Shown here one piece after another: positions 1 to 62,750 of a stretch of DNA of 62,750 bases. Location: NCBI GenBank assembly GCA_030753015.1, contig JASMDC010000019.1, forward strand, positions 1 through 62,750, in the 5' to 3' direction. The position numbers and the translations under genes are program-made. Position 1 is the first letter of the stretch. Each line of letters starts with the position of its first letter. The notes under the pieces were generated by a model. The model was given only the letters and a program-made list of their open reading frames with translations, searched no databases and had not been told where the DNA came from. The DNA is from Candidatus Undinarchaeales archaeon (GTDB taxonomy: Archaea; SpSt-1190; JASMDC01).

Positions 1-10
1 TAATACAATA

Positions 11-111
11 GGGGGCTGGCGTGCCGGTACTCGTCCGGAAAGTACCTTTCGGCTCTATCCCCCCCCTCACGGAAGGGGACTTCCCACCGAAACAAAAAAA
101 AGAGTTAAAAA
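11..111 (-). mobile_element. short IS605-type element remnant, copy 1
   Basis: One of three related elements in the window. Its left edge carries GGCGTGCCGGTA, matched near 14763 and 35936. Its right edge (about 63-111) carries a small hairpin with a CGGA loop, then CGAAAC, an A-run and GAGTTAAAA. Almost nothing lies between the two ends, so this looks like an internally deleted (MITE-like) copy. The strand is inferred from copy 2, where the same right-edge sequence abuts a tnpB fragment. The GTTAAAA box at 104-110 lies 28 bases before the GTG of the next gene and probably serves as its TATA box. The element could begin before the window. Confidence 0.45.
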
Positions 112-133
112 GTACCACGGACTCTATTCCTTT

Positions 134-1930
134 GTGGGAAGATGTAACTTTCGTCCCCGGCTGCTCTCGTACAGCCGTGGCCAAGGGTTCATCGTGGAGT
201 ACTTCCTCTCCTTCGCACTCTTCCTGTTCGTTTTCGTGTCAGTTCTCGTGCTGCTGGTCCAGACGCTCCTCCCCCGAGTCGACGACTCCCGTTTCTACAC
301 AAACACCATGATGGCGCGACGCGCGGCCCTCCAGCTCCTCACGGAGGAGGCAGGGTACGTTCAGTGGTGGAACAAGGACCTGAACACGCGGGTTCTGTTG
401 AACATCACCGATCATGGTGGCGAGCGCTCGAGCCATCGCTGGGTGAACATCTCTGGTCAACGCTTGAACAACTCCGGTATCGACATCAGCGTCATCGACT
501 TCAGCACCCTCCATGTGTACGAGCGCAGCTACATGTCGAACGAGCTGATCAAGTTCAATCCGGGAAACGATGACGCCTTGAACCGCGCGGACGAGATCCA
601 TTTCAAGGTGTTCTTGGGGGACCTCCGGTCGGTGGTCGTACACCTCTACTTCGACCGGCTCAAGAATGTCGTCCCGGTGGAGAAGTATATCGTGAACACA
701 GAGAAGGACACCGCGAAGCGCGGGCTTGCGGACGACCTCGATATCACCGCCAGGGCCCCGACCGGTTCGAAGACCGGCAAGGGGCGGACGTTCGACTATG
801 CCCTCTCCACCATTGACGTGCAGATCGGTCAGATGTCCCAGATCATCTCCGTGACCTGGACAGCGGAGAACGCCACCGACTACCTCACCGTAGGGAGGAC
901 CGATATGGACTTAATGCTCAATACCCATCCTTATCTCGACCTCTACTACAAGGTGACCGGGACGGACAATCCGTTCAATATGGCCTACATATTCAGGTAC
1001 GACTCGAACCTATACCAGGACACGGTAGAGCTGTACCCACTCGATGCCAACGCTACGGGCGTATGGCGGCATGTGCACATGAACCTCGAGGACGCCGCGC
1101 ACGAACTGATCGGTATCTCGAGCGGACACCCGTCCATCCACCTCACGGCCTTGTTTATCAATCTCACCGACGCCGAGCGCGACCGGTGGGAGGGTTCCAC
1201 CTTCCTGTACTTCGACGACATCACCCTCAAGCCACCGGACGACACCAAGGCCCTCACCGGAGGGGAGGGGACTGAGGACAGGATCCATGCCGTGGTCATG
1301 GAGACGCTGGAGCAGGCCCACTGGCTGGCACGGAACGAGATCCCCGAGAGCTTCGGGTTCACCACCGACGAAGGCCGCACACTCAACCATACCTCTATCG
1401 TCCGGTTCAGAGAGCTCCAGTCCATCGAGAGCTACGAGGAGCTCAAGCATGTCCTGGGCATAGACGATAAGTACCACACCCGTATCAAAATCGTCCGTCC
1501 CGTGTCCCGAAACATCATCAACGTCACGACCGACGAGACCATCTACGATTATGGTACCAACCGCACCGTGCACATCAACATCATCATGCCTCCATACGTC
1601 ACCGATAAGTGGCCCGAGGAGTGCACGTTCCCATCCTACACGTCCGAGGATCCCTGTATCCTGCTCGTCCTTCTCAGGCCGGACGGTACGTCCACGACGC
1701 TTGTCGTCCCCCATCTGGAGACTATAACCGAGAGGGTGGAGACGCGGTTCTTCACCGACAAGGACACCGTAAAGACGGGCGAGGTCGTGTTCTCACGGCT
1801 TGCATACGCCACCGACTACAACCTCACCATCACCGATCCGGCCGGTACCTATGGCATCCAGGTGTACGCGCTAGCCGCGGAACCGCGCGGGCTCCTCCAC
1901 GGGTACGGCACATTCTCACTGAGCCGGTGA
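134..1930 (+). CDS. large pilin-like surface protein (598 aa)
   Basis: The start is GTG at 134, 28 bases after the TATA-like box of the element remnant. Residues about 14-45 form a prepilin-type signal: a basic stretch, RGQGFIVEYFL and a long hydrophobic helix. The acidic residue lies one place later than in the canonical Q-x-x-x-E pattern. The rest is extracellular and beta-rich, with about ten N-X-S/T sequons. Near residues 230-375 a segment ending in FLYFDDITL resembles a galactose-binding or carbohydrate-binding jelly roll. The C-terminal 200 residues look like another beta domain. Usual pilins are 100-200 aa, so this is very large. It is probably a minor pilin or adhesin processed by a prepilin peptidase such as those at 8684 or 44457. 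Its exact role is unknown. Confidence 0.8.
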   Translation: MGRCNFRPRLLSYSRGQGFIVEYFLSFALFLFVFVSVLVLLVQTLLPRVDDSRFYTNTMMARRAALQLLTEEAGYVQWWNKDLNTRVLLNITDHGGERSSHRWVNISGQRLNNSGIDISVIDFSTLHVYERSYMSNELIKFNPGNDDALNRADEIHFKVFLGDLRSVVVHLYFDRLKNVVPVEKYIVNTEKDTAKRGLADDLDITARAPTGSKTGKGRTFDYALSTIDVQIGQMSQIISVTWTAENATDYLTVGRTDMDLMLNTHPYLDLYYKVTGTDNPFNMAYIFRYDSNLYQDTVELYPLDANATGVWRHVHMNLEDAAHELIGISSGHPSIHLTALFINLTDAERDRWEGSTFLYFDDITLKPPDDTKALTGGEGTEDRIHAVVMETLEQAHWLARNEIPESFGFTTDEGRTLNHTSIVRFRELQSIESYEELKHVLGIDDKYHTRIKIVRPVSRNIINVTTDETIYDYGTNRTVHINIIMPPYVTDKWPEECTFPSYTSEDPCILLVLLRPDGTSTTLVVPHLETITERVETRFFTDKDTVKTGEVVFSRLAYATDYNLTITDPAGTYGIQVYALAAEPRGLLHGYGTFSLSR

Positions 1931-1932
1931 GC

Positions 1933-3288
1933 TCACACCTTGACGCCGACCGCGTTGCGGGCCTCGTCGCTCATGATGCCCTCGAGCTTGCGCTGGAGAC
2001 GGCGCATCCCTGCCTTCCAGAAGTTCTTACCGGACAAAGTGAGATGGCGACTGGGGATCACCCGGCTGGCGAGCTCCAGGAGCGGGCCTTGCATGGTCCA
2101 CCAACGCGGATTGAGCACCCGCGTGCCGAACCGTCGCTCGAACCGGGTCAGTTCCCTGTCCACGAGGCTCCCAGGAAAGAAGGCATAGGACTGGGCCGCG
2201 ATCCACCCGGCCGTTGCATCCTTCCCATCCACGAGCCGCTCCATGTAGGAGAGTGTCTCGGCCACCGTCTGTCGGGTCTCGCCGGGATGGTTGAAGAGGA
2301 GGTAGGTGGCGTGTGGTACGCCATTCTCGTCCAGCGCGGCGTCCGCTGCAGCGTACGTGTCCAGATAGGTGGCGGGATCGGCGCACTTGGCCATGATCTC
2401 TAGCATTTCAGGGGAGGCCGCGTCCAGACCTATATCGAGTCGCAGGTCGAGCTTCGCCATGAGAGCAGCGTCCGCTTCATCTATGAGGTCGGCACGCGTC
2501 TCGGCCCAGTACTCGGTGCCGGCGCCAAGGTCCACGAGCCCACGAAGAAAGTCGCGACGCCATGAGGGGGACGCGCCGAAGCACGCATCGGAGAACCGCA
2601 GCTGGGACGGTTCCACTACCTCCACAGTCCGGGCCACGAGGCGCAACGCCTCATCAACGGGGAGCGCACGATGGTCGCCCTTTACGCCTTCCATGCAAAA
2701 GGAGCACGAGAAGGGGCATCCCCTGGACAGGTACACACCCACGGGCCATCCCCGGACGAGATAAGGGTACCCTTCCCAGTCGAGCTCCGGGGCATACTCC
2801 ATCGGTGAGGGCCTGCCTGCCACCACGCGGGTGCTCGTTCCTCGTTTGGGCATGCTCTTGACCGCGTCCACCAGGGCAGACTCGCCCTCACCTGTGACGA
2901 CAATGTCGGCCAGCCCTTCGAAGTCATCGGGGCGGGCTGTTGCATGGTATCCCCCCACGATAGTGAGCGCCGCGGGCCGAACGATCGCCGCGGCCTCCAG
3001 AACACACTTGGTCGCCCGGTAAGAGAGACTCGTCCAGCAGGAGACGGCAAGCACGTCGAACGTGCGCTCGCCCAGCATTTGCCGTACCTCCAGGGCGAAC
3101 GCAGCCTCCTCGCGGATGTCAGCGGGACGGCCGATCTCCACCTCGAGGTCAAGGACATCGCACTCAGCAGCTTTGCTCACCGCCGTGTAGAGCGCCACCA
3201 TATGGGTCTTGGTGGGAAGGACGGCGCCCCCCCAACCCTCGGAACGGAAAGATGAGGGGTAGACCAGCAGGACCCGCGGTCGCGCCAT
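1933..3288 (-). CDS. B12-binding-type radical SAM protein
   Basis: A 451-aa protein. Residues 1-140 form a Rossmann-like domain of the cobalamin-binding type (LLVYPSS at the start, then IVGGYHATARPDDF and VVTGEGE). The radical SAM core follows with the 4Fe-4S motif CPFSCSFC at about residue 194. The middle (YWAETRADL, LDIGLDAASPEML) matches the family of B12-dependent radical SAM methylases and oxidoreductases. No DxHxxG cobalamin-ligand motif is visible, so cobalamin binding may be base-off or lost. The substrate cannot be told. The gene is convergent with the pilin-like gene at its left, two bases between the ends, and follows the Cys-rich gene on the same strand. Confidence 0.85.
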   Translation of the reverse strand: MARPRVLLVYPSSFRSEGWGGAVLPTKTHMVALYTAVSKAAECDVLDLEVEIGRPADIREEAAFALEVRQMLGERTFDVLAVSCWTSLSYRATKCVLEAAAIVRPAALTIVGGYHATARPDDFEGLADIVVTGEGESALVDAVKSMPKRGTSTRVVAGRPSPMEYAPELDWEGYPYLVRGWPVGVYLSRGCPFSCSFCMEGVKGDHRALPVDEALRLVARTVEVVEPSQLRFSDACFGASPSWRRDFLRGLVDLGAGTEYWAETRADLIDEADAALMAKLDLRLDIGLDAASPEMLEIMAKCADPATYLDTYAAADAALDENGVPHATYLLFNHPGETRQTVAETLSYMERLVDGKDATAGWIAAQSYAFFPGSLVDRELTRFERRFGTRVLNPRWWTMQGPLLELASRVIPSRHLTLSGKNFWKAGMRRLQRKLEGIMSDEARNAVGVKV

Positions 3289-3326
3289 GATGACATGCAG
3301 GGCGCTCTAGCAATAAAAATGCGACC

Positions 3327-4916
3327 CTACTCCTCGTCGAGCCAGGAATCGATGAGCTCCTCGTCCTCGTCGGTGGCGTCCTCCTTGGGCGCGGGCTTGA
3401 GACGACGCGCCGGGGGGTGCTCGCCCGCAGGACGCGGTGGCGGCCCACCCTCCTCAGGAGGGAGCCCGTCCCTGTCCTCGGGTGTCAGAGCGGCTTCTGG
3501 ACGCGTGAGCGCCTCGGGAGCCAGCCGCTCGATGATACGGAGCGCGTCCTCACGACGGTGAGCAACGGCCTGGTGGCGGTGCCATGACACATCCTCGGAC
3601 CAATCCTTGGGCACATCAGAGCGTAGCACCTCCACTCGGGGACGATCGATAGATGGCTCCAGAGCCGCACCGATGCGTCGATTGCGTTCGATCTGCTGGA
3701 CCGAGCCGAGCTCGTTCATGGTCTCCATCTCCGCTTCGGCCTCCCCCACGGGTATCTTTTGGACAGCTTCGCTGTAGGAAGGCGGCCGCATCGAGGAGAG
3801 GTAGACGTAGCTGGCGGCGAACACGACAAGAGCGAGGGCGAGCACGCTCGTCCATTCAGGGATCACCAATCCGGGCTCACGTTCACCGATGATATGGTAG
3901 GAGACGATGTTACCGGTCGCTGCTTCGATATCGCCCTCGATGATCACCTGCTCGCTCCCCTTCACAGCCAGGACCCTGAAGCGGTACCCGGTGAAGGGAC
4001 GAACGGTGTGGGGCCTTGTTATGCGGTAGCCCTGTGTCTCCAGCAGCGCCATCTCGTTGGTCACCTCGAGACGGCTTCGGAGGATGTTCTCGATGGACAT
4101 CTTGACGCTGCCGATGTTCGTGCAGGGTTCGCCGCCGCCGCAGGGACGGACCGCCGCCTTGTCGGTGGGCCTCATGCAGGTGCCGGCAAGGCAGACTAGA
4201 CCCTCGCTGCATCCGCAATCGCTGCAGCATGAAGTGCTGTTCTCCCCCTTCTCGCAGATGCGGTCACCGCACACGGGTCCCGTGTCGTCAGGCGGTACCG
4301 ACGGGACCTGCAGGGGCTCGGGGCTCGCACTCTCTGACGGTGTGGGCGAGACGGCTGAGGGGGACAGGCTCGTCTTCGGCGGCACGGGGGTGATGATGCC
4401 ACCCCTGTTTGGTGTCGGCTCGGGGGTCGGAGTAGGGGTGGGCTCGGGCGTGGGCTCGCCCTCGCGTACCTGGAACTGGACGTTCAGACGCTGGGAGAAG
4501 CTGCCCACCTCATTAGGGATGCAGTCGAGCCGGTACATCCCGGGGATCCAGTCATAGAACGAGCGGTCCAGGGTGATGCGCACGGAAAGGCCTGCTGCTG
4601 TCGTGGGCGGCTGTTCATCGCACACGGGGGGATCGGCATGGTCCCCCGGGCACAAAGCATAGGGCTCTCCCAGCGGATCGACGAGCCCGCACCGCAGGGT
4701 CCAGTTGCTCTCTGTCTCCACCACGTGGAAGTCCAGGACCACTTTCTCCAGCAGCGTGTGCTCGGGCGCCGGTTCGTACCCACGGTCAGTGAGCTCCACG
4801 AACATCCGCACCTCGTCCACAGCACAGGCCGCTGAAGCGACGACGAACATGGAGAGCAGGAGGAGGGCCGTCGTGCCCCCTCGTCCATCACCTTTCACGG
4901 CGCTGTAGCTGGCCAT
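3327..4916 (-). CDS. membrane-anchored surface protein with Cys-rich module
   Basis: The start is set at ATG 4916, 35 bases from a TATA-like ATAAAAA (4951-4957); longer starts upstream would overlap the neighbour. The 529-aa product has an N-terminal signal peptide (TTALLLLSMFVVASAACA), a beta-rich domain, and a Pro/Thr/Ser linker with PTPEPTPTP repeats. Next come a VCGDRICEKGEN...CCSDCGCS module and a second domain of about 90 residues ending GNIVSYHI. One membrane helix (SVLALALVVFAASYVYL) leads to a long charged, cytoplasmic Pro-rich tail. Domain order from the Cys module on repeats that of the next gene upstream (4966-8571), so the two are paralogues in part. No enzymatic motif is seen. 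Confidence 0.85.
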   Translation of the reverse strand: MASYSAVKGDGRGGTTALLLLSMFVVASAACAVDEVRMFVELTDRGYEPAPEHTLLEKVVLDFHVVETESNWTLRCGLVDPLGEPYALCPGDHADPPVCDEQPPTTAAGLSVRITLDRSFYDWIPGMYRLDCIPNEVGSFSQRLNVQFQVREGEPTPEPTPTPTPEPTPNRGGIITPVPPKTSLSPSAVSPTPSESASPEPLQVPSVPPDDTGPVCGDRICEKGENSTSCCSDCGCSEGLVCLAGTCMRPTDKAAVRPCGGGEPCTNIGSVKMSIENILRSRLEVTNEMALLETQGYRITRPHTVRPFTGYRFRVLAVKGSEQVIIEGDIEAATGNIVSYHIIGEREPGLVIPEWTSVLALALVVFAASYVYLSSMRPPSYSEAVQKIPVGEAEAEMETMNELGSVQQIERNRRIGAALEPSIDRPRVEVLRSDVPKDWSEDVSWHRHQAVAHRREDALRIIERLAPEALTRPEAALTPEDRDGLPPEEGGPPPRPAGEHPPARRLKPAPKEDATDEDEELIDSWLDEE

Positions 4917-4965
4917 GGTTCGCGTCCTCCTCAGGAAGGGGGACCAAAGCATAAAAATGGACCCA

Positions 4966-7900
4966 TCACTGGAACCAGTCGGGAAGGTCCTCGTCCTCGC
5001 CCCCACCGCTGCCATAGTCGCCCGAGGGCGGTGCTGCCTGCTCGGGCGGTGCCTGGACCACCACGACCTGGGGCCTGCTCTGCATGACGTACATGGCACC
5101 TATGCCGATGATGGCGATCACGGCACCGATGAGAAGGGTCTGGACGGAGATGGGACCTTCGGACTTAGTCTCCGGGACGTGCCAAGAGACCAGTGTCTTG
5201 GTCTTGGTGTCCACCACTGCAGTGATGGCGATGCGCTCGTTTCCCTTTCGTGCGGTGATGACTACATCGTACTCGCCATCTGCGGTCTGTTGGAGTTCCG
5301 GCTTGCCGATCTTCCACCCATCGTTGCGGAGCTCGATGAGCCCGGCATCGGCGAAATCGTCTAACTTGATAGTGTCCATGACCTTCTGGACATCGACCTG
5401 ACTGTCCACGCACACTCCGTCCTTGCACTCCTTCTTGCCGGTGCAGCCGCAGTCCACGCAACAGGTGTTGTAGTTCTCGCCCGAGTCGCAGGAGTCGTCG
5501 CCGCACACGGCCTTGATGTCATCAATCTCCTTGACGCACTGGTTCTGCCTGCACCTGTAGCCGGGATCGCATCCACAGTCCGTGCAGCAGCTCTTGGACG
5601 TCTCGCCCTCACTGCACTGCAGGTCGCCGCACACCGTAGGGGGTGGCTTGGCGGGCGTGGCGACCGGTGTGGACGACGGCTGCGGCTGAGCACTGGTCGT
5701 GGGGCCCAAGGTGGTGACAGGTGTGGGTCCTCCTGAGACGACAGGTGTGGGCCCACCCGGTGGCATGGTGGAGAAGTCGCGGCAGAGGTGGGCGTTGGTA
5801 TCGCAGTACTGTCCACCGATGCAGTTGGCGTTCTCGCAGCAGTCGCCGCCCGCGAACCACGCTCCAGTACAGCACTTACCGCCGGTGCGCTCCACGCACT
5901 GGTGGTTCGATACCTCCTGGCATGTCGTGCAGGCGAGGGCCACGCACGTCTTGGACGTGTCACAGCTCTTGTCGCTGTCGCACCCGGAGTCATCGCAGCA
6001 CTTGCCGCCCGCGTACCACGTTCCCTGACAGCATTTCCCATCAGCTTCTGTATAGCATGTGGTGCCGCAGGGTACCTGGCCCACGTCACAGGCCAGGCTC
6101 GAGCACTGGTTGTTGGTCTGGCAGGTCTCGCCCGCTACCGTGCAGTCACCGTCGATGCAACAGGCGGCCCCGGCGATCCACGCGTCTGTGCAGCACTTAC
6201 CGCCATCGGTGCGGGCCACACAGGTGTGGTTGGAGGTCATCTGACATGACGTGCACACGAGGTCCTCGCACTTGTTGGCCTGGCAGGACTTGGCCGGATC
6301 GGTGCAGTCGTCGTTGCTGCAACAGACCGCTCCTTCCGTCCACACACCAGCGCAGCACTTACCGGTGGCGCCGACCTTGCACTCGCCTGCGCAAAGGTTA
6401 TAGCCCGCGATACACTGGGTGGTCGAGCAGGTCCCCTCGATGCAGGCGAACAGACCATCGCAGGCCGGGCCTGTGCATCCGGCAGGCGTGCCGGTGCCCC
6501 CTCCAGCGACGCACGCGTTGGCGGAGCAGGTCTCCCCGGTGCCCGTGCAGTCACCATCGGTGCAGCACTTGTCGCTACCCGCATGCCAGGTGGTATCGCA
6601 GCACTCCCCAGGGTTCTTGTTGCACGTGGTGCCGCACAGGGTGTAGCCGGTAACGCACGCATCCGTCGAGCACACATCCGAGACGCACGCGAAGTTGCCG
6701 GTGCAAAGGTTGGTGTCGGAGCACGCAGGAGGCGTGGTACACGTGTTGCTCGTGCACACCAGGTCGCCAGTGCAGTCATCCTTGATGCAGCACTTGTCGC
6801 TACCCGCATGCCAGGTCGTGGCGCAGCACTTCCCGGGATCCTGGTTGCACGTGGTGCCGCACAGGGTGTAGTCGGTAACGCATGCATCCGTCGAGCACAC
6901 GTCCGAGACGCACGCGAAGTTGCCGGTGCAGAGGTTGGTGTCGGAGCACGCCGCGGGCGCGGCGCACGTGTTGGCCGTGCACACCTGATCACCAGTGCAG
7001 TCCGCCTTCACGCAGCACTTGTCGCTGCCCGCATGCCAGGTCGAGTCGCAGCACTCCCCGGGATCGGCGTTGCACGTGGTGCCGCAGAACGTGTAATCCG
7101 TCACGCACGTGTCCGTCGAGCATGCGTCCGAGACGCATGCGAAGTTGCCGGTGCAGAGGTCGGTATCGGAGCATTCTGGGGGCGCGGTGCACGTGTTGTC
7201 GACGCACTCCTCCTCCCCGCAGTCATCATCGATGCAGCACTTGCCGCTACCCGCATGCCAGGTAGTGTCGCAGCACTCCCCGGGATCCTGGTTGCACGTC
7301 GAGCCGCACAGGGTGTAGCCGGTAACGCATGTGTCCGTCGAGCATGCGTCCGAGACGCACGCGAAGTTGCCGGTGCAGGGCTTGGTGTCAGAGCACCCGG
7401 CATCGTCAGTGCATAAGTGGGATACAGAATCGCAGGTCTTCTTCGCTACATTCTCACTACAATCGTCGCTGACGCAACACTCCCAGGCGGCCTGCCACAC
7501 GTTGTCGCAACACTCACCAAGGAGAGGATCCCCATCTATCTCATGGCACGTTCCGCCACAAGGAGGATTCTCGTACCCGTCAGCACAATCCGTTGGTGAA
7601 CACGTACACGTCTCAGTATCACAGGAGTCCCCCACACACATGAAGTTGTCACAATCGGCCGCAGTCACACATTTCTTCACGCATTTGAACTCTGCCGTAC
7701 ATCCCTCGGTCACTTCGCAATCACCATCAATACAGCACTCGGCCCCCTCACGCCACGTGCTATCGCCCTCACAGCACATCCCACTGCCCTTGACCTTGCA
7801 TGGACCCGGCGCCGGGCATTCCACAAAACCACTAGCGTCGCAACCGCATTTGGTACCGCCGTGTGCGCATTGTGTCAGCGAGTTACACTCGGACGCGTAA

Positions 7901-8571
7901 TCGTCGAACCGACTGCAGTAGCAGTCCGCGGTGTTCGTCGGATCCTCGCCCTTGCCCGTATCGCAGCAGTTCTCGGTGGGATTCTCGCACGCAGGATAAA
8001 GAAAGTCCGCTGGCACAGCGTCAGCCCCGCACGCCTCGTCGCAGCACTGGTAGTCATCACCACACCCGGTACGGGTGTCGAAGACCGACCCGCCGCACAC
8101 GGTGTTCCCCTCGGTGCAGCAATAGCCCACAGGGTCCCCTCCGGTGCAGGCCACCGGTGCGACCACGTCCACGCATGCCTCCTTGCAGCAGTCGTAGTCA
8201 CCTCCCCCCGGCTTCTGCCCGCAGCCGGAACCGAACTGGCTATTGCCGCCAGGGCATGTGGGCGTATCCACCGTGCAACAGGTACCGCCCAGGTCTGCTA
8301 CGCAGGCATCACCTCCGCCGCCACCACCGGTGACGGGTGAGCACATCCCCGGGGTCCCGGCTGTCCACTCGCATCCGTTGGAGGCCGTGCAGTCGCCTTC
8401 AACAGTGACACTGCTGCATTGCTGGCAAGCAGCTCCGGACCAATAGCATTTGCCAGCATCGCAAGCGCTCATATCTGCGCATCCGTCGCAGTTGAACGAG
8501 TCACACACGCCCATTCCGAGCGCGAGCGTGATGAACATAACTGTAAGGATAGTAAAGGTCTCCCTTCTCAT
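4966..8571 (-). CDS. 1201-aa cysteine-rich repeat surface protein
   Basis: Translation most likely starts at ATG 8571 (MRRETFTILTVMF), giving a signal peptide and a leaderless start about 27 bases from TATTTATT (8594-8602). Most of the protein is Cys-rich, in small disulfide-type modules. Four consecutive copies of a 75-residue unit (CTGNFACVSD...TWHAGSDKCC) lie in the middle. They are followed by looser repeats, a Pro/Thr linker, two CGD..C..GE...CC.DCGC modules and a domain of about 90 residues resembling PepSY-like folds (KTLVSWH). A single membrane helix and a short Gly/Asp-rich cytoplasmic tail end it. It is probably a stalk or adhesin standing off the membrane. Function is unknown. Confidence 0.88.
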   Translation of the reverse strand: MRRETFTILTVMFITLALGMGVCDSFNCDGCADMSACDAGKCYWSGAACQQCSSVTVEGDCTASNGCEWTAGTPGMCSPVTGGGGGGDACVADLGGTCCTVDTPTCPGGNSQFGSGCGQKPGGGDYDCCKEACVDVVAPVACTGGDPVGYCCTEGNTVCGGSVFDTRTGCGDDYQCCDEACGADAVPADFLYPACENPTENCCDTGKGEDPTNTADCYCSRFDDYASECNSLTQCAHGGTKCGCDASGFVECPAPGPCKVKGSGMCCEGDSTWREGAECCIDGDCEVTEGCTAEFKCVKKCVTAADCDNFMCVGDSCDTETCTCSPTDCADGYENPPCGGTCHEIDGDPLLGECCDNVWQAAWECCVSDDCSENVAKKTCDSVSHLCTDDAGCSDTKPCTGNFACVSDACSTDTCVTGYTLCGSTCNQDPGECCDTTWHAGSGKCCIDDDCGEEECVDNTCTAPPECSDTDLCTGNFACVSDACSTDTCVTDYTFCGTTCNADPGECCDSTWHAGSDKCCVKADCTGDQVCTANTCAAPAACSDTNLCTGNFACVSDVCSTDACVTDYTLCGTTCNQDPGKCCATTWHAGSDKCCIKDDCTGDLVCTSNTCTTPPACSDTNLCTGNFACVSDVCSTDACVTGYTLCGTTCNKNPGECCDTTWHAGSDKCCTDGDCTGTGETCSANACVAGGGTGTPAGCTGPACDGLFACIEGTCSTTQCIAGYNLCAGECKVGATGKCCAGVWTEGAVCCSNDDCTDPAKSCQANKCEDLVCTSCQMTSNHTCVARTDGGKCCTDAWIAGAACCIDGDCTVAGETCQTNNQCSSLACDVGQVPCGTTCYTEADGKCCQGTWYAGGKCCDDSGCDSDKSCDTSKTCVALACTTCQEVSNHQCVERTGGKCCTGAWFAGGDCCENANCIGGQYCDTNAHLCRDFSTMPPGGPTPVVSGGPTPVTTLGPTTSAQPQPSSTPVATPAKPPPTVCGDLQCSEGETSKSCCTDCGCDPGYRCRQNQCVKEIDDIKAVCGDDSCDSGENYNTCCVDCGCTGKKECKDGVCVDSQVDVQKVMDTIKLDDFADAGLIELRNDGWKIGKPELQQTADGEYDVVITARKGNERIAITAVVDTKTKTLVSWHVPETKSEGPISVQTLLIGAVIAIIGIGAMYVMQSRPQVVVVQAPPEQAAPPSGDYGSGGGEDEDLPDWFQ
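6500..7400 (-). repeat. four tandem 225-bp coding repeats
   Basis: Within the Cys-rich gene, the plus-strand string GAAGTTGCCGGTGCA recurs at 6691, 6916, 7141 and 7363, a spacing of 225, 225 and 222 bases. Each unit encodes about 75 residues with around 14 cysteines. The units are nearly identical at DNA level, unlike the flanking modules, which suggests recent duplication or ongoing conversion. Confidence 0.85.
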
Positions 8572-8593
8572 ACTAAGAAACGGGTCTGTATGC

Positions 8594-8602
8594 AATAAAT
8601 AC
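8594..8602 (-). promoter_or_regulatory. TATA-like box of the Cys-rich gene
   Basis: TATTTATTG on the minus strand ends about 23 bases before ATG 8571. This is archaeal TATA spacing for a leaderless transcript and supports the chosen start. Confidence 0.55.
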
Positions 8603-8683
8603 CTTTCCCCCCAAGCGCTGCGAAACGGGGCTCACGCTTATAAGCATGGACGGCCACCGAGGTGCCCGGCTCCCTGCCCACGG

Positions 8684-9832
8684 ATGGTGACCATGGCCCC
8701 GATCCCGCCCACCTCGCCCCTGGTGCTCGTCCCGCTGCTGGCACTGGGCGCCATCACCTCCCTCACCGACATCAGGGAGGGCAAGATCAGGAACAAGCAC
8801 GTCTTCCCTTTCATCCTTCTGGGTATCCTCAGGATGCTCATCCTGGACACCCACGGTTACCTAGGCCTGCTGAACACGGGTATCGCCCTGGCCGCGGGAT
8901 TCGGGCTCTGGCACCTCAACCTCTGGAGCGCGGGCGACGCCAAGCTCTTCCTCGCCTTCGCTGCCCTCGTCCCTCTCAACGATCTGACCATGCAGTTCAA
9001 TCAGGTCTACTGGTTTCCCTCCTTCATGGTGCTGGTGAACACCTTCGTGCCGATGTTCGCGCTCATGCTCTTCCGACTGCTGTTCTTCACACCCCTGGCC
9101 ATGAAGACGATGCTCCTGCGACGCGTCCTCAAACCGGTCCAGGTGGTGAGCGTCGGGATGGCGCTCTTCGTGTTCATCTGGCTGGGCCGGGTGCTCATGG
9201 ACGCCCTCGGGCTCCCCCAGGTGTTCATCATCAACCTGCTCATCATGTTCGCCTGCATCGAGGTCATCGACCGGGTGGCACCGACGGGTGCGATGCCCGT
9301 GTACGCAGTCCTTTCGGTCGTCCGGCTCGCCGTGGACCCTGGTGTGTGGGAACCGGGCTTCATCGCCGCGTTCGGGACCCTCCTCATATCCTTCCTCCTG
9401 CTGCGCTACTTCGTCATCTACATGGGCCACCACTTCTACAGCACTCCCTGCGCTATCGACGAGCTCAAGCCCGGGATGATGCCCTCGGAAGGCATCGTCG
9501 AGAAGGACGGGAGGTACCACAAGGTGGAGCTCATCACCATCAACATCCTCTCTGCCATGCGCCTCAAGAAGCTCAAGCTGGCCTTCGAGATGCGGTCGAA
9601 GGGTCTCAACGAGGAGGAGGTCGAGCGCATCAAGAAGCTGGCAGAGGACGATAAGCTCCAGTTCGATGAGATCCTCGTCCAGCAGACCACGCCCTTCGCC
9701 CCCTTCATCTTCCTCGGCGCTCTCCTCACACTATATACCGGGGGCGATCCCGTGACCTACGTCAAGGTGGTCCATCCCGATCTCGTGCGCAGCATATTGC
9801 CAGCGGTCCTGGCACCCTACATCGGCCTCTAG
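8684..9832 (+). CDS. prepilin peptidase (A24 family) with C-terminal extension
   Basis: Start ATG 8684 (or 8693) lies about 40 bases after TTATAA (8639-8644). The 382-aa polytopic membrane protein carries the two aspartates of A24 peptidases: D in ITSLTDIREGKI, about residue 25, and D in WSAGDAKLF, about residue 87. It would cut archaeal class III signal peptides at the membrane's cytoplasmic side. Usual archaeal enzymes are 200-250 aa. Here a charged region of about 100 residues (AMRLKKLKLAFEM..., EEEVERIKKLAEDDK) and a final FAPFIFLGALLTLYTGG helix are added. The extension may be a regulatory or substrate-handling domain, which is an inference. Confidence 0.85.
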   Translation: MVTMAPIPPTSPLVLVPLLALGAITSLTDIREGKIRNKHVFPFILLGILRMLILDTHGYLGLLNTGIALAAGFGLWHLNLWSAGDAKLFLAFAALVPLNDLTMQFNQVYWFPSFMVLVNTFVPMFALMLFRLLFFTPLAMKTMLLRRVLKPVQVVSVGMALFVFIWLGRVLMDALGLPQVFIINLLIMFACIEVIDRVAPTGAMPVYAVLSVVRLAVDPGVWEPGFIAAFGTLLISFLLLRYFVIYMGHHFYSTPCAIDELKPGMMPSEGIVEKDGRYHKVELITINILSAMRLKKLKLAFEMRSKGLNEEEVERIKKLAEDDKLQFDEILVQQTTPFAPFIFLGALLTLYTGGDPVTYVKVVHPDLVRSILPAVLAPYIGL

Positions 9833-9835
9833 GGA

Positions 9836-10771
9836 CTACGACCGGTCCCCGGGGAGCCGCACCTGCCGTCGTACAGGCCGCAGTTCGTCGGTGCCGTAGA
9901 GTCGGGCGTACTCATTCCAGACGCCCTCGCACCGTGGCTCGAGGGTGCACTCGCTACATCGTGGCCCTTTCACCTTCCCACTACGTCGCTCGGGGAGGAA
10001 GTCCCGCGACTCGTACCCGGGCTCGCGCAGCTCGACCTCGGCGGGCAGGTGGAGCTCGATGGCGTTGGCCTCCCTGCCGGGGACAGCGCAGAATGGGACC
10101 GCCTCGTAGTATGCCGTGCGACCGGCCCCTTCCACCACGTCAATAGCCTCGGCCAGGGGACGGGCCAGCTCGCTCAGGCGCGGTACCACGGCCTCGGCGT
10201 CGTCCAGAGCGTTGCCGTCGGGGTGGACGTTGGCGAACTGCACCTGATGGACACCCGCTGCGACCAGCACGCGAGCGATGGCCGACAGCCGGTCGGCGTT
10301 GAGGCGCGTGATGACTGTGTTGGTGAGCACGCGGGCTCCGGCCTCCACAAGGTTGCGGATGCCGCCCATGGTCTGCTCAAAGCCCCCGGGCGCGCAGGTT
10401 ATCGCATCATGGAGCGCTGCAGTATCACCATGTACGGCCACCTCCACCTCATCGACGAGCTCGGCCACGCTCTTGGCGAGGTCCGGGTAGGCGAGCATGC
10501 GCCCGTTGGTCTGGAGGAGCACGCTCAGGCCAAGGTCCTTGGCCGCACGTAGTACGTCGATGATGTCGTCGCGGATGGTGGGCTCGCCCCCAGTGATGAT
10601 GGCGAGCGTGGCGCCGTTGGCAGCGGCCTCGGCAAGCTCCTTGCGCAGCTCGGCCAAGGTGCGGTCAGGCACACCGCGCTGTCGGTGATGCGCGACCACG
10701 CAGTGTCGGCAGTTGTTGTTGCATGCGTAACCGACCTTTACGGCCGCGATGCGGAGGGGGGCGCTCGCCAC
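9836..10771 (-). CDS. radical SAM protein with SPASM-like C-terminus
   Basis: A 311-aa protein with the radical SAM cluster motif CNNNCRHC near residue 17, the SAM-binding TGGEPTIR, and a C-terminal cysteine set (C..CTLEPRCEGV) like that of auxiliary-cluster (SPASM/Twitch) enzymes. It starts with GTG at 10771, about 5 bases after the stop of the Tes-like gene and with GGAGTGAG upstream, so the two are one operon. The substrate is not evident. Linkage to the lipid enzyme makes a role in membrane-lipid modification possible, but this is only inferred. Confidence 0.82.
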   Translation of the reverse strand: MASAPLRIAAVKVGYACNNNCRHCVVAHHRQRGVPDRTLAELRKELAEAAANGATLAIITGGEPTIRDDIIDVLRAAKDLGLSVLLQTNGRMLAYPDLAKSVAELVDEVEVAVHGDTAALHDAITCAPGGFEQTMGGIRNLVEAGARVLTNTVITRLNADRLSAIARVLVAAGVHQVQFANVHPDGNALDDAEAVVPRLSELARPLAEAIDVVEGAGRTAYYEAVPFCAVPGREANAIELHLPAEVELREPGYESRDFLPERRSGKVKGPRCSECTLEPRCEGVWNEYARLYGTDELRPVRRQVRLPGDRS

Positions 10772-10775
10772 CTGC

Positions 10776-12152
10776 TCACTCCTCGGGATCCGGACTGCTC
10801 CCTTGCAGGGTGTCCCCTTCCTTGCGTGCCATGCTGCGTATCCGTCGCTCTCGGGCCATGTTTCCCAGGCACATACCGACGGTGCCCTTGGTGGTCAGCT
10901 GGTGCACCGAGCACCGCCGTGCCCTCTCATACTCGAAGTTGTCCGGGTTGCACAACGCCCCGATCTCGAGGAAGATAATGCGGGGGGAGAGGTGGAACGC
11001 GCGCAGTGGCCTGCGTAGGAGGATCCCCAGTGCGAGCGAGGCGACGTTGAGCAGGAGGCCAAGGGTTCGCGGGCGCAGGGAGTGTGCGATGGCACGTGTC
11101 AGGAAGTAGGGCGTGGCCAACCAGCTCCCTCGCTCCCGCATGTCCCTGAACCGCTCGAGGGCGGGCTCGAGCCCGTCCAGTTCGAGGACCTCGTTGATCG
11201 TGGAATATTTTCCGTCGCGGTCTCGCAGCAGGAAGAACAGGTACTCGTTGGAGCACCAGCGCTGGGAGATAATGTTGAACAGCGAGTAGAGGAGCTTGTG
11301 GAACTGGAGGATCGTGCCGTTGGAGATGCGCCCGTCGGTCTGCTCGGCGAATATGTCGAGCAGCTCGTCGCCGCGTAGGCTCTTGGAGTGATCCAGCCCG
11401 GCCGAGCCCATCTCCACATAGGACTTGATGGCGATGCCCCGGACGAACGGATGCTCCACGGCATAGTCGATAATGCGGGGGATCTCGTCCTCGTTCAGTC
11501 CACGGGCGATGGTGGCCTCCAGCACCGTCGGGATGCCCAGCTCGCACAGGTTCTCGAGCGTTCTGCGCTTGATCGTGGCCATGTCACACTCGCGCATCGT
11601 CCGGTACACATCGTCGTCGAAACCGTCGAACTGGAGGTGCACCTCATGGAGCCCCGCCTCGGTGAGGGACCGAAGGTACGACATCTCGGCGATAGCCTTC
11701 CCGTTCGTGAAGAGCACGGGCACGTTGCCCGTATCACGGATGACCCGCACGATCTCGGGCAGGTCGTCGCGCACCGTGGGCTCTCCCCCAAAGAGGCTGA
11801 TGCGCTTGCCCTGCATCCCGTCCATCTTCTCCTTGATGAACTTGAGCGACGGCTCATCCCACAATCCCGCCGATGCACGGGTGAAGCAGATGGGACAGGC
11901 CATGTTGCACTTTGGCGTTATGTAGAAAATGTAGCTATCGTGGCTGTGCTCGGGAAGGTCCCAGATGAGAGTGGTGAAGAAGCGGTAGAGCTCACGGTAC
12001 TCTTGCGGATGGCGCGAGAGCACGACGGAGAAGTCGCCGTGCTCGGGGCATGTCTTCTCCATGTACACGCCCTCGTCGTCCACCCTCACTACGGCGTCCA
12101 CGGGGTCGCAGCATACGGGGCAGACGCTCTGGACCTCACGGAGCGTGTCCAC
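10776..12152 (-). CDS. tes: Tes-like tetraether lipid synthase (COG1964 radical SAM)
   Basis: The start is chosen at GTG 12152, about 25 bases from TTTTTAAAC (12173-12183). Longer forms would run through the divergent aminotransferase gene. The 458-aa product begins with a treble-clef-like Cys motif (VCPVCCDPV, then KTCPEHGDF). It has the radical SAM motif CNMACPICFT at about residue 109, SLFGGEPTVRDD, and further cysteines near the C-terminus. This order matches the COG1964/MJ0619 family, whose characterised member joins phytanyl chain ends to form macrocyclic archaeol and GDGT tetraethers. Family membership is clear. That this copy makes tetraethers is inferred, since the family also has members of unknown substrate. 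Confidence 0.75.
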   Translation of the reverse strand: MDTLREVQSVCPVCCDPVDAVVRVDDEGVYMEKTCPEHGDFSVVLSRHPQEYRELYRFFTTLIWDLPEHSHDSYIFYITPKCNMACPICFTRASAGLWDEPSLKFIKEKMDGMQGKRISLFGGEPTVRDDLPEIVRVIRDTGNVPVLFTNGKAIAEMSYLRSLTEAGLHEVHLQFDGFDDDVYRTMRECDMATIKRRTLENLCELGIPTVLEATIARGLNEDEIPRIIDYAVEHPFVRGIAIKSYVEMGSAGLDHSKSLRGDELLDIFAEQTDGRISNGTILQFHKLLYSLFNIISQRWCSNEYLFFLLRDRDGKYSTINEVLELDGLEPALERFRDMRERGSWLATPYFLTRAIAHSLRPRTLGLLLNVASLALGILLRRPLRAFHLSPRIIFLEIGALCNPDNFEYERARRCSVHQLTTKGTVGMCLGNMARERRIRSMARKEGDTLQGSSPDPEE

Positions 12153-12284
12153 GGGCGCCGGTGAGCCTTCGATGTTTAAAAAGAGATTGGTTAACGGGCC
12201 CGCGGGCGCCAGTTTGTACCCTGCTGACGTGGCGCACGTTCTCTTCGGGAACGTAGATAAACCTATCGAAAGCCCCCCCAAGGT

Positions 12285-13430
12285 ATGAAGGTCAATCTCG
12301 CCAGGAAGATGAACGGCATCAAGCCTTCCGATATACGCCGTCTCTTCGACCTTGCACAGGGGATGCCAGGGGTCATCAGCCTCGGCATCGGCGAGCCCGA
12401 CTTCGGAACCCCGGACCACATCCGGGAGGCCGCAAAGCGCGCCATCGACGAGGAGCGGATCTGCTACACACCGAACGCAGGTATCGCTGCCCTGCGCGAG
12501 GCACTGGCGGACAAGTACGGCCGTGAGGGCATGGTGTACGACTCGTCCAGCGAGGTCCTCATCACAGCCGGTGCGACCGAGGCGGTGTCCACCGCCATCC
12601 TCGGCCACGTCAAGACCGGAGACGAGGTCATTGTCCCCGATCCCGCTTTCCTCATCTACACTCCCCTCGTCCAGCTCGCTGGTGGGACGCCGAAGTACCT
12701 TCCCCTCCTGGCCGAGGACGGTTACCGGTTCGACGCCGACCGTCTTGCCGAGCAGGTCAACAAGAAGACCCGGATGATCGTGGTGAACTACCCGTGCAAT
12801 CCCACGGGCATGACCATGGGCACCTCCGACCTGAGGGCTATCGCCGAGATCGCCGAGGACAATGGGACGATCCTGCTATCCGACGAGGTGTACGACCGCC
12901 TCACCTTCGACGGTAAGCGCCACGTGAGCATGGGCACTATCACCGACAACGCCATCGTCATCAACTCGTTCTCCAAGACGTACGCCATGACAGGGTTCAG
13001 AGTGGGCTACGCCCTGGGCCGACGTGAGCTCATCGGCCCCATGCTGCGTGTGCACCAGTTCAACGTCGCATCGCTCACCGTCCCCTCGCAGCACGCTGCC
13101 CTGGCAGCTGCGACCGGTCCCGATGACTGTGTCGAGCACATGTGTGCCGAGTACGAAGCGCGGCGCAACCTTCTGGTGCGCGAGCTAGATAACTTGCAAG
13201 GGGTCTCCTACCTCGTCCCCGAGGGTGCCTTCTACTTCTACCTGGACGTCAGCGATACGGGAATGACAGGACTGGAGTTCTCCGAGCGCATGCTCAAGGA
13301 GGCGCTGGTAGTCGTTGTCCCAGGAAATGCCTTCGGTGACGTAGGCCACCACCACGTCCGAATTTCTTACGCTGCGTCCAGCGAACGCCTCATGGAAGCG
13401 TGCGAGCGGATGCGCCACGTGCTGGAGTGA
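12285..13430 (+). CDS. class I/II aminotransferase (aspartate/aromatic type)
   Basis: A 381-aa PLP-dependent fold-type I aminotransferase. Visible marks are GIGEPDFGTPDHI near residue 36, the NPTGMTMG motif (Asn that contacts PLP), SDEVYDRLTF, and SFSKTYAMTGFRVGYALG with the Schiff-base lysine. A C-terminal arginine in HHHVRISYA would bind the substrate carboxylate. It probably transaminates aspartate or aromatic amino acids, and tyrA at 16894 would fit the latter. It is divergent from the Tes-like gene; GTAGATAAAC at 12247 is its likely TATA box. Confidence 0.9.
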   Translation: MKVNLARKMNGIKPSDIRRLFDLAQGMPGVISLGIGEPDFGTPDHIREAAKRAIDEERICYTPNAGIAALREALADKYGREGMVYDSSSEVLITAGATEAVSTAILGHVKTGDEVIVPDPAFLIYTPLVQLAGGTPKYLPLLAEDGYRFDADRLAEQVNKKTRMIVVNYPCNPTGMTMGTSDLRAIAEIAEDNGTILLSDEVYDRLTFDGKRHVSMGTITDNAIVINSFSKTYAMTGFRVGYALGRRELIGPMLRVHQFNVASLTVPSQHAALAAATGPDDCVEHMCAEYEARRNLLVRELDNLQGVSYLVPEGAFYFYLDVSDTGMTGLEFSERMLKEALVVVVPGNAFGDVGHHHVRISYAASSERLMEACERMRHVLE

Positions 13431-13536
13431 GCGAGCGGCTGCCAAAAGTTGGTGAACTACCCCTCTCCAAGTAGAGATGCTATGAAAATTATTGAACCAC
13501 CGTGTTGCCTTACCTCAGCAAAAGAGGTGACGCAAG

Positions 13537-14628
13537 ATGAAGCACGGACACCAAACAGCACAGAACCTACAGATCGAGTACGAACAACTAACAACCCAGG
13601 AGCTGCACAAGAGATACAGGTACTTCATTGCCAAGGACGTGCACAAGAGGAGCACCACATACAATGTGCGGGACAGGATGGGCACCATCCTGGACCATGG
13701 TGAGACGGCCACGGACTACCAGGACCTCCATGACCGGCTCGAGCCATATCTTGACTCGGCGCTGATCGTGATGGAGGCGAGCACGAGCTACTACAAGCTC
13801 TACCAGGCATTCCTGGAGAACGGCTACGACGTTGTCGTCGCGAACACCATCAAGATACGGTCGCTTTTCCCCAAGGATGACAATATCGACGCTAGGAGGC
13901 TGTCGGACATGCTGCGCTTGGGATCGGTCCCGATCTCGTTCATCCCCGGTCCTGAGACCCAGCACCTGCGGAAGCTGGTCCGGACCAGACACTCCCTGAT
14001 GCAGGAGAAGGTCCGATGGAACAACCGCATCCAGGCACTTATCGACCTAGAGGGACTTAGGATGCCGCCCTTCAATGCCTTCACCAAGACCTGGACCCGG
14101 GCACTCGTCACGTACCTTGAAAGACCGAATGCCAGCTACGAGCTCAAACACACGTTCACGCACTATACCCGGGTGGAGCGACACCTCGAAGAGATCTCAA
14201 AGGAGATGCTCAGGTACACCGTCGAGCACTGGCGAGAAGAGTACGAGTTCCTCCAAACGATCCCCGGGATGGGGCGCATCACTGGATGCTACGTGATCGC
14301 CGATGTCCTGCCCATCGAACGGTTCGCAGTGAAGAAGGGACAGAAGAGTCTGAGACGGTACGTTGGTGTCGTCCCTGCGTTCAGCTCGTCGGGCGATTCC
14401 GTTTCTCAGGGCAGGATCCCAAAAGGGTCGAGCCGGAAGCTGCTTCGCTGGGCACTCGTTGAGGCAGCTAATGCAATAACAAGGACGAAAACCAAACTTG
14501 CTCAGTTCTACAAGATGAAGAAGAAGCAGAAGAAGTGTTCCGGAAAGGCCAAGATCGCCTTGGCTCACAAACTCTCAGATATCATCTATCACGTTCTTAC
14601 GACCAAGAAGCCATACGTGGCATCATGA
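13537..14628 (+). CDS. IS110-family transposase (DEDD recombinase)
   Basis: The 363-aa protein has the two-part build of IS110 enzymes. The N-terminal DEDD RuvC-like domain shows FIAKDVHKRS, VMEAS and DDNIDARRLSDML. The C-terminal Tnp_20 domain shows TIPGMGRITG, LRRYVGVVPAFSSSGDSV and GRIPKGSSRKLLRWALVEAA, including the catalytic-type serine. It looks intact and full length. A clear Shine-Dalgarno (GAGGTGA, 13525-13531) precedes the ATG, unlike the leaderless host genes around it. IS110 enzymes can be guided by a bridge RNA from the element's flank. Confidence 0.93.
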   Translation: MKHGHQTAQNLQIEYEQLTTQELHKRYRYFIAKDVHKRSTTYNVRDRMGTILDHGETATDYQDLHDRLEPYLDSALIVMEASTSYYKLYQAFLENGYDVVVANTIKIRSLFPKDDNIDARRLSDMLRLGSVPISFIPGPETQHLRKLVRTRHSLMQEKVRWNNRIQALIDLEGLRMPPFNAFTKTWTRALVTYLERPNASYELKHTFTHYTRVERHLEEISKEMLRYTVEHWREEYEFLQTIPGMGRITGCYVIADVLPIERFAVKKGQKSLRRYVGVVPAFSSSGDSVSQGRIPKGSSRKLLRWALVEAANAITRTKTKLAQFYKMKKKQKKCSGKAKIALAHKLSDIIYHVLTTKKPYVAS

Positions 14629-14678
14629 ACTGGAGGTATGAATGAAAGACCGATGAAGGCATGGAGGTGGTAAGGCAC

Positions 14679-14728
14679 GCTGCCCTTGAAGCCCGTGTGT
14701 ATAATACACTCAGTAGAGAGTGGGCAGC
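14679..14728 (+). ncRNA. possible IS110 bridge-RNA segment (nested hairpin)
   Basis: GCTGCCC (14679-14685) pairs with GGGCAGC (14722-14728). Inside, GTGTAT (14697-14702) pairs with ATACAC (14704-14709). The structure lies in the non-coding 3' flank of the transposase gene, where IS1111-type members of the family carry their bridge RNA. Target and donor loops were not identified, so this is a structural candidate only. Confidence 0.3.
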
Positions 14729-14759
14729 CAATGACTCCACATAGTGGGCCAACACGTTA

Positions 14760-15078
14760 GGAGCGTGCCAGTACCCTGATCGGAGAATGTCGTCAAAGGG
14801 CCTTACCACCAAAATGTCTAAATAGGAGGACGCATATAAATGTAACGAGGGACGCAACACGGGACCGGATGGGGAGAAAAAACAAATCTGATTCCCTCTC
14901 TGGCCTAAATAATTTTCATAGGAGGGGCTTCCCGCTTCGACGCTGTTCCCAGCTTCACGGGCGCATCGGGTGGTCCCCACCCTGATCGATCCTGAATGTT
15001 GATCGCAGCGTTCAGGTCACGGTCGATGATAAGACCTCTCGGAAGAGGACGTCCCGCCGAAACAAAAAAAGAGTTAAA
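14760..15078 (-). mobile_element. IS605-type element remnant, copy 2
   Basis: The left edge has GAGCGTGCCAGTACC. The right edge has a CCTCT/AGAGG hairpin with CGGA loop (15035-15048), then CCGCCGAAAC, an A-run and GAGTTAAA. Between them lies the 3' end of a tnpB gene on the minus strand, so the higher-coordinate edge is the left end of the transposon and the lower-coordinate edge its right end. Everything upstream of the last 44 tnpB codons is missing. The GTTAAA at 15073-15078 lies about 28 bases before the prenyl synthase ATG and seems to be its TATA box. Confidence 0.6.
14905..15036 (-). pseudogene. tnpB: C-terminal fragment of an IS605-type TnpB
   Basis: About 43 codons remain, reading GLIIDRDLNAAINIQDRSG...KLGTASKREAPP and a TAG stop. 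DRDLNAAINI is the hallmark of the C-terminal RuvC/zinc-ribbon end of TnpB/OrfB proteins, and the Gly/Lys-rich tail is typical too. The zinc-finger cysteines and all the N-terminal catalytic parts are gone, so the protein is inactive. An omega-RNA scaffold would lie in the region downstream of this stop (14760-14904), but cannot be defined here. Confidence 0.8.
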
Positions 15079-15102
15079 GATTAGCGCCTTCGGTAGAAGG
15101 TA

Positions 15103-16158
15103 ATGGTGGCACGTGCCAGCGACGCCAAGGCGATCCTCGGCCGGCTGCGGCCCCCTGTGGAGGAGGAGCTCAGGACCGTCATCGGCCTCCGCCCCGAGGT
15201 CTCTAGCCTCTACCGCCTCATGCAGTACCACATGCGCTGGCTGGACTACGACAAGGATACGGGCGAGTTCACGGTGTCCACCGCCTCTGGTGGGAAGCGC
15301 TTCAGGCCGATCATGTGCCTGCTCACCACGTCGGCGCTTGGGGGCGACATGGACACGGCCATCCCCGCGGGTGCCTCACTCGAGCTCATCCATAACTTCT
15401 CGCTCATCTTCGACGATATCCAGGACAACGATGAGCTACGCCGGTTCCGACCGAGCATCTGGGCAGTGATCGGGAAGCCCCGTGCCCTCAACATCGGGGC
15501 TGGGATGCACAGCCTGGTGAACGTAGCCTCCCTGCGCCTCCGTGACAAGGGCGTGCCGGCCGACACAATACTGGACATCATGGACGTGCTCTCCCAGTCA
15601 ATCATCGAGCTCTTCGAGGGCCAGGAGATGGACCTGAGCTTCGAGGAACGGGATGATGTGGCTGTCGAGGAGTACATCACCATGGTGGGCAAGAAGACGG
15701 CTGCCTTGGTGGAGGCCTCGTGCGCTACCGGGGCCATACTCGCCACAAATGACAAGGGGAAGGTCGACCTGCTGGCCACCTTCGGCCGTTCCATCGGCAT
15801 CGCGTTCCAGATCCAGGACGACGTGCTCGGCATCTGGAAGGATCCCAAGAAGATGGGTACTCCCCTTGGGAGCGACATCCGCAACCACAAGAAGTCCTTG
15901 CCGATTATCTATGCGCTCAACAACGCTTCGAAGAAGGACCGCAAGCTCGTCCTCGTGGCCTACCACAAGGAGCAGATGAGCGACGAGGACGTCAAGGCCG
16001 TAATGGACGTGCTGGAGCGCTGCAGCGCCCGCGAGTACGCCGAGAGCGTGGCCGAGGAGTACGCGAAGAAGGGAATGGCCGCGCTGGACACGGCAGGGCT
16101 CTCCGATGACGCCGAGCTGCGCACCATCGCCCGGTTCCTCATCCACCGCGAGTTCTGA
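15103..16158 (+). CDS. polyprenyl (geranylgeranyl-type) diphosphate synthase
   Basis: A 351-aa trans-isoprenyl diphosphate synthase. It has GGKRFRP near residue 63, the first Asp-rich motif FDDIQDND near residue 103, GKKTAALVEASC, and the second Asp-rich region QIQDDVLGIW followed by GSDIRNHKKSLPI. The second motif reads DDVLG instead of the common DDxxD, as in several actinobacterial-type enzymes. It condenses IPP with allylic diphosphates, giving the chain for archaeal ether lipids; chain length cannot be read reliably. Its promoter box appears to be supplied at the edge of the transposon remnant. Confidence 0.88.
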   Translation: MVARASDAKAILGRLRPPVEEELRTVIGLRPEVSSLYRLMQYHMRWLDYDKDTGEFTVSTASGGKRFRPIMCLLTTSALGGDMDTAIPAGASLELIHNFSLIFDDIQDNDELRRFRPSIWAVIGKPRALNIGAGMHSLVNVASLRLRDKGVPADTILDIMDVLSQSIIELFEGQEMDLSFEERDDVAVEEYITMVGKKTAALVEASCATGAILATNDKGKVDLLATFGRSIGIAFQIQDDVLGIWKDPKKMGTPLGSDIRNHKKSLPIIYALNNASKKDRKLVLVAYHKEQMSDEDVKAVMDVLERCSAREYAESVAEEYAKKGMAALDTAGLSDDAELRTIARFLIHREF

Positions 16159-16201
16159 GCCCACCCAAATCCTTATCAAGCACGCTTTCCTAGCTTCGTC
16201 C

Positions 16202-16807
16202 ATGCCACGGGTCAAGGCGGTGCTCTTCGACATGGACGGGACACTGGTCGATTCGTCCGACGCCTGGTTCGCCCTCTTCAACCGCGCCAGGGAGCGCTTC
16301 GGGAAGGCGCCCGTGTCCCGCGAGGTGTTCGACCGCGATGTGTGGGGCTGTCCGTTCGAGGAGGAGCTCTGGATGTTCTTCCCCGACGTGGACGGGAAGG
16401 AGGTGCTAGAGTTCTACGAGGGGCATTATCTCGATGCTGCGGACCATCTTCGCCTCATCGAGGGTGTGGAGGAGGTGCTCGCAGCGCTCGCGGACCGGGA
16501 CATCCCGGCGGCCGTGGTCACGAACACCCATCGGCCGCTCGCCCTGAAGGTGCTCGGTCGGCTCGGGATTGCGCGATGGTTCAAGGACGTTGTAGGTGGC
16601 GACGAGGTCGAGCACGGGAAGCCCGCTCCGGACATGGTGCTGCTCGGTTGCGAACGCGTGGGCGTGGGGCCCGACGAGGCCCTGTTCGTGGGCGATACCG
16701 AAGCGGACGTGCAGGCCGGACAGGCCGCAGGGGTGATAACCCTGTGTCTCGGACCCCATGGCGAGAACAGGATCTCCTGCCCTAGGGACGCGCTGGATCA
16801 TCTATAA
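16202..16807 (+). CDS. HAD-superfamily phosphatase (phosphoglycolate-phosphatase-like)
   Basis: Start ATG 16202 lies some 27 bases after a CTTATCAAG box; the open frame upstream is not conserved-looking. The 201-aa protein has all HAD motifs: VLFDMDGTLVDS (nucleophile and acid Asp), VVTNTH, the lysine in HGKPAPDM, and FVGDTEADVQAG. The cap is small and helical (type C1). It is a soluble phosphatase of the Gph/PGMB group with unknown substrate. Confidence 0.87.
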   Translation: MPRVKAVLFDMDGTLVDSSDAWFALFNRARERFGKAPVSREVFDRDVWGCPFEEELWMFFPDVDGKEVLEFYEGHYLDAADHLRLIEGVEEVLAALADRDIPAAVVTNTHRPLALKVLGRLGIARWFKDVVGGDEVEHGKPAPDMVLLGCERVGVGPDEALFVGDTEADVQAGQAAGVITLCLGPHGENRISCPRDALDHL

Positions 16808-16893
16808 GCATGAATAAGGATTATCGCCCCTTTGAGAAATGGGACCCGTCCGGGACAAACGTTCTTCCTCATTATGGGTGGGCCCGTAGTGCT

Positions 16894-17634
16894 CTAAACT
16901 CCCTCGATCTCCGCATCGATGCGCTGCATGTCCTTGATGAGGTCGCGGCGCACCTGGCGAGCGTACCGGTTGTGACGGTGGATGTCCAGCATCAGCTCGT
17001 GGGAGTCGTTCCTGACGATCGCAACGAGCTTGAGGAACATGTCATGGGTCGGGGTCTTGAGCTCGACGCACTCCACGTCGATGTCCTCCAACGACTTGCC
17101 CAGGAAGTGGACGAGAGTGAGTGAGTGGGCCATCTGGCGGTCGTGCTCCGCGGGCTCCACCACCATGGGAACTATACCGAAGGCACGCAGGAAGTCGATG
17201 AACCGCTCGAGCTCGCCAGGCCGGGTGCGGACCGGGCAGATGGCCATGAGCCGTCCCTCGAGCGAGGTAGAGGCGCTGTCGGGGCCGAAGAGGGGATGGG
17301 TGCCGATGCACGAGCAGTGTTCGGGCACGAACCGTTCCATGGCCGCTATGGGCCCCTCCTTCACCGAGCACACTTCGATGATGATGGCGCCCTCTGTGAA
17401 GTGCGGTGCCAGCGCGGTCAGGCTCCCCTCGAACTTGGAGATGGGAACGGCGAACACCACGGCGTCACAGGCCGCGCACTCCTCCGCAGTTGCCCACTTC
17501 ACCCCCTGTTCCCGGGCCTTCGCGCTGCGGTCCTCGATATCGTACACCAGGATGTCCAGTATGCCCCGAAGATAATGGGCGACTAGTTGGCCGAAACGGC
17601 CGAATCCGATGATGCCCAGGTGCTGGGGCCTCAC
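16894..17634 (-). CDS. tyrA: prephenate dehydrogenase
   Basis: The start is GTG 17634, whose last bases overlap the stop of the small gene upstream (GTGA). The 246-aa product begins with a Rossmann NAD(P) motif (LGIIGFGRFGQLVA). It then has VVFAVPISKFE, EVCSVKEGPI, and GTHPLFGPD with the histidine that contacts the substrate hydroxyl, and AEHDRQMAHSLTLVHFLG in the helical dimerisation domain. It oxidatively decarboxylates prephenate to 4-hydroxyphenylpyruvate for tyrosine. No chorismate mutase or ACT domain is attached. Confidence 0.87.
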   Translation of the reverse strand: MRPQHLGIIGFGRFGQLVAHYLRGILDILVYDIEDRSAKAREQGVKWATAEECAACDAVVFAVPISKFEGSLTALAPHFTEGAIIIEVCSVKEGPIAAMERFVPEHCSCIGTHPLFGPDSASTSLEGRLMAICPVRTRPGELERFIDFLRAFGIVPMVVEPAEHDRQMAHSLTLVHFLGKSLEDIDVECVELKTPTHDMFLKLVAIVRNDSHELMLDIHRHNRYARQVRRDLIKDMQRIDAEIEGV

Positions 17635-17888
17635 TGGCAGACACCACGCCGGGTCGACGCAGTCGACGGGTCCAGCTCCTCCACGAACTCCCAGAAGGTC
17701 ACACAGGGGCAGAGCTCTGAGGTGAAGAGGGAGCACTCCTCCAGGCAGGCCGCCCGGGCCTCGGTGCCATCGATATCACGCACGGCGATCACTCGCCGGC
17801 CGTCGTCGCACGTTGTCTTGAGCACCGTGGGGCATGTGGGTGAGCCTAGGACAAGGGAGAAAAGGTCGTCGAGCACGTCGATGATCAT
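17631..17888 (-). CDS. small Cys-containing protein translationally coupled to tyrA
   Basis: An 85-aa acidic protein with seven cysteines, several paired as CLEEC and CPC. The ATG at 17888 lies about 27 bases after CTTATTAAG (17914-17922), fitting a leaderless start. Its TGA overlaps the GTG of tyrA, which implies coupled translation. I do not recognise a family. The cysteine spacing could allow metal binding, but no standard zinc ribbon is formed. Confidence 0.6.
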   Translation of the reverse strand: MIIDVLDDLFSLVLGSPTCPTVLKTTCDDGRRVIAVRDIDGTEARAACLEECSLFTSELCPCVTFWEFVEELDPSTASTRRGVCQ

Positions 17889-17969
17889 CTCAACTGGATA
17901 GTGTGCGTTCTCGCTTAATAAGCGTTTGTCCCGCGTCCGGGACCGCTACAAGGCGCTATGATCGTGCTA

Positions 17970-18902
17970 TCAGGCCCCGTGAACCTTCTCCAGGTCCTTG
18001 AAAAGGTCGCTGACCTCGTCGTATACAATGTCGGGGCGCTGCTCGGGAGCCCACTCGGAGACTATCTCCTTGTAGAAGTCCTCGTGGCGGCCCTTGTAGT
18101 CGGGGAAGTTGGTGAGGACGAAGATCTTCGTGGTGTCCTTGTCTCCCACGAGCATGTCGGTTGAGGGCGTGTCACCGACCATGGCGACCTTCTCGACACC
18201 GTCGCCGAGCTTGGCCTTGGCGTGCTCGAAGAAGTAATTTCCGGGCTTGAGGATGACCTCCTCGTTGTACTCGGTCGAGGTGGCCTTGAGCATGTCGCGG
18301 ATCCCGTTGGCGATGAGACCGCTGCTGGCTGTGTAGGCGTCGTTGACGCGGTACGCCGTGTCCTCGCCGCACACGAGCAGATCGGCGCCGTAATCGATGA
18401 CGGCGTTGGCCCCTGCCTCGATGTCCCGGCTGGACCACTCGCGCTTGTAGCCGGTGAGCACGGCATCGACCTTGGGGAGAGTGGCACGCTGGTCGCTGTC
18501 GGGGTGAATGTCCTCGGTCGTAAGGACGTTGTAGCCCGCATCGCGCATCTTCTCCATGATCATGTCGTCCTTCTCGTAGATCGCGAATACGGTCTTGTAA
18601 CCCTTCTCACTTAGGTAGTTCAGCGTGGCCTCGGCACCGGTGTAAACCTTGCTCTCGGGCACATCGAACTGTTGAGCATAATCTGAAGCCATCTTGGATG
18701 TATTGTTGGAAGCAATGGCGAAAGGTACGTTCTTGTCCTGGAGGTACTGGAGGCCTTCTTTGACGCCACCGAAGATCTCGGTCCGTTCATCGACGAGCTC
18801 GGTGAGAACTCCGTCCTTGTCGATAAGATATCCATCGACACCCTTCAACAGGGCCAGTCTCTCACTTTCAGGAATCTCATACACGATAGTGTACCCCCGC
18901 AC
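17970..18902 (-). CDS. HAD-IIA phosphatase (NagD/phosphoglycolate-type)
   Basis: GTG 18902 is chosen because TATATAAA (18933-18940) lies about 30 bases upstream; a later GTG at 18884 is an alternative. The 310-aa product has YLIDKDGVLTE near residue 26, IASNNT, a large C2 cap containing VLTGYKREWSS, then KPGNYFFEHA and VAMVGDTPSTDMLVGD. The nucleophile position reads DKDG rather than DxDG with small x, but both aspartates are present. It is a soluble phosphatase acting on a small phosphorylated metabolite; the substrate is unknown. Confidence 0.85.
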   Translation of the reverse strand: MRGYTIVYEIPESERLALLKGVDGYLIDKDGVLTELVDERTEIFGGVKEGLQYLQDKNVPFAIASNNTSKMASDYAQQFDVPESKVYTGAEATLNYLSEKGYKTVFAIYEKDDMIMEKMRDAGYNVLTTEDIHPDSDQRATLPKVDAVLTGYKREWSSRDIEAGANAVIDYGADLLVCGEDTAYRVNDAYTASSGLIANGIRDMLKATSTEYNEEVILKPGNYFFEHAKAKLGDGVEKVAMVGDTPSTDMLVGDKDTTKIFVLTNFPDYKGRHEDFYKEIVSEWAPEQRPDIVYDEVSDLFKDLEKVHGA

Positions 18903-18948
18903 TCTATTACATGTTATTAATGTCGTTTGATGTTTATATAGTTTACTA

Positions 18949-19683
18949 CTATTCAGGGGTAACATTGGTGCTCGAGGCACTAACCACCGCCGATTTCAGG
19001 CACTGCGCCCTGTAGTAGGAGTGCTCGCTCATCTCCTCGCATAGCGCGGGATCCTTTCGGGAAGTCGCCACGTTGAAGAGGCACACGTCACGGGGCCCAA
19101 TGTCCGTGATGGCACGGCACACCGCGGGATCGCTCGCCCCCGCGACGAGGTTGGTGATGCACAGGTCACGTTTTGCCGCACGCTCGATAGAAGAGCACAT
19201 GGACAGGTCCCTGGTGACGAAGGCCCTGCACTCCACACGGTCGTCCTGGTTCTCCATCTTATCGCATGTCGTGAGATCGCCGGTCCGGTTGGCGACACGC
19301 CTGATGCATGCGGTGCGCTCGTGGAGGATGTCCAGCCCCAGACATTCTGAAATGTCCCCCTCGCCGAGCAAGGGAGCCGCTGTGGCCGAGGCTTCGGTAC
19401 CGTTCCCTTCATCGAAGGCCCAGTCATCGTCAGGGAGCGGGGCATCGGATCCTGGGGCCTCCCCCCCGCCAGGGAAGAAGAACCAGGTGGCCAGGAATCC
19501 CACGGCGATGATCCAGACCATCACCACCATAGCGGCCTTCAGGGACGTATCGGATGAGCCACCACCCAGAGCCACCTCGATCTCGGCGGGATCGTATCCC
19601 TGGGATGTGAGGTTCTCGCGAAGGTTGTCATCGGTATATCCCTGCTCGCGCCAGTACCGGACATAATCCTCCAGTTGACCCAT
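18949..19683 (-). CDS. membrane protein with paired-cysteine repeats
   Basis: A 244-aa protein. Residues 1-40 form a three-helix UBA-like motif (YWREQGYTDDNLRENL, then GYDPAEIEVAL), followed by one membrane helix (MVVMVWIIAVGFLATWFFF) and an acidic linker. From residue 110 there are about five repeats of roughly 25 residues, each with two cysteines (pattern C......RD.C). Proteins of this build are common in DPANN genomes and have no known function. The Cys-repeat part should be outside the cell. Confidence 0.8.
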   Translation of the reverse strand: MGQLEDYVRYWREQGYTDDNLRENLTSQGYDPAEIEVALGGGSSDTSLKAAMVVMVWIIAVGFLATWFFFPGGGEAPGSDAPLPDDDWAFDEGNGTEASATAAPLLGEGDISECLGLDILHERTACIRRVANRTGDLTTCDKMENQDDRVECRAFVTRDLSMCSSIERAAKRDLCITNLVAGASDPAVCRAITDIGPRDVCLFNVATSRKDPALCEEMSEHSYYRAQCLKSAVVSASSTNVTPE

Positions 19684-19716
19684 CCGAATGGTAGATAGCG
19701 CCCAAAATAGATAAGA

Positions 19717-21276
19717 TTACTCTTCACGGCCGAGGCGCTCGATGGCCGCCGTCACAAGTGCTGCACTGTCCCGGACGTCACGCACGTCACCGGTCTCGGG
19801 GATGCTGTGCATGTTCTCGATGGGGATGGAGAGCACGGCCGTGTCCACATCGGCATCGAAGTAGGGCAGGCCGTCGGTGGTCCTGATATCGAACCGGTAC
19901 GAGTAGGGCGATACCTGGGTGGCCATACCGAGCTCCTCACCAGCGGCGAACAGGGCATCGGTCGCCTCGTGCGCAACGGATTTAGGAGCCTTCGTGATGA
20001 CGGGCCCGCCGCCCATCTCAACACGGTCGAGATACGTCACGTCCACAGCGATAGCATAGTCGGGGTGGATCTTCTCGGCGATGTGACCTGCACCGACCTG
20101 TCCGATCTCCTCCATGGAGGCGCCAACGATGTACACCGTCGGGCCGTCGTTGCCGCGTTCCCCGAGGGTGCGGGCCACGTCCATGAGCACCGCCACGCCG
20201 GCCCGGTCATCCAGGGCCTTGGTTGTGATGCGGGTCCCGTCGAGCTGCGGCTCATAGTCATGGTTCCAGTGGGGCACCTCGTCGATGTGTGCGTCCACGA
20301 GCACCGATGGACCGGTGCCGTGCTTCACGCCAACGAAGTTGTTGTGCTCGTCGATGTAGCACTCGTCGAGGTACGAGGTGAGGTTCTCCACGAGGTACTC
20401 GGCCACGGGGCGTTCGCGCCGGCTGGGCGCGTACATGCTCGTGAGCTCGATCAGGTCCTGAGTGACCTGGTCAGTGGGCTGTGGGGGGAGCATCTCCGGC
20501 CAAGTGGCCGTAGGGGTCCGTCCGAGCTGCTCGAGCGCGCCCTTCACGACCTCGGCGGTGGCCCGGACATCGCGCACATCACCAACCTCAGGGACACGGT
20601 GCATGTTGGCGATGGGGATGCACACTACTGCCGTGTCCATGCCCAGCTCCCTGTAGGGGAGGGCGTCGGTTGTCTCCACATCGAAATCGTAATCGTAGGG
20701 AGATACCTGTGTTGGGATGCTGTACTCCTTGCCAGCAGCGAATAGGGCGTCAGTGGCCTTGTGCGGTACGGTGTCTGGTGCCTTCGTGATGACGGGTCCG
20801 TCGCCACGTCGCACACCGTGCATGTAGGTGACGTCAACGGAGAAGGCGTAGTCTGCCAGCACCTCGGCCGCGACCTCACCAGCGCCGATCTGGCCAATCT
20901 CCTCCTTGGTGGCCCCCACAAGGTACACCGTGGGACCGTCCTTGCCCTGCTCGTTAAGATAACGGGCGAGGTCCAGGAGCACCGCCACGCCGGTCCGGTC
21001 GTCCAGGCCCTTCGCACGGATGGTGGTCCCGTCCAGCTGAGGCTCATACTCACGATACTCCGGATTCCGTCGGGATATCTCGTCGATGTGGGCGTCCACG
21101 ATCACCGTGGGCCCCGTACCGTACTTCACACCGACGACGTTGTCGTTCTCGTCGATGTAGACATCGTCGAGTAGGGGTTCGAAACGATCGAATAGGTACT
21201 CGGCCATCTCCTCCTCATGACCGCTTGGTGCATACATCCCCGTAAGTTCGAGGAGATCTTCGACGATCTCGTCCAT
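19717..21276 (-). CDS. fused double M42-like metallopeptidase
   Basis: A 519-aa protein made of two similar halves (about 1-250 and 265-519). Each half has the full set of M42 ligands in order: VDAHIDE, LDDRTGVAVLL or LDDRAGVAVLM, the EEIG pair, VDVTY and a final NMH. M42 aminopeptidases (TET family) are normally about 340 aa because a PDZ-like dimerisation domain sits between the first His and the Asp. Here that stretch is only about 40 residues, so the inserted domain is missing in both halves. It is likely a cytoplasmic aminopeptidase-like enzyme with two active sites per chain. It would not be expected to form the usual TET dodecamer. Confidence 0.82.
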   Translation of the reverse strand: MDEIVEDLLELTGMYAPSGHEEEMAEYLFDRFEPLLDDVYIDENDNVVGVKYGTGPTVIVDAHIDEISRRNPEYREYEPQLDGTTIRAKGLDDRTGVAVLLDLARYLNEQGKDGPTVYLVGATKEEIGQIGAGEVAAEVLADYAFSVDVTYMHGVRRGDGPVITKAPDTVPHKATDALFAAGKEYSIPTQVSPYDYDFDVETTDALPYRELGMDTAVVCIPIANMHRVPEVGDVRDVRATAEVVKGALEQLGRTPTATWPEMLPPQPTDQVTQDLIELTSMYAPSRRERPVAEYLVENLTSYLDECYIDEHNNFVGVKHGTGPSVLVDAHIDEVPHWNHDYEPQLDGTRITTKALDDRAGVAVLMDVARTLGERGNDGPTVYIVGASMEEIGQVGAGHIAEKIHPDYAIAVDVTYLDRVEMGGGPVITKAPKSVAHEATDALFAAGEELGMATQVSPYSYRFDIRTTDGLPYFDADVDTAVLSIPIENMHSIPETGDVRDVRDSAALVTAAIERLGREE

Positions 21277-21381
21277 TCCTATGTACCCCTGGCAGCGGTT
21301 AGCAGGGTCCGGTGCTTAAAAACATTTCGCTTACGGCCGGAAGTAGGAGAGTATAATGCAGGCGCTCATGTCGTTCGGGGG

Positions 21382-21412
21382 GGACGATAATATCCGGAAA
21401 CGTGAATCGTCC
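21382..21412. promoter_or_regulatory. inverted repeat upstream of small gene
   Basis: GGACGAT (21382-21388) and ATCGTCC (21406-21412) form a perfect 7-base dyad ending 8 bases before a TATA-like box. It could be an operator or the arms of a hairpin. The rest of 21277-21450 holds only the promoter of the divergent peptidase (TTTTTAAGC on the minus strand near 21318). Confidence 0.35.
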
Positions 21413-21450
21413 ACTCAATCTTTATAACCCATGAAGGGGAATATAATGAC

Positions 21451-21597
21451 ATGCTCGACCAGGGCATGCCCGCGTTCGATGGGCGGCTCTCCCACTATCA
21501 GGAGACAGGGGAGTGCCCAACCTCGTTGAACGCCCGTAACGAGGATTCTGACGACCTCTCCGGACTGCTCTGGGAGGACCTTTTCGCCATGCCATAG
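21451..21597 (+). CDS. candidate small protein (48 aa)
   Basis: The ATG at 21451 lies about 27 bases after TTTATAAC (21421-21428), as for a leaderless archaeal gene. The reading frame (MLDQGMPAFDGRLSHYQE... ending LLWEDLFAMP) is acidic and uses mostly G or C in the third codon position, like its neighbours. No family is recognised. A 65-aa frame on the other strand overlaps it, but its start sits too close to its only TATA-like sequence. The 1301-aa repeat protein starts 62 bases downstream. Confidence 0.42.
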   Translation: MLDQGMPAFDGRLSHYQETGECPTSLNARNEDSDDLSGLLWEDLFAMP

Positions 21598-21659
21598 TGC
21601 CGCATGAGCCATTAAAATTTAAGCAATGACTCAGTTCTCTGTTGGTAGCAGGTAGACCC

Positions 21660-24600
21660 ATGGCCACAAAGCCACCGATCGCCGGCCCTCGTCGCGCCCA
21701 GCGACTACGCCAGCGGGACGAGCATATCAGCTCTGCCCAGGACCACGAGGACGCCGAACGGTGGTTCGAGGCCGCGCGGGATTGGCTACATGCCGGTCTC
21801 CCCCTCCGGGCAGCAGCTGCGTTCGCGAGAGCTGAGCTGTGGAGCGATGCCGCAGAGGCCTATGAGGAGGGCGAAGAGTGGGCCGACGCCGCCCGGGCCT
21901 GGTCGAAGGCTGGAGAGGCGATGGAGGCCGACGGCCTGTGGTACGAGGCATCACAAGCCCTCGACCGCGAGAGCGTCTGCCGCGAACATGTCCGAGAAGA
22001 GACCGAGATCCGTCGCAAGCTCCATAAGGCAACCTCTCTAGAGGCGAAGGGCGAACCGGCCGAGGCCGCCAAGGCCTTCGAGGAGGCCGGAGAGCTCGTG
22101 CGCGCCGCGGAGAACTGGGAGGAGGCCGGACGCGAGCCTGAAGCAGCACGATGCCTTGAGCGGGCCGGTGATAACGCCCGGGCCGCGGTTCTCTATGAGC
22201 ATGCCGGGATGTGGCGTGAGGCCGCCGAGTGTCATCTCAGGGACGAGCGCTGGACCTCCGCTGCCGAGGTCTTCGAGAGGGCAAAGGACCACCCTGCCGC
22301 CGCGACCTACTTCGAGCGCAGCGGGAACCTAGAGCAAGCCGCTGAGAACCGGGAACGTGGAGGTGACTGGGACAGTGCCGCCGCCCTCTGGGAGCAGGTC
22401 GGGGAGCGTACCCGGGAGGTCAAGGCCCTTGAGAAAGCCGGCCGTTGGGCAAAGGCAGCCAGCATCCATGAGGAGCTCGGTGACCAGCGGAAGGCATCTG
22501 CTGCTTGGCGCAAGGGCATGCGCCCCGACCGGAGCGGCAGGAGCCGGGGTCTGGCCATGGAGGAGGCGGAGCGCTGGGCGGACGCCGCCGAGGCCTGGGC
22601 CGAGATCGGCGAGGCGGAGCGGGCCGCCCAGGATTGGGAGAAGGCCGAACGGTGGGAACGGGCCGCGGAGGCGTGGCTCGTCGCCCGGTCGTACGCCCGG
22701 GCAGCTCGGGCTTTCGAGAAGGACCGGGACTGGTTCAATGCCGCCCTCAACTTCGGTGAGGCGGAGGCCTGGGACGACGCAGGAAGGAACTGGGAGAAGG
22801 TTGATGAATGGAGCCGGGCCGCACGTGCATGGTCGAACGCCGGTGACCGGGCCGCTGCCGCACGCTGCTGGGGTCGGGCTGGTGAGTGGGAACGGGCCGC
22901 AGGTCACTACGAGGCCGCTGGCGACCACGCCTCTTCCGGTGAAGCCTGGCGTCGCGCGTCCCGATGGGCCGATGCCGCACGCGAACTGGAGGCAGCCCAG
23001 CAATGGAAGGACGCCGCCGAGGCCTATCGGAAAGCGGAACGTTGGTGGAAGGCCGCTATGCTGTTCGAGCGGGTCCGCGAATGGCCTACTGCCGCCGAGT
23101 GCTTCGAGCAGGCCCGGGACCTTCCCAAGGCCGCACTGTACTACGAGCGGGCCGAACGATGGGCGGACGCGGGCCGCTGCCAGCTGGCCGTGAAGCGTTA
23201 CCCGGAGGCGGCCGCCGCGCTCGAGCGTGCTGGCGACATAGAGAAAGCGGCTGCTGCCTGGGAAAAGGCCAACGACTTCGCCAAGGCCGGTCGAGCATGG
23301 GAGCGCCTCAAGCGATGGCGCCGGGCCGCCGCCGCGTTCCAGCGCGCGGGGATGCTCGCTGATTCCGCCTCTTCATGGGAGCGCGCCGAGGAGTTCGACA
23401 AGGCGGCGAAGCTGTACGAGGGGAACGAGGACTGGCCCGCCGCCGCGCGCATGCTCAAGGCGGCCGGGAAACCAGCGGCTGCTGTGTTCGAGAAGGCTAA
23501 GGACCTAGAAGCAGCGGCCAGCTGCTATGAGGATGAGGAGAACACCCTCCGGGCCGCGGAGCTGTGGCAAGAGCTAGGGAACCTCCAACGCGCAGGCACC
23601 CTGTTCCTTGAGTCTGGACGGCCCGAGGACGCCGCCGTCGCCTTCGAGGAGAAGCTCCTGTGGAGTGATGCGGGTGACGCGTGGCGCTCCGCAGGACGGC
23701 TCGAGGAGGCCGCACGGGCTTACCAGAAGGCCGAGCGTCAGGATGACGCTGCGACCTGCCTGGAAGAGGCAGGCAAGTACACCAAGGCCGGGCGGCTCCG
23801 AGAGGAACTGAAGGCCTACGTCACCGCCGCAGAGGACTTCGAACGGGATGCTAAGTGGGACCGCGCAGCTGCCGACTGGGAGCGCGCCGGACGATGGGAG
23901 GAGGCAGGGCTGGCCTGGGAACGGGCCAAGGATTCCGGCCGAGCTGCCGAAGCGTTCTCCCGGGCCGGCGATCCCGCAAGGGCTGCGTCCCTGTTCGCCA
24001 ATGCAGCCCTCCACGAGCAGGCCGCCAAGGCCTATGAGAAGGCAGGCGACTGGGAGCATGCGGCCCTCTCCTGGGAGCATGTGGGCGAACATGCCAAGGC
24101 CGCCCAAGCCCTGGAGCGAGCGACCGCCTGGGACCGTGCAGCCCGTCGCTGGGAGGCCGCTGGTGAGCCCGCTCGTGCTGCTGCTGCTGCCGAACGGGCC
24201 GGGCTCTTCGACGACGCGGCCCGCCTTTGGGAAGAGGCCGAGGAACTGGAGCGAGCAGCCGAAGCTAGCCAGCGCACCGACGATGCGGCTCGCACCGCTC
24301 GCCTCTGGGATGCGGTCGGGAAGGGCGAGCACGCAGCACGTTTCCACCTCGCTGCGGGCGATCCCGAGAAAGCGGCTCCGTTGCTAGAGCTTGCAGGGCG
24401 TATCGAGGAGGCCGCAGCCGCTTACGAGGACGCCCGCGACATCGCCAAGGCGGCACGGCTCTACGAGTCCGCCGGGGACGTCACCAAGGCAGCCAGCCTC
24501 TACGAGCGACTGGGCGAGCACGCCAAGGCCGCCAAGCTCCATGCGAGCCAGGCCAACGCCCCTGAAGCTGCCCGTCTCTACGAGTCCATAGGCGAGTTCG

Positions 24601-25565
24601 GGGACGCTGCCAAGTACTTCGAGGCCAGCGGTGACTTCTCCCGGGCAGGGGATAGCTACGAGAAGGGTGGTAAGTTCACCGACGCGGCCATGAACTTCGC
24701 TCGCTCCGGGGATATGGCCCGAGCAGGAGCGAGCTTCGCTGCCGCGGACGACTTCGCCCGTGCTGCAGAGGCATTCACCGAGAACGGCGACCACGTCCTG
24801 GCGGCCGAGCAATGGGAGAAGGCCGAGGAACCTGCCAAAGCGGCCGAGGCCTACGAGCGGGCCGAGGCGTTCGACAAGGCCGCCGAGGCCTATGAACATG
24901 CTAACGAACTGGAGAAGGCCGCGCGTCTATTCACCCTGGTCCGCTCCTTTGAGCACGCGGCAGAGCTCTTCACCAAGCTCGGTCAGCATCGGGAGGCAGG
25001 CGTGTGTCTCGAGCGGGCGGAGCATTGGAGCGATGCGGCGGAGTCCATGGAACTGGCCGAGGACTGGGAGCAGGCCTTGGAGGACCACAAGCGGGCCGGT
25101 CATTGGGAGCGGGCCGCCAGTGTATGCTTCAAACAGAACCGGCTCATGGACGGCGTGGACCTCTTGCTCAAGGCCGGGAAGAACGAGGGCGCCGCCCGCC
25201 ACCTCTTCGAGAAGGCCTCACATACCATCATGGACCTGGACGACACCTGCACGCTCCTGGAACGCGCACAACGGATACACCGCACCGGCTCCATCGACGG
25301 CGCCCACCGCATCATCGCTGGCGCACTCAAGGGCCGGCTCGAGGACCTCCATAAAGGCACGTCCATGATGACCGATGACGCTGAGTTCGCCTTCCACGCT
25401 TCCAAGCGCTTCCTCCAGTTCGCGCGAGAAGAGGAGCGCAAGCTCGCTGCGAAAGCGCCTCGCAAGGTCCAGCACGCTGTGCGCATCTGCCCGGAATGCG
25501 GTGAGGAGATACGGCTCGCTAAGGTGCCGAAGTTCTGTCCTTTCTGCTCCAAACCGCTCGCGTGA
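21660..25565 (+). CDS. 1301-aa helical solenoid of 13-residue repeats with C-terminal zinc ribbon
   Basis: ATG 21660 is preferred over a TTG six codons earlier. From about residue 30 to 1180 the protein repeats a 13-residue unit of the form x-x-W-x-x-A-A-x-x-Y-E-x-A (examples: GEWERAAGHYEAA, ERWADAGRCQLAV, GDIEKAAAAWEKA). This gives roughly 85-90 units, each predicted to be one short amphipathic helix. The relation to TPR (34 residues) or alpha-SNAP-type solenoids is only distant. The last 40 residues form a zinc ribbon (CPECGEEI...CPFCSKPLA). There is no signal or membrane segment, so it is cytoplasmic, probably a large scaffold for protein partners. Confidence 0.88.
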   Translation: MATKPPIAGPRRAQRLRQRDEHISSAQDHEDAERWFEAARDWLHAGLPLRAAAAFARAELWSDAAEAYEEGEEWADAARAWSKAGEAMEADGLWYEASQALDRESVCREHVREETEIRRKLHKATSLEAKGEPAEAAKAFEEAGELVRAAENWEEAGREPEAARCLERAGDNARAAVLYEHAGMWREAAECHLRDERWTSAAEVFERAKDHPAAATYFERSGNLEQAAENRERGGDWDSAAALWEQVGERTREVKALEKAGRWAKAASIHEELGDQRKASAAWRKGMRPDRSGRSRGLAMEEAERWADAAEAWAEIGEAERAAQDWEKAERWERAAEAWLVARSYARAARAFEKDRDWFNAALNFGEAEAWDDAGRNWEKVDEWSRAARAWSNAGDRAAAARCWGRAGEWERAAGHYEAAGDHASSGEAWRRASRWADAARELEAAQQWKDAAEAYRKAERWWKAAMLFERVREWPTAAECFEQARDLPKAALYYERAERWADAGRCQLAVKRYPEAAAALERAGDIEKAAAAWEKANDFAKAGRAWERLKRWRRAAAAFQRAGMLADSASSWERAEEFDKAAKLYEGNEDWPAAARMLKAAGKPAAAVFEKAKDLEAAASCYEDEENTLRAAELWQELGNLQRAGTLFLESGRPEDAAVAFEEKLLWSDAGDAWRSAGRLEEAARAYQKAERQDDAATCLEEAGKYTKAGRLREELKAYVTAAEDFERDAKWDRAAADWERAGRWEEAGLAWERAKDSGRAAEAFSRAGDPARAASLFANAALHEQAAKAYEKAGDWEHAALSWEHVGEHAKAAQALERATAWDRAARRWEAAGEPARAAAAAERAGLFDDAARLWEEAEELERAAEASQRTDDAARTARLWDAVGKGEHAARFHLAAGDPEKAAPLLELAGRIEEAAAAYEDARDIAKAARLYESAGDVTKAASLYERLGEHAKAAKLHASQANAPEAARLYESIGEFGDAAKYFEASGDFSRAGDSYEKGGKFTDAAMNFARSGDMARAGASFAAADDFARAAEAFTENGDHVLAAEQWEKAEEPAKAAEAYERAEAFDKAAEAYEHANELEKAARLFTLVRSFEHAAELFTKLGQHREAGVCLERAEHWSDAAESMELAEDWEQALEDHKRAGHWERAASVCFKQNRLMDGVDLLLKAGKNEGAARHLFEKASHTIMDLDDTCTLLERAQRIHRTGSIDGAHRIIAGALKGRLEDLHKGTSMMTDDAEFAFHASKRFLQFAREEERKLAAKAPRKVQHAVRICPECGEEIRLAKVPKFCPFCSKPLA
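21720..25200 (+). repeat. 39-bp periodic coding repeat
   Basis: The DNA counterpart of the 13-residue protein unit. Copies are strongly diverged at nucleotide level but keep GCCGCC-type Ala-Ala codons at the same place in each 39-base period. The phase is kept with few breaks, notably near 21950-22050 and 22500-22560. Confidence 0.7.
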
Positions 25566-25571
25566 GCAGCA

Positions 25572-26201
25572 TTACTGACCCGGCTGAAGGTTCATCGCTC
25601 CGCAGCGCTTGCAGCACCGGTATTCCGTGGGGCCTCGGTACACGATGGTGAAATCGGTGAGCTCCCGCTCGCAGTGACCACATTTCAGAGCACTCGAATC
25701 CTCGAGCTGCTGTGCGTACACGATGATGCCGCTCTTGCCGGGGGGCATGGACGCCGTACCAGCGTGGGGTTCTGTCAGCTCCTTCCGCGGCTCTCGTCGC
25801 CCCTCGTCCCGTGTCCTACGACGGGGCTGCCGTGACCGCGATCGGTCGACCTCGGTGGGTGTCGGAGCGGGAGCGCGCTCGGGGCCATCCTTGGGTGCCG
25901 GATCAGTCTTCCTTCCCTTTCGTCGCCGACGCCGCTTCGGATGCTCACCGGCCCGCTCGAAGTACACCTTTCGTCCCTCGAGATCGACCTCGGCCACCTT
26001 CCAGCTGGCGGTGAGCCAGGCGTTTGCCGGGGACCGGGGCCCTGTTGCCTCGTTGGTCCACCACTCGGCCTGCTCCAGAGCACGTGCTGGGAGGTCTACG
26101 CCGAGGATGCGTCGTTCGATGGTGGAGAACTTCAAGCACAGTTTCCGGCGGCCTTCCTTGGCCAGGAAATCAGTCAGCGGCTGGTATTTGTTGCCAGTCA
26201 A
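25572..26201 (-). CDS. DUF7662-like domain fused to a zinc ribbon
   Basis: A 209-aa protein that starts with TTG at 26201, with TATA-like GATAAATATG at 26221-26230 on the minus strand. Residues 4-75 (KYQPLTDFLAK..., FSTIERRILGVDLPARA, WWTN, ...LTASWKVAEVDLEGRKVYFER) match the DUF7662 pattern seen in small bacterial and archaeal proteins, possibly nucleic-acid binding. A strongly basic Arg/Pro linker of about 70 residues follows. The end is a four-cysteine zinc ribbon (CGHC and CKRCG). The build suggests a DNA- or RNA-binding accessory protein. Confidence 0.68.
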   Translation of the reverse strand: MTGNKYQPLTDFLAKEGRRKLCLKFSTIERRILGVDLPARALEQAEWWTNEATGPRSPANAWLTASWKVAEVDLEGRKVYFERAGEHPKRRRRRKGRKTDPAPKDGPERAPAPTPTEVDRSRSRQPRRRTRDEGRREPRKELTEPHAGTASMPPGKSGIIVYAQQLEDSSALKCGHCERELTDFTIVYRGPTEYRCCKRCGAMNLQPGQ

Positions 26202-26252
26202 CGGGAAGTTGATAGAGGGACATATTTATCAAGTCTTCCCCCGGGCGGCGTC

Positions 26253-27170
26253 CTATCGACCCTCGAACTCGCGGCGCGAGGTCGCGATCGCACCTGCAGC
26301 GGACGCGAGCACCATCACTCCCCCCAGACCCTGGAGCGGTACGACCGCCTGGGCAAAGAAGAGGGCGGCCCACAACGTCGTGAGCACGGAATCGAGCAGG
26401 AGAACGATACCCTCCTCCGTGGGATCGACCTCGTCCGTGTCCACCATGGTCAGGAGGGTGTAGGGTCCCGTGGTGGCCACCAGTGCGAACAGGACACCGA
26501 TGATAACCACGCGCCCAGTGGGCCAGGCGAGCCCGACGACCTCGATCGGGAGCGATGAGGACGAGAGCGCCAGGGCGAGCACGGCCAGGGACGGTAGGCT
26601 GAGCAGGAACACGGCCAGCTGGGCCCGGAGAGGGGGGTAGTCCCGGCGGGAGAGGGTGCGCTTGCCCCTGAGATAGAGCGCGTACAGGAGGCCGGAAGCA
26701 GCAGCAAGTATGACGCCGGAGCGGGTGGAGGGATCGCCGGCGGGCTCGCCGGCGACCAGCACGACACCCACCATCGCCACGAGGACCAAGCCCAGTCGGG
26801 ATGGCTTGAACTCCTCCTCACCGGCGGCCATGGCCATGATCATTGTCCAGAGTGGCTGTGTGTAGAGGAGGGCGACGGCGACGAGGGCCGAGGCACCCAG
26901 GGCGAGGCAGGAGAGGAAGTCCAGGAGGAACACAGTGAACAGGGTGCCCAGGCCCAGGAACAGCGGTAGGTCCTCGCGGCGGACCAGCGGTCCCTCGAGA
27001 CCACGAAGTGCGGGAAGGAGCAGCATCACCGAGAAGCTCGAACGGAACGCCACCTGCATCAGCGAGGAGACGCCCTCTGCTTCCAGCAACTTGGCGAACA
27101 CGAAGATGAACGAGAAACCTAAGGCCGCGGCCAGCACAAGAACATGACTCCGGGAGATGTGGTGCCTCAC
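26253..27170 (-). CDS. EamA-type (DMT) transporter
   Basis: A 305-aa membrane protein with about ten hydrophobic segments in two halves, as in the drug/metabolite transporter superfamily. Marks include the first-helix GFSFIFVFAKLL, FRSSFSVMLLLPAL, and helix 9-10 PTEEGIVLLLDSVLTTLWAALFF. It starts with GTG at 27170. It probably exports or takes up a small metabolite; the substrate cannot be told. Confidence 0.83.
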   Translation of the reverse strand: MRHHISRSHVLVLAAALGFSFIFVFAKLLEAEGVSSLMQVAFRSSFSVMLLLPALRGLEGPLVRREDLPLFLGLGTLFTVFLLDFLSCLALGASALVAVALLYTQPLWTMIMAMAAGEEEFKPSRLGLVLVAMVGVVLVAGEPAGDPSTRSGVILAAASGLLYALYLRGKRTLSRRDYPPLRAQLAVFLLSLPSLAVLALALSSSSLPIEVVGLAWPTGRVVIIGVLFALVATTGPYTLLTMVDTDEVDPTEEGIVLLLDSVLTTLWAALFFAQAVVPLQGLGGVMVLASAAGAIATSRREFEGR

Positions 27171-27289
27171 GTCCTTCCACCCCCTGCTTCCAGTACTACG
27201 TTAACGCCTTCTGTCACCGTGCGATCGATTGGCGGCGTCGGAGACAGCTTTTTATACTTTTCCGTCCGCTGAATTTCTCGGGGTACGAC

Positions 27290-28348
27290 ATGGACGTCGA
27301 ATATGTAGATACCATTATCCTTCTTGAGGACGAGCGCCCGGAGGACTACCTTGGGGTCTTTGCCAACTACGGTGGCGAGGTCACCCGTGAGTTCCACCTG
27401 ATCAACGCGGTAGCTGTCAGAATGCCCGAGGACCAGCTCTACAAGCTGGAGGGCTACGACTTCATACGCAAGGTCGAGATGGACGGTGAGGTCCACGCGC
27501 TGAAGACCGAGACGGCCAATGCCTATGCGGGCTTCGGCTCCGGCCAGTGGGACATGGACAACATCAACGCCCCGCAGGCCTGGGAGGCCGGATTCACCGG
27601 CAAGGACGTCAAGGTCGCCGTCATCGACACCGGTATCAACTACAAGCACTCAGATCTCGCTCCCAACTACAAGGGCGGGTACGACTTCGTCAACGACGAC
27701 GACGATCCCCTGGACGATAACGGTCACGGCACCCACTGTGCCGGATCCATCGCCGCCAACGGCAAGATCAAGGGCGTCGCCTACGAGGCCGACCTCTACG
27801 GCGTGAAGGTGCTCAACTCCTGGGGCTCCGGGTCCTACTCGGGCGTCATCGCGGGCATCGAATGGGCCGTGGACAATGGTATGGATATCGCCTCTATGAG
27901 CCTCGGCGGTTCCTCCGGGACTGACGCCCTCCTTGAGGCGTGCGACGCCGCTCGTGCCAACGGCACCATCATCGTGGCCGCAGCGGGCAACTCCGGCGGC
28001 TCCGTCGGGTACCCTGCTGCGTACGATTCGGCCATCACCGTGGGTGCGGTGGACAAGCGCAACAAGCTTGCGTCCTTCTCATCCCGCGGTCCTGAGCTTG
28101 ACGTCGTGGCCCCCGGTGTCAATGTTTACTCGACCTACAAGAACGGCTACAAGAAGCTCTCGGGCACCTCCATGGCAACTCCCCACGTGGCCGGCTTCGT
28201 GGCCCTGCTCAAGCAGCAGGACATGTCCCGCGGGTTCGACGACATCCGCACCATCCTCCATGAGAACTCGACGGACATGGGCGAGCCTGGCTTCAATGAG
28301 GAGTATGGCTACGGCCTCATCGACGCCATCAAGGCCCTGGGGATCTAA
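27290..28348 (+). CDS. intracellular-type subtilisin-like serine protease
   Basis: A 352-aa S8 peptidase with the catalytic triad in VAVIDTGINYKHSDL (Asp), DDNGHGTHCAGSI (His) and GTSMATPHVAG (Ser), and the oxyanion Asn in AAAGNSGG. Residues 1-75 resemble an I9-type propeptide (YVDTIILL, VAVRMPEDQLYKL, IRKVEMDGEV). No signal peptide is present, so it is likely cytoplasmic or leaves by another path. DDDDDPLDDNGHGTH could bind calcium. TTTTTATAC at 27248-27257 is the likely TATA box. The CYTH gene follows after 15 bases. Confidence 0.92.
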   Translation: MDVEYVDTIILLEDERPEDYLGVFANYGGEVTREFHLINAVAVRMPEDQLYKLEGYDFIRKVEMDGEVHALKTETANAYAGFGSGQWDMDNINAPQAWEAGFTGKDVKVAVIDTGINYKHSDLAPNYKGGYDFVNDDDDPLDDNGHGTHCAGSIAANGKIKGVAYEADLYGVKVLNSWGSGSYSGVIAGIEWAVDNGMDIASMSLGGSSGTDALLEACDAARANGTIIVAAAGNSGGSVGYPAAYDSAITVGAVDKRNKLASFSSRGPELDVVAPGVNVYSTYKNGYKKLSGTSMATPHVAGFVALLKQQDMSRGFDDIRTILHENSTDMGEPGFNEEYGYGLIDAIKALGI

Positions 28349-28363
28349 TAGGACGTCCCTCCC

Positions 28364-28933
28364 ATGTGGGAGGTCGAGCTGAAGGCGTGGGCAGACCCTG
28401 ATCTTGAGAGCAGACTGGAGGCGATCGGCGCCACACTGCTCAGGCGTGAGGTCATCGAGGATCTCTACTTCCAGCACCCGGGCCGATCATTCGCCGAGAC
28501 CGACGAGGAGCTGCGGGTGCGGACCGTGGACGGTAGGGCTGGTTTCATCACCTACAAGGGCCCGAGCACCGACGCGACCCGCCAGACCAAGGAGGAACTT
28601 GAGACCCCCGTCCCGGATCCGAATGCCGTGAAGGCGGTGCTGCGGCGGCTCGGATTCGTCGATGCTATCTACAAGTGCAAACGCTGCTCCCACTGGCGTC
28701 TCGATGACGCCATCCTCACAGTGGGCGAGGTGGAGGGCCTGGGCCTCTTCGTGGAGGTCGAGATCCCCACCGAGCGGGAGGAGGACGTGGCGACCAACCG
28801 CGCGCGCCTGCCCGACTTCCTCGACCGGATCGGCATCCCCCGGGAAAAGGTCGAGATCCGGTACTTCACCGAGATGCTCGTAGAGAAGGGGCTGGGGCGT
28901 CCGCCAAATCTTAAAAATAGGAAACACCCTTAA
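28364..28933 (+). CDS. CYTH-domain protein (CyaB/ThTPase-like)
   Basis: A 189-aa protein whose N-terminal EVELKA motif is the ExExK signature of CYTH triphosphate-tunnel enzymes. Further tunnel residues are visible in ELRVRTVDG, FITYKGP, KEELETP and FVEVEIPTE. Family members hydrolyse or cyclise nucleoside, thiamine or inorganic triphosphates with a divalent metal. Archaeal members of the CyaB type are often assigned as class IV adenylate cyclase, but which reaction applies cannot be told. Confidence 0.85.
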   Translation: MWEVELKAWADPDLESRLEAIGATLLRREVIEDLYFQHPGRSFAETDEELRVRTVDGRAGFITYKGPSTDATRQTKEELETPVPDPNAVKAVLRRLGFVDAIYKCKRCSHWRLDDAILTVGEVEGLGLFVEVEIPTEREEDVATNRARLPDFLDRIGIPREKVEIRYFTEMLVEKGLGRPPNLKNRKHP

Positions 28934-28941
28934 CGGCGTTG

Positions 28942-29907
28942 ATGGCCGGACCCGTCGACGAGCTCCTCCCCGTGGCTGCAGGTGGGCTCGGCATCGCCGT
29001 CCTCAGCGTCCTGGGGACGCATACCATGAAGGGCCGGTTCGGCACCGACCGGCGTGGGTGTGGCATAGAGGGCGCGGTGTTCGGCATCTGGACCAACCTG
29101 CTCCTCAGTGCGTTCAAGGTCTGGGCCGGACTCGTCAGCGGCAGCTTCGCTGTGCTCGCCGATGCGATACACTCGCTCTCGGACGTCCTCACCAGCGCTG
29201 TCGTGGTCGCCGGGATCCACGTCAGCGGCAGGGAGCCCGACCGCGACCATCCGCTCGGTCACGGGGACGCCGAGCCCATCGCCGGGCTCATCGTGTCCAT
29301 CCTGCTCGTGGTCGTCGGTGTGGAGTTCGCCCGAACGGCTGTCGAGCGTCTGCTCAAGCCCGATATCCCGCAGGTCACGGTCGTGGCCATCGCCGCCACG
29401 CTTGTGGCCCTCGCCTACAAGTGGTGGGTCACCTTGTGGGTGAAGGATGTCGTGGAGAAGGTGCACAGCCCTGCACTCAAGGCCGACGCCGAGCACCATG
29501 CCAGCGATGTTCTCTCCTCGGTTGTCGTGCTCGTGGGTGTCACCGGTTCGTACATCGGTTATCCGCGCCTGGACTGGGCGGCCGGCCTGATCGTGTCCGC
29601 GTGGGTGTGCTGGGTGGGATTCTCCGTGGGCCGTTCCAACATCCGGATGCTCATGGGCACGGTGGAGGACCCGACGGTGCGCCAGCGCATCAAGGACCTC
29701 GCCCTGGCGGAGGATGACGTGAAGAACGTGCACAGGGTCCTCATCCATTACACGGGTTTAGAGTTCTCAGTGACCCTTCACCTGCGGTTCAAGCGGGACA
29801 TGCTCCTCAGCGAGGCCCACGAGATCGCCCGTCGCATCGAGGATACCATCCTTGACGATTGCGCCGAGTGCAAGTACGTGACCGTCCACATGGACCCTGC
29901 CCGCTAA
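28942..29907 (+). CDS. cation diffusion facilitator (CDF) metal exporter
   Basis: Start ATG 28942, just after a TTG in frame; CTTAAAAAT near 28910 is the probable TATA box. The 321-aa protein has six membrane segments, with metal-site motifs in helix 2 (ADAIHSLSDVLTS) and helix 5 (ADAEHHASDVLSS), and a C-terminal ferredoxin-like domain with the conserved VHRVLIHYTG. DHPLGHGDAEPIAG is typical. It exports zinc, manganese or iron in exchange for protons. The HSxxD and HHxxD pair does not fix the metal. Confidence 0.9.
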   Translation: MAGPVDELLPVAAGGLGIAVLSVLGTHTMKGRFGTDRRGCGIEGAVFGIWTNLLLSAFKVWAGLVSGSFAVLADAIHSLSDVLTSAVVVAGIHVSGREPDRDHPLGHGDAEPIAGLIVSILLVVVGVEFARTAVERLLKPDIPQVTVVAIAATLVALAYKWWVTLWVKDVVEKVHSPALKADAEHHASDVLSSVVVLVGVTGSYIGYPRLDWAAGLIVSAWVCWVGFSVGRSNIRMLMGTVEDPTVRQRIKDLALAEDDVKNVHRVLIHYTGLEFSVTLHLRFKRDMLLSEAHEIARRIEDTILDDCAECKYVTVHMDPAR

Positions 29908-29911
29908 GGGG

Positions 29912-30277
29912 CTAGAGAAGGGCCTTGATCTTTTCCGTGGCCCGGTTCATCTCGACCAGGATGAGCCCGAGCGCGAAGGTGGGGCCAGTCATCGCAACTA
30001 GGATGGCCATGGGACCCGCGCCCATGGCTACGATGTTCCCATCCTTGGCCTCGACGATGATCCGGGCATGTTTACCGCGATGAAGTTCGTGGACCACTAT
30101 CTCCGAGGAACCGACCATGGTGGCGGCGACCGCAGCGAATGTCTCGGCCTGGACCGATGGGGGGATGTCGCTGGCCATGAGCAGGCCATCACGGGAGACC
30201 ACCGCTGATGCCTCCACGCCGCCATGGTGGCGCAGTTCGTGGAGTACCTCTTCCAACCGCTCGCGTATGGACGACAT
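29912..30277 (-). CDS. Roadblock/LC7-domain protein
   Basis: Start ATG 30277, 10 bases after the stop of the exchanger gene, in the same operon; an in-frame ATG 36 bases upstream would overlap that gene. The 121-aa protein is a single Roadblock domain (RLEEVLHEL, ASAVVSRDGLLMASDIP, ILVAMTGPTFALGLILVEM). Such proteins form dimers and regulate small GTPases or motor-linked switches in archaea and bacteria. No MglA-like GTPase gene is next to it. Confidence 0.82.
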   Translation of the reverse strand: MSSIRERLEEVLHELRHHGGVEASAVVSRDGLLMASDIPPSVQAETFAAVAATMVGSSEIVVHELHRGKHARIIVEAKDGNIVAMGAGPMAILVAMTGPTFALGLILVEMNRATEKIKALL

Positions 30278-30287
30278 GGCCGCACCC

Positions 30288-31220
30288 TCACGCTGCCGGG
30301 ATCCGCGCTTCAAGGACGTTGACGACCAAGAATAGTATGTAGACTATCACCAACGCCATGCTCTCCCGCCGCGTCAGGCGATGCTCAGTGTGGAAGTAAC
30401 AGATGGCAAGGACATAGGCGAGGAGGGTGAGCGGGATGTTGAACTCGAGGATGCCGTGCTCGACGGTCAGATCCCTTATCGCCGCACCCGATCCCAGGGA
30501 TAGGAGCGGATCGGTGATGTTAGAGCCGATGAGGTTGCCCACGGAGAGAGCGGTAGCGCCACGGCGAAGCGCCATCACGGACACTGTAAGCTCGGGGAGC
30601 GATGTGCCAACCGATACGAGGGTGAGGCCGATGAGCGTCTCCGACACGCTGAAGTACTGGGCGATTGCCATGGCGCTCTTCACGAAGAGGTTGGCACCGA
30701 TGGGAACGGCCACGAGCCCGGGGACCAGCCACCACGTGGAAGCGAGTTCCTCGTCCTCCTCCTCCTTATCGGGTGTCCTCCCCCACAGGAAGAGGCCAAG
30801 AAGGTAGCCCACGTAAATTAGCACGAGGACGATCCCTTCCATCCGGCTCACCACACGGTCCGCCATTGTGACCGCCAGGATGAGCATGGCGAGGATCATG
30901 AAGGGACCATCGCGATGCACAGCTGTCCGCTCCACGTCCATCTCCCGCACAAGGCCAACGACGCCCAGGATGAGGGTGATCTGGACGAAGCAGGAGCCTA
31001 CAATGTTACCGATCGCGATCCCGGACGCCCCGTTCCACGCCGCGAACATTGAGGTGGCGATCTCGGGGATGGATGTGCCCACGGACGTGATGGTGAGCCC
31101 GACGAACATCTGGGGTAGAGAGAAGCGGCGCGCCAAAGCCTTGGCCCCGTCAACGATCCAGTCGCTCCCCTTGATGAGGATCGCCACTCCGATGATGAAG
31201 TACGCTACGTTCTCGAGCAT
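30288..31220 (-). CDS. CaCA-family cation/calcium exchanger
   Basis: A 310-aa membrane protein with ten hydrophobic segments in two inverted halves. The two alpha repeats are clear: GLTITSVGTSIPEIATSM with IAIGNIVGSC, and GLTLVSVGTSLPELTVSV with LSVGNLIGSNITDPL, each with the acidic residue of the ion site. It exchanges calcium (or potassium) for sodium or protons at the membrane, as in YrbG/MaX1-like and NCX_Mj proteins. Confidence 0.9.
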   Translation of the reverse strand: MLENVAYFIIGVAILIKGSDWIVDGAKALARRFSLPQMFVGLTITSVGTSIPEIATSMFAAWNGASGIAIGNIVGSCFVQITLILGVVGLVREMDVERTAVHRDGPFMILAMLILAVTMADRVVSRMEGIVLVLIYVGYLLGLFLWGRTPDKEEEDEELASTWWLVPGLVAVPIGANLFVKSAMAIAQYFSVSETLIGLTLVSVGTSLPELTVSVMALRRGATALSVGNLIGSNITDPLLSLGSGAAIRDLTVEHGILEFNIPLTLLAYVLAICYFHTEHRLTRRESMALVIVYILFLVVNVLEARIPAA

Positions 31221-31235
31221 GGCCTTCCCGTCCGG

Positions 31236-32192
31236 TCACTCCTGGTCGAAGCCGACCTCTGAGTTGTCCTTCTGTCGCGCGTGCAATAAAAAGGTTTTCA
31301 CGCCCTCCAGCGTGGGGAAGGCCGTGATAGCGCCGCGTCTGGTGGTCACCAGTGCGCCCACTGCGCACGCGAACCGCCCGGCCTCTACCAGTGATGAGCC
31401 ACGCGCGAGCGAGGACATCAGACCTGCAGCAAAACCGTCCCCGGCACCAGTGGCGTCCTTTGGCTCCACCTCGAAGGCCGGGATGAACGTCGTCCGCTGT
31501 TCCTCGCAGAGCAACGCCCCCTTCGAGCCCAGGGTCACCACCGCCTTCTTGGGCCCGCGTCGGGTGATGAGGCGCGCAGCCATGGCCGGATCGTCCTGGC
31601 CTGAGAGCATCTGGGCCTCCTCATCGCTCGCTAGTATAAAGTCTACGTACGGGAGGAACTTCTCGTACACCTTCAATGCCTCGAGCTTTGTCCATGCGTC
31701 CGAGCGGTAGTTCACCGCGAACGAGACAGTGAGCCCGTGCTTTCTGGCAATCCTCACGGCACGGTACACGGCCCGCATGGGCTTCTTCGCCGAGAGGGTG
31801 AATCCTGAGAAGTGGAGGAATCGCGCGTTTGCGATATAGGGCTCGGAAATGTCCTTCTCGTTGAGCTCCACGTCCGCTCCGCGGTAGAAAAGGTAATCGG
31901 GCTCGGCCGTGACGAAGGCGAGCGATGTGCGCTCCTTGCACATGGTCACCTGCGAGACATCCACCCCTTCCCTCTCCAGTGTGTGCTTGAGGAATTGGCC
32001 GAAAGGATCGGCGCCCACCTTGGCGATGACCCCTGCCTTACATCCGAGGCGCTGCACGCCCACAGCGAAGTTGCCCGGAGCACCACCGAAGCACTTCTTG
32101 AAACCACTTACTCGGTCGAGGCCCGAGGCCTCGTCCACGACCATGTCGATGAGGATATCGCCGATGGCAAGGAAGTCCACGGACGGTGGCAT
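31236..32192 (-). CDS. PfkB-family sugar kinase
   Basis: ATG 32192 is chosen; an in-frame start 27 bases upstream adds residues not seen in the family. The 318-aa protein has GGAPGNFAVGVQRLG near residue 36, the catalytic DATGAGDGFAAGL, and an Asp-Glu-rich ASDEEAQML. It phosphorylates a sugar such as fructose, ribose, a nucleoside or 2-keto-3-deoxygluconate using ATP. It is divergent from a hexulose-phosphate synthase gene, which suggests a shared role in sugar-phosphate metabolism; this is an inference. Confidence 0.88.
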   Translation of the reverse strand: MPPSVDFLAIGDILIDMVVDEASGLDRVSGFKKCFGGAPGNFAVGVQRLGCKAGVIAKVGADPFGQFLKHTLEREGVDVSQVTMCKERTSLAFVTAEPDYLFYRGADVELNEKDISEPYIANARFLHFSGFTLSAKKPMRAVYRAVRIARKHGLTVSFAVNYRSDAWTKLEALKVYEKFLPYVDFILASDEEAQMLSGQDDPAMAARLITRRGPKKAVVTLGSKGALLCEEQRTTFIPAFEVEPKDATGAGDGFAAGLMSSLARGSSLVEAGRFACAVGALVTTRRGAITAFPTLEGVKTFLLHARQKDNSEVGFDQE

Positions 32193-32319
32193 CAGACCCC
32201 ACCCCCCGTGGTACGGCACCCGGGGGTGGAGAAGGATAGATGGAGAACCATCGAAGGAGTGTTTCCGCCGTTTGATTTATCAAGGTATGGTCTTCCCACA
32301 AGAGCACAAGGTGCCGAAC

Positions 32320-33009
32320 ATGGATCCCTCCGACGCGAGCAGTCCCGCCGGCCAGCGACTTGCCGAACCCCCCTACCTCCAGGTGGCCCTGGATTTGGTG
32401 GACGACAAAGTGCTTCGACGTGTTGTCGAGGCTATTCCCGCCGACAAACGGATCATCCTGGAGGCGGGCACGCCCCTGATCAAGCGCTTCGGCGTTGGCG
32501 TGATGCGCGATATCAGTGCCATCCGGCCCGATGCTTTCATCATCGCAGACCTCAAGACCCTCGACGTGGGCAAGCTCGAGGTTGCCATCGCTGCTGAGCA
32601 GGGAGCTCACGCCGCGGCGGTATCCGCCCTTGCGCCGGTCGAGACCGTGGAGGCCTTCATCGACGAGTGCAAAGAGCGCGGACTCCGCTCGTATGTGGAC
32701 ATGATGAACGTGTCCGATCCGGCCGCTCTTGTGAGCGGGCTCTCTGTAAAGCCCGACGTCGTGCTCCTTCACAGGGGCATCGACGCCGAGCTCGGAGGGA
32801 CCACTGTAACGGGATGGGGAGCCATCCCCGCGATAAAGCGCGCAGGCGGCGAGGGTATGCTCGTGGCCGTGGCCGGGGGCATCACCCCCGAGACCGCGCC
32901 CGACGCTCTCGCAGCTGGTGCCGACGTCCTCGTCATCGGACGGGCCATAACGGCCGCAGATGACGTCAACGATGCCGCGCAGGGATTCCTGCGCATTCTA
33001 GGAGTGTGA
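32320..33009 (+). CDS. hps: 3-hexulose-6-phosphate synthase
   Basis: ATG 32320 fits the GATTTATCA box (32273-32281); an ATG at 32287 is also in frame. The 229-aa TIM-barrel protein of the OMPDC superfamily has LQVALDLVDD, EAGTPLIKRFG and IIADLKTLDVGKLE. The E-x-GTPLI motif and the DxKTxDxG form are those of hexulose-phosphate synthases rather than orotidine-phosphate decarboxylases. It condenses formaldehyde with ribulose 5-phosphate, or runs backward to supply pentoses in archaea lacking the oxidative pentose pathway. No isomerase (PHI) is fused to it or lies next to it. Confidence 0.82.
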   Translation: MDPSDASSPAGQRLAEPPYLQVALDLVDDKVLRRVVEAIPADKRIILEAGTPLIKRFGVGVMRDISAIRPDAFIIADLKTLDVGKLEVAIAAEQGAHAAAVSALAPVETVEAFIDECKERGLRSYVDMMNVSDPAALVSGLSVKPDVVLLHRGIDAELGGTTVTGWGAIPAIKRAGGEGMLVAVAGGITPETAPDALAAGADVLVIGRAITAADDVNDAAQGFLRILGV

Positions 33010-33015
33010 GATGAG

Positions 33016-34014
33016 ATGACCGCAAAGAAGAAGACCGATGATCTTGATGAGGAGATACTCGAACGCCTCGAAGGAGGAGGAGGAGGAGGGGGAATCGTGA
33101 CCAGCAACAGCGGACCCGGTGCTGGTGTGCTCGCTCTCGCGGGCCTGCTCCCGCTCCTTGCCATGGGGGCGGTGTTCGTGTTCCTGTTCTGCATCGCCCG
33201 GATCCCCGCTGGCCACGTGGGCGTGGCCTACAGCGTGTTCGGGGGAGTGCTGCCTGTCGAGTACGAGATGGGTTGGCACCTCAAGTGGCCCTGGATCGAC
33301 ATCACCCTCTACTCCATCCAGACCCAGGACTACACCATGTCCATCCTGCAGGGCGAGGGCAAGCGTACGGGCGACGACCGCATCACTGCCCTCACCTCCG
33401 AGGGGCTGAACGTGGACCTGGACCTCACCGTGCTGTACAAGATCGAGCCCGACAAGGCCGACGTGATCCACACCACCCTGGGCGCGACGTATGACGAGAA
33501 GGTCATCCGCACCAATATCCGCTCGACCATCCGCAAGGTCGCCGCCACTCACACCGCCAAGGAGATCTACTCCGATATGCGCAAGCAGGTGGAGCAGGAG
33601 ATCAGTGACGATATCACGGCCATCCTTGCGCCCTACAACATCCTGGTGACGGACCTGCTGCTGCGCAACGTGGAGCTCCCGCCCCAGCTCAAGTCCTCCA
33701 TCGAGGAGAAGCAGGTCGCTGAGCAGCGTGCGCTGAGGATGGAGTACGTGCTGAACGAGGAGACCAAGAAGGCCAAGCAGCGGATGATCGAGGCAGAAGG
33801 TATCGCCAACGCCACGGTGATCAAGGCCGCCGGTGAGGCACTGGCCATCCAGCGCATCCAGGAGCAGTTCGGTACCACGGACCCGAAGTCGGTGCTCGGG
33901 TACTACTACATCAAGACCCTGGACCGCACCGACCTCCAGACGGTCATCGTGCCCACGGACTCGGGCGTACCGATCTTCCTGCCGGCCGGGGCCGTAGGGA
34001 AGGGTGCGGCCTGA
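33016..34014 (+). CDS. SPFH/band-7 (prohibitin-like) membrane protein
   Basis: A 332-aa protein. The N-terminus is charged with a run of seven glycines (about residues 20-26). One membrane helix (residues 37-60, VLALAGLLPLLAMGAVFVFLF) comes before the SPFH domain (PAGHVGVAYSVFGGVLPVEYEMGWHLKWP..., LTSEGLNVDLDLTVLYKIE) and a long coiled coil (EKQVAEQRALRMEYVLNEETKKAKQRMIEAEG). Such proteins form large rings in the membrane and organise proteases or lipids. It starts six bases after the hexulose-phosphate synthase stop, so it is probably cotranscribed. Confidence 0.88.
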   Translation: MTAKKKTDDLDEEILERLEGGGGGGGIVTSNSGPGAGVLALAGLLPLLAMGAVFVFLFCIARIPAGHVGVAYSVFGGVLPVEYEMGWHLKWPWIDITLYSIQTQDYTMSILQGEGKRTGDDRITALTSEGLNVDLDLTVLYKIEPDKADVIHTTLGATYDEKVIRTNIRSTIRKVAATHTAKEIYSDMRKQVEQEISDDITAILAPYNILVTDLLLRNVELPPQLKSSIEEKQVAEQRALRMEYVLNEETKKAKQRMIEAEGIANATVIKAAGEALAIQRIQEQFGTTDPKSVLGYYYIKTLDRTDLQTVIVPTDSGVPIFLPAGAVGKGAA

Positions 34015-34039
34015 GCGTCGTAGATCCCCTGTGGTAACG

Positions 34040-34828
34040 ATGATGAGACGCGCTCTGGCCGTCCTTGCGGTCCTCGCTCTCTTAGCGGGGTGCACCGGTC
34101 CCGGTAGCGGGGGCGCTGCCACCCCTCCTGCCACCGGCCCCCCCCAGCAGCTCCTGCCCGACGGGACGATTTGCTCCTCGTCCTCGGAGTGTGCCGGGGG
34201 CAACTGCCGTTACGGCGTTTGCTGCCTGGCCGGCGAGCGCTGCTGCACCACGGGCGAGCACTGCCCGCCCTCCCAGGAGTGCGGTACCGGGTCCTACTGT
34301 GTCCCGGGAAGTGCCATGGCTGACATCCCCATCGGACCCACCGACATACCAGCAGATCCCGGTGCGCTGAAGGTCCAGGAGGGTGATGAGGTGATGGTGG
34401 ACTACGTGGGCTGGACCACCGACGACCGAGTGGTGTTCGACGCGTCCATCGAGGAGGAAGCGCGGAAATCCGGGCTCCCGCCCAGGGACCGGTACGAGCC
34501 GCTCGCAGTCAAGGTCGGCGCGGGCCAGGTGATCCAGGGATTCGATCGCGGGCTCGTGGGGATGGCCAAGGACGAGACTAAGAAGATCATCATCCCGCCC
34601 GAGGAGGGATACGGGCCCAAGGATCCTGGCCTGTTCAGGCCCATCCCGGTCGACTCACTGCGCGCCCAGGGCTTCGAGCCCGAGGAGGGGGGCCAGCTCA
34701 TCACTGCGGGCGGTGCGTTCCCCATCCTCAACGTCAGTAACGGCATGGCGTGGGTGGACATGAACCACATGCTCGCCGGTCGCGAGATCGCGTTCAGGGT
34801 GACGATCAGGACCATCGACAGGACATGA
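34040..34828 (+). CDS. FKBP-type peptidyl-prolyl isomerase lipoprotein
   Basis: ATG 34040 or 34043. The 262-aa product has a lipoprotein-like signal (AVLALLAGC), then a spacer of about 70 residues rich in cysteine (C.......C..GNC, CCLAGERCC). A FKBP domain follows from about residue 105: VQEGDEVMVDYVGWTTDDRVVFD, VIQGFDRGLVGM, IIIPPEEGYGPKD, and DMNHMLAGREIAFRVTI with an inserted flap domain as in SlyD-like archaeal FKBPs. It would catalyse proline isomerisation outside the membrane, where it could assist folding of the many secreted Cys-rich proteins (inference). Confidence 0.87.
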   Translation: MMRRALAVLAVLALLAGCTGPGSGGAATPPATGPPQQLLPDGTICSSSSECAGGNCRYGVCCLAGERCCTTGEHCPPSQECGTGSYCVPGSAMADIPIGPTDIPADPGALKVQEGDEVMVDYVGWTTDDRVVFDASIEEEARKSGLPPRDRYEPLAVKVGAGQVIQGFDRGLVGMAKDETKKIIIPPEEGYGPKDPGLFRPIPVDSLRAQGFEPEEGGQLITAGGAFPILNVSNGMAWVDMNHMLAGREIAFRVTIRTIDRT

Positions 34829-34883
34829 TCGTGCGCCCACCCCACCCAAAGGTTTAACTAGCGAGAGAGTCCGAGCCCCGCCT

Positions 34884-35243
34884 ATGCTCGTGTACGCATC
34901 ATACATCGCCCTTGGACTGACCGCTGGTGTGCTCAGCGGCCTCCTGGGGGTCGGGGGAGGTATCCTTCTCGTCCCCGTCATGGTGTACGCGTTCGGCCTC
35001 TCCCAGCACGAAGCCCAGGGCACGACCCTCGCTCTGATGGTGCCCCCGATCGGGCTTCTGGGCGCCTACAAGTACTACATCGAGGATAACGTGGATGTAA
35101 CCATGGCAGCCTTCATCTGCATCGGGTTCTTCTTCGGCGGGTACCTCGGTGCTGTTTTCGCAAACGACATCGAGCCCGCCATGCTCAGGCGCGTGTTCGG
35201 TGTGGCGCTGATGGTGACCTCGCTGAAGATGGTCTTCAGCTGA
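34884..35243 (+). CDS. half-size TauE/SafE-type transporter
   Basis: A 119-aa protein with three to four membrane helices and the TauE/SafE signature GLTAGVLSGLLGVGGGILLVPVMV and AQGTTLALMVPP. Normal members are about 250 aa with two such halves. This is one half, probably working as a dimer. The substrate may be a sulfur-containing or organic anion. GGTTTAAC at 34852 is its TATA-like box. The frame ends cleanly and the flanks show no second half. Confidence 0.8.
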   Translation: MLVYASYIALGLTAGVLSGLLGVGGGILLVPVMVYAFGLSQHEAQGTTLALMVPPIGLLGAYKYYIEDNVDVTMAAFICIGFFFGGYLGAVFANDIEPAMLRRVFGVALMVTSLKMVFS

Positions 35244-35302
35244 CCGAGGGGCCGCTGTATCCAAACCCCATATAAAGCTATACGTGCACAAGGTAGTTCG
35301 CC

Positions 35303-35842
35303 ATGAGCGGAGGGCTGGAGCAGTTCCATATCTGGTTCGCTGTGTGCCTTGCCAGTTTTACCGCCTACTCCTACATCCGCGTGGTCGAGAGCTGGGGGAA
35401 GGTCAGCCCCCAGAAGCGCATCATGGAGCCCTCCACTGCCTTCGCCGGTCTCCTGGGATATATCAACATGATCGCCAACGATCTCATGTACGGTGATTTC
35501 GGTCTCGGCGCCATGATCGGCCTGATCGCGGCTTGCCTGGGCATCATCCTCATCGTCATGGCCGTGTTCCATGTCCCGCCGAAGCGCGGTGATGTCGGTC
35601 CGGAGCACAAGAAGATCAGCTTCCCCACTTCGGGGGTCTACGCGTACCTGCGTCATCCGCTATACGACGGTCTCGTCCTTTCCTTTATCGGGTTCCCCTT
35701 GGCCGCGGGTGCAGTGTACTCTCTCTTCGCCGCTGTGCTGTGGGCCCTGTTCGTGGTATTCTGGGGCATGCTTGAGGACCAGATGCTCGCCGATGAGCAC
35801 GGCTCCAAGTTCATCGATTACCAGGCACGCACGTTCTTCTAG
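35303..35842 (+). CDS. isoprenylcysteine methyltransferase-like membrane protein
   Basis: A 179-aa protein with four to five membrane helices. The C-terminal part (GVYAYLRHPLYDGLVLSFIG, EDQMLADEHGSKFIDYQARTFF) is the SAM-binding signature of the ICMT/phospholipid methyltransferase (PEMT-like) family. It methylates a lipid or membrane-associated substrate. CATATAAAG at 35269-35277 is its TATA-like box. Confidence 0.82.
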   Translation: MSGGLEQFHIWFAVCLASFTAYSYIRVVESWGKVSPQKRIMEPSTAFAGLLGYINMIANDLMYGDFGLGAMIGLIAACLGIILIVMAVFHVPPKRGDVGPEHKKISFPTSGVYAYLRHPLYDGLVLSFIGFPLAAGAVYSLFAAVLWALFVVFWGMLEDQMLADEHGSKFIDYQARTFF

Positions 35843-35885
35843 GACGCGATCACTGTCGACATTATTCAGTGATCGTTCTTGACAT

Positions 35886-36167
35886 CCACCCCCAATAAAT
35901 AGTAGGTCGTTCATCATTATATATGCCCCGGGGGTGGCGTGCCAGTATTCCACATTTTACTGAAATATTAATAAGAATTTAATACTATTTTAGTACTAGA
36001 TTTGGGGTCGCCTGTTTATTGTATGCATGTTCGCCCACCTTCACCGGTACGCGATCCGTCCCATGGTTGAAAACGCATGGGATTTCTCGAACACGTTCAA
36101 TATTACTAAGGATTCATCCCTTCCCTCTCGGAAGGGGACTTCCCGCCGAAATAAAAAAGAGTTAAAA
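35886..36167 (-). mobile_element. IS605-type element remnant, copy 3
   Basis: This fills the 355-base gap before alaS. At the left an 8-base inverted repeat CCACCCCC (35886-35893) and GGGGGTGG (35930-35937) adjoins GGCGTGCCAGTA. The middle (about 35945-36020) is A+T rich, unlike the genome. At the right, the CGGA-loop hairpin (36124-36137), CCCGCCGAAA, an A-run and GTTAAAA (36161-36167) match copies 1 and 2. No transposase reading frame is left. The GTTAAAA box lies 31-37 bases before the alaS ATG and likely acts as its TATA box. Confidence 0.5.
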
Positions 36168-36197
36168 CCTTGTCGGCTGTCCCCGTTCAGGATCGTC

Positions 36198-38759
36198 ATG
36201 CTCTCTGACAAGGAGATCAAGAAACAGTACAGACCGAAGTTCTGGGCCGAGCCCGAGAAATTCTACGCCAGCGAGGCCCTGCGCGAGGAGGGCTATTCCC
36301 GCGGCATCTGTACCAAGTGCGGCAAGCCCTTCTGGGCCACGGACGCTGACCGGCCGGTATGCGGTGATCCCGCCTGCAGTCCCGGGGAGAGCTTCGCATT
36401 CATCGGGAACACTCCTGCGGGCCGCTCCATGGACTACATCGAGATCTGGACGCGCTTTGCCAAGATGTTCGAGGGCTTTGGCTACACGCCCATCGCCCGC
36501 TATCCCGCTGTGGCCCGATGGAACCCCACCATGGAGTACACCAACGCCTCCATCGCCGCATTCCAGCCCTTCGTCATCGCCGGGGAGATGGACCCCCCGG
36601 CCAATCCCCTGGTCATCCCCCAGTTCTGCCTCCGCTTCTCCGACATCGACAACGTGGGCATCACCATGTCCCACAACACCGGGTTCGTGATGATCGGCCA
36701 GCACATGTTCGTCCCGCCCGAACAGTGGGACCAGAACGCCGTGTTCCGCCACATCCAGACCTGGCTCAAGGACGGGCTCAAGCTCCCCAACGAAGAGGTC
36801 GTGTTCGCCGAGGACGCCTGGGCGGGCGGCGGTAACTTCGGTTGCTGCATGGAGTTCTTCTCTCGCGGCTGCGAGCTTGGGAACCAGGTGTACATGCTCA
36901 ACGAGCAGACGCCTGCCGGTGTCCGCGAGCTCAAGCTAAAGGTGTTGGACATGGGCATGGGCATGGAGCGCAACGCTTGGTTCTCCCAGGGCTGCAACAC
37001 CATGTACGACGCCCAGTTCCCATCGGTCATGAAGAAGCTCCTGAAGCGGACCGGTGTGGAGTACGACGACGGCCTGCTGCGTCGGTACGTGCCGTATGCT
37101 GGCCTGCTGAACCTGGACGAGGTGGACGACATCCAAGCCGCCTGGCGCACCGTGGCCGAGAAGGTCGGCTCCGACGTCGATGAGCTGCGCAACAATATCA
37201 TCCCGCTCTCGGGTGTGTACTCCATCGCCGAGCATACACGCTCGCTACTGGTCACGCTCAGCGACGGGGCGCTGCCATCCAACGTGGGCGGCGGTTACAA
37301 CCTGCGTATTCTCGCTCGACGGGCGTTGGGATTCATCATCCAGCAGGGCTGGGACCTGCACCTCTCCGAGGTGTGCGCCTGGCACGCCGACTACCTCAAG
37401 CCCATCTTCCCCGAGCTTTCCGAGAACCTCGATGAGGTGGAGAAGATACTCGAAGTGGAGCGGACAAAGTACGAGGCGATGCGTCGCAAGACCACATCGC
37501 AGGTCGCCCGCATCGTCAAGGAGGATGTCACCACCGAGCGGCTGCTGGAGCTGTACGACTCCAACGGTATCCCGCCCGACCTGGTGGCCGCAGAAGCCAA
37601 GAAGCTGGACAGGACCATCGTTGTTCCCGAGGACTTCTACACTCGTGTGGCCGAGCTCCACGAGACCCGCGAGCAGGTCCACGCCACCAAGAAGGAGGAG
37701 GTCCCGGGTCTGGACGGTCTTCCCGACACGCGTGCCGACTACTTCGGCGACTGGAAGGAGCTGGACTTCACTGCAAAGGTGCTGCGTGTCAAGGACGCCT
37801 TCGTCGTCCTGGACACAACCCGGTTCTATCCTACCTCGGGCGGACAGATACACGACATCGGCACCATCGGCGGTGAAGAGGTCGTCGGCGTGCAGAAGCA
37901 GGGCGGTCTCATCGTCCACGTCATGAAGGCCTCGCCGTCCTTCTCGGAGGGCGACTCCGTCGAAGGCCACGTGGACGAGGCGAGGCGTCGACAGCTGGCG
38001 CAGCACCACACCGCGGCCCACATCATCAACGCTGCCGCACGCCGTGTTCTCGGGCGACATATCAACCAGGCCGGTGCCAAGAAGACCCTGGAGCGCGCTC
38101 ATCTGGACGTCACCCACTTCCAGGCCATCACAGACGAAGAGCTCGTGCGCATCGAGGAGGAGGCCAACAGCATCGTGGGCGAGGATATCGTCGTCAAGAA
38201 AGGCTTCTACGCCCGCGACCAGGCAGAGAAGAAGTACGGCATGGCCATCTACCAGGGCGGTGCGGTACCCGGTAAGAGCGTGCGTGTCGTCGAGGTGCCC
38301 AGTGTGGATATCGAGGCCTGTGGCGGGACACACCTCAACTCCACCAGCGAAGTGGGCCCCATCCACATCCTCAAGACCAAGAAGATCCAGGACGGGGTCG
38401 TGCGCATCCTGTTCACCGCTGGCGGTGCCGCCAGTCACACGGCCTCTCAGGAGGAGACAATGCTGGCCGAGACCGCAGAGATACTTGACGTCGATGGCGA
38501 CCAGGTACCGGCTCGCGCGGACGAACTGTTCCGCAAGTGGAAGAAGGTACGCAAATCCATGAAGAAGCGCAGGCCAGTGGCAGAGGAGCAGTTCATGCTC
38601 ACCGCAGATGACCGCTTCGACGGTGACGCTCTGGCACGGACTGCCGAGATCTTCCGGGTCCAGCCCGAGTACGTGGTCAAGACCGCCAAGCGGTTCCTCG
38701 ATGAGCTGACGTCCATGCGCGACAAGGTCGAGATAGCTCCTCCGGACGAAGAAGAGTGA
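36198..38759 (+). CDS. alaS: alanyl-tRNA synthetase (archaeal type)
   Basis: The open frame begins at 36027, but its first 57 codons run through the transposon remnant; ATG 36198 (MLSDKEIKKQYRPKF) is where the archaeal family begins. The 853-aa protein has the archaeal N-terminal zinc module (CTKCGKPFW, CGDPAC), the class II catalytic core (PSNVGGGYNLRILARRALG), and the editing domain with HHTAAH and CGGTHL zinc ligands. A short C-terminal helical part ends it. It charges tRNA-Ala and clears Ser/Gly errors. The ABC ATPase starts seven bases after its stop. Confidence 0.95.
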   Translation: MLSDKEIKKQYRPKFWAEPEKFYASEALREEGYSRGICTKCGKPFWATDADRPVCGDPACSPGESFAFIGNTPAGRSMDYIEIWTRFAKMFEGFGYTPIARYPAVARWNPTMEYTNASIAAFQPFVIAGEMDPPANPLVIPQFCLRFSDIDNVGITMSHNTGFVMIGQHMFVPPEQWDQNAVFRHIQTWLKDGLKLPNEEVVFAEDAWAGGGNFGCCMEFFSRGCELGNQVYMLNEQTPAGVRELKLKVLDMGMGMERNAWFSQGCNTMYDAQFPSVMKKLLKRTGVEYDDGLLRRYVPYAGLLNLDEVDDIQAAWRTVAEKVGSDVDELRNNIIPLSGVYSIAEHTRSLLVTLSDGALPSNVGGGYNLRILARRALGFIIQQGWDLHLSEVCAWHADYLKPIFPELSENLDEVEKILEVERTKYEAMRRKTTSQVARIVKEDVTTERLLELYDSNGIPPDLVAAEAKKLDRTIVVPEDFYTRVAELHETREQVHATKKEEVPGLDGLPDTRADYFGDWKELDFTAKVLRVKDAFVVLDTTRFYPTSGGQIHDIGTIGGEEVVGVQKQGGLIVHVMKASPSFSEGDSVEGHVDEARRRQLAQHHTAAHIINAAARRVLGRHINQAGAKKTLERAHLDVTHFQAITDEELVRIEEEANSIVGEDIVVKKGFYARDQAEKKYGMAIYQGGAVPGKSVRVVEVPSVDIEACGGTHLNSTSEVGPIHILKTKKIQDGVVRILFTAGGAASHTASQEETMLAETAEILDVDGDQVPARADELFRKWKKVRKSMKKRRPVAEEQFMLTADDRFDGDALARTAEIFRVQPEYVVKTAKRFLDELTSMRDKVEIAPPDEEE

Positions 38760-38766
38760 GCTGACC

Positions 38767-39705
38767 ATGACAAGCGACGTCGCCATCGAGACGAAGGAGC
38801 TCACCAAGCGATACGGCACGCTCACGGCCCTTGACGGGCTCTCGCTCTCGGTGAAGGAGGGCGAAGTGTACGGGATCCTCGGCCCCAACGGTGCGGGGAA
38901 GTCGACACTCATCCGCATAACCTGTGGCCTGCTCAATCCCTCAGGTGGGACGGTGCTCGTGCGGGGCATCGACGTACGCGAGCGTCCCGAGGAAGTGAAG
39001 GCCCTCATCGGCTACCTCCCGGAAGAGACATCGCTCTACGAGCACATGACCGTTCTCGAGTATCTAACGTTCTTTGCTGACCTCTACGGCCTGGGACGGG
39101 AGGAGGGAGGCAAGCGGGCCCACAAGCTCGTCGAGCGTCTTGACCTGGGCGACAAGCGAACGGAGCGCATCGGCACCCTGTCCAAGGGGCTCAAGCGCCG
39201 AGTCGCCATAGCCCGTGCACTGATCCACGACCCGTCCATCCTCATACTGGACGAACCCACCAGCGGTCTCGATCCTGTGGCGTCCCTCGATATCAGGGAG
39301 CTCATCGCATCCCTTGCCACAGAGGAGGGGAAGACCGTGCTCCTGTCGACCCACCTTGTATGGATGGCGGAACAGCTGTGCCATCGCATCGGGATCCTCA
39401 GCAAGGGCAAACTACTTCTCTCCGGGACCACTGACGAGGTATGCGGCAGGCTCGATGCCCGCCAGACCTCCGTGGAGGTCGTCGTGGAGTCCCATCCCGG
39501 TACAAAGATGCCCCATGCCACCGACGCCAAGGTCGAGCGAAAGGGCAGGGTGTGCGTCCTCACCTTCCCTGGCGTGGAGCTCGCGGTCAAGGCCCTTGAG
39601 AAGCTTCGGCTCTCACATCCGGTGGTCTCGATCACCACGGCCCAGCGCTCTCTGGAGGACGTGTTCCTCGAACGCTTCTCGCGGAGCGAGGAGGGCCGGG
39701 ACTGA
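38767..39705 (+). CDS. ABC transporter ATP-binding subunit
   Basis: A 312-aa ATPase with Walker A GPNGAGKST, signature LSKGLKRRVAIARAL, Walker B ILILDEPTSGLDP and the switch His in LLSTHLVWMA. A C-terminal domain of about 90 residues follows, as in CcmA/NatA-type exporters. It pairs with the permease that starts two bases after its stop. Substrate unknown; the arrangement suggests an exporter. Confidence 0.92.
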   Translation: MTSDVAIETKELTKRYGTLTALDGLSLSVKEGEVYGILGPNGAGKSTLIRITCGLLNPSGGTVLVRGIDVRERPEEVKALIGYLPEETSLYEHMTVLEYLTFFADLYGLGREEGGKRAHKLVERLDLGDKRTERIGTLSKGLKRRVAIARALIHDPSILILDEPTSGLDPVASLDIRELIASLATEEGKTVLLSTHLVWMAEQLCHRIGILSKGKLLLSGTTDEVCGRLDARQTSVEVVVESHPGTKMPHATDAKVERKGRVCVLTFPGVELAVKALEKLRLSHPVVSITTAQRSLEDVFLERFSRSEEGRD

Positions 39706-39707
39706 CC

Positions 39708-40787
39708 ATGCACCGGACCATCGTGCTCGCTTGGCGATGGCTGCGCGAGCTGGTGCTCCGTCCGTCGTTCGCTTTCATGTTCACGTTCATGGTGGCCGCG
39801 GTCATCATCGTGCTCGCTTTCCTCGGCCCGTTCTCCCCCTTCCTGGACGCGAGAGTCTACTCCAAGGCTACCGACGTTTCGCTATCGATCGTGCTGGTGG
39901 GAGATGAGGCTGCGCTCCGCGACTCCCTCCTTGCCCGCGCCTTGAGCACTCGCAAGGAAGTGCGGTCCGTGAGCTATGCAACCACCCTGGACGAGGCCTT
40001 GGCGTCCCCCGACCGGATGGACGCCATCGTGGTCATCCCACCGGGCGTGGGAGGGACCATCCGCCTCCTGGTCGCCCAGGAGGGATTGCGTGGACCGCTC
40101 GCCGTGTCCATGGTGCAGACGGTACTGGCCGAGAGCGATCCCCCGCAACGCCGACGGGCCCTGGCCGAGGAGCGGAAGCTGGTTGTTGGGAGCCTCCAGG
40201 TGGCGGACGACTACGGTTCGTGGGATGATCCGCCGCTCCTGATCGACGCCGTGCAGCTCTTCCTCGTCCCTTTCCTCGTGCTCTTCCCCGCCTTTGCTGT
40301 CGCTATGTTCACCACGAACCTCGTTCGCGAGGAGTTCACGACACGGACCATGGACTCCCTTCTCATGGCCTGCCCACGACCACGCATCCTGGCCGGTGGT
40401 CTGGCGGCACCTACGGTGCTCCTCACTGCGGTCGCATCGGGGACTGTCCTCCTTCTGAGCAGACGTTTGTTCCCCGTGCTCGGCGTGGCCCCGCTCGTGG
40501 CCATCTCCGGTGTCACCTCGCTCTTTCTGTGCGGTGTCGGTGCCGCTGCTGCGGTGCGCACACGGGGCGCCGAGACCTCCCAGTCTGCCGTATGGGTGGC
40601 CACCGCCCTGGTCGGTGCGACGGTGATGCTCCCCCGCCCGCTCTCCCCGCCGAGGCTGGCGGTCGCGCTGGGTACTGGGCCCGTGCCCTTCTGGGAGGTA
40701 GGGACGTGCATCGTCGGCCTCATCATGGTCGCGACGCTCGCCTGGGGTATGTTCGAGCGGTCGTTCGCAGGATTGGCGGAAGGATAG
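39708..40787 (+). CDS. ABC-2-type exporter permease
   Basis: A 359-aa membrane protein. One N-terminal helix (FAFMFTFMVAAVIIVLAFLGPF) is followed by an external domain of about 150 residues (LSIVLVGDEAALRDSLLARAL, MDAIVVIPPG), then five to six helices. This is the NatB/ABC-2 layout. VREEFTTRTMDSLLMACPRPRILAG is the typical coupling-helix loop of this family. It acts with the ATPase encoded just upstream. Confidence 0.87.
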   Translation: MHRTIVLAWRWLRELVLRPSFAFMFTFMVAAVIIVLAFLGPFSPFLDARVYSKATDVSLSIVLVGDEAALRDSLLARALSTRKEVRSVSYATTLDEALASPDRMDAIVVIPPGVGGTIRLLVAQEGLRGPLAVSMVQTVLAESDPPQRRRALAEERKLVVGSLQVADDYGSWDDPPLLIDAVQLFLVPFLVLFPAFAVAMFTTNLVREEFTTRTMDSLLMACPRPRILAGGLAAPTVLLTAVASGTVLLLSRRLFPVLGVAPLVAISGVTSLFLCGVGAAAAVRTRGAETSQSAVWVATALVGATVMLPRPLSPPRLAVALGTGPVPFWEVGTCIVGLIMVATLAWGMFERSFAGLAEG

Positions 40788-40799
40788 TCCGATCCCGTA

Positions 40800-41558
40800 T
40801 CAAGGATGCGGACCTGTCCTTGCGGCCGAGCGGGGCGTCTGTGCCAGGCGCTGTGAACGTCGGTGGAGAGAAAGGTACTCCCCCAAAAGCTCGCTCACGA
40901 CATCCCGGGAACCCAGACCAATGGCGAGCCCCATTCCCAGGGAGAGGCCAAGGCCTAGGGAGCACAGGGCGACGATGAGCGGTAGTGCGAGCACTAAAGT
41001 GACGATGCTCCGCTCGACACCCATGACCAGCAGCGGCAGTGCCAGGACCACGGCGACGTACACGATCAGGATATTGGTCAGCACACCGACTATCTTCGCC
41101 TGGGGCAGTTCGATGGTGCCCAGCCGACGCGCCACGTACTCGCCGACGACAACGCCGAGGAGCACGATGAGGGCGGATTGGACGATACGTGGTGAGTACT
41201 CGACCAGGACCATGCGCATCAGCGCGTCGACCGTCGGCACCCCGAAAGTGCCCACGGCCACGGTGATGAAGATCAGGTAGACGTACCAGCGGATGGCGAT
41301 GGACACGATCTCGGCGAGCCCGAGGCCCTGGAACTCCACCCTGACATCTGCTCGTTCGAGCATGTGCTCCAGCTGGATGAGCCGGAAGATCCGCACCGCA
41401 ACAGCAGAGATCGCCCGCCCGAGCACGTACCCCGCAGCGACCACGAGGGCCGCTACGAAGAACCGGGGCACGAAGAAGTGGGCCTTTCCATAGGCCTGGG
41501 TAACGCTCTCCTGGAAGATGTCACCCACAACACCGGTGGTGTTCAGCACCCCTGCCAT
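40800..41558 (-). CDS. conserved-TM-helix membrane protein (mechanosensitive-channel-like)
   Basis: ATG 41558 is preferred because the longer start at 41582 would sit inside the TATA box. The 252-aa protein has five hydrophobic helices. The middle repeats the PF05552-type 'conserved TM helix' (SALIVLLGVVVGEYVARRLG) found in MscS-related proteins, but no beta domain follows. The C-terminus is short and Arg-rich. It may be a pore or a structural membrane protein; the activity is unproven. Confidence 0.7.
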   Translation of the reverse strand: MAGVLNTTGVVGDIFQESVTQAYGKAHFFVPRFFVAALVVAAGYVLGRAISAVAVRIFRLIQLEHMLERADVRVEFQGLGLAEIVSIAIRWYVYLIFITVAVGTFGVPTVDALMRMVLVEYSPRIVQSALIVLLGVVVGEYVARRLGTIELPQAKIVGVLTNILIVYVAVVLALPLLVMGVERSIVTLVLALPLIVALCSLGLGLSLGMGLAIGLGSRDVVSELLGEYLSLHRRSQRLAQTPRSAARTGPHP

Positions 41559-41580
41559 CGCCGTGTGGGGGTTGTGCATC

Positions 41581-41590
41581 ATTTAAATAT
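41581..41590. promoter_or_regulatory. shared palindromic TATA box (divergent promoter)
   Basis: ATTTAAAT is a perfect palindrome centred 27-30 bases from ATG 41558 (minus) and ATG 41614 (plus). Both genes would be leaderless from this one box. No second box is seen between them. Confidence 0.6.
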
Positions 41591-41613
41591 CGTTCGCGTA
41601 TCAATGTAAAGCG

Positions 41614-41799
41614 ATGGAGTGGCTGGAACGGGGCACGCTCGAGGGCCTGGCATTGGCAGCCTTGGTGCTCGTTATCACCTTCCATGGCTACTTCGTGTTC
41701 TTCTGGGGGACCGTGGGTCTGGTGAACGTCGTCGTTTTCGTCGTGGTGGCGGGATTGCTGGCCCAGGAGCTCGTCCCCTGGATCGAGGAGGATGACTGA
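41614..41799 (+). CDS. small two-helix membrane protein
   Basis: A 61-aa protein with two hydrophobic helices (LEGLALAALVLVITFHGYFVFFW and VGLVNVVVFVVVAGLLAQELV) and an acidic end. The start lies about 30 bases from the shared TATA box. The family is unknown. The next gene starts a base or two after its stop, so the two are one operon. Confidence 0.65.
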   Translation: MEWLERGTLEGLALAALVLVITFHGYFVFFWGTVGLVNVVVFVVVAGLLAQELVPWIEEDD

Positions 41800-41800
41800 G

Positions 41801-42139
41801 ATGCTCCGCACCGAACTCGAGAGCTCGCTCGCCCACTACTTGGCCGCGGACGGCTGGCAGGCCCGTGAGGCCGTGCCCTTTGGCGTCCCGTCGGTGCTGC
41901 GTCTCCTGGCCGCCCAGCGTAAGGGGAAGATGGCGCTGTTCCACTCACTGGAGGCGGGGAAGCAGAAGAAGCTCAAGCTCGACGCCGATCAGCTCGCCGA
42001 CCTCAAGGGCTGGTCCGAGCGCAACGACCTCAGAACGTACATCGCTGTGCTCTTCGGGGACCGCTGGGTCATCAAGAACGTTGGCAGACTCCGCTCCACC
42101 TGGATCGAGCGCCTGAGTATAAGCGACGACGGCCTCTGA
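41801..42139 (+). CDS. hypothetical protein, possibly a degenerate nuclease-fold protein
   Basis: Start at ATG 41801 just after the upstream stop, or at ATG 41792 overlapping it. The 112-aa soluble protein follows the secondary-structure order of Hjc/PD-(D/E)XK proteins: an N-terminal helix, SVLRLLAAQRKGKMALFHSLEAG where a nuclease would have D and ExK, a helix with QLADLKGWSERN, and TYIAVLFGDRWVIKN. The catalytic acids are not present, so if the fold is right the protein is not a nuclease. This assignment is speculative. Confidence 0.55.
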   Translation: MLRTELESSLAHYLAADGWQAREAVPFGVPSVLRLLAAQRKGKMALFHSLEAGKQKKLKLDADQLADLKGWSERNDLRTYIAVLFGDRWVIKNVGRLRSTWIERLSISDDGL

Positions 42140-42189
42140 CACCCTGCTGAGAGGGAGGGTTTTTAATATTTCCCGGCCATCATCGTCCC

Positions 42190-43824
42190 ATGCGGTCGCT
42201 GGGTGCCCTGTTGCTCGTCTTCCTTCTCCTCGCCATGGTGGAGGCCGCCGAGCCCGTTGTGAAGTACAGCGGGGCTTCCTTCGATGACAGCCTTTATACG
42301 GGAGAGACGAGCGTGATGCAGGTAAAGGTCACCTCCACTTACGACACCGGTAACGCGCCCAATGTTAACGTCATCCTGGACGCCGCCGAGTCCGGTGGCA
42401 AGCTCAAGCTCTACCGCATCACGTCGCGCGCTTTCACCAAGCGCACCATCCCCTGCTCGGACGCCGCGTACAACCGTCACGAGAACATGAACGTTGCGCT
42501 CACAAAGGGCGTCAACATGTTCCTCTACGCCATCCAGCCATGCGAGAACGTGTTGCCGGGCACCTATGCCCTGGAGTTCAAGGTGGACGGTACAGCCGTC
42601 GTGGAAGAGATAACGGCCAAGGTGCAGTCCCCTATACGGATCTCGGTATCGGCCGGCACCGTCAGGTTGGGCGCTGCTAAGACAATGACCGTCACTATCA
42701 TCAATCGCGGGAACGAGCTTCTGGAGAACGTAGCGATCGAGTTCGCAAGCCCGTTGCCCGGTAAGATCACCATCAAACCCACACGTATCCGGCTGGACGA
42801 GAACCTGCCCCTCAAGGCATCGACGAAGTTCGAGGTGACGGTGAACTCCACACTGGACACCCCTGCCATCGAGTATCCTCTGAACGTGTACGCGTCCTAC
42901 CGGACATTCGAGACCGTGACCACGGTGCGCGAGCCCATCCCGGACAAGGTCATCAAGGTGATCCAGGGTGACAATCCCAAGCTTGACCTGGCCGTACGGG
43001 ACCCGGCCGACATCAACGTGGAGGAGCCCAAGTTCGCCTCCGTTCTTGGTAAGGAGTTCTCCGTGGCGTTCCCCCTCAAGAACATCGGGAAGGGGCAAGC
43101 AGAGAAGTGCACTGTGGAGCTCACCATGCCCCACGGTGTGTTCGTACCCACCAACGTCTCCCGTCCGTACGAGTTCCGTGAGCTTGTCACCGAGGACATG
43201 CTCGTCATCGACATGGGGACACTGGAAGGGGGCGACGAGGGAGATGTCCAGGTCATCTTCCTACCCCTCCTGGTCGAGACCACTCCTCAGGGCACCACTG
43301 AGGTCGACGTCCTGGCCCGGTGCCTGAACATGGCAGAAAAGGAGATGAAGAGCAGGGGTATGACCCTGAAGGTCGGCCTCAAGTTCCCGGAGCCCGAGTT
43401 CGATCTGGGTGCGGACGTACCCGACACAGTGGTCGAGCCTGAGAGCTTCATCACCGCCAAGGTGGCCCTGAAGACACTGGAGTCCCAGAAGTGCACTCTC
43501 CGTGTGAAGTGGCCCATCTACCTCCATTACATGGACACGCTGGGCAGGTTCCAGTGGAGCGCCAATCCCGAGGTGAACGGGACCTACGAGAAGACGCTGC
43601 GGCTCAAGAGCTCCGCGGAGCACCGTTCGACCTCGGACCACGACATCCAAGTCACCGCCACCTGCAAGAACAGCCTTAATGTGACCGCGTCCCAGGAACG
43701 ACGGATCGCTCTACACTACGTCTCGCCCGGTGGACAGCAGGACCTGATCGTTTACGGTATCGTGGGGCTGGGCGCCGTACTGGTCGTGCTTATCGTGCTC
43801 TTCCAGCTAACCAAGAATAGCTAG
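42190..43824 (+). CDS. secreted membrane-anchored protein with CARDB-like domains
   Basis: A 544-aa protein with a signal peptide (LGALLLVFLLLAMVEAAEP). Several Ig-like beta domains carry NEW3/CARDB features (MTVTIINRGNELLENVAIEF, FSVAFPLKNIGKGQAEKCTVEL), and a single C-terminal membrane helix (YGIVGLGAVLVVLIVLFQL) is followed by a very short cytoplasmic end. It is an extracellular protein held in the membrane, of the kind involved in surface assembly or adhesion. TTTTTAATAT at 42159-42168 is its TATA-like box. Its 3' end overlaps the convergent prepilin peptidase gene by 18 bases. Confidence 0.83.
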   Translation: MRSLGALLLVFLLLAMVEAAEPVVKYSGASFDDSLYTGETSVMQVKVTSTYDTGNAPNVNVILDAAESGGKLKLYRITSRAFTKRTIPCSDAAYNRHENMNVALTKGVNMFLYAIQPCENVLPGTYALEFKVDGTAVVEEITAKVQSPIRISVSAGTVRLGAAKTMTVTIINRGNELLENVAIEFASPLPGKITIKPTRIRLDENLPLKASTKFEVTVNSTLDTPAIEYPLNVYASYRTFETVTTVREPIPDKVIKVIQGDNPKLDLAVRDPADINVEEPKFASVLGKEFSVAFPLKNIGKGQAEKCTVELTMPHGVFVPTNVSRPYEFRELVTEDMLVIDMGTLEGGDEGDVQVIFLPLLVETTPQGTTEVDVLARCLNMAEKEMKSRGMTLKVGLKFPEPEFDLGADVPDTVVEPESFITAKVALKTLESQKCTLRVKWPIYLHYMDTLGRFQWSANPEVNGTYEKTLRLKSSAEHRSTSDHDIQVTATCKNSLNVTASQERRIALHYVSPGGQQDLIVYGIVGLGAVLVVLIVLFQLTKNS

Positions 43825-44457
43825 GCGAAAGGGATCCCCGAGCAGCAGGTTCGCTAATACCGAAACGAGGAGGAACGGCGCCATCGGGATCCGCAGTTCC
43901 TGTCCCTCGAGCCTGAAGAGCATGAGCAGCGCCGTGGCAGCTGCGAAGAGCACCGGGACCAGAGCTGTCGTGACATCGCCGTGCAGGAGGAGGAATAGCG
44001 TCGCGCCGATGAGCATGCCCAGGGGCGCGTCTCGTCTGCGGAAGGCCGGTCGGTTTCCTTCGCGCACGACCTGCCAGACGTACCACGCCAGGCCGACGAC
44101 CTGGGCGAGTAGGACGGCGAGCACCAGCACTGCTACGGGGAAGGGGAGGATGGCAGGAAGACGGATCACTACACCGTCGTGGACGAAGCCCTGGACCCTA
44201 AGGGGCGAGAGTAGGCAGAGGGCGCACACCAGCTTCACATCAGCGCCCCCGATGCACCGGGCCCGGTACCACAGGAACACGAGACCGAGCATCAGGAGGT
44301 TTACGGAGAACTGGTCGGGATCATGTCCGATGATTAGATAGGCCACCGCGCCTATCGCTAGGAGCGCATCGGTGATGAGCGGGCGGACCTCGCCCGTGCG
44401 CAGGTCGTCGAGGGAGGCCGCGGCCAGGCCGGCCACGAGCGCGTACAGGCGCCACAC
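43807..44457 (-). CDS. prepilin peptidase (A24 family), last gene of the pilin operon
   Basis: A 216-aa membrane protein with the two catalytic aspartates of A24 peptidases: SLDDLRTGEVRP near residue 17 and CIGGADVKLV near residue 70 (GGAD in place of GxGD). About six to seven helices. It starts with GTG at 44457, next to the stop of the preceding large pilin. Its place at the end of a pilin-only operon suggests it processes these substrates specifically, unlike the longer peptidase at 8684. Confidence 0.87.
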   Translation of the reverse strand: MWRLYALVAGLAAASLDDLRTGEVRPLITDALLAIGAVAYLIIGHDPDQFSVNLLMLGLVFLWYRARCIGGADVKLVCALCLLSPLRVQGFVHDGVVIRLPAILPFPVAVLVLAVLLAQVVGLAWYVWQVVREGNRPAFRRRDAPLGMLIGATLFLLLHGDVTTALVPVLFAAATALLMLFRLEGQELRIPMAPFLLVSVLANLLLGDPFRLAILG

Positions 44458-44458
44458 G

Positions 44459-46708
44459 CTACTTCCACACCTCGAGGTTGAGCACGCCCGCGCCCCTACC
44501 GCCCCGGGGCGCTACGACTCGGTTGACTGACACCACACCGTACTTTGCCTGAGTGGACGGGATGCAGCCGAAGTCCGGGTTCTGACAGTTCGCCATCCCC
44601 TCGGGCTGCTCGCCCACCTCTTGAGCAGGATCTGGATCGGTCATGAAGGGCTCGGCTTGGTATTGTGGATCGTAGCAGAATGTCTCACAGCTCCCCTTAT
44701 CCTCGATACCGCGGACCACGCACACGGCCGGATCGACCTCCGGGTCCCACTCACCGCCGACATCCTCCCCCTCACAGAACGCCGGGTTCATCCCCACGGA
44801 CGTAACTGTGCACCGGCCACCCGGCCCTTCGCCGGGATCGTTCCACGCCCACGCGGTCGTAAGGTGCTCACATGCTTGGAGGGAATCGGCGGCGAGCAAA
44901 CACTCGTCGTTCACCCAGGAACCTCCGACGTCGGGATCGAGGCAGTCAACATCGTTCTCGATCTTCACGGCCACGCATCGCGGATCGGGCAGGTCCTCGG
45001 TCCATTCCGTGTTGCCCGCGGCCTCGCAGGTCTGCTCGTCAGAGATGAGCCAGATAAAACAGGCCGGATCGTTCCAGACGCCGTTGATACCCTCACACGT
45101 TGCCTGGTCAGGCGCTTCTGCGGGAAGTGTCCTGCAGTACTCGGTAGGGAGCCATTCGGCCTCAGCCAACGCGCCCTCGCACGTTGTCTGGTCGGGAACG
45201 GTCGGGAGGAGGCAATCGCCCCGCTCATCATCCCAGAACGTAAGGTACTGCCCGGGATCATCGCCCCAGAACGTGGCCTCCCCATCGAAGGTGGAAGTCG
45301 CCTCCAAGGCTACACCATACGTGCGAGTGGGCACGTCTCCGGTAAAAGTATCACTGTGCTGTATAGCGAACCGGCAGTTGTTGGTTTGCGTGAAGGTGCC
45401 CACGATAGTGGCGCCAGCGAAAGTCTCATCCCCCTGTCTGAAGGTGGTGTACGTGATGGTGGCGGTCACACCGCTAGCGTCCGACACGATCGTGATGGTC
45501 GGTTCCTCACCGGGATCGCATACATTCGGCGAATAGCAGATCGATGTTCCGGCCTGGCACGCGACCACGAGATCATGCTTGAACACAGGACGCCATGAAG
45601 GGGATCCGGGGGTCGCGGGATCCGTGTCGGCGTCGCCATCTGAAGCGACATAATAATCAATGAAGCTGACAAGGCTCCCGTCACACGCCGCCCCGACATG
45701 GACACGGAACCTCGACTCCACGATACCACAGTCGACCGTGTAGACCTCTGACGCACCGTCCATGGTCTGCTGGATAGTCCCCGCGGGGTGCTGTCCGGCC
45801 CCTACAGGGAACCCGCGGTTGGACGTCAGGTACGCATCGGCCGCTGCCCCGAGCGTACCGGAGGATATGTCGCTCTCATCGGGGATGATATCGAAGACGA
45901 CGGTCCCACTATCGTAGCTGTCCGGACAGTTCCCCGCTTTGCAGGCAACGATCGCCACTTGGAGATAGTCCCCGTTAGCATCGACTTTCAACTGGGTGAG
46001 ACCAACATCCCCTGGTGTGTAATCATCTGCCGTCGTCAAATGGAGACACATACCTCCGGGATTCTCCCGGTTGCATGTACCGGTCGAATGACCGGCCTCA
46101 TTGATCTGGAAGACCGCTGCGTTCCTGAGGATGATTCTTGTCAGTTCATTGTCTCCGTATAAGAAACTGCCGTCCATCTCGCGATACCCTGCGGATAAGA
46201 TGCGGCAGTTATTGGCATTTTCCGTCACCGGATCAGTGACAACGCACCGGGGTACTGACGGATCCTCGAACCACTGAGTGTCGACGGGTAACGTGATATC
46301 CCGGTCCACGCCCATGTCCTCGTCCTTGCATACATACATGCTCAGACGCCAGCCATAACCTAGGGAGCCTTCCGTGGTCATCAGAGGTGAGAAGAAGGTT
46401 GGCCCCACCAAGAAGGGATCTAATCCAGTTAGGGCCTCGTCGTCGATAACGTTCAGCCGGTCGATGCCCATCCCCTCGTCATAGTACGAGACACCGTACT
46501 GATAGCTGTTCGGTGAGGAGTCCACCATGGCGGTCATGAAGTCATCGGAGACCATCTTGAGGTCGTACACAGTCTCCCACTCGACCCGATCTTTATTCAC
46601 CTCGGTCTGTATCCGCTCCATGGCGGTGAAGAGAAGAACGAATATCCCTAGTGCGATGAGGATGTCGATGGAGAAGGTCTGCCCTCGTCGACGTCGTCCT
46701 AGCCTCAC
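44459..46708 (-). CDS. large pilin-like protein with Cys/Trp repeats (749 aa)
   Basis: The GTG at 46708 overlaps the stop of the gene before it (GTGA). The signal is RRRRGQTFSIDILIALGIFVLLF: a basic stretch, then a hydrophobic helix, with Asp one place after the usual Glu. The extracellular part has beta-rich domains with the motif C...GG.W....C recurring near residues 510-680 (for example CEGINGVWNDPAC). Cysteines are numerous. It probably forms part of a filament tip or a large surface complex and is anchored until cleaved by the peptidase encoded next to it. Confidence 0.85.
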   Translation of the reverse strand: MRLGRRRRGQTFSIDILIALGIFVLLFTAMERIQTEVNKDRVEWETVYDLKMVSDDFMTAMVDSSPNSYQYGVSYYDEGMGIDRLNVIDDEALTGLDPFLVGPTFFSPLMTTEGSLGYGWRLSMYVCKDEDMGVDRDITLPVDTQWFEDPSVPRCVVTDPVTENANNCRILSAGYREMDGSFLYGDNELTRIILRNAAVFQINEAGHSTGTCNRENPGGMCLHLTTADDYTPGDVGLTQLKVDANGDYLQVAIVACKAGNCPDSYDSGTVVFDIIPDESDISSGTLGAAADAYLTSNRGFPVGAGQHPAGTIQQTMDGASEVYTVDCGIVESRFRVHVGAACDGSLVSFIDYYVASDGDADTDPATPGSPSWRPVFKHDLVVACQAGTSICYSPNVCDPGEEPTITIVSDASGVTATITYTTFRQGDETFAGATIVGTFTQTNNCRFAIQHSDTFTGDVPTRTYGVALEATSTFDGEATFWGDDPGQYLTFWDDERGDCLLPTVPDQTTCEGALAEAEWLPTEYCRTLPAEAPDQATCEGINGVWNDPACFIWLISDEQTCEAAGNTEWTEDLPDPRCVAVKIENDVDCLDPDVGGSWVNDECLLAADSLQACEHLTTAWAWNDPGEGPGGRCTVTSVGMNPAFCEGEDVGGEWDPEVDPAVCVVRGIEDKGSCETFCYDPQYQAEPFMTDPDPAQEVGEQPEGMANCQNPDFGCIPSTQAKYGVVSVNRVVAPRGGRGAGVLNLEVWK

Positions 46709-47175
46709 GGTCCGCACCTCCAGTCCTGAGTATCGATGCACAGGTACATAGTCTTCCCATCGCACTCCATCCTGATAGAGCGCTCGTACACGATGGGATT
46801 CGATGACGGGCTGAACTGGAGCGGGGCATAGGCCTCGTAAGGACCGAAGTACTGCATCTTCGTGTCGTAGACCACGTGTACATAGAACCGCACCGGCCCG
46901 ATCTCCGCCTCCCTGAGGGAATAGGTGAACATGGACGCGTCGCAGGTAATCGTCTTGTTGAGGCGACCTACGGCGAAGTACGGATTCATGGCGGCGGCCA
47001 CCCGCTCAGCCTCGTCGACAGTTCGCTGCTTGAGGGTCTCCTCACGACGATCGTTCCGATGGCCCATGAACTGAGACGCTAGTGCGCTGATGACCACCAT
47101 GTAGATCGCCAGAATGGTCATGAGCTCCAGCGCCAGCTGGCCTCGGTCCGACCGGAGGTGATTTCCCCTACTCAT
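46705..47175 (-). CDS. archaeal pilin-like protein (156 aa)
   Basis: The ATG at 47175 overlaps the upstream stop by a few bases. Canonical class III signal: SDRGQLALELMTILAIYMVVISALASQF with Glu at +5. The short ectodomain (residues 45-156) has three cysteines near the C-terminus. Size and signal are those of ordinary archaeal pilins, so it may be a main or core minor subunit. Confidence 0.85.
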   Translation of the reverse strand: MSRGNHLRSDRGQLALELMTILAIYMVVISALASQFMGHRNDRREETLKQRTVDEAERVAAAMNPYFAVGRLNKTITCDASMFTYSLREAEIGPVRFYVHVVYDTKMQYFGPYEAYAPLQFSPSSNPIVYERSIRMECDGKTMYLCIDTQDWRCGP

Positions 47176-47710
47176 CCTCATCCTCCTTGGGGACGCCCCC
47201 TTCGGCGAACAGGCGCACGCGTCCGTGCCGGCACTGTATCTTGAGCTTGACCGAACCGCAGATGAGGTTACCACAGGTGACCTCAAGCCTGTAGCGCTCT
47301 TCAGGCTCGTCTTTCCACTCACCGATGGAGAATGTGCCGAAGTGTCGCCCGTTCACGTAAGCGGATCCTGTCGGTGGTGCCTGATCGAACTGGGAACGCG
47401 GGACCTCCACCTCGATACCCTGCACCGCACCGCTAGCGAATTCCTCTTCACGGTGACGGACGTTGATATGACGTGACCATGTGAAGACCTGGAGGTGCTC
47501 GGTGTTGTGCGATCCACCGTCACAAGCGTGTTCCAGTGCTAAAGCGAGCTTCTTTGCTATGATCTCCGCACGCTTCGCGGAGTTACGGTCGGCGAGCCGC
47601 TGATTCTCCATCTGGGCCGTGAACAGGAGCATCGCGAAAAGCATGAGCACTGCGGACATGAGCGCCAGTGTTTCTAGTGGCACCTGTCCCCGTTGTGCCC
47701 GAACCATCAT
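47168..47710 (-). CDS. archaeal pilin-like protein (180 aa)
   Basis: The ATG overlaps the stop of the giant pilin (ATGA). Class III signal: AQRGQVPLETLALMSAVLMLFAMLLF with Glu at +5. The ectodomain has a SYVNGRHFGTF-like beta strand set and a Cys pair (CGNLICGSVKLKIQC). Acidic tail. An ordinary-sized pilin. Confidence 0.85.
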   Translation of the reverse strand: MMVRAQRGQVPLETLALMSAVLMLFAMLLFTAQMENQRLADRNSAKRAEIIAKKLALALEHACDGGSHNTEHLQVFTWSRHINVRHREEEFASGAVQGIEVEVPRSQFDQAPPTGSAYVNGRHFGTFSIGEWKDEPEERYRLEVTCGNLICGSVKLKIQCRHGRVRLFAEGGVPKEDEDE

Positions 47711-50592
47711 GTCGCACCCCCCATGACCTTGTCCACGACGACCATACCTTCGCCCGCCTGCCCGGACGTTTCGGGAAGGATCTGACAGCTCACTCCGATG
47801 GTCCCAATCCCTTTGAACACGATGTCGAAGGGTTCGGTCCGAGTCGTGAAGGTGACAGGTACCACTGAATCGGCCAATGGATCGTAAGCAGCGAACCGCT
47901 TGAACCCCTGCTCGCGCCGCACTTCGACCAGCGAGTCCTGGCCCACATCGAGGTCAAGAATCTCGAAGATCTCCTCACCGATGTAGAACTCGATCTCGGA
48001 TGCCGTACCCCACTCGGTCTGTGGGAACTGGACGCCTTTCACGTCGTCGGGATTGATCGTGGCCTTGAAACGCGCCGTCCAGACATTCGTGATTCCGCCA
48101 TTTTCACATGTTACGTCGGTGAGCCTGGTGAGGATGTAGCAGAAACCTGCGCCACCATTGGCATCCTGGTCCCAGAAACCATCGGCCTTGGTGCACAGTC
48201 GCTCGCTGTTCAGTGAGGCGTAAACGCAGCGTAGAGGTAGAGGATCGTCCTGCCAGACCCCGTTGGCCGTGCAGGCCCAATTGGATCGGTCGCCCGTGAG
48301 CACGTCGGCGGGCGTCTTGCATGTGCCGTCATCGGACACGACGGTGAGCGCTTGATTGTCCTTGTTGACGAAGGTCGCTCGCCGGAGTTCCCGGGGACTG
48401 TTGAGCTGTTCGGCACCGAGCATAACCTGGCGCAGGACGGTGGTCACAGCAAGGATTGCGGTCTCGTCGTCGGCCAGATGGAACCGGAACGTCCCCAACC
48501 GCGGGAACACTACCTCGACCGTCTCGTCAGGATCGAGGTCAAGTGATACCTTCGGGCCCCACATGACGGCCTCGTCTTCCTCGATGACACACAGGTCCTG
48601 AGTGACCCTGAGGTTATCGATACAGCCCAGCTCGTCGTGCCAGTGATAGCCCCCGCCGTGAAGCCAAGTCCCACCGGCCGGTTCACACGCCACCTGTGCG
48701 AAATCGCAGCTATCGGTGAAGCTCGACCATGTCCCGGCGGCGTCATCGCACGTCGTTGGGGTGAGCACGCACCCGAGCAGTTCCTCCCACTTACCACCAA
48801 GGTCCTTGCAGGATTCCTCGATGAAGTTGCATGAGCCCGGGCCCACTTCGCACTCCTCCGGTGAGGCCACGTCGGCTAGGGTACAGGACTCGATAGGGAC
48901 GCCCAAGTCGGCCCGAGGTTCGTTCCACTCGCCATTGATGGTACAGAGGCTCTCTGCCGTGTCGACACCGTTCGAGCATCCTAGCTCCTCGGACACTATG
49001 GATACGGACACCGTGTCGGGATTCCTGAAGACGACAACTCCTTCCAGAGGGATAGATACCATGCCAGGATCGATCATCAGCGGATGGACCTCGACCTCGC
49101 GAGTGTCCACGAACACCTCAAGGATGTCATCGGGTACTACGTCGGGATCGCCCGCGATACGGAACCGGTGAACTCCCGAGCGGGTGAAGGTCACCGTGTC
49201 GCTGTCAAGACCGCACGTGAGCACATTCTCGTTCCACACGCCCCCCGCAGTCTGGCAGTCCTCGACGGTGAGAAAGGCAGCAAGGGTGGGGTTCTTGAGA
49301 ATGTAGATACGGTCGTATTTGGGAACCCAGCCCCCGTCATCGCGCTCGCATGCTTCACGGGAGACGGCTCGTTCGGCGATATGACAACCTGCACCGGCGA
49401 CCATATCGCCTCCATTGTCCGTGCAGAGATCGACCACATCACAGATGAATGTGCCAACGTCCCACGAACCAACTGTACCAATGAGTGCATTGCAGGCATC
49501 CTCGGTGCCGATGTCAGCGAAGAACACGCACAGGTCCACGCCATCGGCCCCTGCGCCAGGTCTGAACCGTCCTGCCCGGTCCCGAGTGAGCGCGGGATCA
49601 CCCGCCCTGCAACGGTCCTGGCTCACTGAACGAGAGGGCATGTTGCACACAGTCCCCTCGTCACCGAGGTCCACGATCTCCCCGCCCGCAGCCTCGCACG
49701 GAACTCGGACGTCGCACAGGGGCTCATCGCCTTCGATCCACTCCCCTCCCTCGGCATTGCACGACTCCTGCGTGGCGAGCCCGTCGTAGAACTCGCACAG
49801 GTTGCCAGCATCGTCCGCTTGCTGATACGTCCCCTGCAGTCCGCACATGATCTCGGTGTCGCCGTAGTCGCTGGAGCACCACCCGTTCGCGGACACGAGC
49901 CTGATGCCACAGGATCCGCTCCCCTCGTGCCAAGCACCACCCGCATCATGACATGCCACCGGTGTCATGTCGCAGCCACCAAGGTCATTGTTCCAGACAC
50001 CGCCCGCATTCCCGCAGCCGGTCATGGCGAGCTCGCAGGTCGTGTCGCCCTCGTTCCAGATACCGCTCGCAGCACGACACTCGTCCTCTGCGAGGGTGCA
50101 GACGTCGGGACCTCCAACCCAGGTACCGCCCGCGATCCGGCATGCACGCTCGGCGAGCTCGCAGATGCTGTCTGCACCATCCCACGTACCCCCGGCGCCA
50201 TCCTCGCATGCAGTCTCGGCGTCCAGGTCGGGGAAGCTGTCATGGTTCTCGATGATAATGCGGTCGTTCACGGTAAGATCCGTGATCCGTGCAGGCCATA
50301 ACCCTTCACGTAGCAACTGGACGTTCCGTATCCTTGATGTCGCGTGCACACGCGTGTAAGGCGCGGCAGGGACCTTCACCAAGGCCATGTCGGGGGTCGC
50401 TGGCTCGCACACGGTCTCGATCGCCGTGGCGAGCTCGAACCCCATGGCCCCCAGATGCTTCTCGTCAGCAAGTTGTTCGAACGATATGTACTTCAGCTGC
50501 GCTTGGTAGAGCACGTAGCCGAACATCATGAATATGGCCGTGGCAAGGACCATGAACTCGAGGGCCACCTGACCACGGAAGCGCCTTCTCAC
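47707..50592 (-). CDS. giant pilin-like protein with tandem Cys/Trp repeats (961 aa)
   Basis: GTG 50592 overlaps the previous stop (GTGA); a GTG nine bases upstream is possible. The class III signal is textbook (FRGQVALEFMVLATAIFMMFGYVLY, Glu at +5). After a short stalk come five tandem 21-residue units of the form C..AGG.W.....C, then more single copies of the motif between beta-rich domains (cupredoxin-like segments such as HRFRIAGDPDVVPDDILEVFV). Canonical pilins are under 200 aa, so this is about five times larger. It is likely a structural adhesin on a pilin-type anchor. Confidence 0.87.
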   Translation of the reverse strand: MRRRFRGQVALEFMVLATAIFMMFGYVLYQAQLKYISFEQLADEKHLGAMGFELATAIETVCEPATPDMALVKVPAAPYTRVHATSRIRNVQLLREGLWPARITDLTVNDRIIIENHDSFPDLDAETACEDGAGGTWDGADSICELAERACRIAGGTWVGGPDVCTLAEDECRAASGIWNEGDTTCELAMTGCGNAGGVWNNDLGGCDMTPVACHDAGGAWHEGSGSCGIRLVSANGWCSSDYGDTEIMCGLQGTYQQADDAGNLCEFYDGLATQESCNAEGGEWIEGDEPLCDVRVPCEAAGGEIVDLGDEGTVCNMPSRSVSQDRCRAGDPALTRDRAGRFRPGAGADGVDLCVFFADIGTEDACNALIGTVGSWDVGTFICDVVDLCTDNGGDMVAGAGCHIAERAVSREACERDDGGWVPKYDRIYILKNPTLAAFLTVEDCQTAGGVWNENVLTCGLDSDTVTFTRSGVHRFRIAGDPDVVPDDILEVFVDTREVEVHPLMIDPGMVSIPLEGVVVFRNPDTVSVSIVSEELGCSNGVDTAESLCTINGEWNEPRADLGVPIESCTLADVASPEECEVGPGSCNFIEESCKDLGGKWEELLGCVLTPTTCDDAAGTWSSFTDSCDFAQVACEPAGGTWLHGGGYHWHDELGCIDNLRVTQDLCVIEEDEAVMWGPKVSLDLDPDETVEVVFPRLGTFRFHLADDETAILAVTTVLRQVMLGAEQLNSPRELRRATFVNKDNQALTVVSDDGTCKTPADVLTGDRSNWACTANGVWQDDPLPLRCVYASLNSERLCTKADGFWDQDANGGAGFCYILTRLTDVTCENGGITNVWTARFKATINPDDVKGVQFPQTEWGTASEIEFYIGEEIFEILDLDVGQDSLVEVRREQGFKRFAAYDPLADSVVPVTFTTRTEPFDIVFKGIGTIGVSCQILPETSGQAGEGMVVVDKVMGGAT
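49894..50211 (-). repeat. five tandem 63-bp Cys/Trp repeats
   Basis: Residues 128-233 of the giant pilin read as five units of 20-21 residues with a shared C-x-x-(A/G)GG-x-W and a second Cys about seven residues later. The same module occurs singly or in pairs in the 44459 and 52283 pilins. Confidence 0.75.
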
Positions 50593-52295
50593 GGACAGCA
50601 CCTCTTACCGTTGCACGTGCGCATGGCATGCCTGATGAGCGGGTACACGCGCAGTACACGCAGGAAACATTCGTCGTCGACGGGACACCTTGTGAGTGTG
50701 TGATACCCGGCGTCGGTGTACGCATCGTCCGTGGCCCACTTATGCATGATTGTCGTGAAATTGTGGATGCCGCGCTGGTCCGGAAGGTCCTCAGCCAGTA
50801 TCTCCGCGAGAGATATTGTACTGCCGTCAGCCAGGTTGACCTGGTGGTAGTCCGTGGGGTAGAAATCGTTTGCTTCCATACGGCAGGCGATATTGTAGAA
50901 GGCCCATACGTCGAAATCAGCGAGATGATAATCGCATACGGTATCGCCCGATGACAGGTACTCATCTCCCACTCCCAGATGGACGGGGAGCTTCGTCACC
51001 ATGCTACCGTCCTCGCCAAGGAGCTCTATCTCTCCGTCGTACATGGTCGTGGGAAGCAGGCTGCTCAATCCGTTCTCCACGATTGTCTGGAACCTGCACC
51101 GGGAGCGCATAACGACGCCCTCTGCTGCTCCGAACGTATCAGGATCGTTGCCGTCTATCGCCAGTGAGTAAGCGCATGGATAGCATGTATCCACGGGATA
51201 CAGGTCGTCGTAATCGGTCTCACCGTGCGAGCACGCGCCGCATGGCGTGGCTTCCGCCTCCTCTGGCTCCTGAACCCCGCTGTAGAGACCGTACCAACTC
51301 TGTGGGTAGGTAAGGCCCGTGTCCTCGTCCACAGCAAAGAAACCCTCGATGAACTCATCATTTTCCGGATCAGTGTACCGCGAGCAGGTGTTGCTGATAT
51401 GGATTCCGAACGCCCGACGAAGGATGTCCCGCGGGTCCGGCGGTTCCGCACCTTCTTCGCCGCCTTCACCACCGCCTCCGCCGTCAATTTCACAGAACTC
51501 CTCGAAGGCGTGGCCCCGGGGGATACCGTAGGGCCCGAGGGTTAAATGGTCGCTGAGAATGCACATCCCAAGCTCTACCGCAGCGCAGAGCGACCGGGCA
51601 GGACCGCAGGCCTTCCCCGCCTCGCGTGCGTACGTTGCAAGTTTTGACATGTTCACCGCATAGTCGACGTTGACGTCCGGCAGCTCCATCTCGCAGCATC
51701 CTATGTTGTACCCCACTGGGGGTGCGTATGAGTTGTACTGTCCGATATCAATCTCTTCCAGGGTGAGCACTGGTTCGGGATCCCCCTCGACCTCAGGTGC
51801 AGGTTCGTCAGGATCGGCGGCGGGGGCGTTATCAGAGGGCTCGAACCGCAACCGTAGCCGGGGCATGCTCCTGAGCCGAGCGGCCACCTCACCCTTCCAG
51901 TCGTCGTCACCCGGACCATCGATCAACGGTGGGTATTGCTCGCGAGCAGCATCGACGATGGACTGGAAGTCATTGGGACAGTTCGTCCCGAGGTTCATGG
52001 TATCGTAACGATTGTTGAGCATGAGTGGCAGGTCCACGACGCTGTGGCCGAATAGCTCCCCGGGAACCCCGCTCCATGCACCAATAGCAGCGAATCCTCC
52101 ATCCACGACCCCTATCTCGAGAGCTGTCTTGTGATAACGAAGGAGATTGATAGCAGCGCGTTCCTCGAGGTCGATTGTGGCCCGTGCCGAGCGTGCCTGG
52201 TTGATCGTGGCCACTTCCAGCACTCCGTACGCGATGACGATGAAGATCGCCAGAGAGATGAATCCCTGCCGCTCGCGTCGGTCTACTCCCGCCAT
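50589..52295 (-). CDS. large pilin-like protein lacking the +5 acidic residue (568 aa)
   Basis: ATG 52295 overlaps the end of the previous gene by 13 bases. The N-terminal signal is RRERQGFISLAIFIVIAYGVLEV. It is prepilin-like but has no Glu or Asp in the first six places, recalling GspK/PilX-type minor pilins that initiate assembly. The ectodomain is large with many cysteines (GYNIGCCEMELP, CGPARSLCAAVELGMCIL, CNGKRCCP at the end) and a run of glycines near residue 280. Confidence 0.82.
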   Translation of the reverse strand: MAGVDRRERQGFISLAIFIVIAYGVLEVATINQARSARATIDLEERAAINLLRYHKTALEIGVVDGGFAAIGAWSGVPGELFGHSVVDLPLMLNNRYDTMNLGTNCPNDFQSIVDAAREQYPPLIDGPGDDDWKGEVAARLRSMPRLRLRFEPSDNAPAADPDEPAPEVEGDPEPVLTLEEIDIGQYNSYAPPVGYNIGCCEMELPDVNVDYAVNMSKLATYAREAGKACGPARSLCAAVELGMCILSDHLTLGPYGIPRGHAFEEFCEIDGGGGGEGGEEGAEPPDPRDILRRAFGIHISNTCSRYTDPENDEFIEGFFAVDEDTGLTYPQSWYGLYSGVQEPEEAEATPCGACSHGETDYDDLYPVDTCYPCAYSLAIDGNDPDTFGAAEGVVMRSRCRFQTIVENGLSSLLPTTMYDGEIELLGEDGSMVTKLPVHLGVGDEYLSSGDTVCDYHLADFDVWAFYNIACRMEANDFYPTDYHQVNLADGSTISLAEILAEDLPDQRGIHNFTTIMHKWATDDAYTDAGYHTLTRCPVDDECFLRVLRVYPLIRHAMRTCNGKRCCP

Positions 52296-53536
52296 ACGCA
52301 CACCTTCACCGTGACTACCTGCGGACAGGCCAGGGGCTGGACAAGCGGGGGATCTAGGTCATCACCGCAACTGTTCCGGCCCAGGTTGAGCCCACACAGG
52401 GTCACCTCGCGCTCCACGCAATACACGGTCCGCGGAGGTGGATCCGTGGGGATGTGACAGGGGCAGAAGAATCCAAAGGGATTGTCGCAGTCGTTACTGG
52501 GATCGTCATCGTACCGACTGTTGTCGAAGCATCGTCGGAACTTAATGAATCGGGCCGGATCGTCATCGGCCACTATATCCGGTAAGTCGGGCACGACAGA
52601 TATAATCCTATTCGCTGCTCCCGCGATGCCCTCTGCTCCTTCCAGCGCCTCCCTTACAGTGCGCGCTGCATAGGTCCGGGGTGTAGGCGGATTCGCCTCG
52701 GGAGGATCCTTCTCGGGGGGGAAAACCTTGGGGAAAAGCTTCGGAATCAACCGATCAAGCTCGCGGTCCTCGGCCATCTGGTCGGCCGTCGCCAGTTCAG
52801 GATTAGTCGCGAAGAAGTTGATACCATAAGTGCTCACGTACCTGACCGTGGGATCCTCGGCGTCCTCGTTGATCCTCTGGGCGAACCGACCGAGGCCTGG
52901 CGGGTCCATGCGCCATTCACCATCATCTACTACAGTGCAATCCTCTGCGGTCGTCACATCCGCTCGTACACACTCACCGACACCACCGTCCCAGGTCCCA
53001 CCGGCCGTCGTGCAGTCCGGATCATTGTCGATAGTGGTCACAACGCACCGTGGATTAGGATCCTCTACCTCCACGATTTCCCGTTTTGCGTATTCGGTAA
53101 GATAGATACGGTACGCGCCTGCGAGCTCGTTATCGATATCCCCCGCGTCGATAGCTACACGATTGGCCTCGTACCACGCAGCATAGCTCATTCCACCCGC
53201 TCCGTCGTCCACCGCTCCCGGTAATAATCCCAAAAGCCACGGGTCCTCGTACTGTATGAAGAACCGGTACACGGGGTACATCCCGGCGATGGTCTCCAGA
53301 CCCATGCTTCCGCAGCTGCGCTCGGGCGGGAACGCGAAGGGGCAGCTCTGGACATGCTCGGCCGACTGGCTGCACGCGTTGATGATGTCATGGGCCAGAC
53401 GCTGGGCATTGAGCGCCTCTGCGTTGGGATAAGGGAAGTGGTGGACGGCCACCGATGAGAGGATGAGCACCGACAGCGTCATGGTGAGGAGGGCGTCCAT
53501 GGTGAAGATGAAGCCCGCCCGCTCACGTCGCTCCAT
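52283..53536 (-). CDS. large pilin-like protein (417 aa)
   Basis: ATG 53536 lies three bases after the stop of the secreted Cys-rich gene. Signal RRERAGFIFTMDALLTMTLSVLILSS, with the acidic residue as Asp and displaced. The ectodomain includes one Cys/Trp repeat pair (CTTAGGTWDGGVGEC, DDGEWRMD), then a Pro-rich linker and a terminal set of cysteines (CPCHIP, CGLNLGRNSC). Confidence 0.82.
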   Translation of the reverse strand: MERRERAGFIFTMDALLTMTLSVLILSSVAVHHFPYPNAEALNAQRLAHDIINACSQSAEHVQSCPFAFPPERSCGSMGLETIAGMYPVYRFFIQYEDPWLLGLLPGAVDDGAGGMSYAAWYEANRVAIDAGDIDNELAGAYRIYLTEYAKREIVEVEDPNPRCVVTTIDNDPDCTTAGGTWDGGVGECVRADVTTAEDCTVVDDGEWRMDPPGLGRFAQRINEDAEDPTVRYVSTYGINFFATNPELATADQMAEDRELDRLIPKLFPKVFPPEKDPPEANPPTPRTYAARTVREALEGAEGIAGAANRIISVVPDLPDIVADDDPARFIKFRRCFDNSRYDDDPSNDCDNPFGFFCPCHIPTDPPPRTVYCVEREVTLCGLNLGRNSCGDDLDPPLVQPLACPQVVTVKVCVWRE

Positions 53537-53538
53537 GT

Positions 53539-56500
53539 TCACTCTTCCTCCTCTCCTTCCTCTTCGGGGAGAGGTACGATCAAAGCGCTGTCCAGTTCCT
53601 CCAGTGTGGGCACCGGGTCCACCGGTACGAGGCAGGAGGTGAACCCGATGGAGTTGAAGAAGTTGTTGCACAGCGAAGTGGATATGGGCTCGCGGACGGT
53701 GCAGTACTGTACCATGTTCTCCCGCATGGAGATCGCCAGGTCCGCCAGCGGTGCAAAGCTGTTCTCTTCGCCCTCGTACGAGCACTCGAGCTCTGCCGGC
53801 GTCATAGGTGGGTAGAGAGCACGAAGGAGGTAGTTATCCTGATCGAGACCACACTGGGCGAGGTTCTCTGTGATCTCGCACTGGTCGTCCTCATCAGGTG
53901 CCGGGTAGGTGATAAGGTCGTCGAAGAACACGTCCAGGTCGCGTCCGAGACAGACGTTCTCCTCGCAGTCGCCGTGGCCGGGCAGGGTAGCGAACGTGGC
54001 GCACTCCTTAACGTCGTCGCATTCGCTCCCGGCCCGTTTCCCGAGGGCGCACCAGTGCGTGTGGACGCCACCGACGGGATCGGGTTCTTCGGGATTCAGG
54101 CAATAGTAGGGCGTGGGGAATGATCCGTCGTTGATGGCGGTCGCGTACTGGTCGGCCAGCCATTCACAGCAGTCCACGTCGCTGTTACAGCAGGGGAGGG
54201 GCGCTGGTTGGACCAAGTGCGCAGCGCAGATCGCGGCTTCGTCACAGTCAGCAGCTGGAAGGAACAGGGCATGAGTACATCCCTGTTCACAATTATCCGC
54301 GAGATCGTCAAGGTCCTGGCACTGTGTGAATTCGCACGTGTCACCAGGGCAATCAGGATCGAAGCAGTCTGTCGCCACACAGTTGGCGTTCGGATCGTCC
54401 AGGTCGTCTGTGAGACTGAACACGCGGCAGAACTTGCAGTGGTCCGTCTCCATGTCCGGGCAGCACATCCCCAGGTCGAGGTCGATGCACATCCCGGATC
54501 CCTCGCACAGATGCGTCCGGTTCCCCTCGTCCCCCCACCGCTCAGCAAGTTCCTGCTGGAACGGACTGTCGTCTATTGCGTCTGGTGCCCAGGGATCGTT
54601 CATCGGATCGGGCGCCAGGGCGTTCATCTCGTCAGAATAAGGAGCGCGAATGACATAGGGTATATCCATCTCTAGGCACGTGTAAACACGGGGAAGTTCG
54701 TCCTCATCGGTTCCAAGTATCGTCCGCGTCACCACATCCAGGCTCTCAAGGGATTCCGGAGCGCAACATTGGCCGTCCTCGCCCGGAAGCCCGGCATCGA
54801 TCTCCTCGGCAATGAGCGTAGCCTTGAGATTTGCGTAGTACGACTCTTTCTGAGCCCGGTAAGTCGAGTTCAGTATGTCCCCCCCGGCGTTAGCTAGGGT
54901 TTGGAGGGTAACATCCTCGAACTCCTGGGGATGGACGCATGAATACCACTGTCCGCCCATGCAGTAGTGGTCGCGGTAGTCACTGTCAGCGTTCCAACCG
55001 ACACCGAACACGTCCTCAAGGTTCTGGGTGAGCGCCGGATCCGGGAGGCACATGGGCAGCGGATCGCCGAACCACTCCACACCGTAGGCGAATCCAGTGC
55101 AGGTATCCTCGGTCACGATGAGGGGGACCACGCAGTGTAGAAAGCCCGCGTCCCACTGGCCGTTGTAGGGTGCGCTCTCGCAGGTCTCCCGGTCCCACTC
55201 CGCCTCCTCGTCTTCGGCCACGATACAACGGGGATCGGGATCCGCGCACGTGAACTGGAGCAGGCGGAGATGGTCGGGATCGGTATAGGCGTCCAGAGTG
55301 CTGTTCCATGAGCAGCGGGAGAAGTCCTTGCACCCCACATCGTACCTCTCGCATGTCGCAGTATGAGCACCTGCATCGTAATTGCATCGCTGGACGCGCC
55401 ACTGGCTGTTCCCTTCCGCGTCAACGTGGCACCGGTCGCAGTTCTTGCTAAAGGTGTCCGTGTCAGCCGCGTCAAGCATTACGCGACAATCATCGAGGTC
55501 GTCGGGATCATTGTCAGGATCGTTACAGGCATAATGCCATTGAGCGTCCTCCAAACACTCCTCCGTGACCTCTATTTCTCCGGGGGGTGGGAGGGGTTCG
55601 TCCGAGCACACCACGGCACCGTTGCCCATATCAACATCACACCGGGCGTCTCTGGCCACGCCGCTTGTAGAGCAGTACTTGCACGTGATACCGTCCGGGT
55701 TCGGATCATCACCATCGGGCTCGATACACGCATCCTCGATGGGCGGTGCGCCGGGAGGCGGCCCGAGGGTCAGCGGATCGCCGGACTCGACATAGTAGCA
55801 CTGGATCGGTAGCACATCTTCGGTCGGCAGGGGATCGCAGGTTATGGGATCGAGGAGATCTCCGTACACGGCGGGCATCACGCACCGACGCGTCTCGCCG
55901 ATAGCGAATCGGGCGTTGTCGACATCGTTGATGCAGCGCGAGCACTGTACGGTCCCGCCCTCCTGTGAACCGCACTGGAACGTCCTCTCCCCATCGGCGA
56001 GGACGGGGAGGCAGTCGTCCTCCTCATTGGATTCGTCACACTCCGCCAGACCATCCACTCGAGAACAGCCCGAGGTCACGATACTGCCGTCACTCTCGCA
56101 GAATTTACAATCGATGTCATCGAGGTTCTCTGCATCACATGCGGCTTCCAGCGGAGCGTTCCCCGAGTAGCACGAGTCGGTGGACTGCTGGCACTTGTGC
56201 AGGTTGCCGTTGCACCGTACCTGCTGCGCCACGACCCCTTCGTCGACAAGACACTTGTCACAGTACACAATATTGTTCTCAGCGTCCACCTGACAGGGAT
56301 TCTCGTTGGGATTGCAGTCCTTCTGCAGTTCCCCGACCGCCAAGAAGGCCCTGCCGGTGACATCCGATATCAGACATGTATCAGCCATCAGCTTGCCAGT
56401 CAGGTCGCAGTAGAAGCACAGCCTCTTGTCCTCGTCCCCGCCGCTGCAGGCCACCGCTGCGGTAACGGGACCGGTGTAGTACGGGACCTCCGTCTCGATG

Positions 56501-56901
56501 CACCCACTGCCTCCGGCCAATTTGTCCATCACGTCACACCTGCGCTGCTGGACAGCGCCGGTATCCAGGCATGCCTCCTCGCAGTAGGCGCTCCCCGTGC
56601 CCGAGTCCCGCTTGCACGATTCTGCGAAACCGCAGTCGGTCGCCACGGGCGGTGAACAGGTGCAGGTGCCATCGCCCTCGTTGATGACGCAATCCCATTC
56701 ATTGAGGACGGCGTCAAGTGTACATCCAGCGCAGCTGAAGGGAGGACCTGTGTCGTAGTCGCAGGTGACAGGATTACTATCGACCAGCTGGATAGTGTTC
56801 CCCGGTCCAAGAACGCATGCAGCGCTGACCGGTGTGAAGAGAATCAGAAATAGTAGAAGGAGGGTGATGACTGGCGAATCTCGCACGCCATCACCCTTCA
56901 T
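53539..56901 (-). CDS. secreted 1120-aa cysteine-rich protein of the pilin operon
   Basis: ATG 56901 is chosen as 13 bases after the preceding stop; the open frame extends further upstream but would overlap that gene. It has a Sec signal peptide (SPVITLLLLFLILFTPVSA) rather than a pilin signal, and no membrane helix at the end. Cysteines occur throughout, in modules such as CKFCESDGS, CRCINDV and CCNSDVDCC, with many Asp-rich, Pro-rich loops. The C-terminus is a run of glutamates. By size and position among minor pilins it recalls bacterial PilY1 (tip adhesin), but no sequence relation is seen. Confidence 0.83.
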   Translation of the reverse strand: MKGDGVRDSPVITLLLLFLILFTPVSAACVLGPGNTIQLVDSNPVTCDYDTGPPFSCAGCTLDAVLNEWDCVINEGDGTCTCSPPVATDCGFAESCKRDSGTGSAYCEEACLDTGAVQQRRCDVMDKLAGGSGCIETEVPYYTGPVTAAVACSGGDEDKRLCFYCDLTGKLMADTCLISDVTGRAFLAVGELQKDCNPNENPCQVDAENNIVYCDKCLVDEGVVAQQVRCNGNLHKCQQSTDSCYSGNAPLEAACDAENLDDIDCKFCESDGSIVTSGCSRVDGLAECDESNEEDDCLPVLADGERTFQCGSQEGGTVQCSRCINDVDNARFAIGETRRCVMPAVYGDLLDPITCDPLPTEDVLPIQCYYVESGDPLTLGPPPGAPPIEDACIEPDGDDPNPDGITCKYCSTSGVARDARCDVDMGNGAVVCSDEPLPPPGEIEVTEECLEDAQWHYACNDPDNDPDDLDDCRVMLDAADTDTFSKNCDRCHVDAEGNSQWRVQRCNYDAGAHTATCERYDVGCKDFSRCSWNSTLDAYTDPDHLRLLQFTCADPDPRCIVAEDEEAEWDRETCESAPYNGQWDAGFLHCVVPLIVTEDTCTGFAYGVEWFGDPLPMCLPDPALTQNLEDVFGVGWNADSDYRDHYCMGGQWYSCVHPQEFEDVTLQTLANAGGDILNSTYRAQKESYYANLKATLIAEEIDAGLPGEDGQCCAPESLESLDVVTRTILGTDEDELPRVYTCLEMDIPYVIRAPYSDEMNALAPDPMNDPWAPDAIDDSPFQQELAERWGDEGNRTHLCEGSGMCIDLDLGMCCPDMETDHCKFCRVFSLTDDLDDPNANCVATDCFDPDCPGDTCEFTQCQDLDDLADNCEQGCTHALFLPAADCDEAAICAAHLVQPAPLPCCNSDVDCCEWLADQYATAINDGSFPTPYYCLNPEEPDPVGGVHTHWCALGKRAGSECDDVKECATFATLPGHGDCEENVCLGRDLDVFFDDLITYPAPDEDDQCEITENLAQCGLDQDNYLLRALYPPMTPAELECSYEGEENSFAPLADLAISMRENMVQYCTVREPISTSLCNNFFNSIGFTSCLVPVDPVPTLEELDSALIVPLPEEEGEEEE

Positions 56902-56914
56902 ACCTGCGGCCCGT

Positions 56915-57505
56915 TTAACACGACGGCATACGCTGAGCGGCAGCGTTACCCATGATGATGTTCGGCCTGCCTCCCGTGTAGTCGAAGGAGATATACAACG
57001 TGGTACACTGGGGACCCATAGTGCCGCCGGCGTCAAAAGCGTGGCACTCTCCGTCCTGGAGGTTAGTGTAGTCGTCGGCAATGTTATCCGGCTCCGTCTG
57101 GGTCTGGATCTGGAATCCCAGAGTCTCGGCACCATCGGTAGCTATCTTACCGGCCATGCCGTTGGGCGGGTCACCGCCACCCTGGTCGAACAGGTCATCG
57201 TCGCATGATGTAGGCATAGGGATCGTGAAGCATGTGAAATCCCTGCCCAGGCCCTTGCCGCGTGCCACACATTGTCTTATGGCCCTATCGATGTCGTCCG
57301 CGCACCCGAAGGCCGGGTCCACTGCGTACTGCTCGGACTGGGGCAGCGAACGGAGACAGAGCCACCGCTTCATCTGGAACGCGACGAAGGCCGCGATCGC
57401 CAGACCCGCCGTGGCGATGATTAGATATTCGAGCGGGATGGCACCGCGCTCATCGCTGGCCATCCTCCTGAGAAGCATCTTCTTGCTCAGCTTGTACTTT
57501 CTCAT
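56915..57505 (-). CDS. archaeal pilin-like protein, first gene of the operon (196 aa)
   Basis: The ATG at 57505 is about 22 bases from GATAAAAAGC (57527-57536), so the operon mRNA is probably leaderless. Class III signal: SDERGAIPLEYLIIATAGLAIAAFVAF with Glu at +5 (Ala at +1 instead of Gln). The ectodomain has six to seven cysteines (CLRSL, CADDIDRAIRQC, CHAFDAGG). Ordinary pilin size. Confidence 0.86.
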   Translation of the reverse strand: MRKYKLSKKMLLRRMASDERGAIPLEYLIIATAGLAIAAFVAFQMKRWLCLRSLPQSEQYAVDPAFGCADDIDRAIRQCVARGKGLGRDFTCFTIPMPTSCDDDLFDQGGGDPPNGMAGKIATDGAETLGFQIQTQTEPDNIADDYTNLQDGECHAFDAGGTMGPQCTTLYISFDYTGGRPNIIMGNAAAQRMPSC

Positions 57506-57526
57506 ACTATTATGGAGACACGTATG

Positions 57527-57536
57527 CTTTTTATCT
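57527..57536 (-). promoter_or_regulatory. TATA-like box of the pilin operon
   Basis: GATAAAAAGC on the minus strand, ending 22 bases before the first ATG. No other promoter-like gap is seen in the following 13.7 kb, because the genes overlap or nearly touch. The 57537-57720 stretch between this box and the CBS gene shows no gene or clear RNA structure. Confidence 0.5.
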
Positions 57537-57720
57537 GTTACGCAAGGCGCCGCGCACCGACCAATCGAAGGTAGGAGAGCATACGCTGATGTGAAGGTCC
57601 GTGCCCAGCGCAGGATAGAGCCCCGGTGATGCGCTCAAGGGTCCTTGTCCTGACTGGGCGAGGGGGGATAGTCCCCCGACTGGTCGGGAGGGGCGTTCGC
57701 CGACGGATCGGTCCGGACGC

Positions 57721-58113
57721 TCAGCTCTGGACGATGCTCTGCAGGGCTTCCATCATGTCCAGAGGCGAAACGTAACCCAGCACGTCTCCGGATGCGGAGT
57801 CGCAGACGACGACGGCCGAGGGCCGCACGCGGCGGATGTCATGGTCCACGTTCTTGATGTCGGTCTCAGGATTGACCTTGACGACGTTCTCGTCCATGAT
57901 GTCCTTGGCGCAGGCGACGGTCGGGTCCTTTGCCTCGACTACAGTCTTGGCGACGATGATGTCCATCGTGATGGCACCCACGATCTCTTTCCCGGCCCTC
58001 ACGAGGGCGGTACCGTAGTAGCCCTGGAGCAGCCGCTTGGCCACCTGCTGCACGGTCTCGTCGGGTCCGACGATGATATATTCGTCATCCACCTTAAGGT
58101 CAGATACTAACAT
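57721..58113 (-). CDS. CBS-domain protein
   Basis: A 130-aa protein made of two CBS motifs: IIVGPDETVQQVAKRLLQGYYGTALV...IVGAITMDIIV, and NVVKVNPETDIKNV...PSAVVV...VLGYVSPLDMM. Such pairs bind adenine nucleotides or SAM and regulate a partner. No partner domain is attached. TTTTTTAAAAC near 58152 is the TATA-like box. Confidence 0.88.
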   Translation of the reverse strand: MLVSDLKVDDEYIIVGPDETVQQVAKRLLQGYYGTALVRAGKEIVGAITMDIIVAKTVVEAKDPTVACAKDIMDENVVKVNPETDIKNVDHDIRRVRPSAVVVCDSASGDVLGYVSPLDMMEALQSIVQS

Positions 58114-58152
58114 AGCGCATCACTTACCTGCCGCAGATACACACTGAGTTTT

Positions 58153-58187
58153 AAAAAAGTTTAGCATGAGGCGCGGCCTCGCCTCAG
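58153..58187 (-). terminator. hairpin plus T-run terminator
   Basis: TGAGGCG/CGCCTCA (58168-58187 on the plus strand) forms a 7-bp stem across the stop codon of the upstream minus-strand gene and is followed on the minus strand by TTTTTT. It would end that transcript. The same T-run lies in the promoter of the CBS gene. Confidence 0.5.
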
Positions 58188-58645
58188 ATCGTCTGATGTC
58201 GTCGCACCTCATAGAGGATGATGGCCGCCAGCCCTATCTCGGACAGCCCCTTGATCTCCGGAAGGTGGACGGACACGCCGGTCTCCACCTGTCCCTTGAG
58301 GCCGGGCGGATTGACGCCGCTGAACACCAGCATGACCTCGCCCTCGCCCTTGAGCTCGCCGCCAATGGCCTCGGTATCGATCTCGGTGCTCTCCTTCGTG
58401 TGCTCGATGAGATAGGCCTTGTCGGGACCGAAGAGGTTAACTGCCTCGAAGAGATCGTCGACGGCCATCACCGTGCGCCCCTCCGTCCATGCCAGATGCT
58501 GGACCTCCTTCACCCCGCGTGTCTTTGCGTCGGTCATGGGGCGTGAGAGGACGAGGATGTCCACGTTGAAGGCGAAGACCGTCTTAGCGAACTCCTCCAG
58601 CTTGCGGGCGTTGGCCACGTCATGGTAGACGACAATGAGGGTCAA
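58184..58645 (-). CDS. SPOUT-like putative RNA methyltransferase
   Basis: A 153-aa protein with TTG start at 58645, about 26 bases from the shared TATA box. The C-terminal part (MLVFSGVNPPGLKGQVETGVSVHLPEIKGLSEIGLAAIILYEV) has the order of the SPOUT knot: a glycine-rich loop, strand, IP/LP-motif and a closing helix. The N-terminal half is a Rossmann-like fold. The family resembles archaeal proteins of unknown function (DUF531-type). RNA methylation is likely but unproven. Confidence 0.6.
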   Translation of the reverse strand: MTLIVVYHDVANARKLEEFAKTVFAFNVDILVLSRPMTDAKTRGVKEVQHLAWTEGRTVMAVDDLFEAVNLFGPDKAYLIEHTKESTEIDTEAIGGELKGEGEVMLVFSGVNPPGLKGQVETGVSVHLPEIKGLSEIGLAAIILYEVRRHQTI

Positions 58646-58669
58646 TGCCCTGCGATGTGCTGCCCAATG

Positions 58670-58676
58670 TATAAAT
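58670..58676. promoter_or_regulatory. shared TATA box (divergent promoter)
   Basis: TATAAAT read on the plus strand and ATTTATA on the minus strand lie about 24 bases before ATG 58697 and about 28 bases before TTG 58645. It is the second case in the window of one box placed for two leaderless starts. Confidence 0.5.
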
Positions 58677-58696
58677 CTTCATCAGTGCACGGCGGG

Positions 58697-59599
58697 ATGT
58701 GTATGGCAGGGGACGCGGGGAGGGGCTCGATCAAGCTCATTGCTGCGGGCGAGACCGCCCTGCGCGCCGTGAACGGGCTCAGGGGCTCTGGTCGCGTGGT
58801 GGCCGTGTTCCGCCGGGCCGTGCACCTTGAGCTACCCCCTGCGGGTATGGCCGCGGTGTGCGTGCGCGATGTGGCCCCCGCCCCGCTCAACCTCGTGGCG
58901 GAGCTCTCACAAACAATGGACCTCGGTACTCTCTTTGCTCGGGACGATAGTGTGCGTCGGGAAGGGACATCGCTTGTGGTCGGTGAGCTGGCGTTCGATC
59001 TTGTGAGCGCTCCCGTATGGCATCCCCCTCCCCCGCCTGTCGCTATCGACTGGTCGGGCCTGTCGGACCGCGCGCACATCTGTGCAGCGACGGCCGCGGG
59101 CGTGCGGGAAGGGCTCGGCCCACTGGCGGCGGCAACGCTGGACGGGGAGAGGCCTGACGAGCTGGGTGCGCTCGCCCGGACGGCCCATGGACCTGTCCTG
59201 CTCCTTAGGGAAGGGGTGCAGATCAAGGATATCACGCTCGTATGTCGGGGTGCCCGCCAACTGGTAGGCCTCGGACCGGGCCTCACACCATCGGGTGACG
59301 ACGTGCTGGTGGGGATGCTGGCGGTGCTCTCACTGGCTGGTGAGACGTGGGTGGGTGAGGCCGTGGCGCCGGCGGTGCGTGATACGCCCGATTTCTCCCA
59401 GGCCGTGCTGCTGGAAGCGTGCAGGGGCGGGTTCGCAGCGGACGTGGACGCGCTGGCACGTGCGCTCCTCGCGGGCAACGCTGATGCCGTCGATGCCGCG
59501 TCGCGAGAGCTTCTTGATCACGGGGCCACTTCAGGCTCCGACATCTGTGCAGGTGTCGCCCTCGGGGCCTCGCTCGTGACCGACCTGCATAACACATAA
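58697..59599 (+). CDS. allH: AllH-type (DUF2877) subunit of oxamate-carbamoyltransferase complex
   Basis: Start ATG 58697 (or 58703). The 300-aa protein matches DUF2877: the N-terminal RAVHLELP strand, GLGPGLTPSGDDVLVGML near residue 213, and a C-terminal ATSGSDICAGVALGA. In E. coli the corresponding protein (YlbF/AllH) forms oxamate carbamoyltransferase with FdrA (AllF) and YlbE (AllG), which are encoded next here. The reaction forms carbamoyl phosphate from oxalurate in allantoin breakdown. Whether this archaeon uses oxalurate is not known. Confidence 0.82.
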   Translation: MCMAGDAGRGSIKLIAAGETALRAVNGLRGSGRVVAVFRRAVHLELPPAGMAAVCVRDVAPAPLNLVAELSQTMDLGTLFARDDSVRREGTSLVVGELAFDLVSAPVWHPPPPPVAIDWSGLSDRAHICAATAAGVREGLGPLAAATLDGERPDELGALARTAHGPVLLLREGVQIKDITLVCRGARQLVGLGPGLTPSGDDVLVGMLAVLSLAGETWVGEAVAPAVRDTPDFSQAVLLEACRGGFAADVDALARALLAGNADAVDAASRELLDHGATSGSDICAGVALGASLVTDLHNT

Positions 59600-59637
59600 A
59601 TCATTTCGGCAGCTTCCCCTGACGTTCCGTGATCACC

Positions 59638-61215
59638 ATGGTCGTGCGCGCTATCATCCAGAAGAACGCCTACCGTGACTCCGTATTCCTCATGAACCTC
59701 TCCCGCCGTCTTGGAGAGATGGACGGTGTCGGTAAGGCACACGCCCTCATGGGCACACCGACGAACATCAGACTGCTGAAGGAGGACGGCCTCCTCGTGC
59801 CCGAGCTGGAGGGCGCAGGGCCCAACGACCTCCTCGTTGTTGTCGAGGCGGCGAGCGACGACGTTGCGGACGCTGCCGTGAAGGCCGCGACCAGTACAGC
59901 CACAGCGCTTCGAGATGCAGGTGAACGGGCGTTCCCGTCCACCGCTGCCGCCCTGGAAGGATCGCCGGGCGCGAACCTCGCGCTCATCTCCATCCCCGGC
60001 CCCTTCGTACGCCGCGAGGCCATGCGTGTCCTGGACGAAGGGCTGAACGTGTTCCTCTTCTCAGACAATGTCTCCCTGGAGGACGAGGTCGCTCTAAAGC
60101 AACGGGCGAAGGAGAAGGGGCTCATCGTCATTGGCCCCGGTGCTGGGACCGCGATCGTCGGTGGGACCGCGATCGCCTTCGCCAACAGTATCCGGCCCGG
60201 ACCCGTGGGGATCGTAGGTGCGTCCGGCACCGGTATACAGGAGATCACCGTCCAGCTTCATCGCAGGGGCGGTGGCATCACCCACGCCATCGGGACGGGA
60301 GGCAGGGACCTCTACCGCGACGTAGGGGGTATCTCCTTCCTGACCGGTATGGACGCCCTTATCGCGGACAAGGACACCAAGGTGCTCGTGCTCGTGTCCA
60401 AGCCCGCCCATCCTGAAGTGGAGGCACTGGTGCTCGAACGGGCGAGGGCCGCCAAGGCGGCCGGAAAGCCGGTCATTGTCCATTTCATCGGCGGGGATCC
60501 CGTCGCCGTGGAGGCTGCCGGGCTCGTACCAGCGGCCACTCTGGAGGACGCTGCGGCCGCCGCCCTGGCCCTCCTCCATGGTAAGGAGCACTCACCGATC
60601 ATCTTCTCCGCTCCGCGGGATGAGGTCATGGCCATGGCTCGACAGGCCCAAGATGGCCTCATCGATGGCCAGACCGATATACGTGGCCTCTTCTCCGGCG
60701 GGACGTTGTGCGGCGAGGCGCTCCTGGTGCTGGGACCGGTCCTCGGTCCGGTCCGCTCTAACGCCACCAAGAACCCTGCGCTCAAGCTGGCCGATCCCAA
60801 TGTCAGCGAGGGCAACACCTGCGTGGACCTGGGCGAGGAGGAGTTCACCCAGGGACGCCCCCATCCCATGATCGACCATACGCTCCGCTGCCAACGCCTG
60901 GTGCAGGAGGCCCGCGATCCGGCCACTGCGGTCATACTCCTCGATGTGGTACTGGGGTACGGTTCCTCGGAGGATCCCGCCGGCTCCCTCATCCCCGCGA
61001 TCCAGGAAGCGAAAGCGATCGCCGCTGCAGAGGGCAGGTCGCTGGTCGTCGTAGCCTCGGTATGTGGTACCGACCTCGATCCCCAGGACCTGGCCAGCCA
61101 GGAGGCCGCCCTCCGGGAGGCGGGGGTCGTAGTACTTCCATCCAACGCACAGGCTGCGCGCATGGCGGCACTTATCGCCACTCGCGGAGATGCTGAGAAG
61201 ATAATCTTCGGGTGA
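59638..61215 (+). CDS. fdrA: FdrA/AllF subunit (succinyl-CoA-synthetase-like)
   Basis: The ATG at 59638 matches the FdrA start (MVVRAIIQKNAYRDSVFLM); a GTG nine bases upstream is a leaderless option behind ACATAAATC. The 525-aa protein has CoA-ligase-type domains: GPVGIVGASGTGIQEITVQL, GTGGRDLYRDVGG, and NATKNPALKLADPNV near residue 380. The phosphohistidine loop of true succinyl-CoA synthetases is altered, as in FdrA. It is the large subunit of the AllFGH complex. Its stop overlaps the start of the next gene (TGATG). Confidence 0.85.
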   Translation: MVVRAIIQKNAYRDSVFLMNLSRRLGEMDGVGKAHALMGTPTNIRLLKEDGLLVPELEGAGPNDLLVVVEAASDDVADAAVKAATSTATALRDAGERAFPSTAAALEGSPGANLALISIPGPFVRREAMRVLDEGLNVFLFSDNVSLEDEVALKQRAKEKGLIVIGPGAGTAIVGGTAIAFANSIRPGPVGIVGASGTGIQEITVQLHRRGGGITHAIGTGGRDLYRDVGGISFLTGMDALIADKDTKVLVLVSKPAHPEVEALVLERARAAKAAGKPVIVHFIGGDPVAVEAAGLVPAATLEDAAAAALALLHGKEHSPIIFSAPRDEVMAMARQAQDGLIDGQTDIRGLFSGGTLCGEALLVLGPVLGPVRSNATKNPALKLADPNVSEGNTCVDLGEEEFTQGRPHPMIDHTLRCQRLVQEARDPATAVILLDVVLGYGSSEDPAGSLIPAIQEAKAIAAAEGRSLVVVASVCGTDLDPQDLASQEAALREAGVVVLPSNAQAARMAALIATRGDAEKIIFG

Positions 61216-62621
61216 TGCTCATGGACCTTCTGAACAATGACCTATCTGTGCTCAACATCGGCCTCAAGGGGTTCGCTTCGGACCTGAACGCTCAAGGGAC
61301 CGCGGTCTCCCACGTGGACTGGCGCCCCCCTGCCGGGGGCGATCCTGCCCTCATGGACGCGCTCGATGCGCTCAGGGGCGAACGGCTCGATAAAGCGAAC
61401 CGCACGGCCGTGGAACACCTCATGGCGGCACGACCCACGCTCGTCGGGGTTGGGATCGCTCGCGACATCATCCCCGGGATGACGGACACAAGCATCCTTC
61501 ACGCGGGACCCCCGATCACCTGGGATCGCATGTGCGGCCCGACCCGCGGCGCCATAATGGGAGCGCTCGTGTACGAGGGGCTTGCCCAGGACTATGATGA
61601 GGCTGCAAGTATCGGTGCTTCGGAGGAGATCACCTTCGATCCCTGTCACCATCACAGTACTGTCGGACCCATGACCGGTGTAGTGTCGCCCTCCATGCCC
61701 GTGTGGATCGTGGAGAACCATGCCGAGGGCACGGGGAACCGGGCGTTCTGTACCCTCAACGAAGGTCTGGGAAAAGTGCTCCGGTTCGGCGCCTACGGCG
61801 ATGATATCATCGCTCACCTCAAGTGGATGGAAGAGGTGCTGGGCCCCGGACTGACGGCTACCATGGAGCTGGCGGGACCCCTCGACCTGGGCACCATCAT
61901 CTCCCAGGCGCTCCAGATGGGCGACGAGTGCCACAATCGCAACAAGGCCGCGACATCTCTGCTGGTCCGCGCGCTCGCACCGTCCCTTGCGGAGACGGAC
62001 CTGCCCAAGTCCGACATTGTGCGCATCTTGCGGTTCATCGACTCGAACGACCATTTCTTCCTCAATATCTCCATGCCGGCGTGCAAGTGCGCCACGGACG
62101 CGGCCCATGGTATCAAGAGATCGTCCATGGTAACGTCTATGTCGAGGAACGGTACGGACTTCGGCGTGCGTGTGTCCGGATGCGATGACGCCTGGTTCGT
62201 GGCCCCTGCCCCCGAGGTCAAGGGACTGTACTTCCCCGGCTACTCGGCCAAGGACGCCAACCCGGACCTGGGTGACTCCACCATCACGGAGAGCGCCGGT
62301 ATCGGAGGATTCGCCATGGCCGCTGCCCCCGCCATCGTCCAGTTCGTGGGCGGGGTCGCCGAGGACTCGTTGAGGTACACCCGGGAGATGCTCACCATCA
62401 CCCTGGCCCAGAACCCTGACCACGCCATCCCGTCGCTGGATTTCGCCGGGAGCCCCACGGGCATCGACGTGTGCAAGGTCGTGGAGTCGGGTGTGGCGCC
62501 CTTTATCAATACGGGCATCGCCCACAAGGAGCCGGGTATCGGCCAGGTGGGTGCTGGCATCGTCCGGGCCCCCATGGAGTGCTTCCATCAGGCCCTCAGA
62601 CATCTCGCAGGACGCGCGTAG
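61215..62621 (+). CDS. allG: AllG/YlbE (DUF1116) subunit
   Basis: The ATG overlaps the FdrA stop. The 468-aa protein matches DUF1116: LLNNDLSVLNIGLKGFASDL, WRPPAGGDP, LHAGPPITWDRMCGPTRGAIMGALVYEG, and FDPCHHHSTVGPMTGVVSPSMPVWIVEN. It completes the three-gene set of oxamate-carbamoyltransferase type. A carbamate kinase often follows in bacteria, but the next gene here is a membrane protein, so it may lie elsewhere. Confidence 0.87.
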   Translation: MLMDLLNNDLSVLNIGLKGFASDLNAQGTAVSHVDWRPPAGGDPALMDALDALRGERLDKANRTAVEHLMAARPTLVGVGIARDIIPGMTDTSILHAGPPITWDRMCGPTRGAIMGALVYEGLAQDYDEAASIGASEEITFDPCHHHSTVGPMTGVVSPSMPVWIVENHAEGTGNRAFCTLNEGLGKVLRFGAYGDDIIAHLKWMEEVLGPGLTATMELAGPLDLGTIISQALQMGDECHNRNKAATSLLVRALAPSLAETDLPKSDIVRILRFIDSNDHFFLNISMPACKCATDAAHGIKRSSMVTSMSRNGTDFGVRVSGCDDAWFVAPAPEVKGLYFPGYSAKDANPDLGDSTITESAGIGGFAMAAAPAIVQFVGGVAEDSLRYTREMLTITLAQNPDHAIPSLDFAGSPTGIDVCKVVESGVAPFINTGIAHKEPGIGQVGAGIVRAPMECFHQALRHLAGRA

Positions 62622-62624
62622 GCC

Positions 62625-62750
62625 ATGGGCACGCTCCGGGACCTGCGCGCGCTGGTGGCACTCGAGCATCTGCACAACCGCGGCGAGCGTTCGTTGGCGT
62701 CCTTGTTTGCCGTCCTCCTGGTGCTTGCTGCGCTCGCTGCTCTCCCGATG
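62625..62750 (+). CDS. partial gene, N-terminus of a membrane protein
   Basis: The frame opens with ATG three bases after the DUF1116 stop and runs off the window. The 42 visible residues (TLRDLRALVALEHLHNRGERSL, then SLFAVLLVLAALAALPM) are a charged amphipathic start followed by a membrane helix, as in ABC/FtsX-type permeases. The family cannot be fixed from this much. It is probably cotranscribed with the AllFGH-type genes. Confidence 0.55.
   Translation, partial: MGTLRDLRALVALEHLHNRGERSLASLFAVLLVLAALAALPM

Follow-up and report, generated by a model that had tools for sequence, protein, structure and literature searches.

The gene cluster on the minus strand

The window analysed here, a stretch of 62,750 nucleotides, is contig C28 of an archaeal genome of 3.85 Mb (98.9% complete, 5% contamination), versus 0.6–1.1 Mb in the nine other genomes of the same class that we compared. 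As the alanyl-tRNA synthetase is closest to homologues from Woesearchaeota, Nanoarchaeota, and Aenigmatarchaeota (51–60% identity), we consider the organism a DPANN-type archaeon. Between positions 43,807 and 57,505, the minus strand carries nine ORFs (g1–g9; Table 1), and we confirmed both the coordinates and the composition given in an earlier note on this DNA, that is, nine packed genes including seven for prepilin-like proteins, one for a Sec-secreted protein (g2), and one for an A24 peptidase (g9). Adjacent genes share a few bases at their junctions or lie at most 13 bp apart, Shine–Dalgarno-like sequences were found at several of the gene starts, and the GC content by codon position is coding-like in 9 out of 9 ORFs (GC3 0.68–0.79 versus GC2 0.41–0.48). 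The AT-rich element upstream of g1 would fit a leaderless archaeal promoter. For g4, an alternative ATG start at position 52,295 is possible.

The seven prepilin-type N-termini (g1 and g3–g8) share the same layout, with a short basic stretch, a glycine, and a hydrophobic helix, and thus several class III-type prepilins, seven genes in total, lie within one predicted operon. AlphaFold2 models of two of them, both of low confidence, placed a single helix at residues 11–61 followed by strands in g6 (mean pLDDT 45.7), and a helix at residues 8–60 in g4 (mean pLDDT 35.6).

Table 1. Genes and sequence features of the operon and its surroundings; positions are those of the window.
Feature	Position	Strand	Length (aa)	Cys	Description
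Candidate TATA-like AT-rich element	57526..57535	-			GATAAAAAGC; about 30 bases upstream of the g1 start; read by eye
g1	56915..57505	-	196	8	Class III-type prepilin (ERG|AIPLEY); first gene of the operon
g2	53539..56901	-	1120	92	Protein with Sec-type signal; one Cys module
Cys module, g2	55120..55197	-			E 1.1e-7
g3	52283..53542	-	419	16	C-family minor pilin (AGFIFTMDALL); C-terminus VKVCVWRE
Cys module, g3	52955..53032	-			E 7.7e-8
g4	50589..52301	-	570	20	Prepilin without acidic +5/+6 residue (QGFISLAIFIV)
g5	47707..50592	-	961	46	A1/A2-type minor pilin of class III (RGQVALEF)
Tandem array of five Cys modules, g5	49894..50223	-			C-x2/3-AGG-x-W-x6-C; E 1.7e-9 to 6.2e-6
Scattered Cys modules, g5	48664–48822, 49201–49272, 49705–49776 (span 48664..49776)	-			Genome-wide module search
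g6	47168..47710	-	179/180	4	A2-family minor pilin (RGQVPLET)
g7	46705..47175	-	156	4	A1/A2-type minor pilin (RGQLALEL)
g8	44459..46708	-	749	30	B-family minor pilin (RGQTFSIDIL); C-terminus VLNLEVWK
Three Cys modules, g8	44708–44791, 44885–44959, 45044–45112 (span 44708..45112)	-			Genome-wide module search
g9	43807..44457	-	216		A24 prepilin peptidase; both aspartate motifs (LDDLRTGE, GGADVK)
Further A24 gene	8738..9055				

Assignment of the pilins to archaeal families

Inspection of the surroundings of A24 genes in relatives from the same class revealed a reference operon. In one of these genomes (G002), four prepilin genes precede a small winged-helix-like gene, a gene for an ATPase, and two TadC genes. 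Matches to these four pilins were present in 168 out of 394 archaeal genomes, and the canonical gene order, established from twenty loci (L085–L104), is A1-A2-B-C-D. Families A1 and A2 comprise short pilins of class III (GQxxxEF/EY; median lengths 143 and 136 aa), whereas the N-terminus of family B reads GQxFxxDF (167 aa), that of C GFxFTLDA (676 aa), and that of D GFxY, with no acid (406 aa). The acidic residue is a Glu at +5 in the short class III pilins and an Asp at +6 in B and C; altogether, an early acidic residue in the hydrophobic segment was present in 70 of the 71 A1, A2, B, and C members and absent from 19 of the 21 D members. VWA domains were found in 6 of the 20 C members, other members of this family carry CBM96 or DUF2341, and DUF2341 was also detected in one D member (E 3e-14). 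PilY-like tip proteins of archaeal pili from clade 1 are reported to contain DUF2341 (Makarova et al, 2016), and the canonical set includes DUF2341-bearing pilins of the type attributed to this clade. This domain is absent from all nine products of the window, despite its presence in the related C and D pilins.

To place the pilins of the window, we used N-terminal profiles of the five families, which in a leave-one-lineage-out test called 89 out of 91 known members correctly. As controls, we scored 62 further proteins encoded in this genome that have a hydrophobic segment at the N-terminus, of which the best reached 16.8 (A2), 12.1 (B), 9.6 (C), and 12.9 bits (D). Judged by these comparisons, g3, g8, and g6 are clear members of families C, B, and A2, respectively: g3 scored 22.8 bits with C (runner-up 4.1; hhalign 94%), g8 28.9 bits with B versus 26.2 with C (hhalign 95 and 89%), and g6 31.2 bits with A2 (hhalign 95.6%). 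Both g7 (19.4 bits with A1 and 18.2 with A2; hhalign 86% for A1) and g5 (about 16–19 bits with A1/A2; hhalign 93.6% for A1 and 86.0% for A2) appear to be of the A1/A2 type; g5 shares 33% identity with g6 over residues 1–63. In the case of g1, the assignment is tentative because it gave a weak score with the A1 profile (7.5–10.8 bits). Except for g3, the scores lie at or below those of the weakest known family members, and hence we consider these pilins very diverged.

Since scores obtained with C-terminal profiles were too weak, we turned to a simple C-terminal pattern with background counts. A strand of the form hydrophobic-x-hydrophobic-Trp ends 15 of the 18 B and 16 of the 20 C members but none of the 54 A1, A2, and D members, with a background of 0/206 in the genome studied here and 2/372 elsewhere. 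Within the operon, it is confined to g3 and g8. As the pattern was defined post hoc, after g8 and family B had been seen, we evaluated it on hold-out loci, where it was found in 4/4 B, 9/10 C, 0/12 D, and 0/6 A members.

The remaining pilin, g4, is the only one in the operon without an early acidic residue, and it directly follows the C-type g3, as D follows C in the canonical order. No significant match of g4 to family D was obtained with the D profile or hhalign, and a search of the whole genome with this profile did not reveal a second D gene. We take g4 as the putative D counterpart because of its position after g3 and its missing acid.

The operon proteins have no convincing relatives in the 394 archaeal genomes, and searches with g2 and the other products, covering 61 to 394 genomes, yielded no homologue. 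The single additional match, at a locus of genome G105 (L027), extended across two joined query proteins, yet its target was a prepilin of a related type. Besides g9, no product of the operon had an above-cut-off match in Pfam or NCBIfam, and the large exposed domains matched nothing in Pfam, NCBIfam, or PDB sequences. By eye, a cupredoxin-like core is possible in g5. The lack of close relatives and of database matches for the large products would be in line with an unrelated, undescribed surface system that is pilin-like in its signal peptides only. However, this is very improbable in view of the family-specific N-terminal matches, the C-terminal signatures in precisely the two proteins expected to have them (g3 and g8), and the acid-less pilin immediately after the C pilin.

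The claim of the earlier note that the proteins do not resemble known archaeal pilins beyond the signal is not supported, since the pilins fall into the families of a widespread archaeal operon. When we checked whether the gene set is conserved, as the note had suggested, the result was mixed: the giant version was not found in the 394 genomes, whereas the underlying pilin set is the one present in 168 of them, with the genes of the window arranged as C-D-A-A-A-B instead of the canonical order. Describing the pilins as giant is justified for g5 (961 aa versus medians of 143 and 136 for A1 and A2) and g8 (749 aa versus 167 for B), the only two of unusual size, but not for g3 and g4, since large size is the norm among pilins of the C and D types and g3 is even shorter than the C median.

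Cysteines and a module shared with the secreted protein

Another feature of the operon is its cysteine content, which amounts to 2.2–4.8% in the pilins and 8.2% in g2, versus family medians of 0–0.75% in the canonical pilins. Part of these cysteines belong to a module, C-x3-GG-x-W-x6-C (also written C-x2/3-(A)GG-x-W-x6-C), that is present in g2, g3, g5, and g8; g5 holds most of the copies (about ten, five of them in tandem), and the module region of g3 shares 36% identity with g2 and g8 across 61 aa. In a search of the 3.85-Mb genome, these four proteins were the only ones to match (E down to 1.7e-9) and the best other match had an E of 0.25; as the four match by construction, the informative part of this result is the absence of the module elsewhere in the genome. 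Among the 394 genomes, four others contained weak matches (five in total), and the three matches that we inspected lie in proteins with one such motif each. At the DNA level, the repeats between modules are so diverged that they do not point to a recent spread of the module.

Because they have the operon and the Cys module in common, we link g2 to the pilins, and the shared module is the best evidence that g2 may belong to the pilin structure. The number of cysteines is even in all eight exported proteins of the operon. We considered this parity as a sign of full pairing but dropped it because the count is also even in 21 of the 29 other exported proteins of the genome. As to disulfide formation, one protein encoded on contig C63 is anchored in the membrane and has two DsbA-like domains, and no match to VKOR was found in the genome. 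The modules of g2, g3, g5, and g8 might even form disulfides between subunits, resulting in a covalently cross-linked tip adhesin. This we consider quite unlikely; to our knowledge, no organism has a type IV pilus whose tip is stapled covalently.

As a precedent for archaeal pilus parts stabilised by disulfides, although in a different lineage, almost all components of the type IV pili of Thermoproteales have multiple conserved cysteines (PMC4858521). We have seen no Cys module common to pilins and a secreted partner described for them (PMC4858521).

Peptidase, assembly machinery, and the proposed pilus tip

The product of g9 scored 28.2 bits with the Pfam A24 model (cut-off 26.5) and contains about six hydrophobic segments. 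It does not have the 9-TM form of EppA (arCOG02300) and is closer to the short PibD/FlaK form, with an NCBIfam FlaK match far below the cut-off. Other A24 genes are located on contigs C42 and C117 and elsewhere in the window (Table 1). The one on C42 encodes a general peptidase similar to the enzymes of class relatives; g9 is distinct from it, short, and has its nearest relative in the genome not there but in the 214-aa protein on C117 (34% identity over 82 aa).

We did not detect T2SSE or T2SSF matches on the contig of the window, in agreement with the earlier note, which had found no ATPase or platform gene nearby and had concluded that they must be provided from elsewhere. Indeed, there are six T2SSE and seven T2SSF matches in the rest of the genome, with T2SSE on contigs C63, C55, C75, and C40 and pairs of T2SSF on C63 and C75. 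Thus, the genome does encode a secretion ATPase together with a TadC platform: C63 carries two prepilins, an ATPase, and two TadC genes, and C75 an ATPase and TadC. The ATPases of C63 and C55 are of the PilB3 type. None of the ATPases of the genome groups with those found beside canonical A1-D operons, and therefore, provided that the assembly lacks no such gene, the operon has to rely on a motor from another clade. Which one this may be is a guess. We regard an ATPase of the canonical clade as an accessory and not a defining feature of such operons, because exchange of pilin sets between ATPases has been documented in archaea.

The distance to any ATPase or platform gene and the position of the genome's ATPases outside the canonical partner clade could also mean that the proteins form a disulfide-rich surface coat, anchored in the membrane by the N-terminal helix and forming no filament, for which large Cys-rich ectodomains would be well suited. 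We regard this as distinctly improbable, as between three and five of the proteins match families of filament-forming pilins, two of these at the N- and the C-terminus alike, and the operon encodes a prepilin peptidase; moreover, neither signal cleavage nor the acid at +5/+6 is needed for ordinary anchors.

Instead, we propose with a probability of about 0.72 that the operon encodes minor pilins of an archaeal type IV pilus along with a dedicated prepilin peptidase and a secreted partner, which together would build a disulfide-rigid adhesive tip. The prepilins would be cut after the glycine by g9 or by the general peptidase on C42. By likeness to bacterial tip complexes of minor pilins, the acid-less g4 would cap a priming complex made of g3 (C), g8 (B), and the class III pilins g5, g6, and g7, in which g3 and g8 would adjoin g4 and g5–g7 would complete the assembly; g1 would be a further pilin, possibly the most abundant (major) one. 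An ATPase and a TadC platform encoded elsewhere would push this complex outward, so that it would end at the tip. There, the exposed domains of g3, g5, and g8 together with g2, all with the common disulfide module, would form a rigid adhesive surface, onto which g2 may dock through its similar module. That the pilins are swollen with a Cys-rich module also found in secreted g2 suggests that the tip is probably a disulfide-hardened adhesive complex.

This proposal draws on bacteria, where the core minor pilins join into a complex at the tip, with a subunit that lacks Glu5 as its cap; assembly begins from this complex, and minor pilins often bear grafted adhesive domains (PMC10191384). The operon resembles the PilHIJK and PilC/PilY1 components of bacterial T4aP (PMC10191384) in having an acid-less candidate cap and a large secreted non-pilin. 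Unlike PilC/PilY1, g2 has no Pfam or PDB match, PilY1-type domains included, and no detectable similarity to PilY1, so that homology is unsupported. The PilY1-like secreted cap proposed in the earlier note is a putative role for g2. For archaea, a tip position of the minor pilins is what we would expect by analogy; Makarova et al draw them close to the base.

Alternatively, the same prepilins could build a short T2SS-like pseudopilus that exports or releases g2, with no long adhesive pilus. In favour of this, g2 is the only secreted non-pilin product of the operon and has its Cys module in common with the pilins, and bacterial T2SS pseudopili likewise comprise one large acid-less pilin and several small ones. 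We nevertheless consider it unlikely, since C and D pilins of related operons bear adhesin-like domains (VWA, CBM96, and DUF2341), archaea have no outer membrane to cross, and archaeal type IV pilin systems, as far as we know, serve to make filaments.

Among archaeal systems, the adhesive pilus that we favour has its closest published parallel in EppA-EpdABC of Methanococcus maripaludis (PMC3875500), a clade 1 archaeal T4P (PMC4858521), in which minor pilins and a dedicated prepilin peptidase share one operon while the ATPase, two platform genes, and the major pilin lie apart. The interpretation as a minor-pilin operon with its own peptidase, already put forward in the earlier note, is supported, but the suggestion that the surface system is undescribed is not, given this example (PMC3875500). 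The differences from M. maripaludis are that g9 is small (216 aa) and not of EppA size, that the pilins of the window are larger and Cys-rich, and that no DUF2341 protein was found among the nine products. With the canonical operon, the operon of the window shares class III pilins with a +5 Glu, B and C pilins with a +6 Asp and a C-terminal Trp strand, and an acid-less pilin after C; it departs from it in gene order, in the enlarged A- and B-type members, in the cysteine content of 2–5%, and in having no ATPase of the canonical clade. Hence, minor pilins with their own peptidase and a distant ATPase and platform were already known, as were disulfide-rich pilus components, whereas the novelty lies in how strongly cysteine is enriched, in the large size of the A- and B-type pilins, and in an operon-private module common to pilins and a secreted protein.

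If correct, the proposed assignment means that in archaea the exposed portions of minor pilins can be strongly remodelled while the filament-forming ends remain recognisable, and the N-terminal motif, the missing acid, and the C-terminal Trp strand could serve as sequence rules for finding highly diverged minor pilins. It also makes for a testable proposal, namely that in archaea, as in bacteria, pilus assembly begins at a tip complex with an acid-less pilin as its cap; in the published archaeal model, minor pilins are located near the base. DPANN archaea are known for host contact, and in a DPANN-type archaeon the pilus tip would be a likely contact surface.

Pilin enlargement and secretion ATPases

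Class III pilins of the A2 type, a short minor-pilin family in the canonical archaeal operon, reach about 840 aa at two loci from another archaeal family (Table), and the enlargement of A2-type pilins therefore arose more than once.

In two secretion ATPases of the window's own genome (G000), encoded on contigs C40 and C75, the T2SSE domain is preceded by fused N-terminal 4Fe-4S ferredoxin domains. For some pilus ATPases of archaea, Cys-rich N-termini have been described as possible disulfide domains (PMC4858521); those of the C40 and C75 proteins look like iron-sulfur domains. A further T2SSE locus, on C26, also encodes a GQ-type prepilin (640 aa) and a protein of 954 aa with 26-28 Cys. On C63, a protein with DsbA/Thioredoxin_4 domains is encoded about 4 kb ahead of the first PilB3-type pilus gene.

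Other genes in the window and genome size

Outside the operon, a secreted protein of the window contains 176 Cys (14.6%); they lie in tandemly repeated units, each about 60 aa long, which are unlike the operon's Cys module, and the protein carries a membrane helix at its C-terminal end.

G000 has 3.85 Mb, compared with 0.6-1.1 Mb in the other examined genomes of the same class, and is very large among DPANN-type archaea; its contamination estimate is 5%.

Table. Coordinates of pilus-related and Cys-rich features
Feature	Position	Contig	Strand
Ferredoxin-T2SSE fusion ATPase	L015:11524-13938	G000:C40	
Ferredoxin-T2SSE fusion ATPase	L019:9863-11830	G000:C75	
T2SSE protein, 954-aa protein and prepilin	L020:9566-18691	G000:C26	
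Membrane-anchored protein, 761 aa, two DsbA/Thioredoxin_4 domains	L017:4403-6688	G000:C63	
Enlarged A2-type class III pilin	L094:4675-7215		
Enlarged A2-type class III pilin	L095:12135-14657		
Further GQ-type prepilin, 598 aa, at start of window	134-1930	window	+
Secreted Cys-rich protein, 1209 aa	4966-8595	window	-
Second A24-like peptidase, adjoining the 1209-aa Cys-rich gene	8450-9832	window	+
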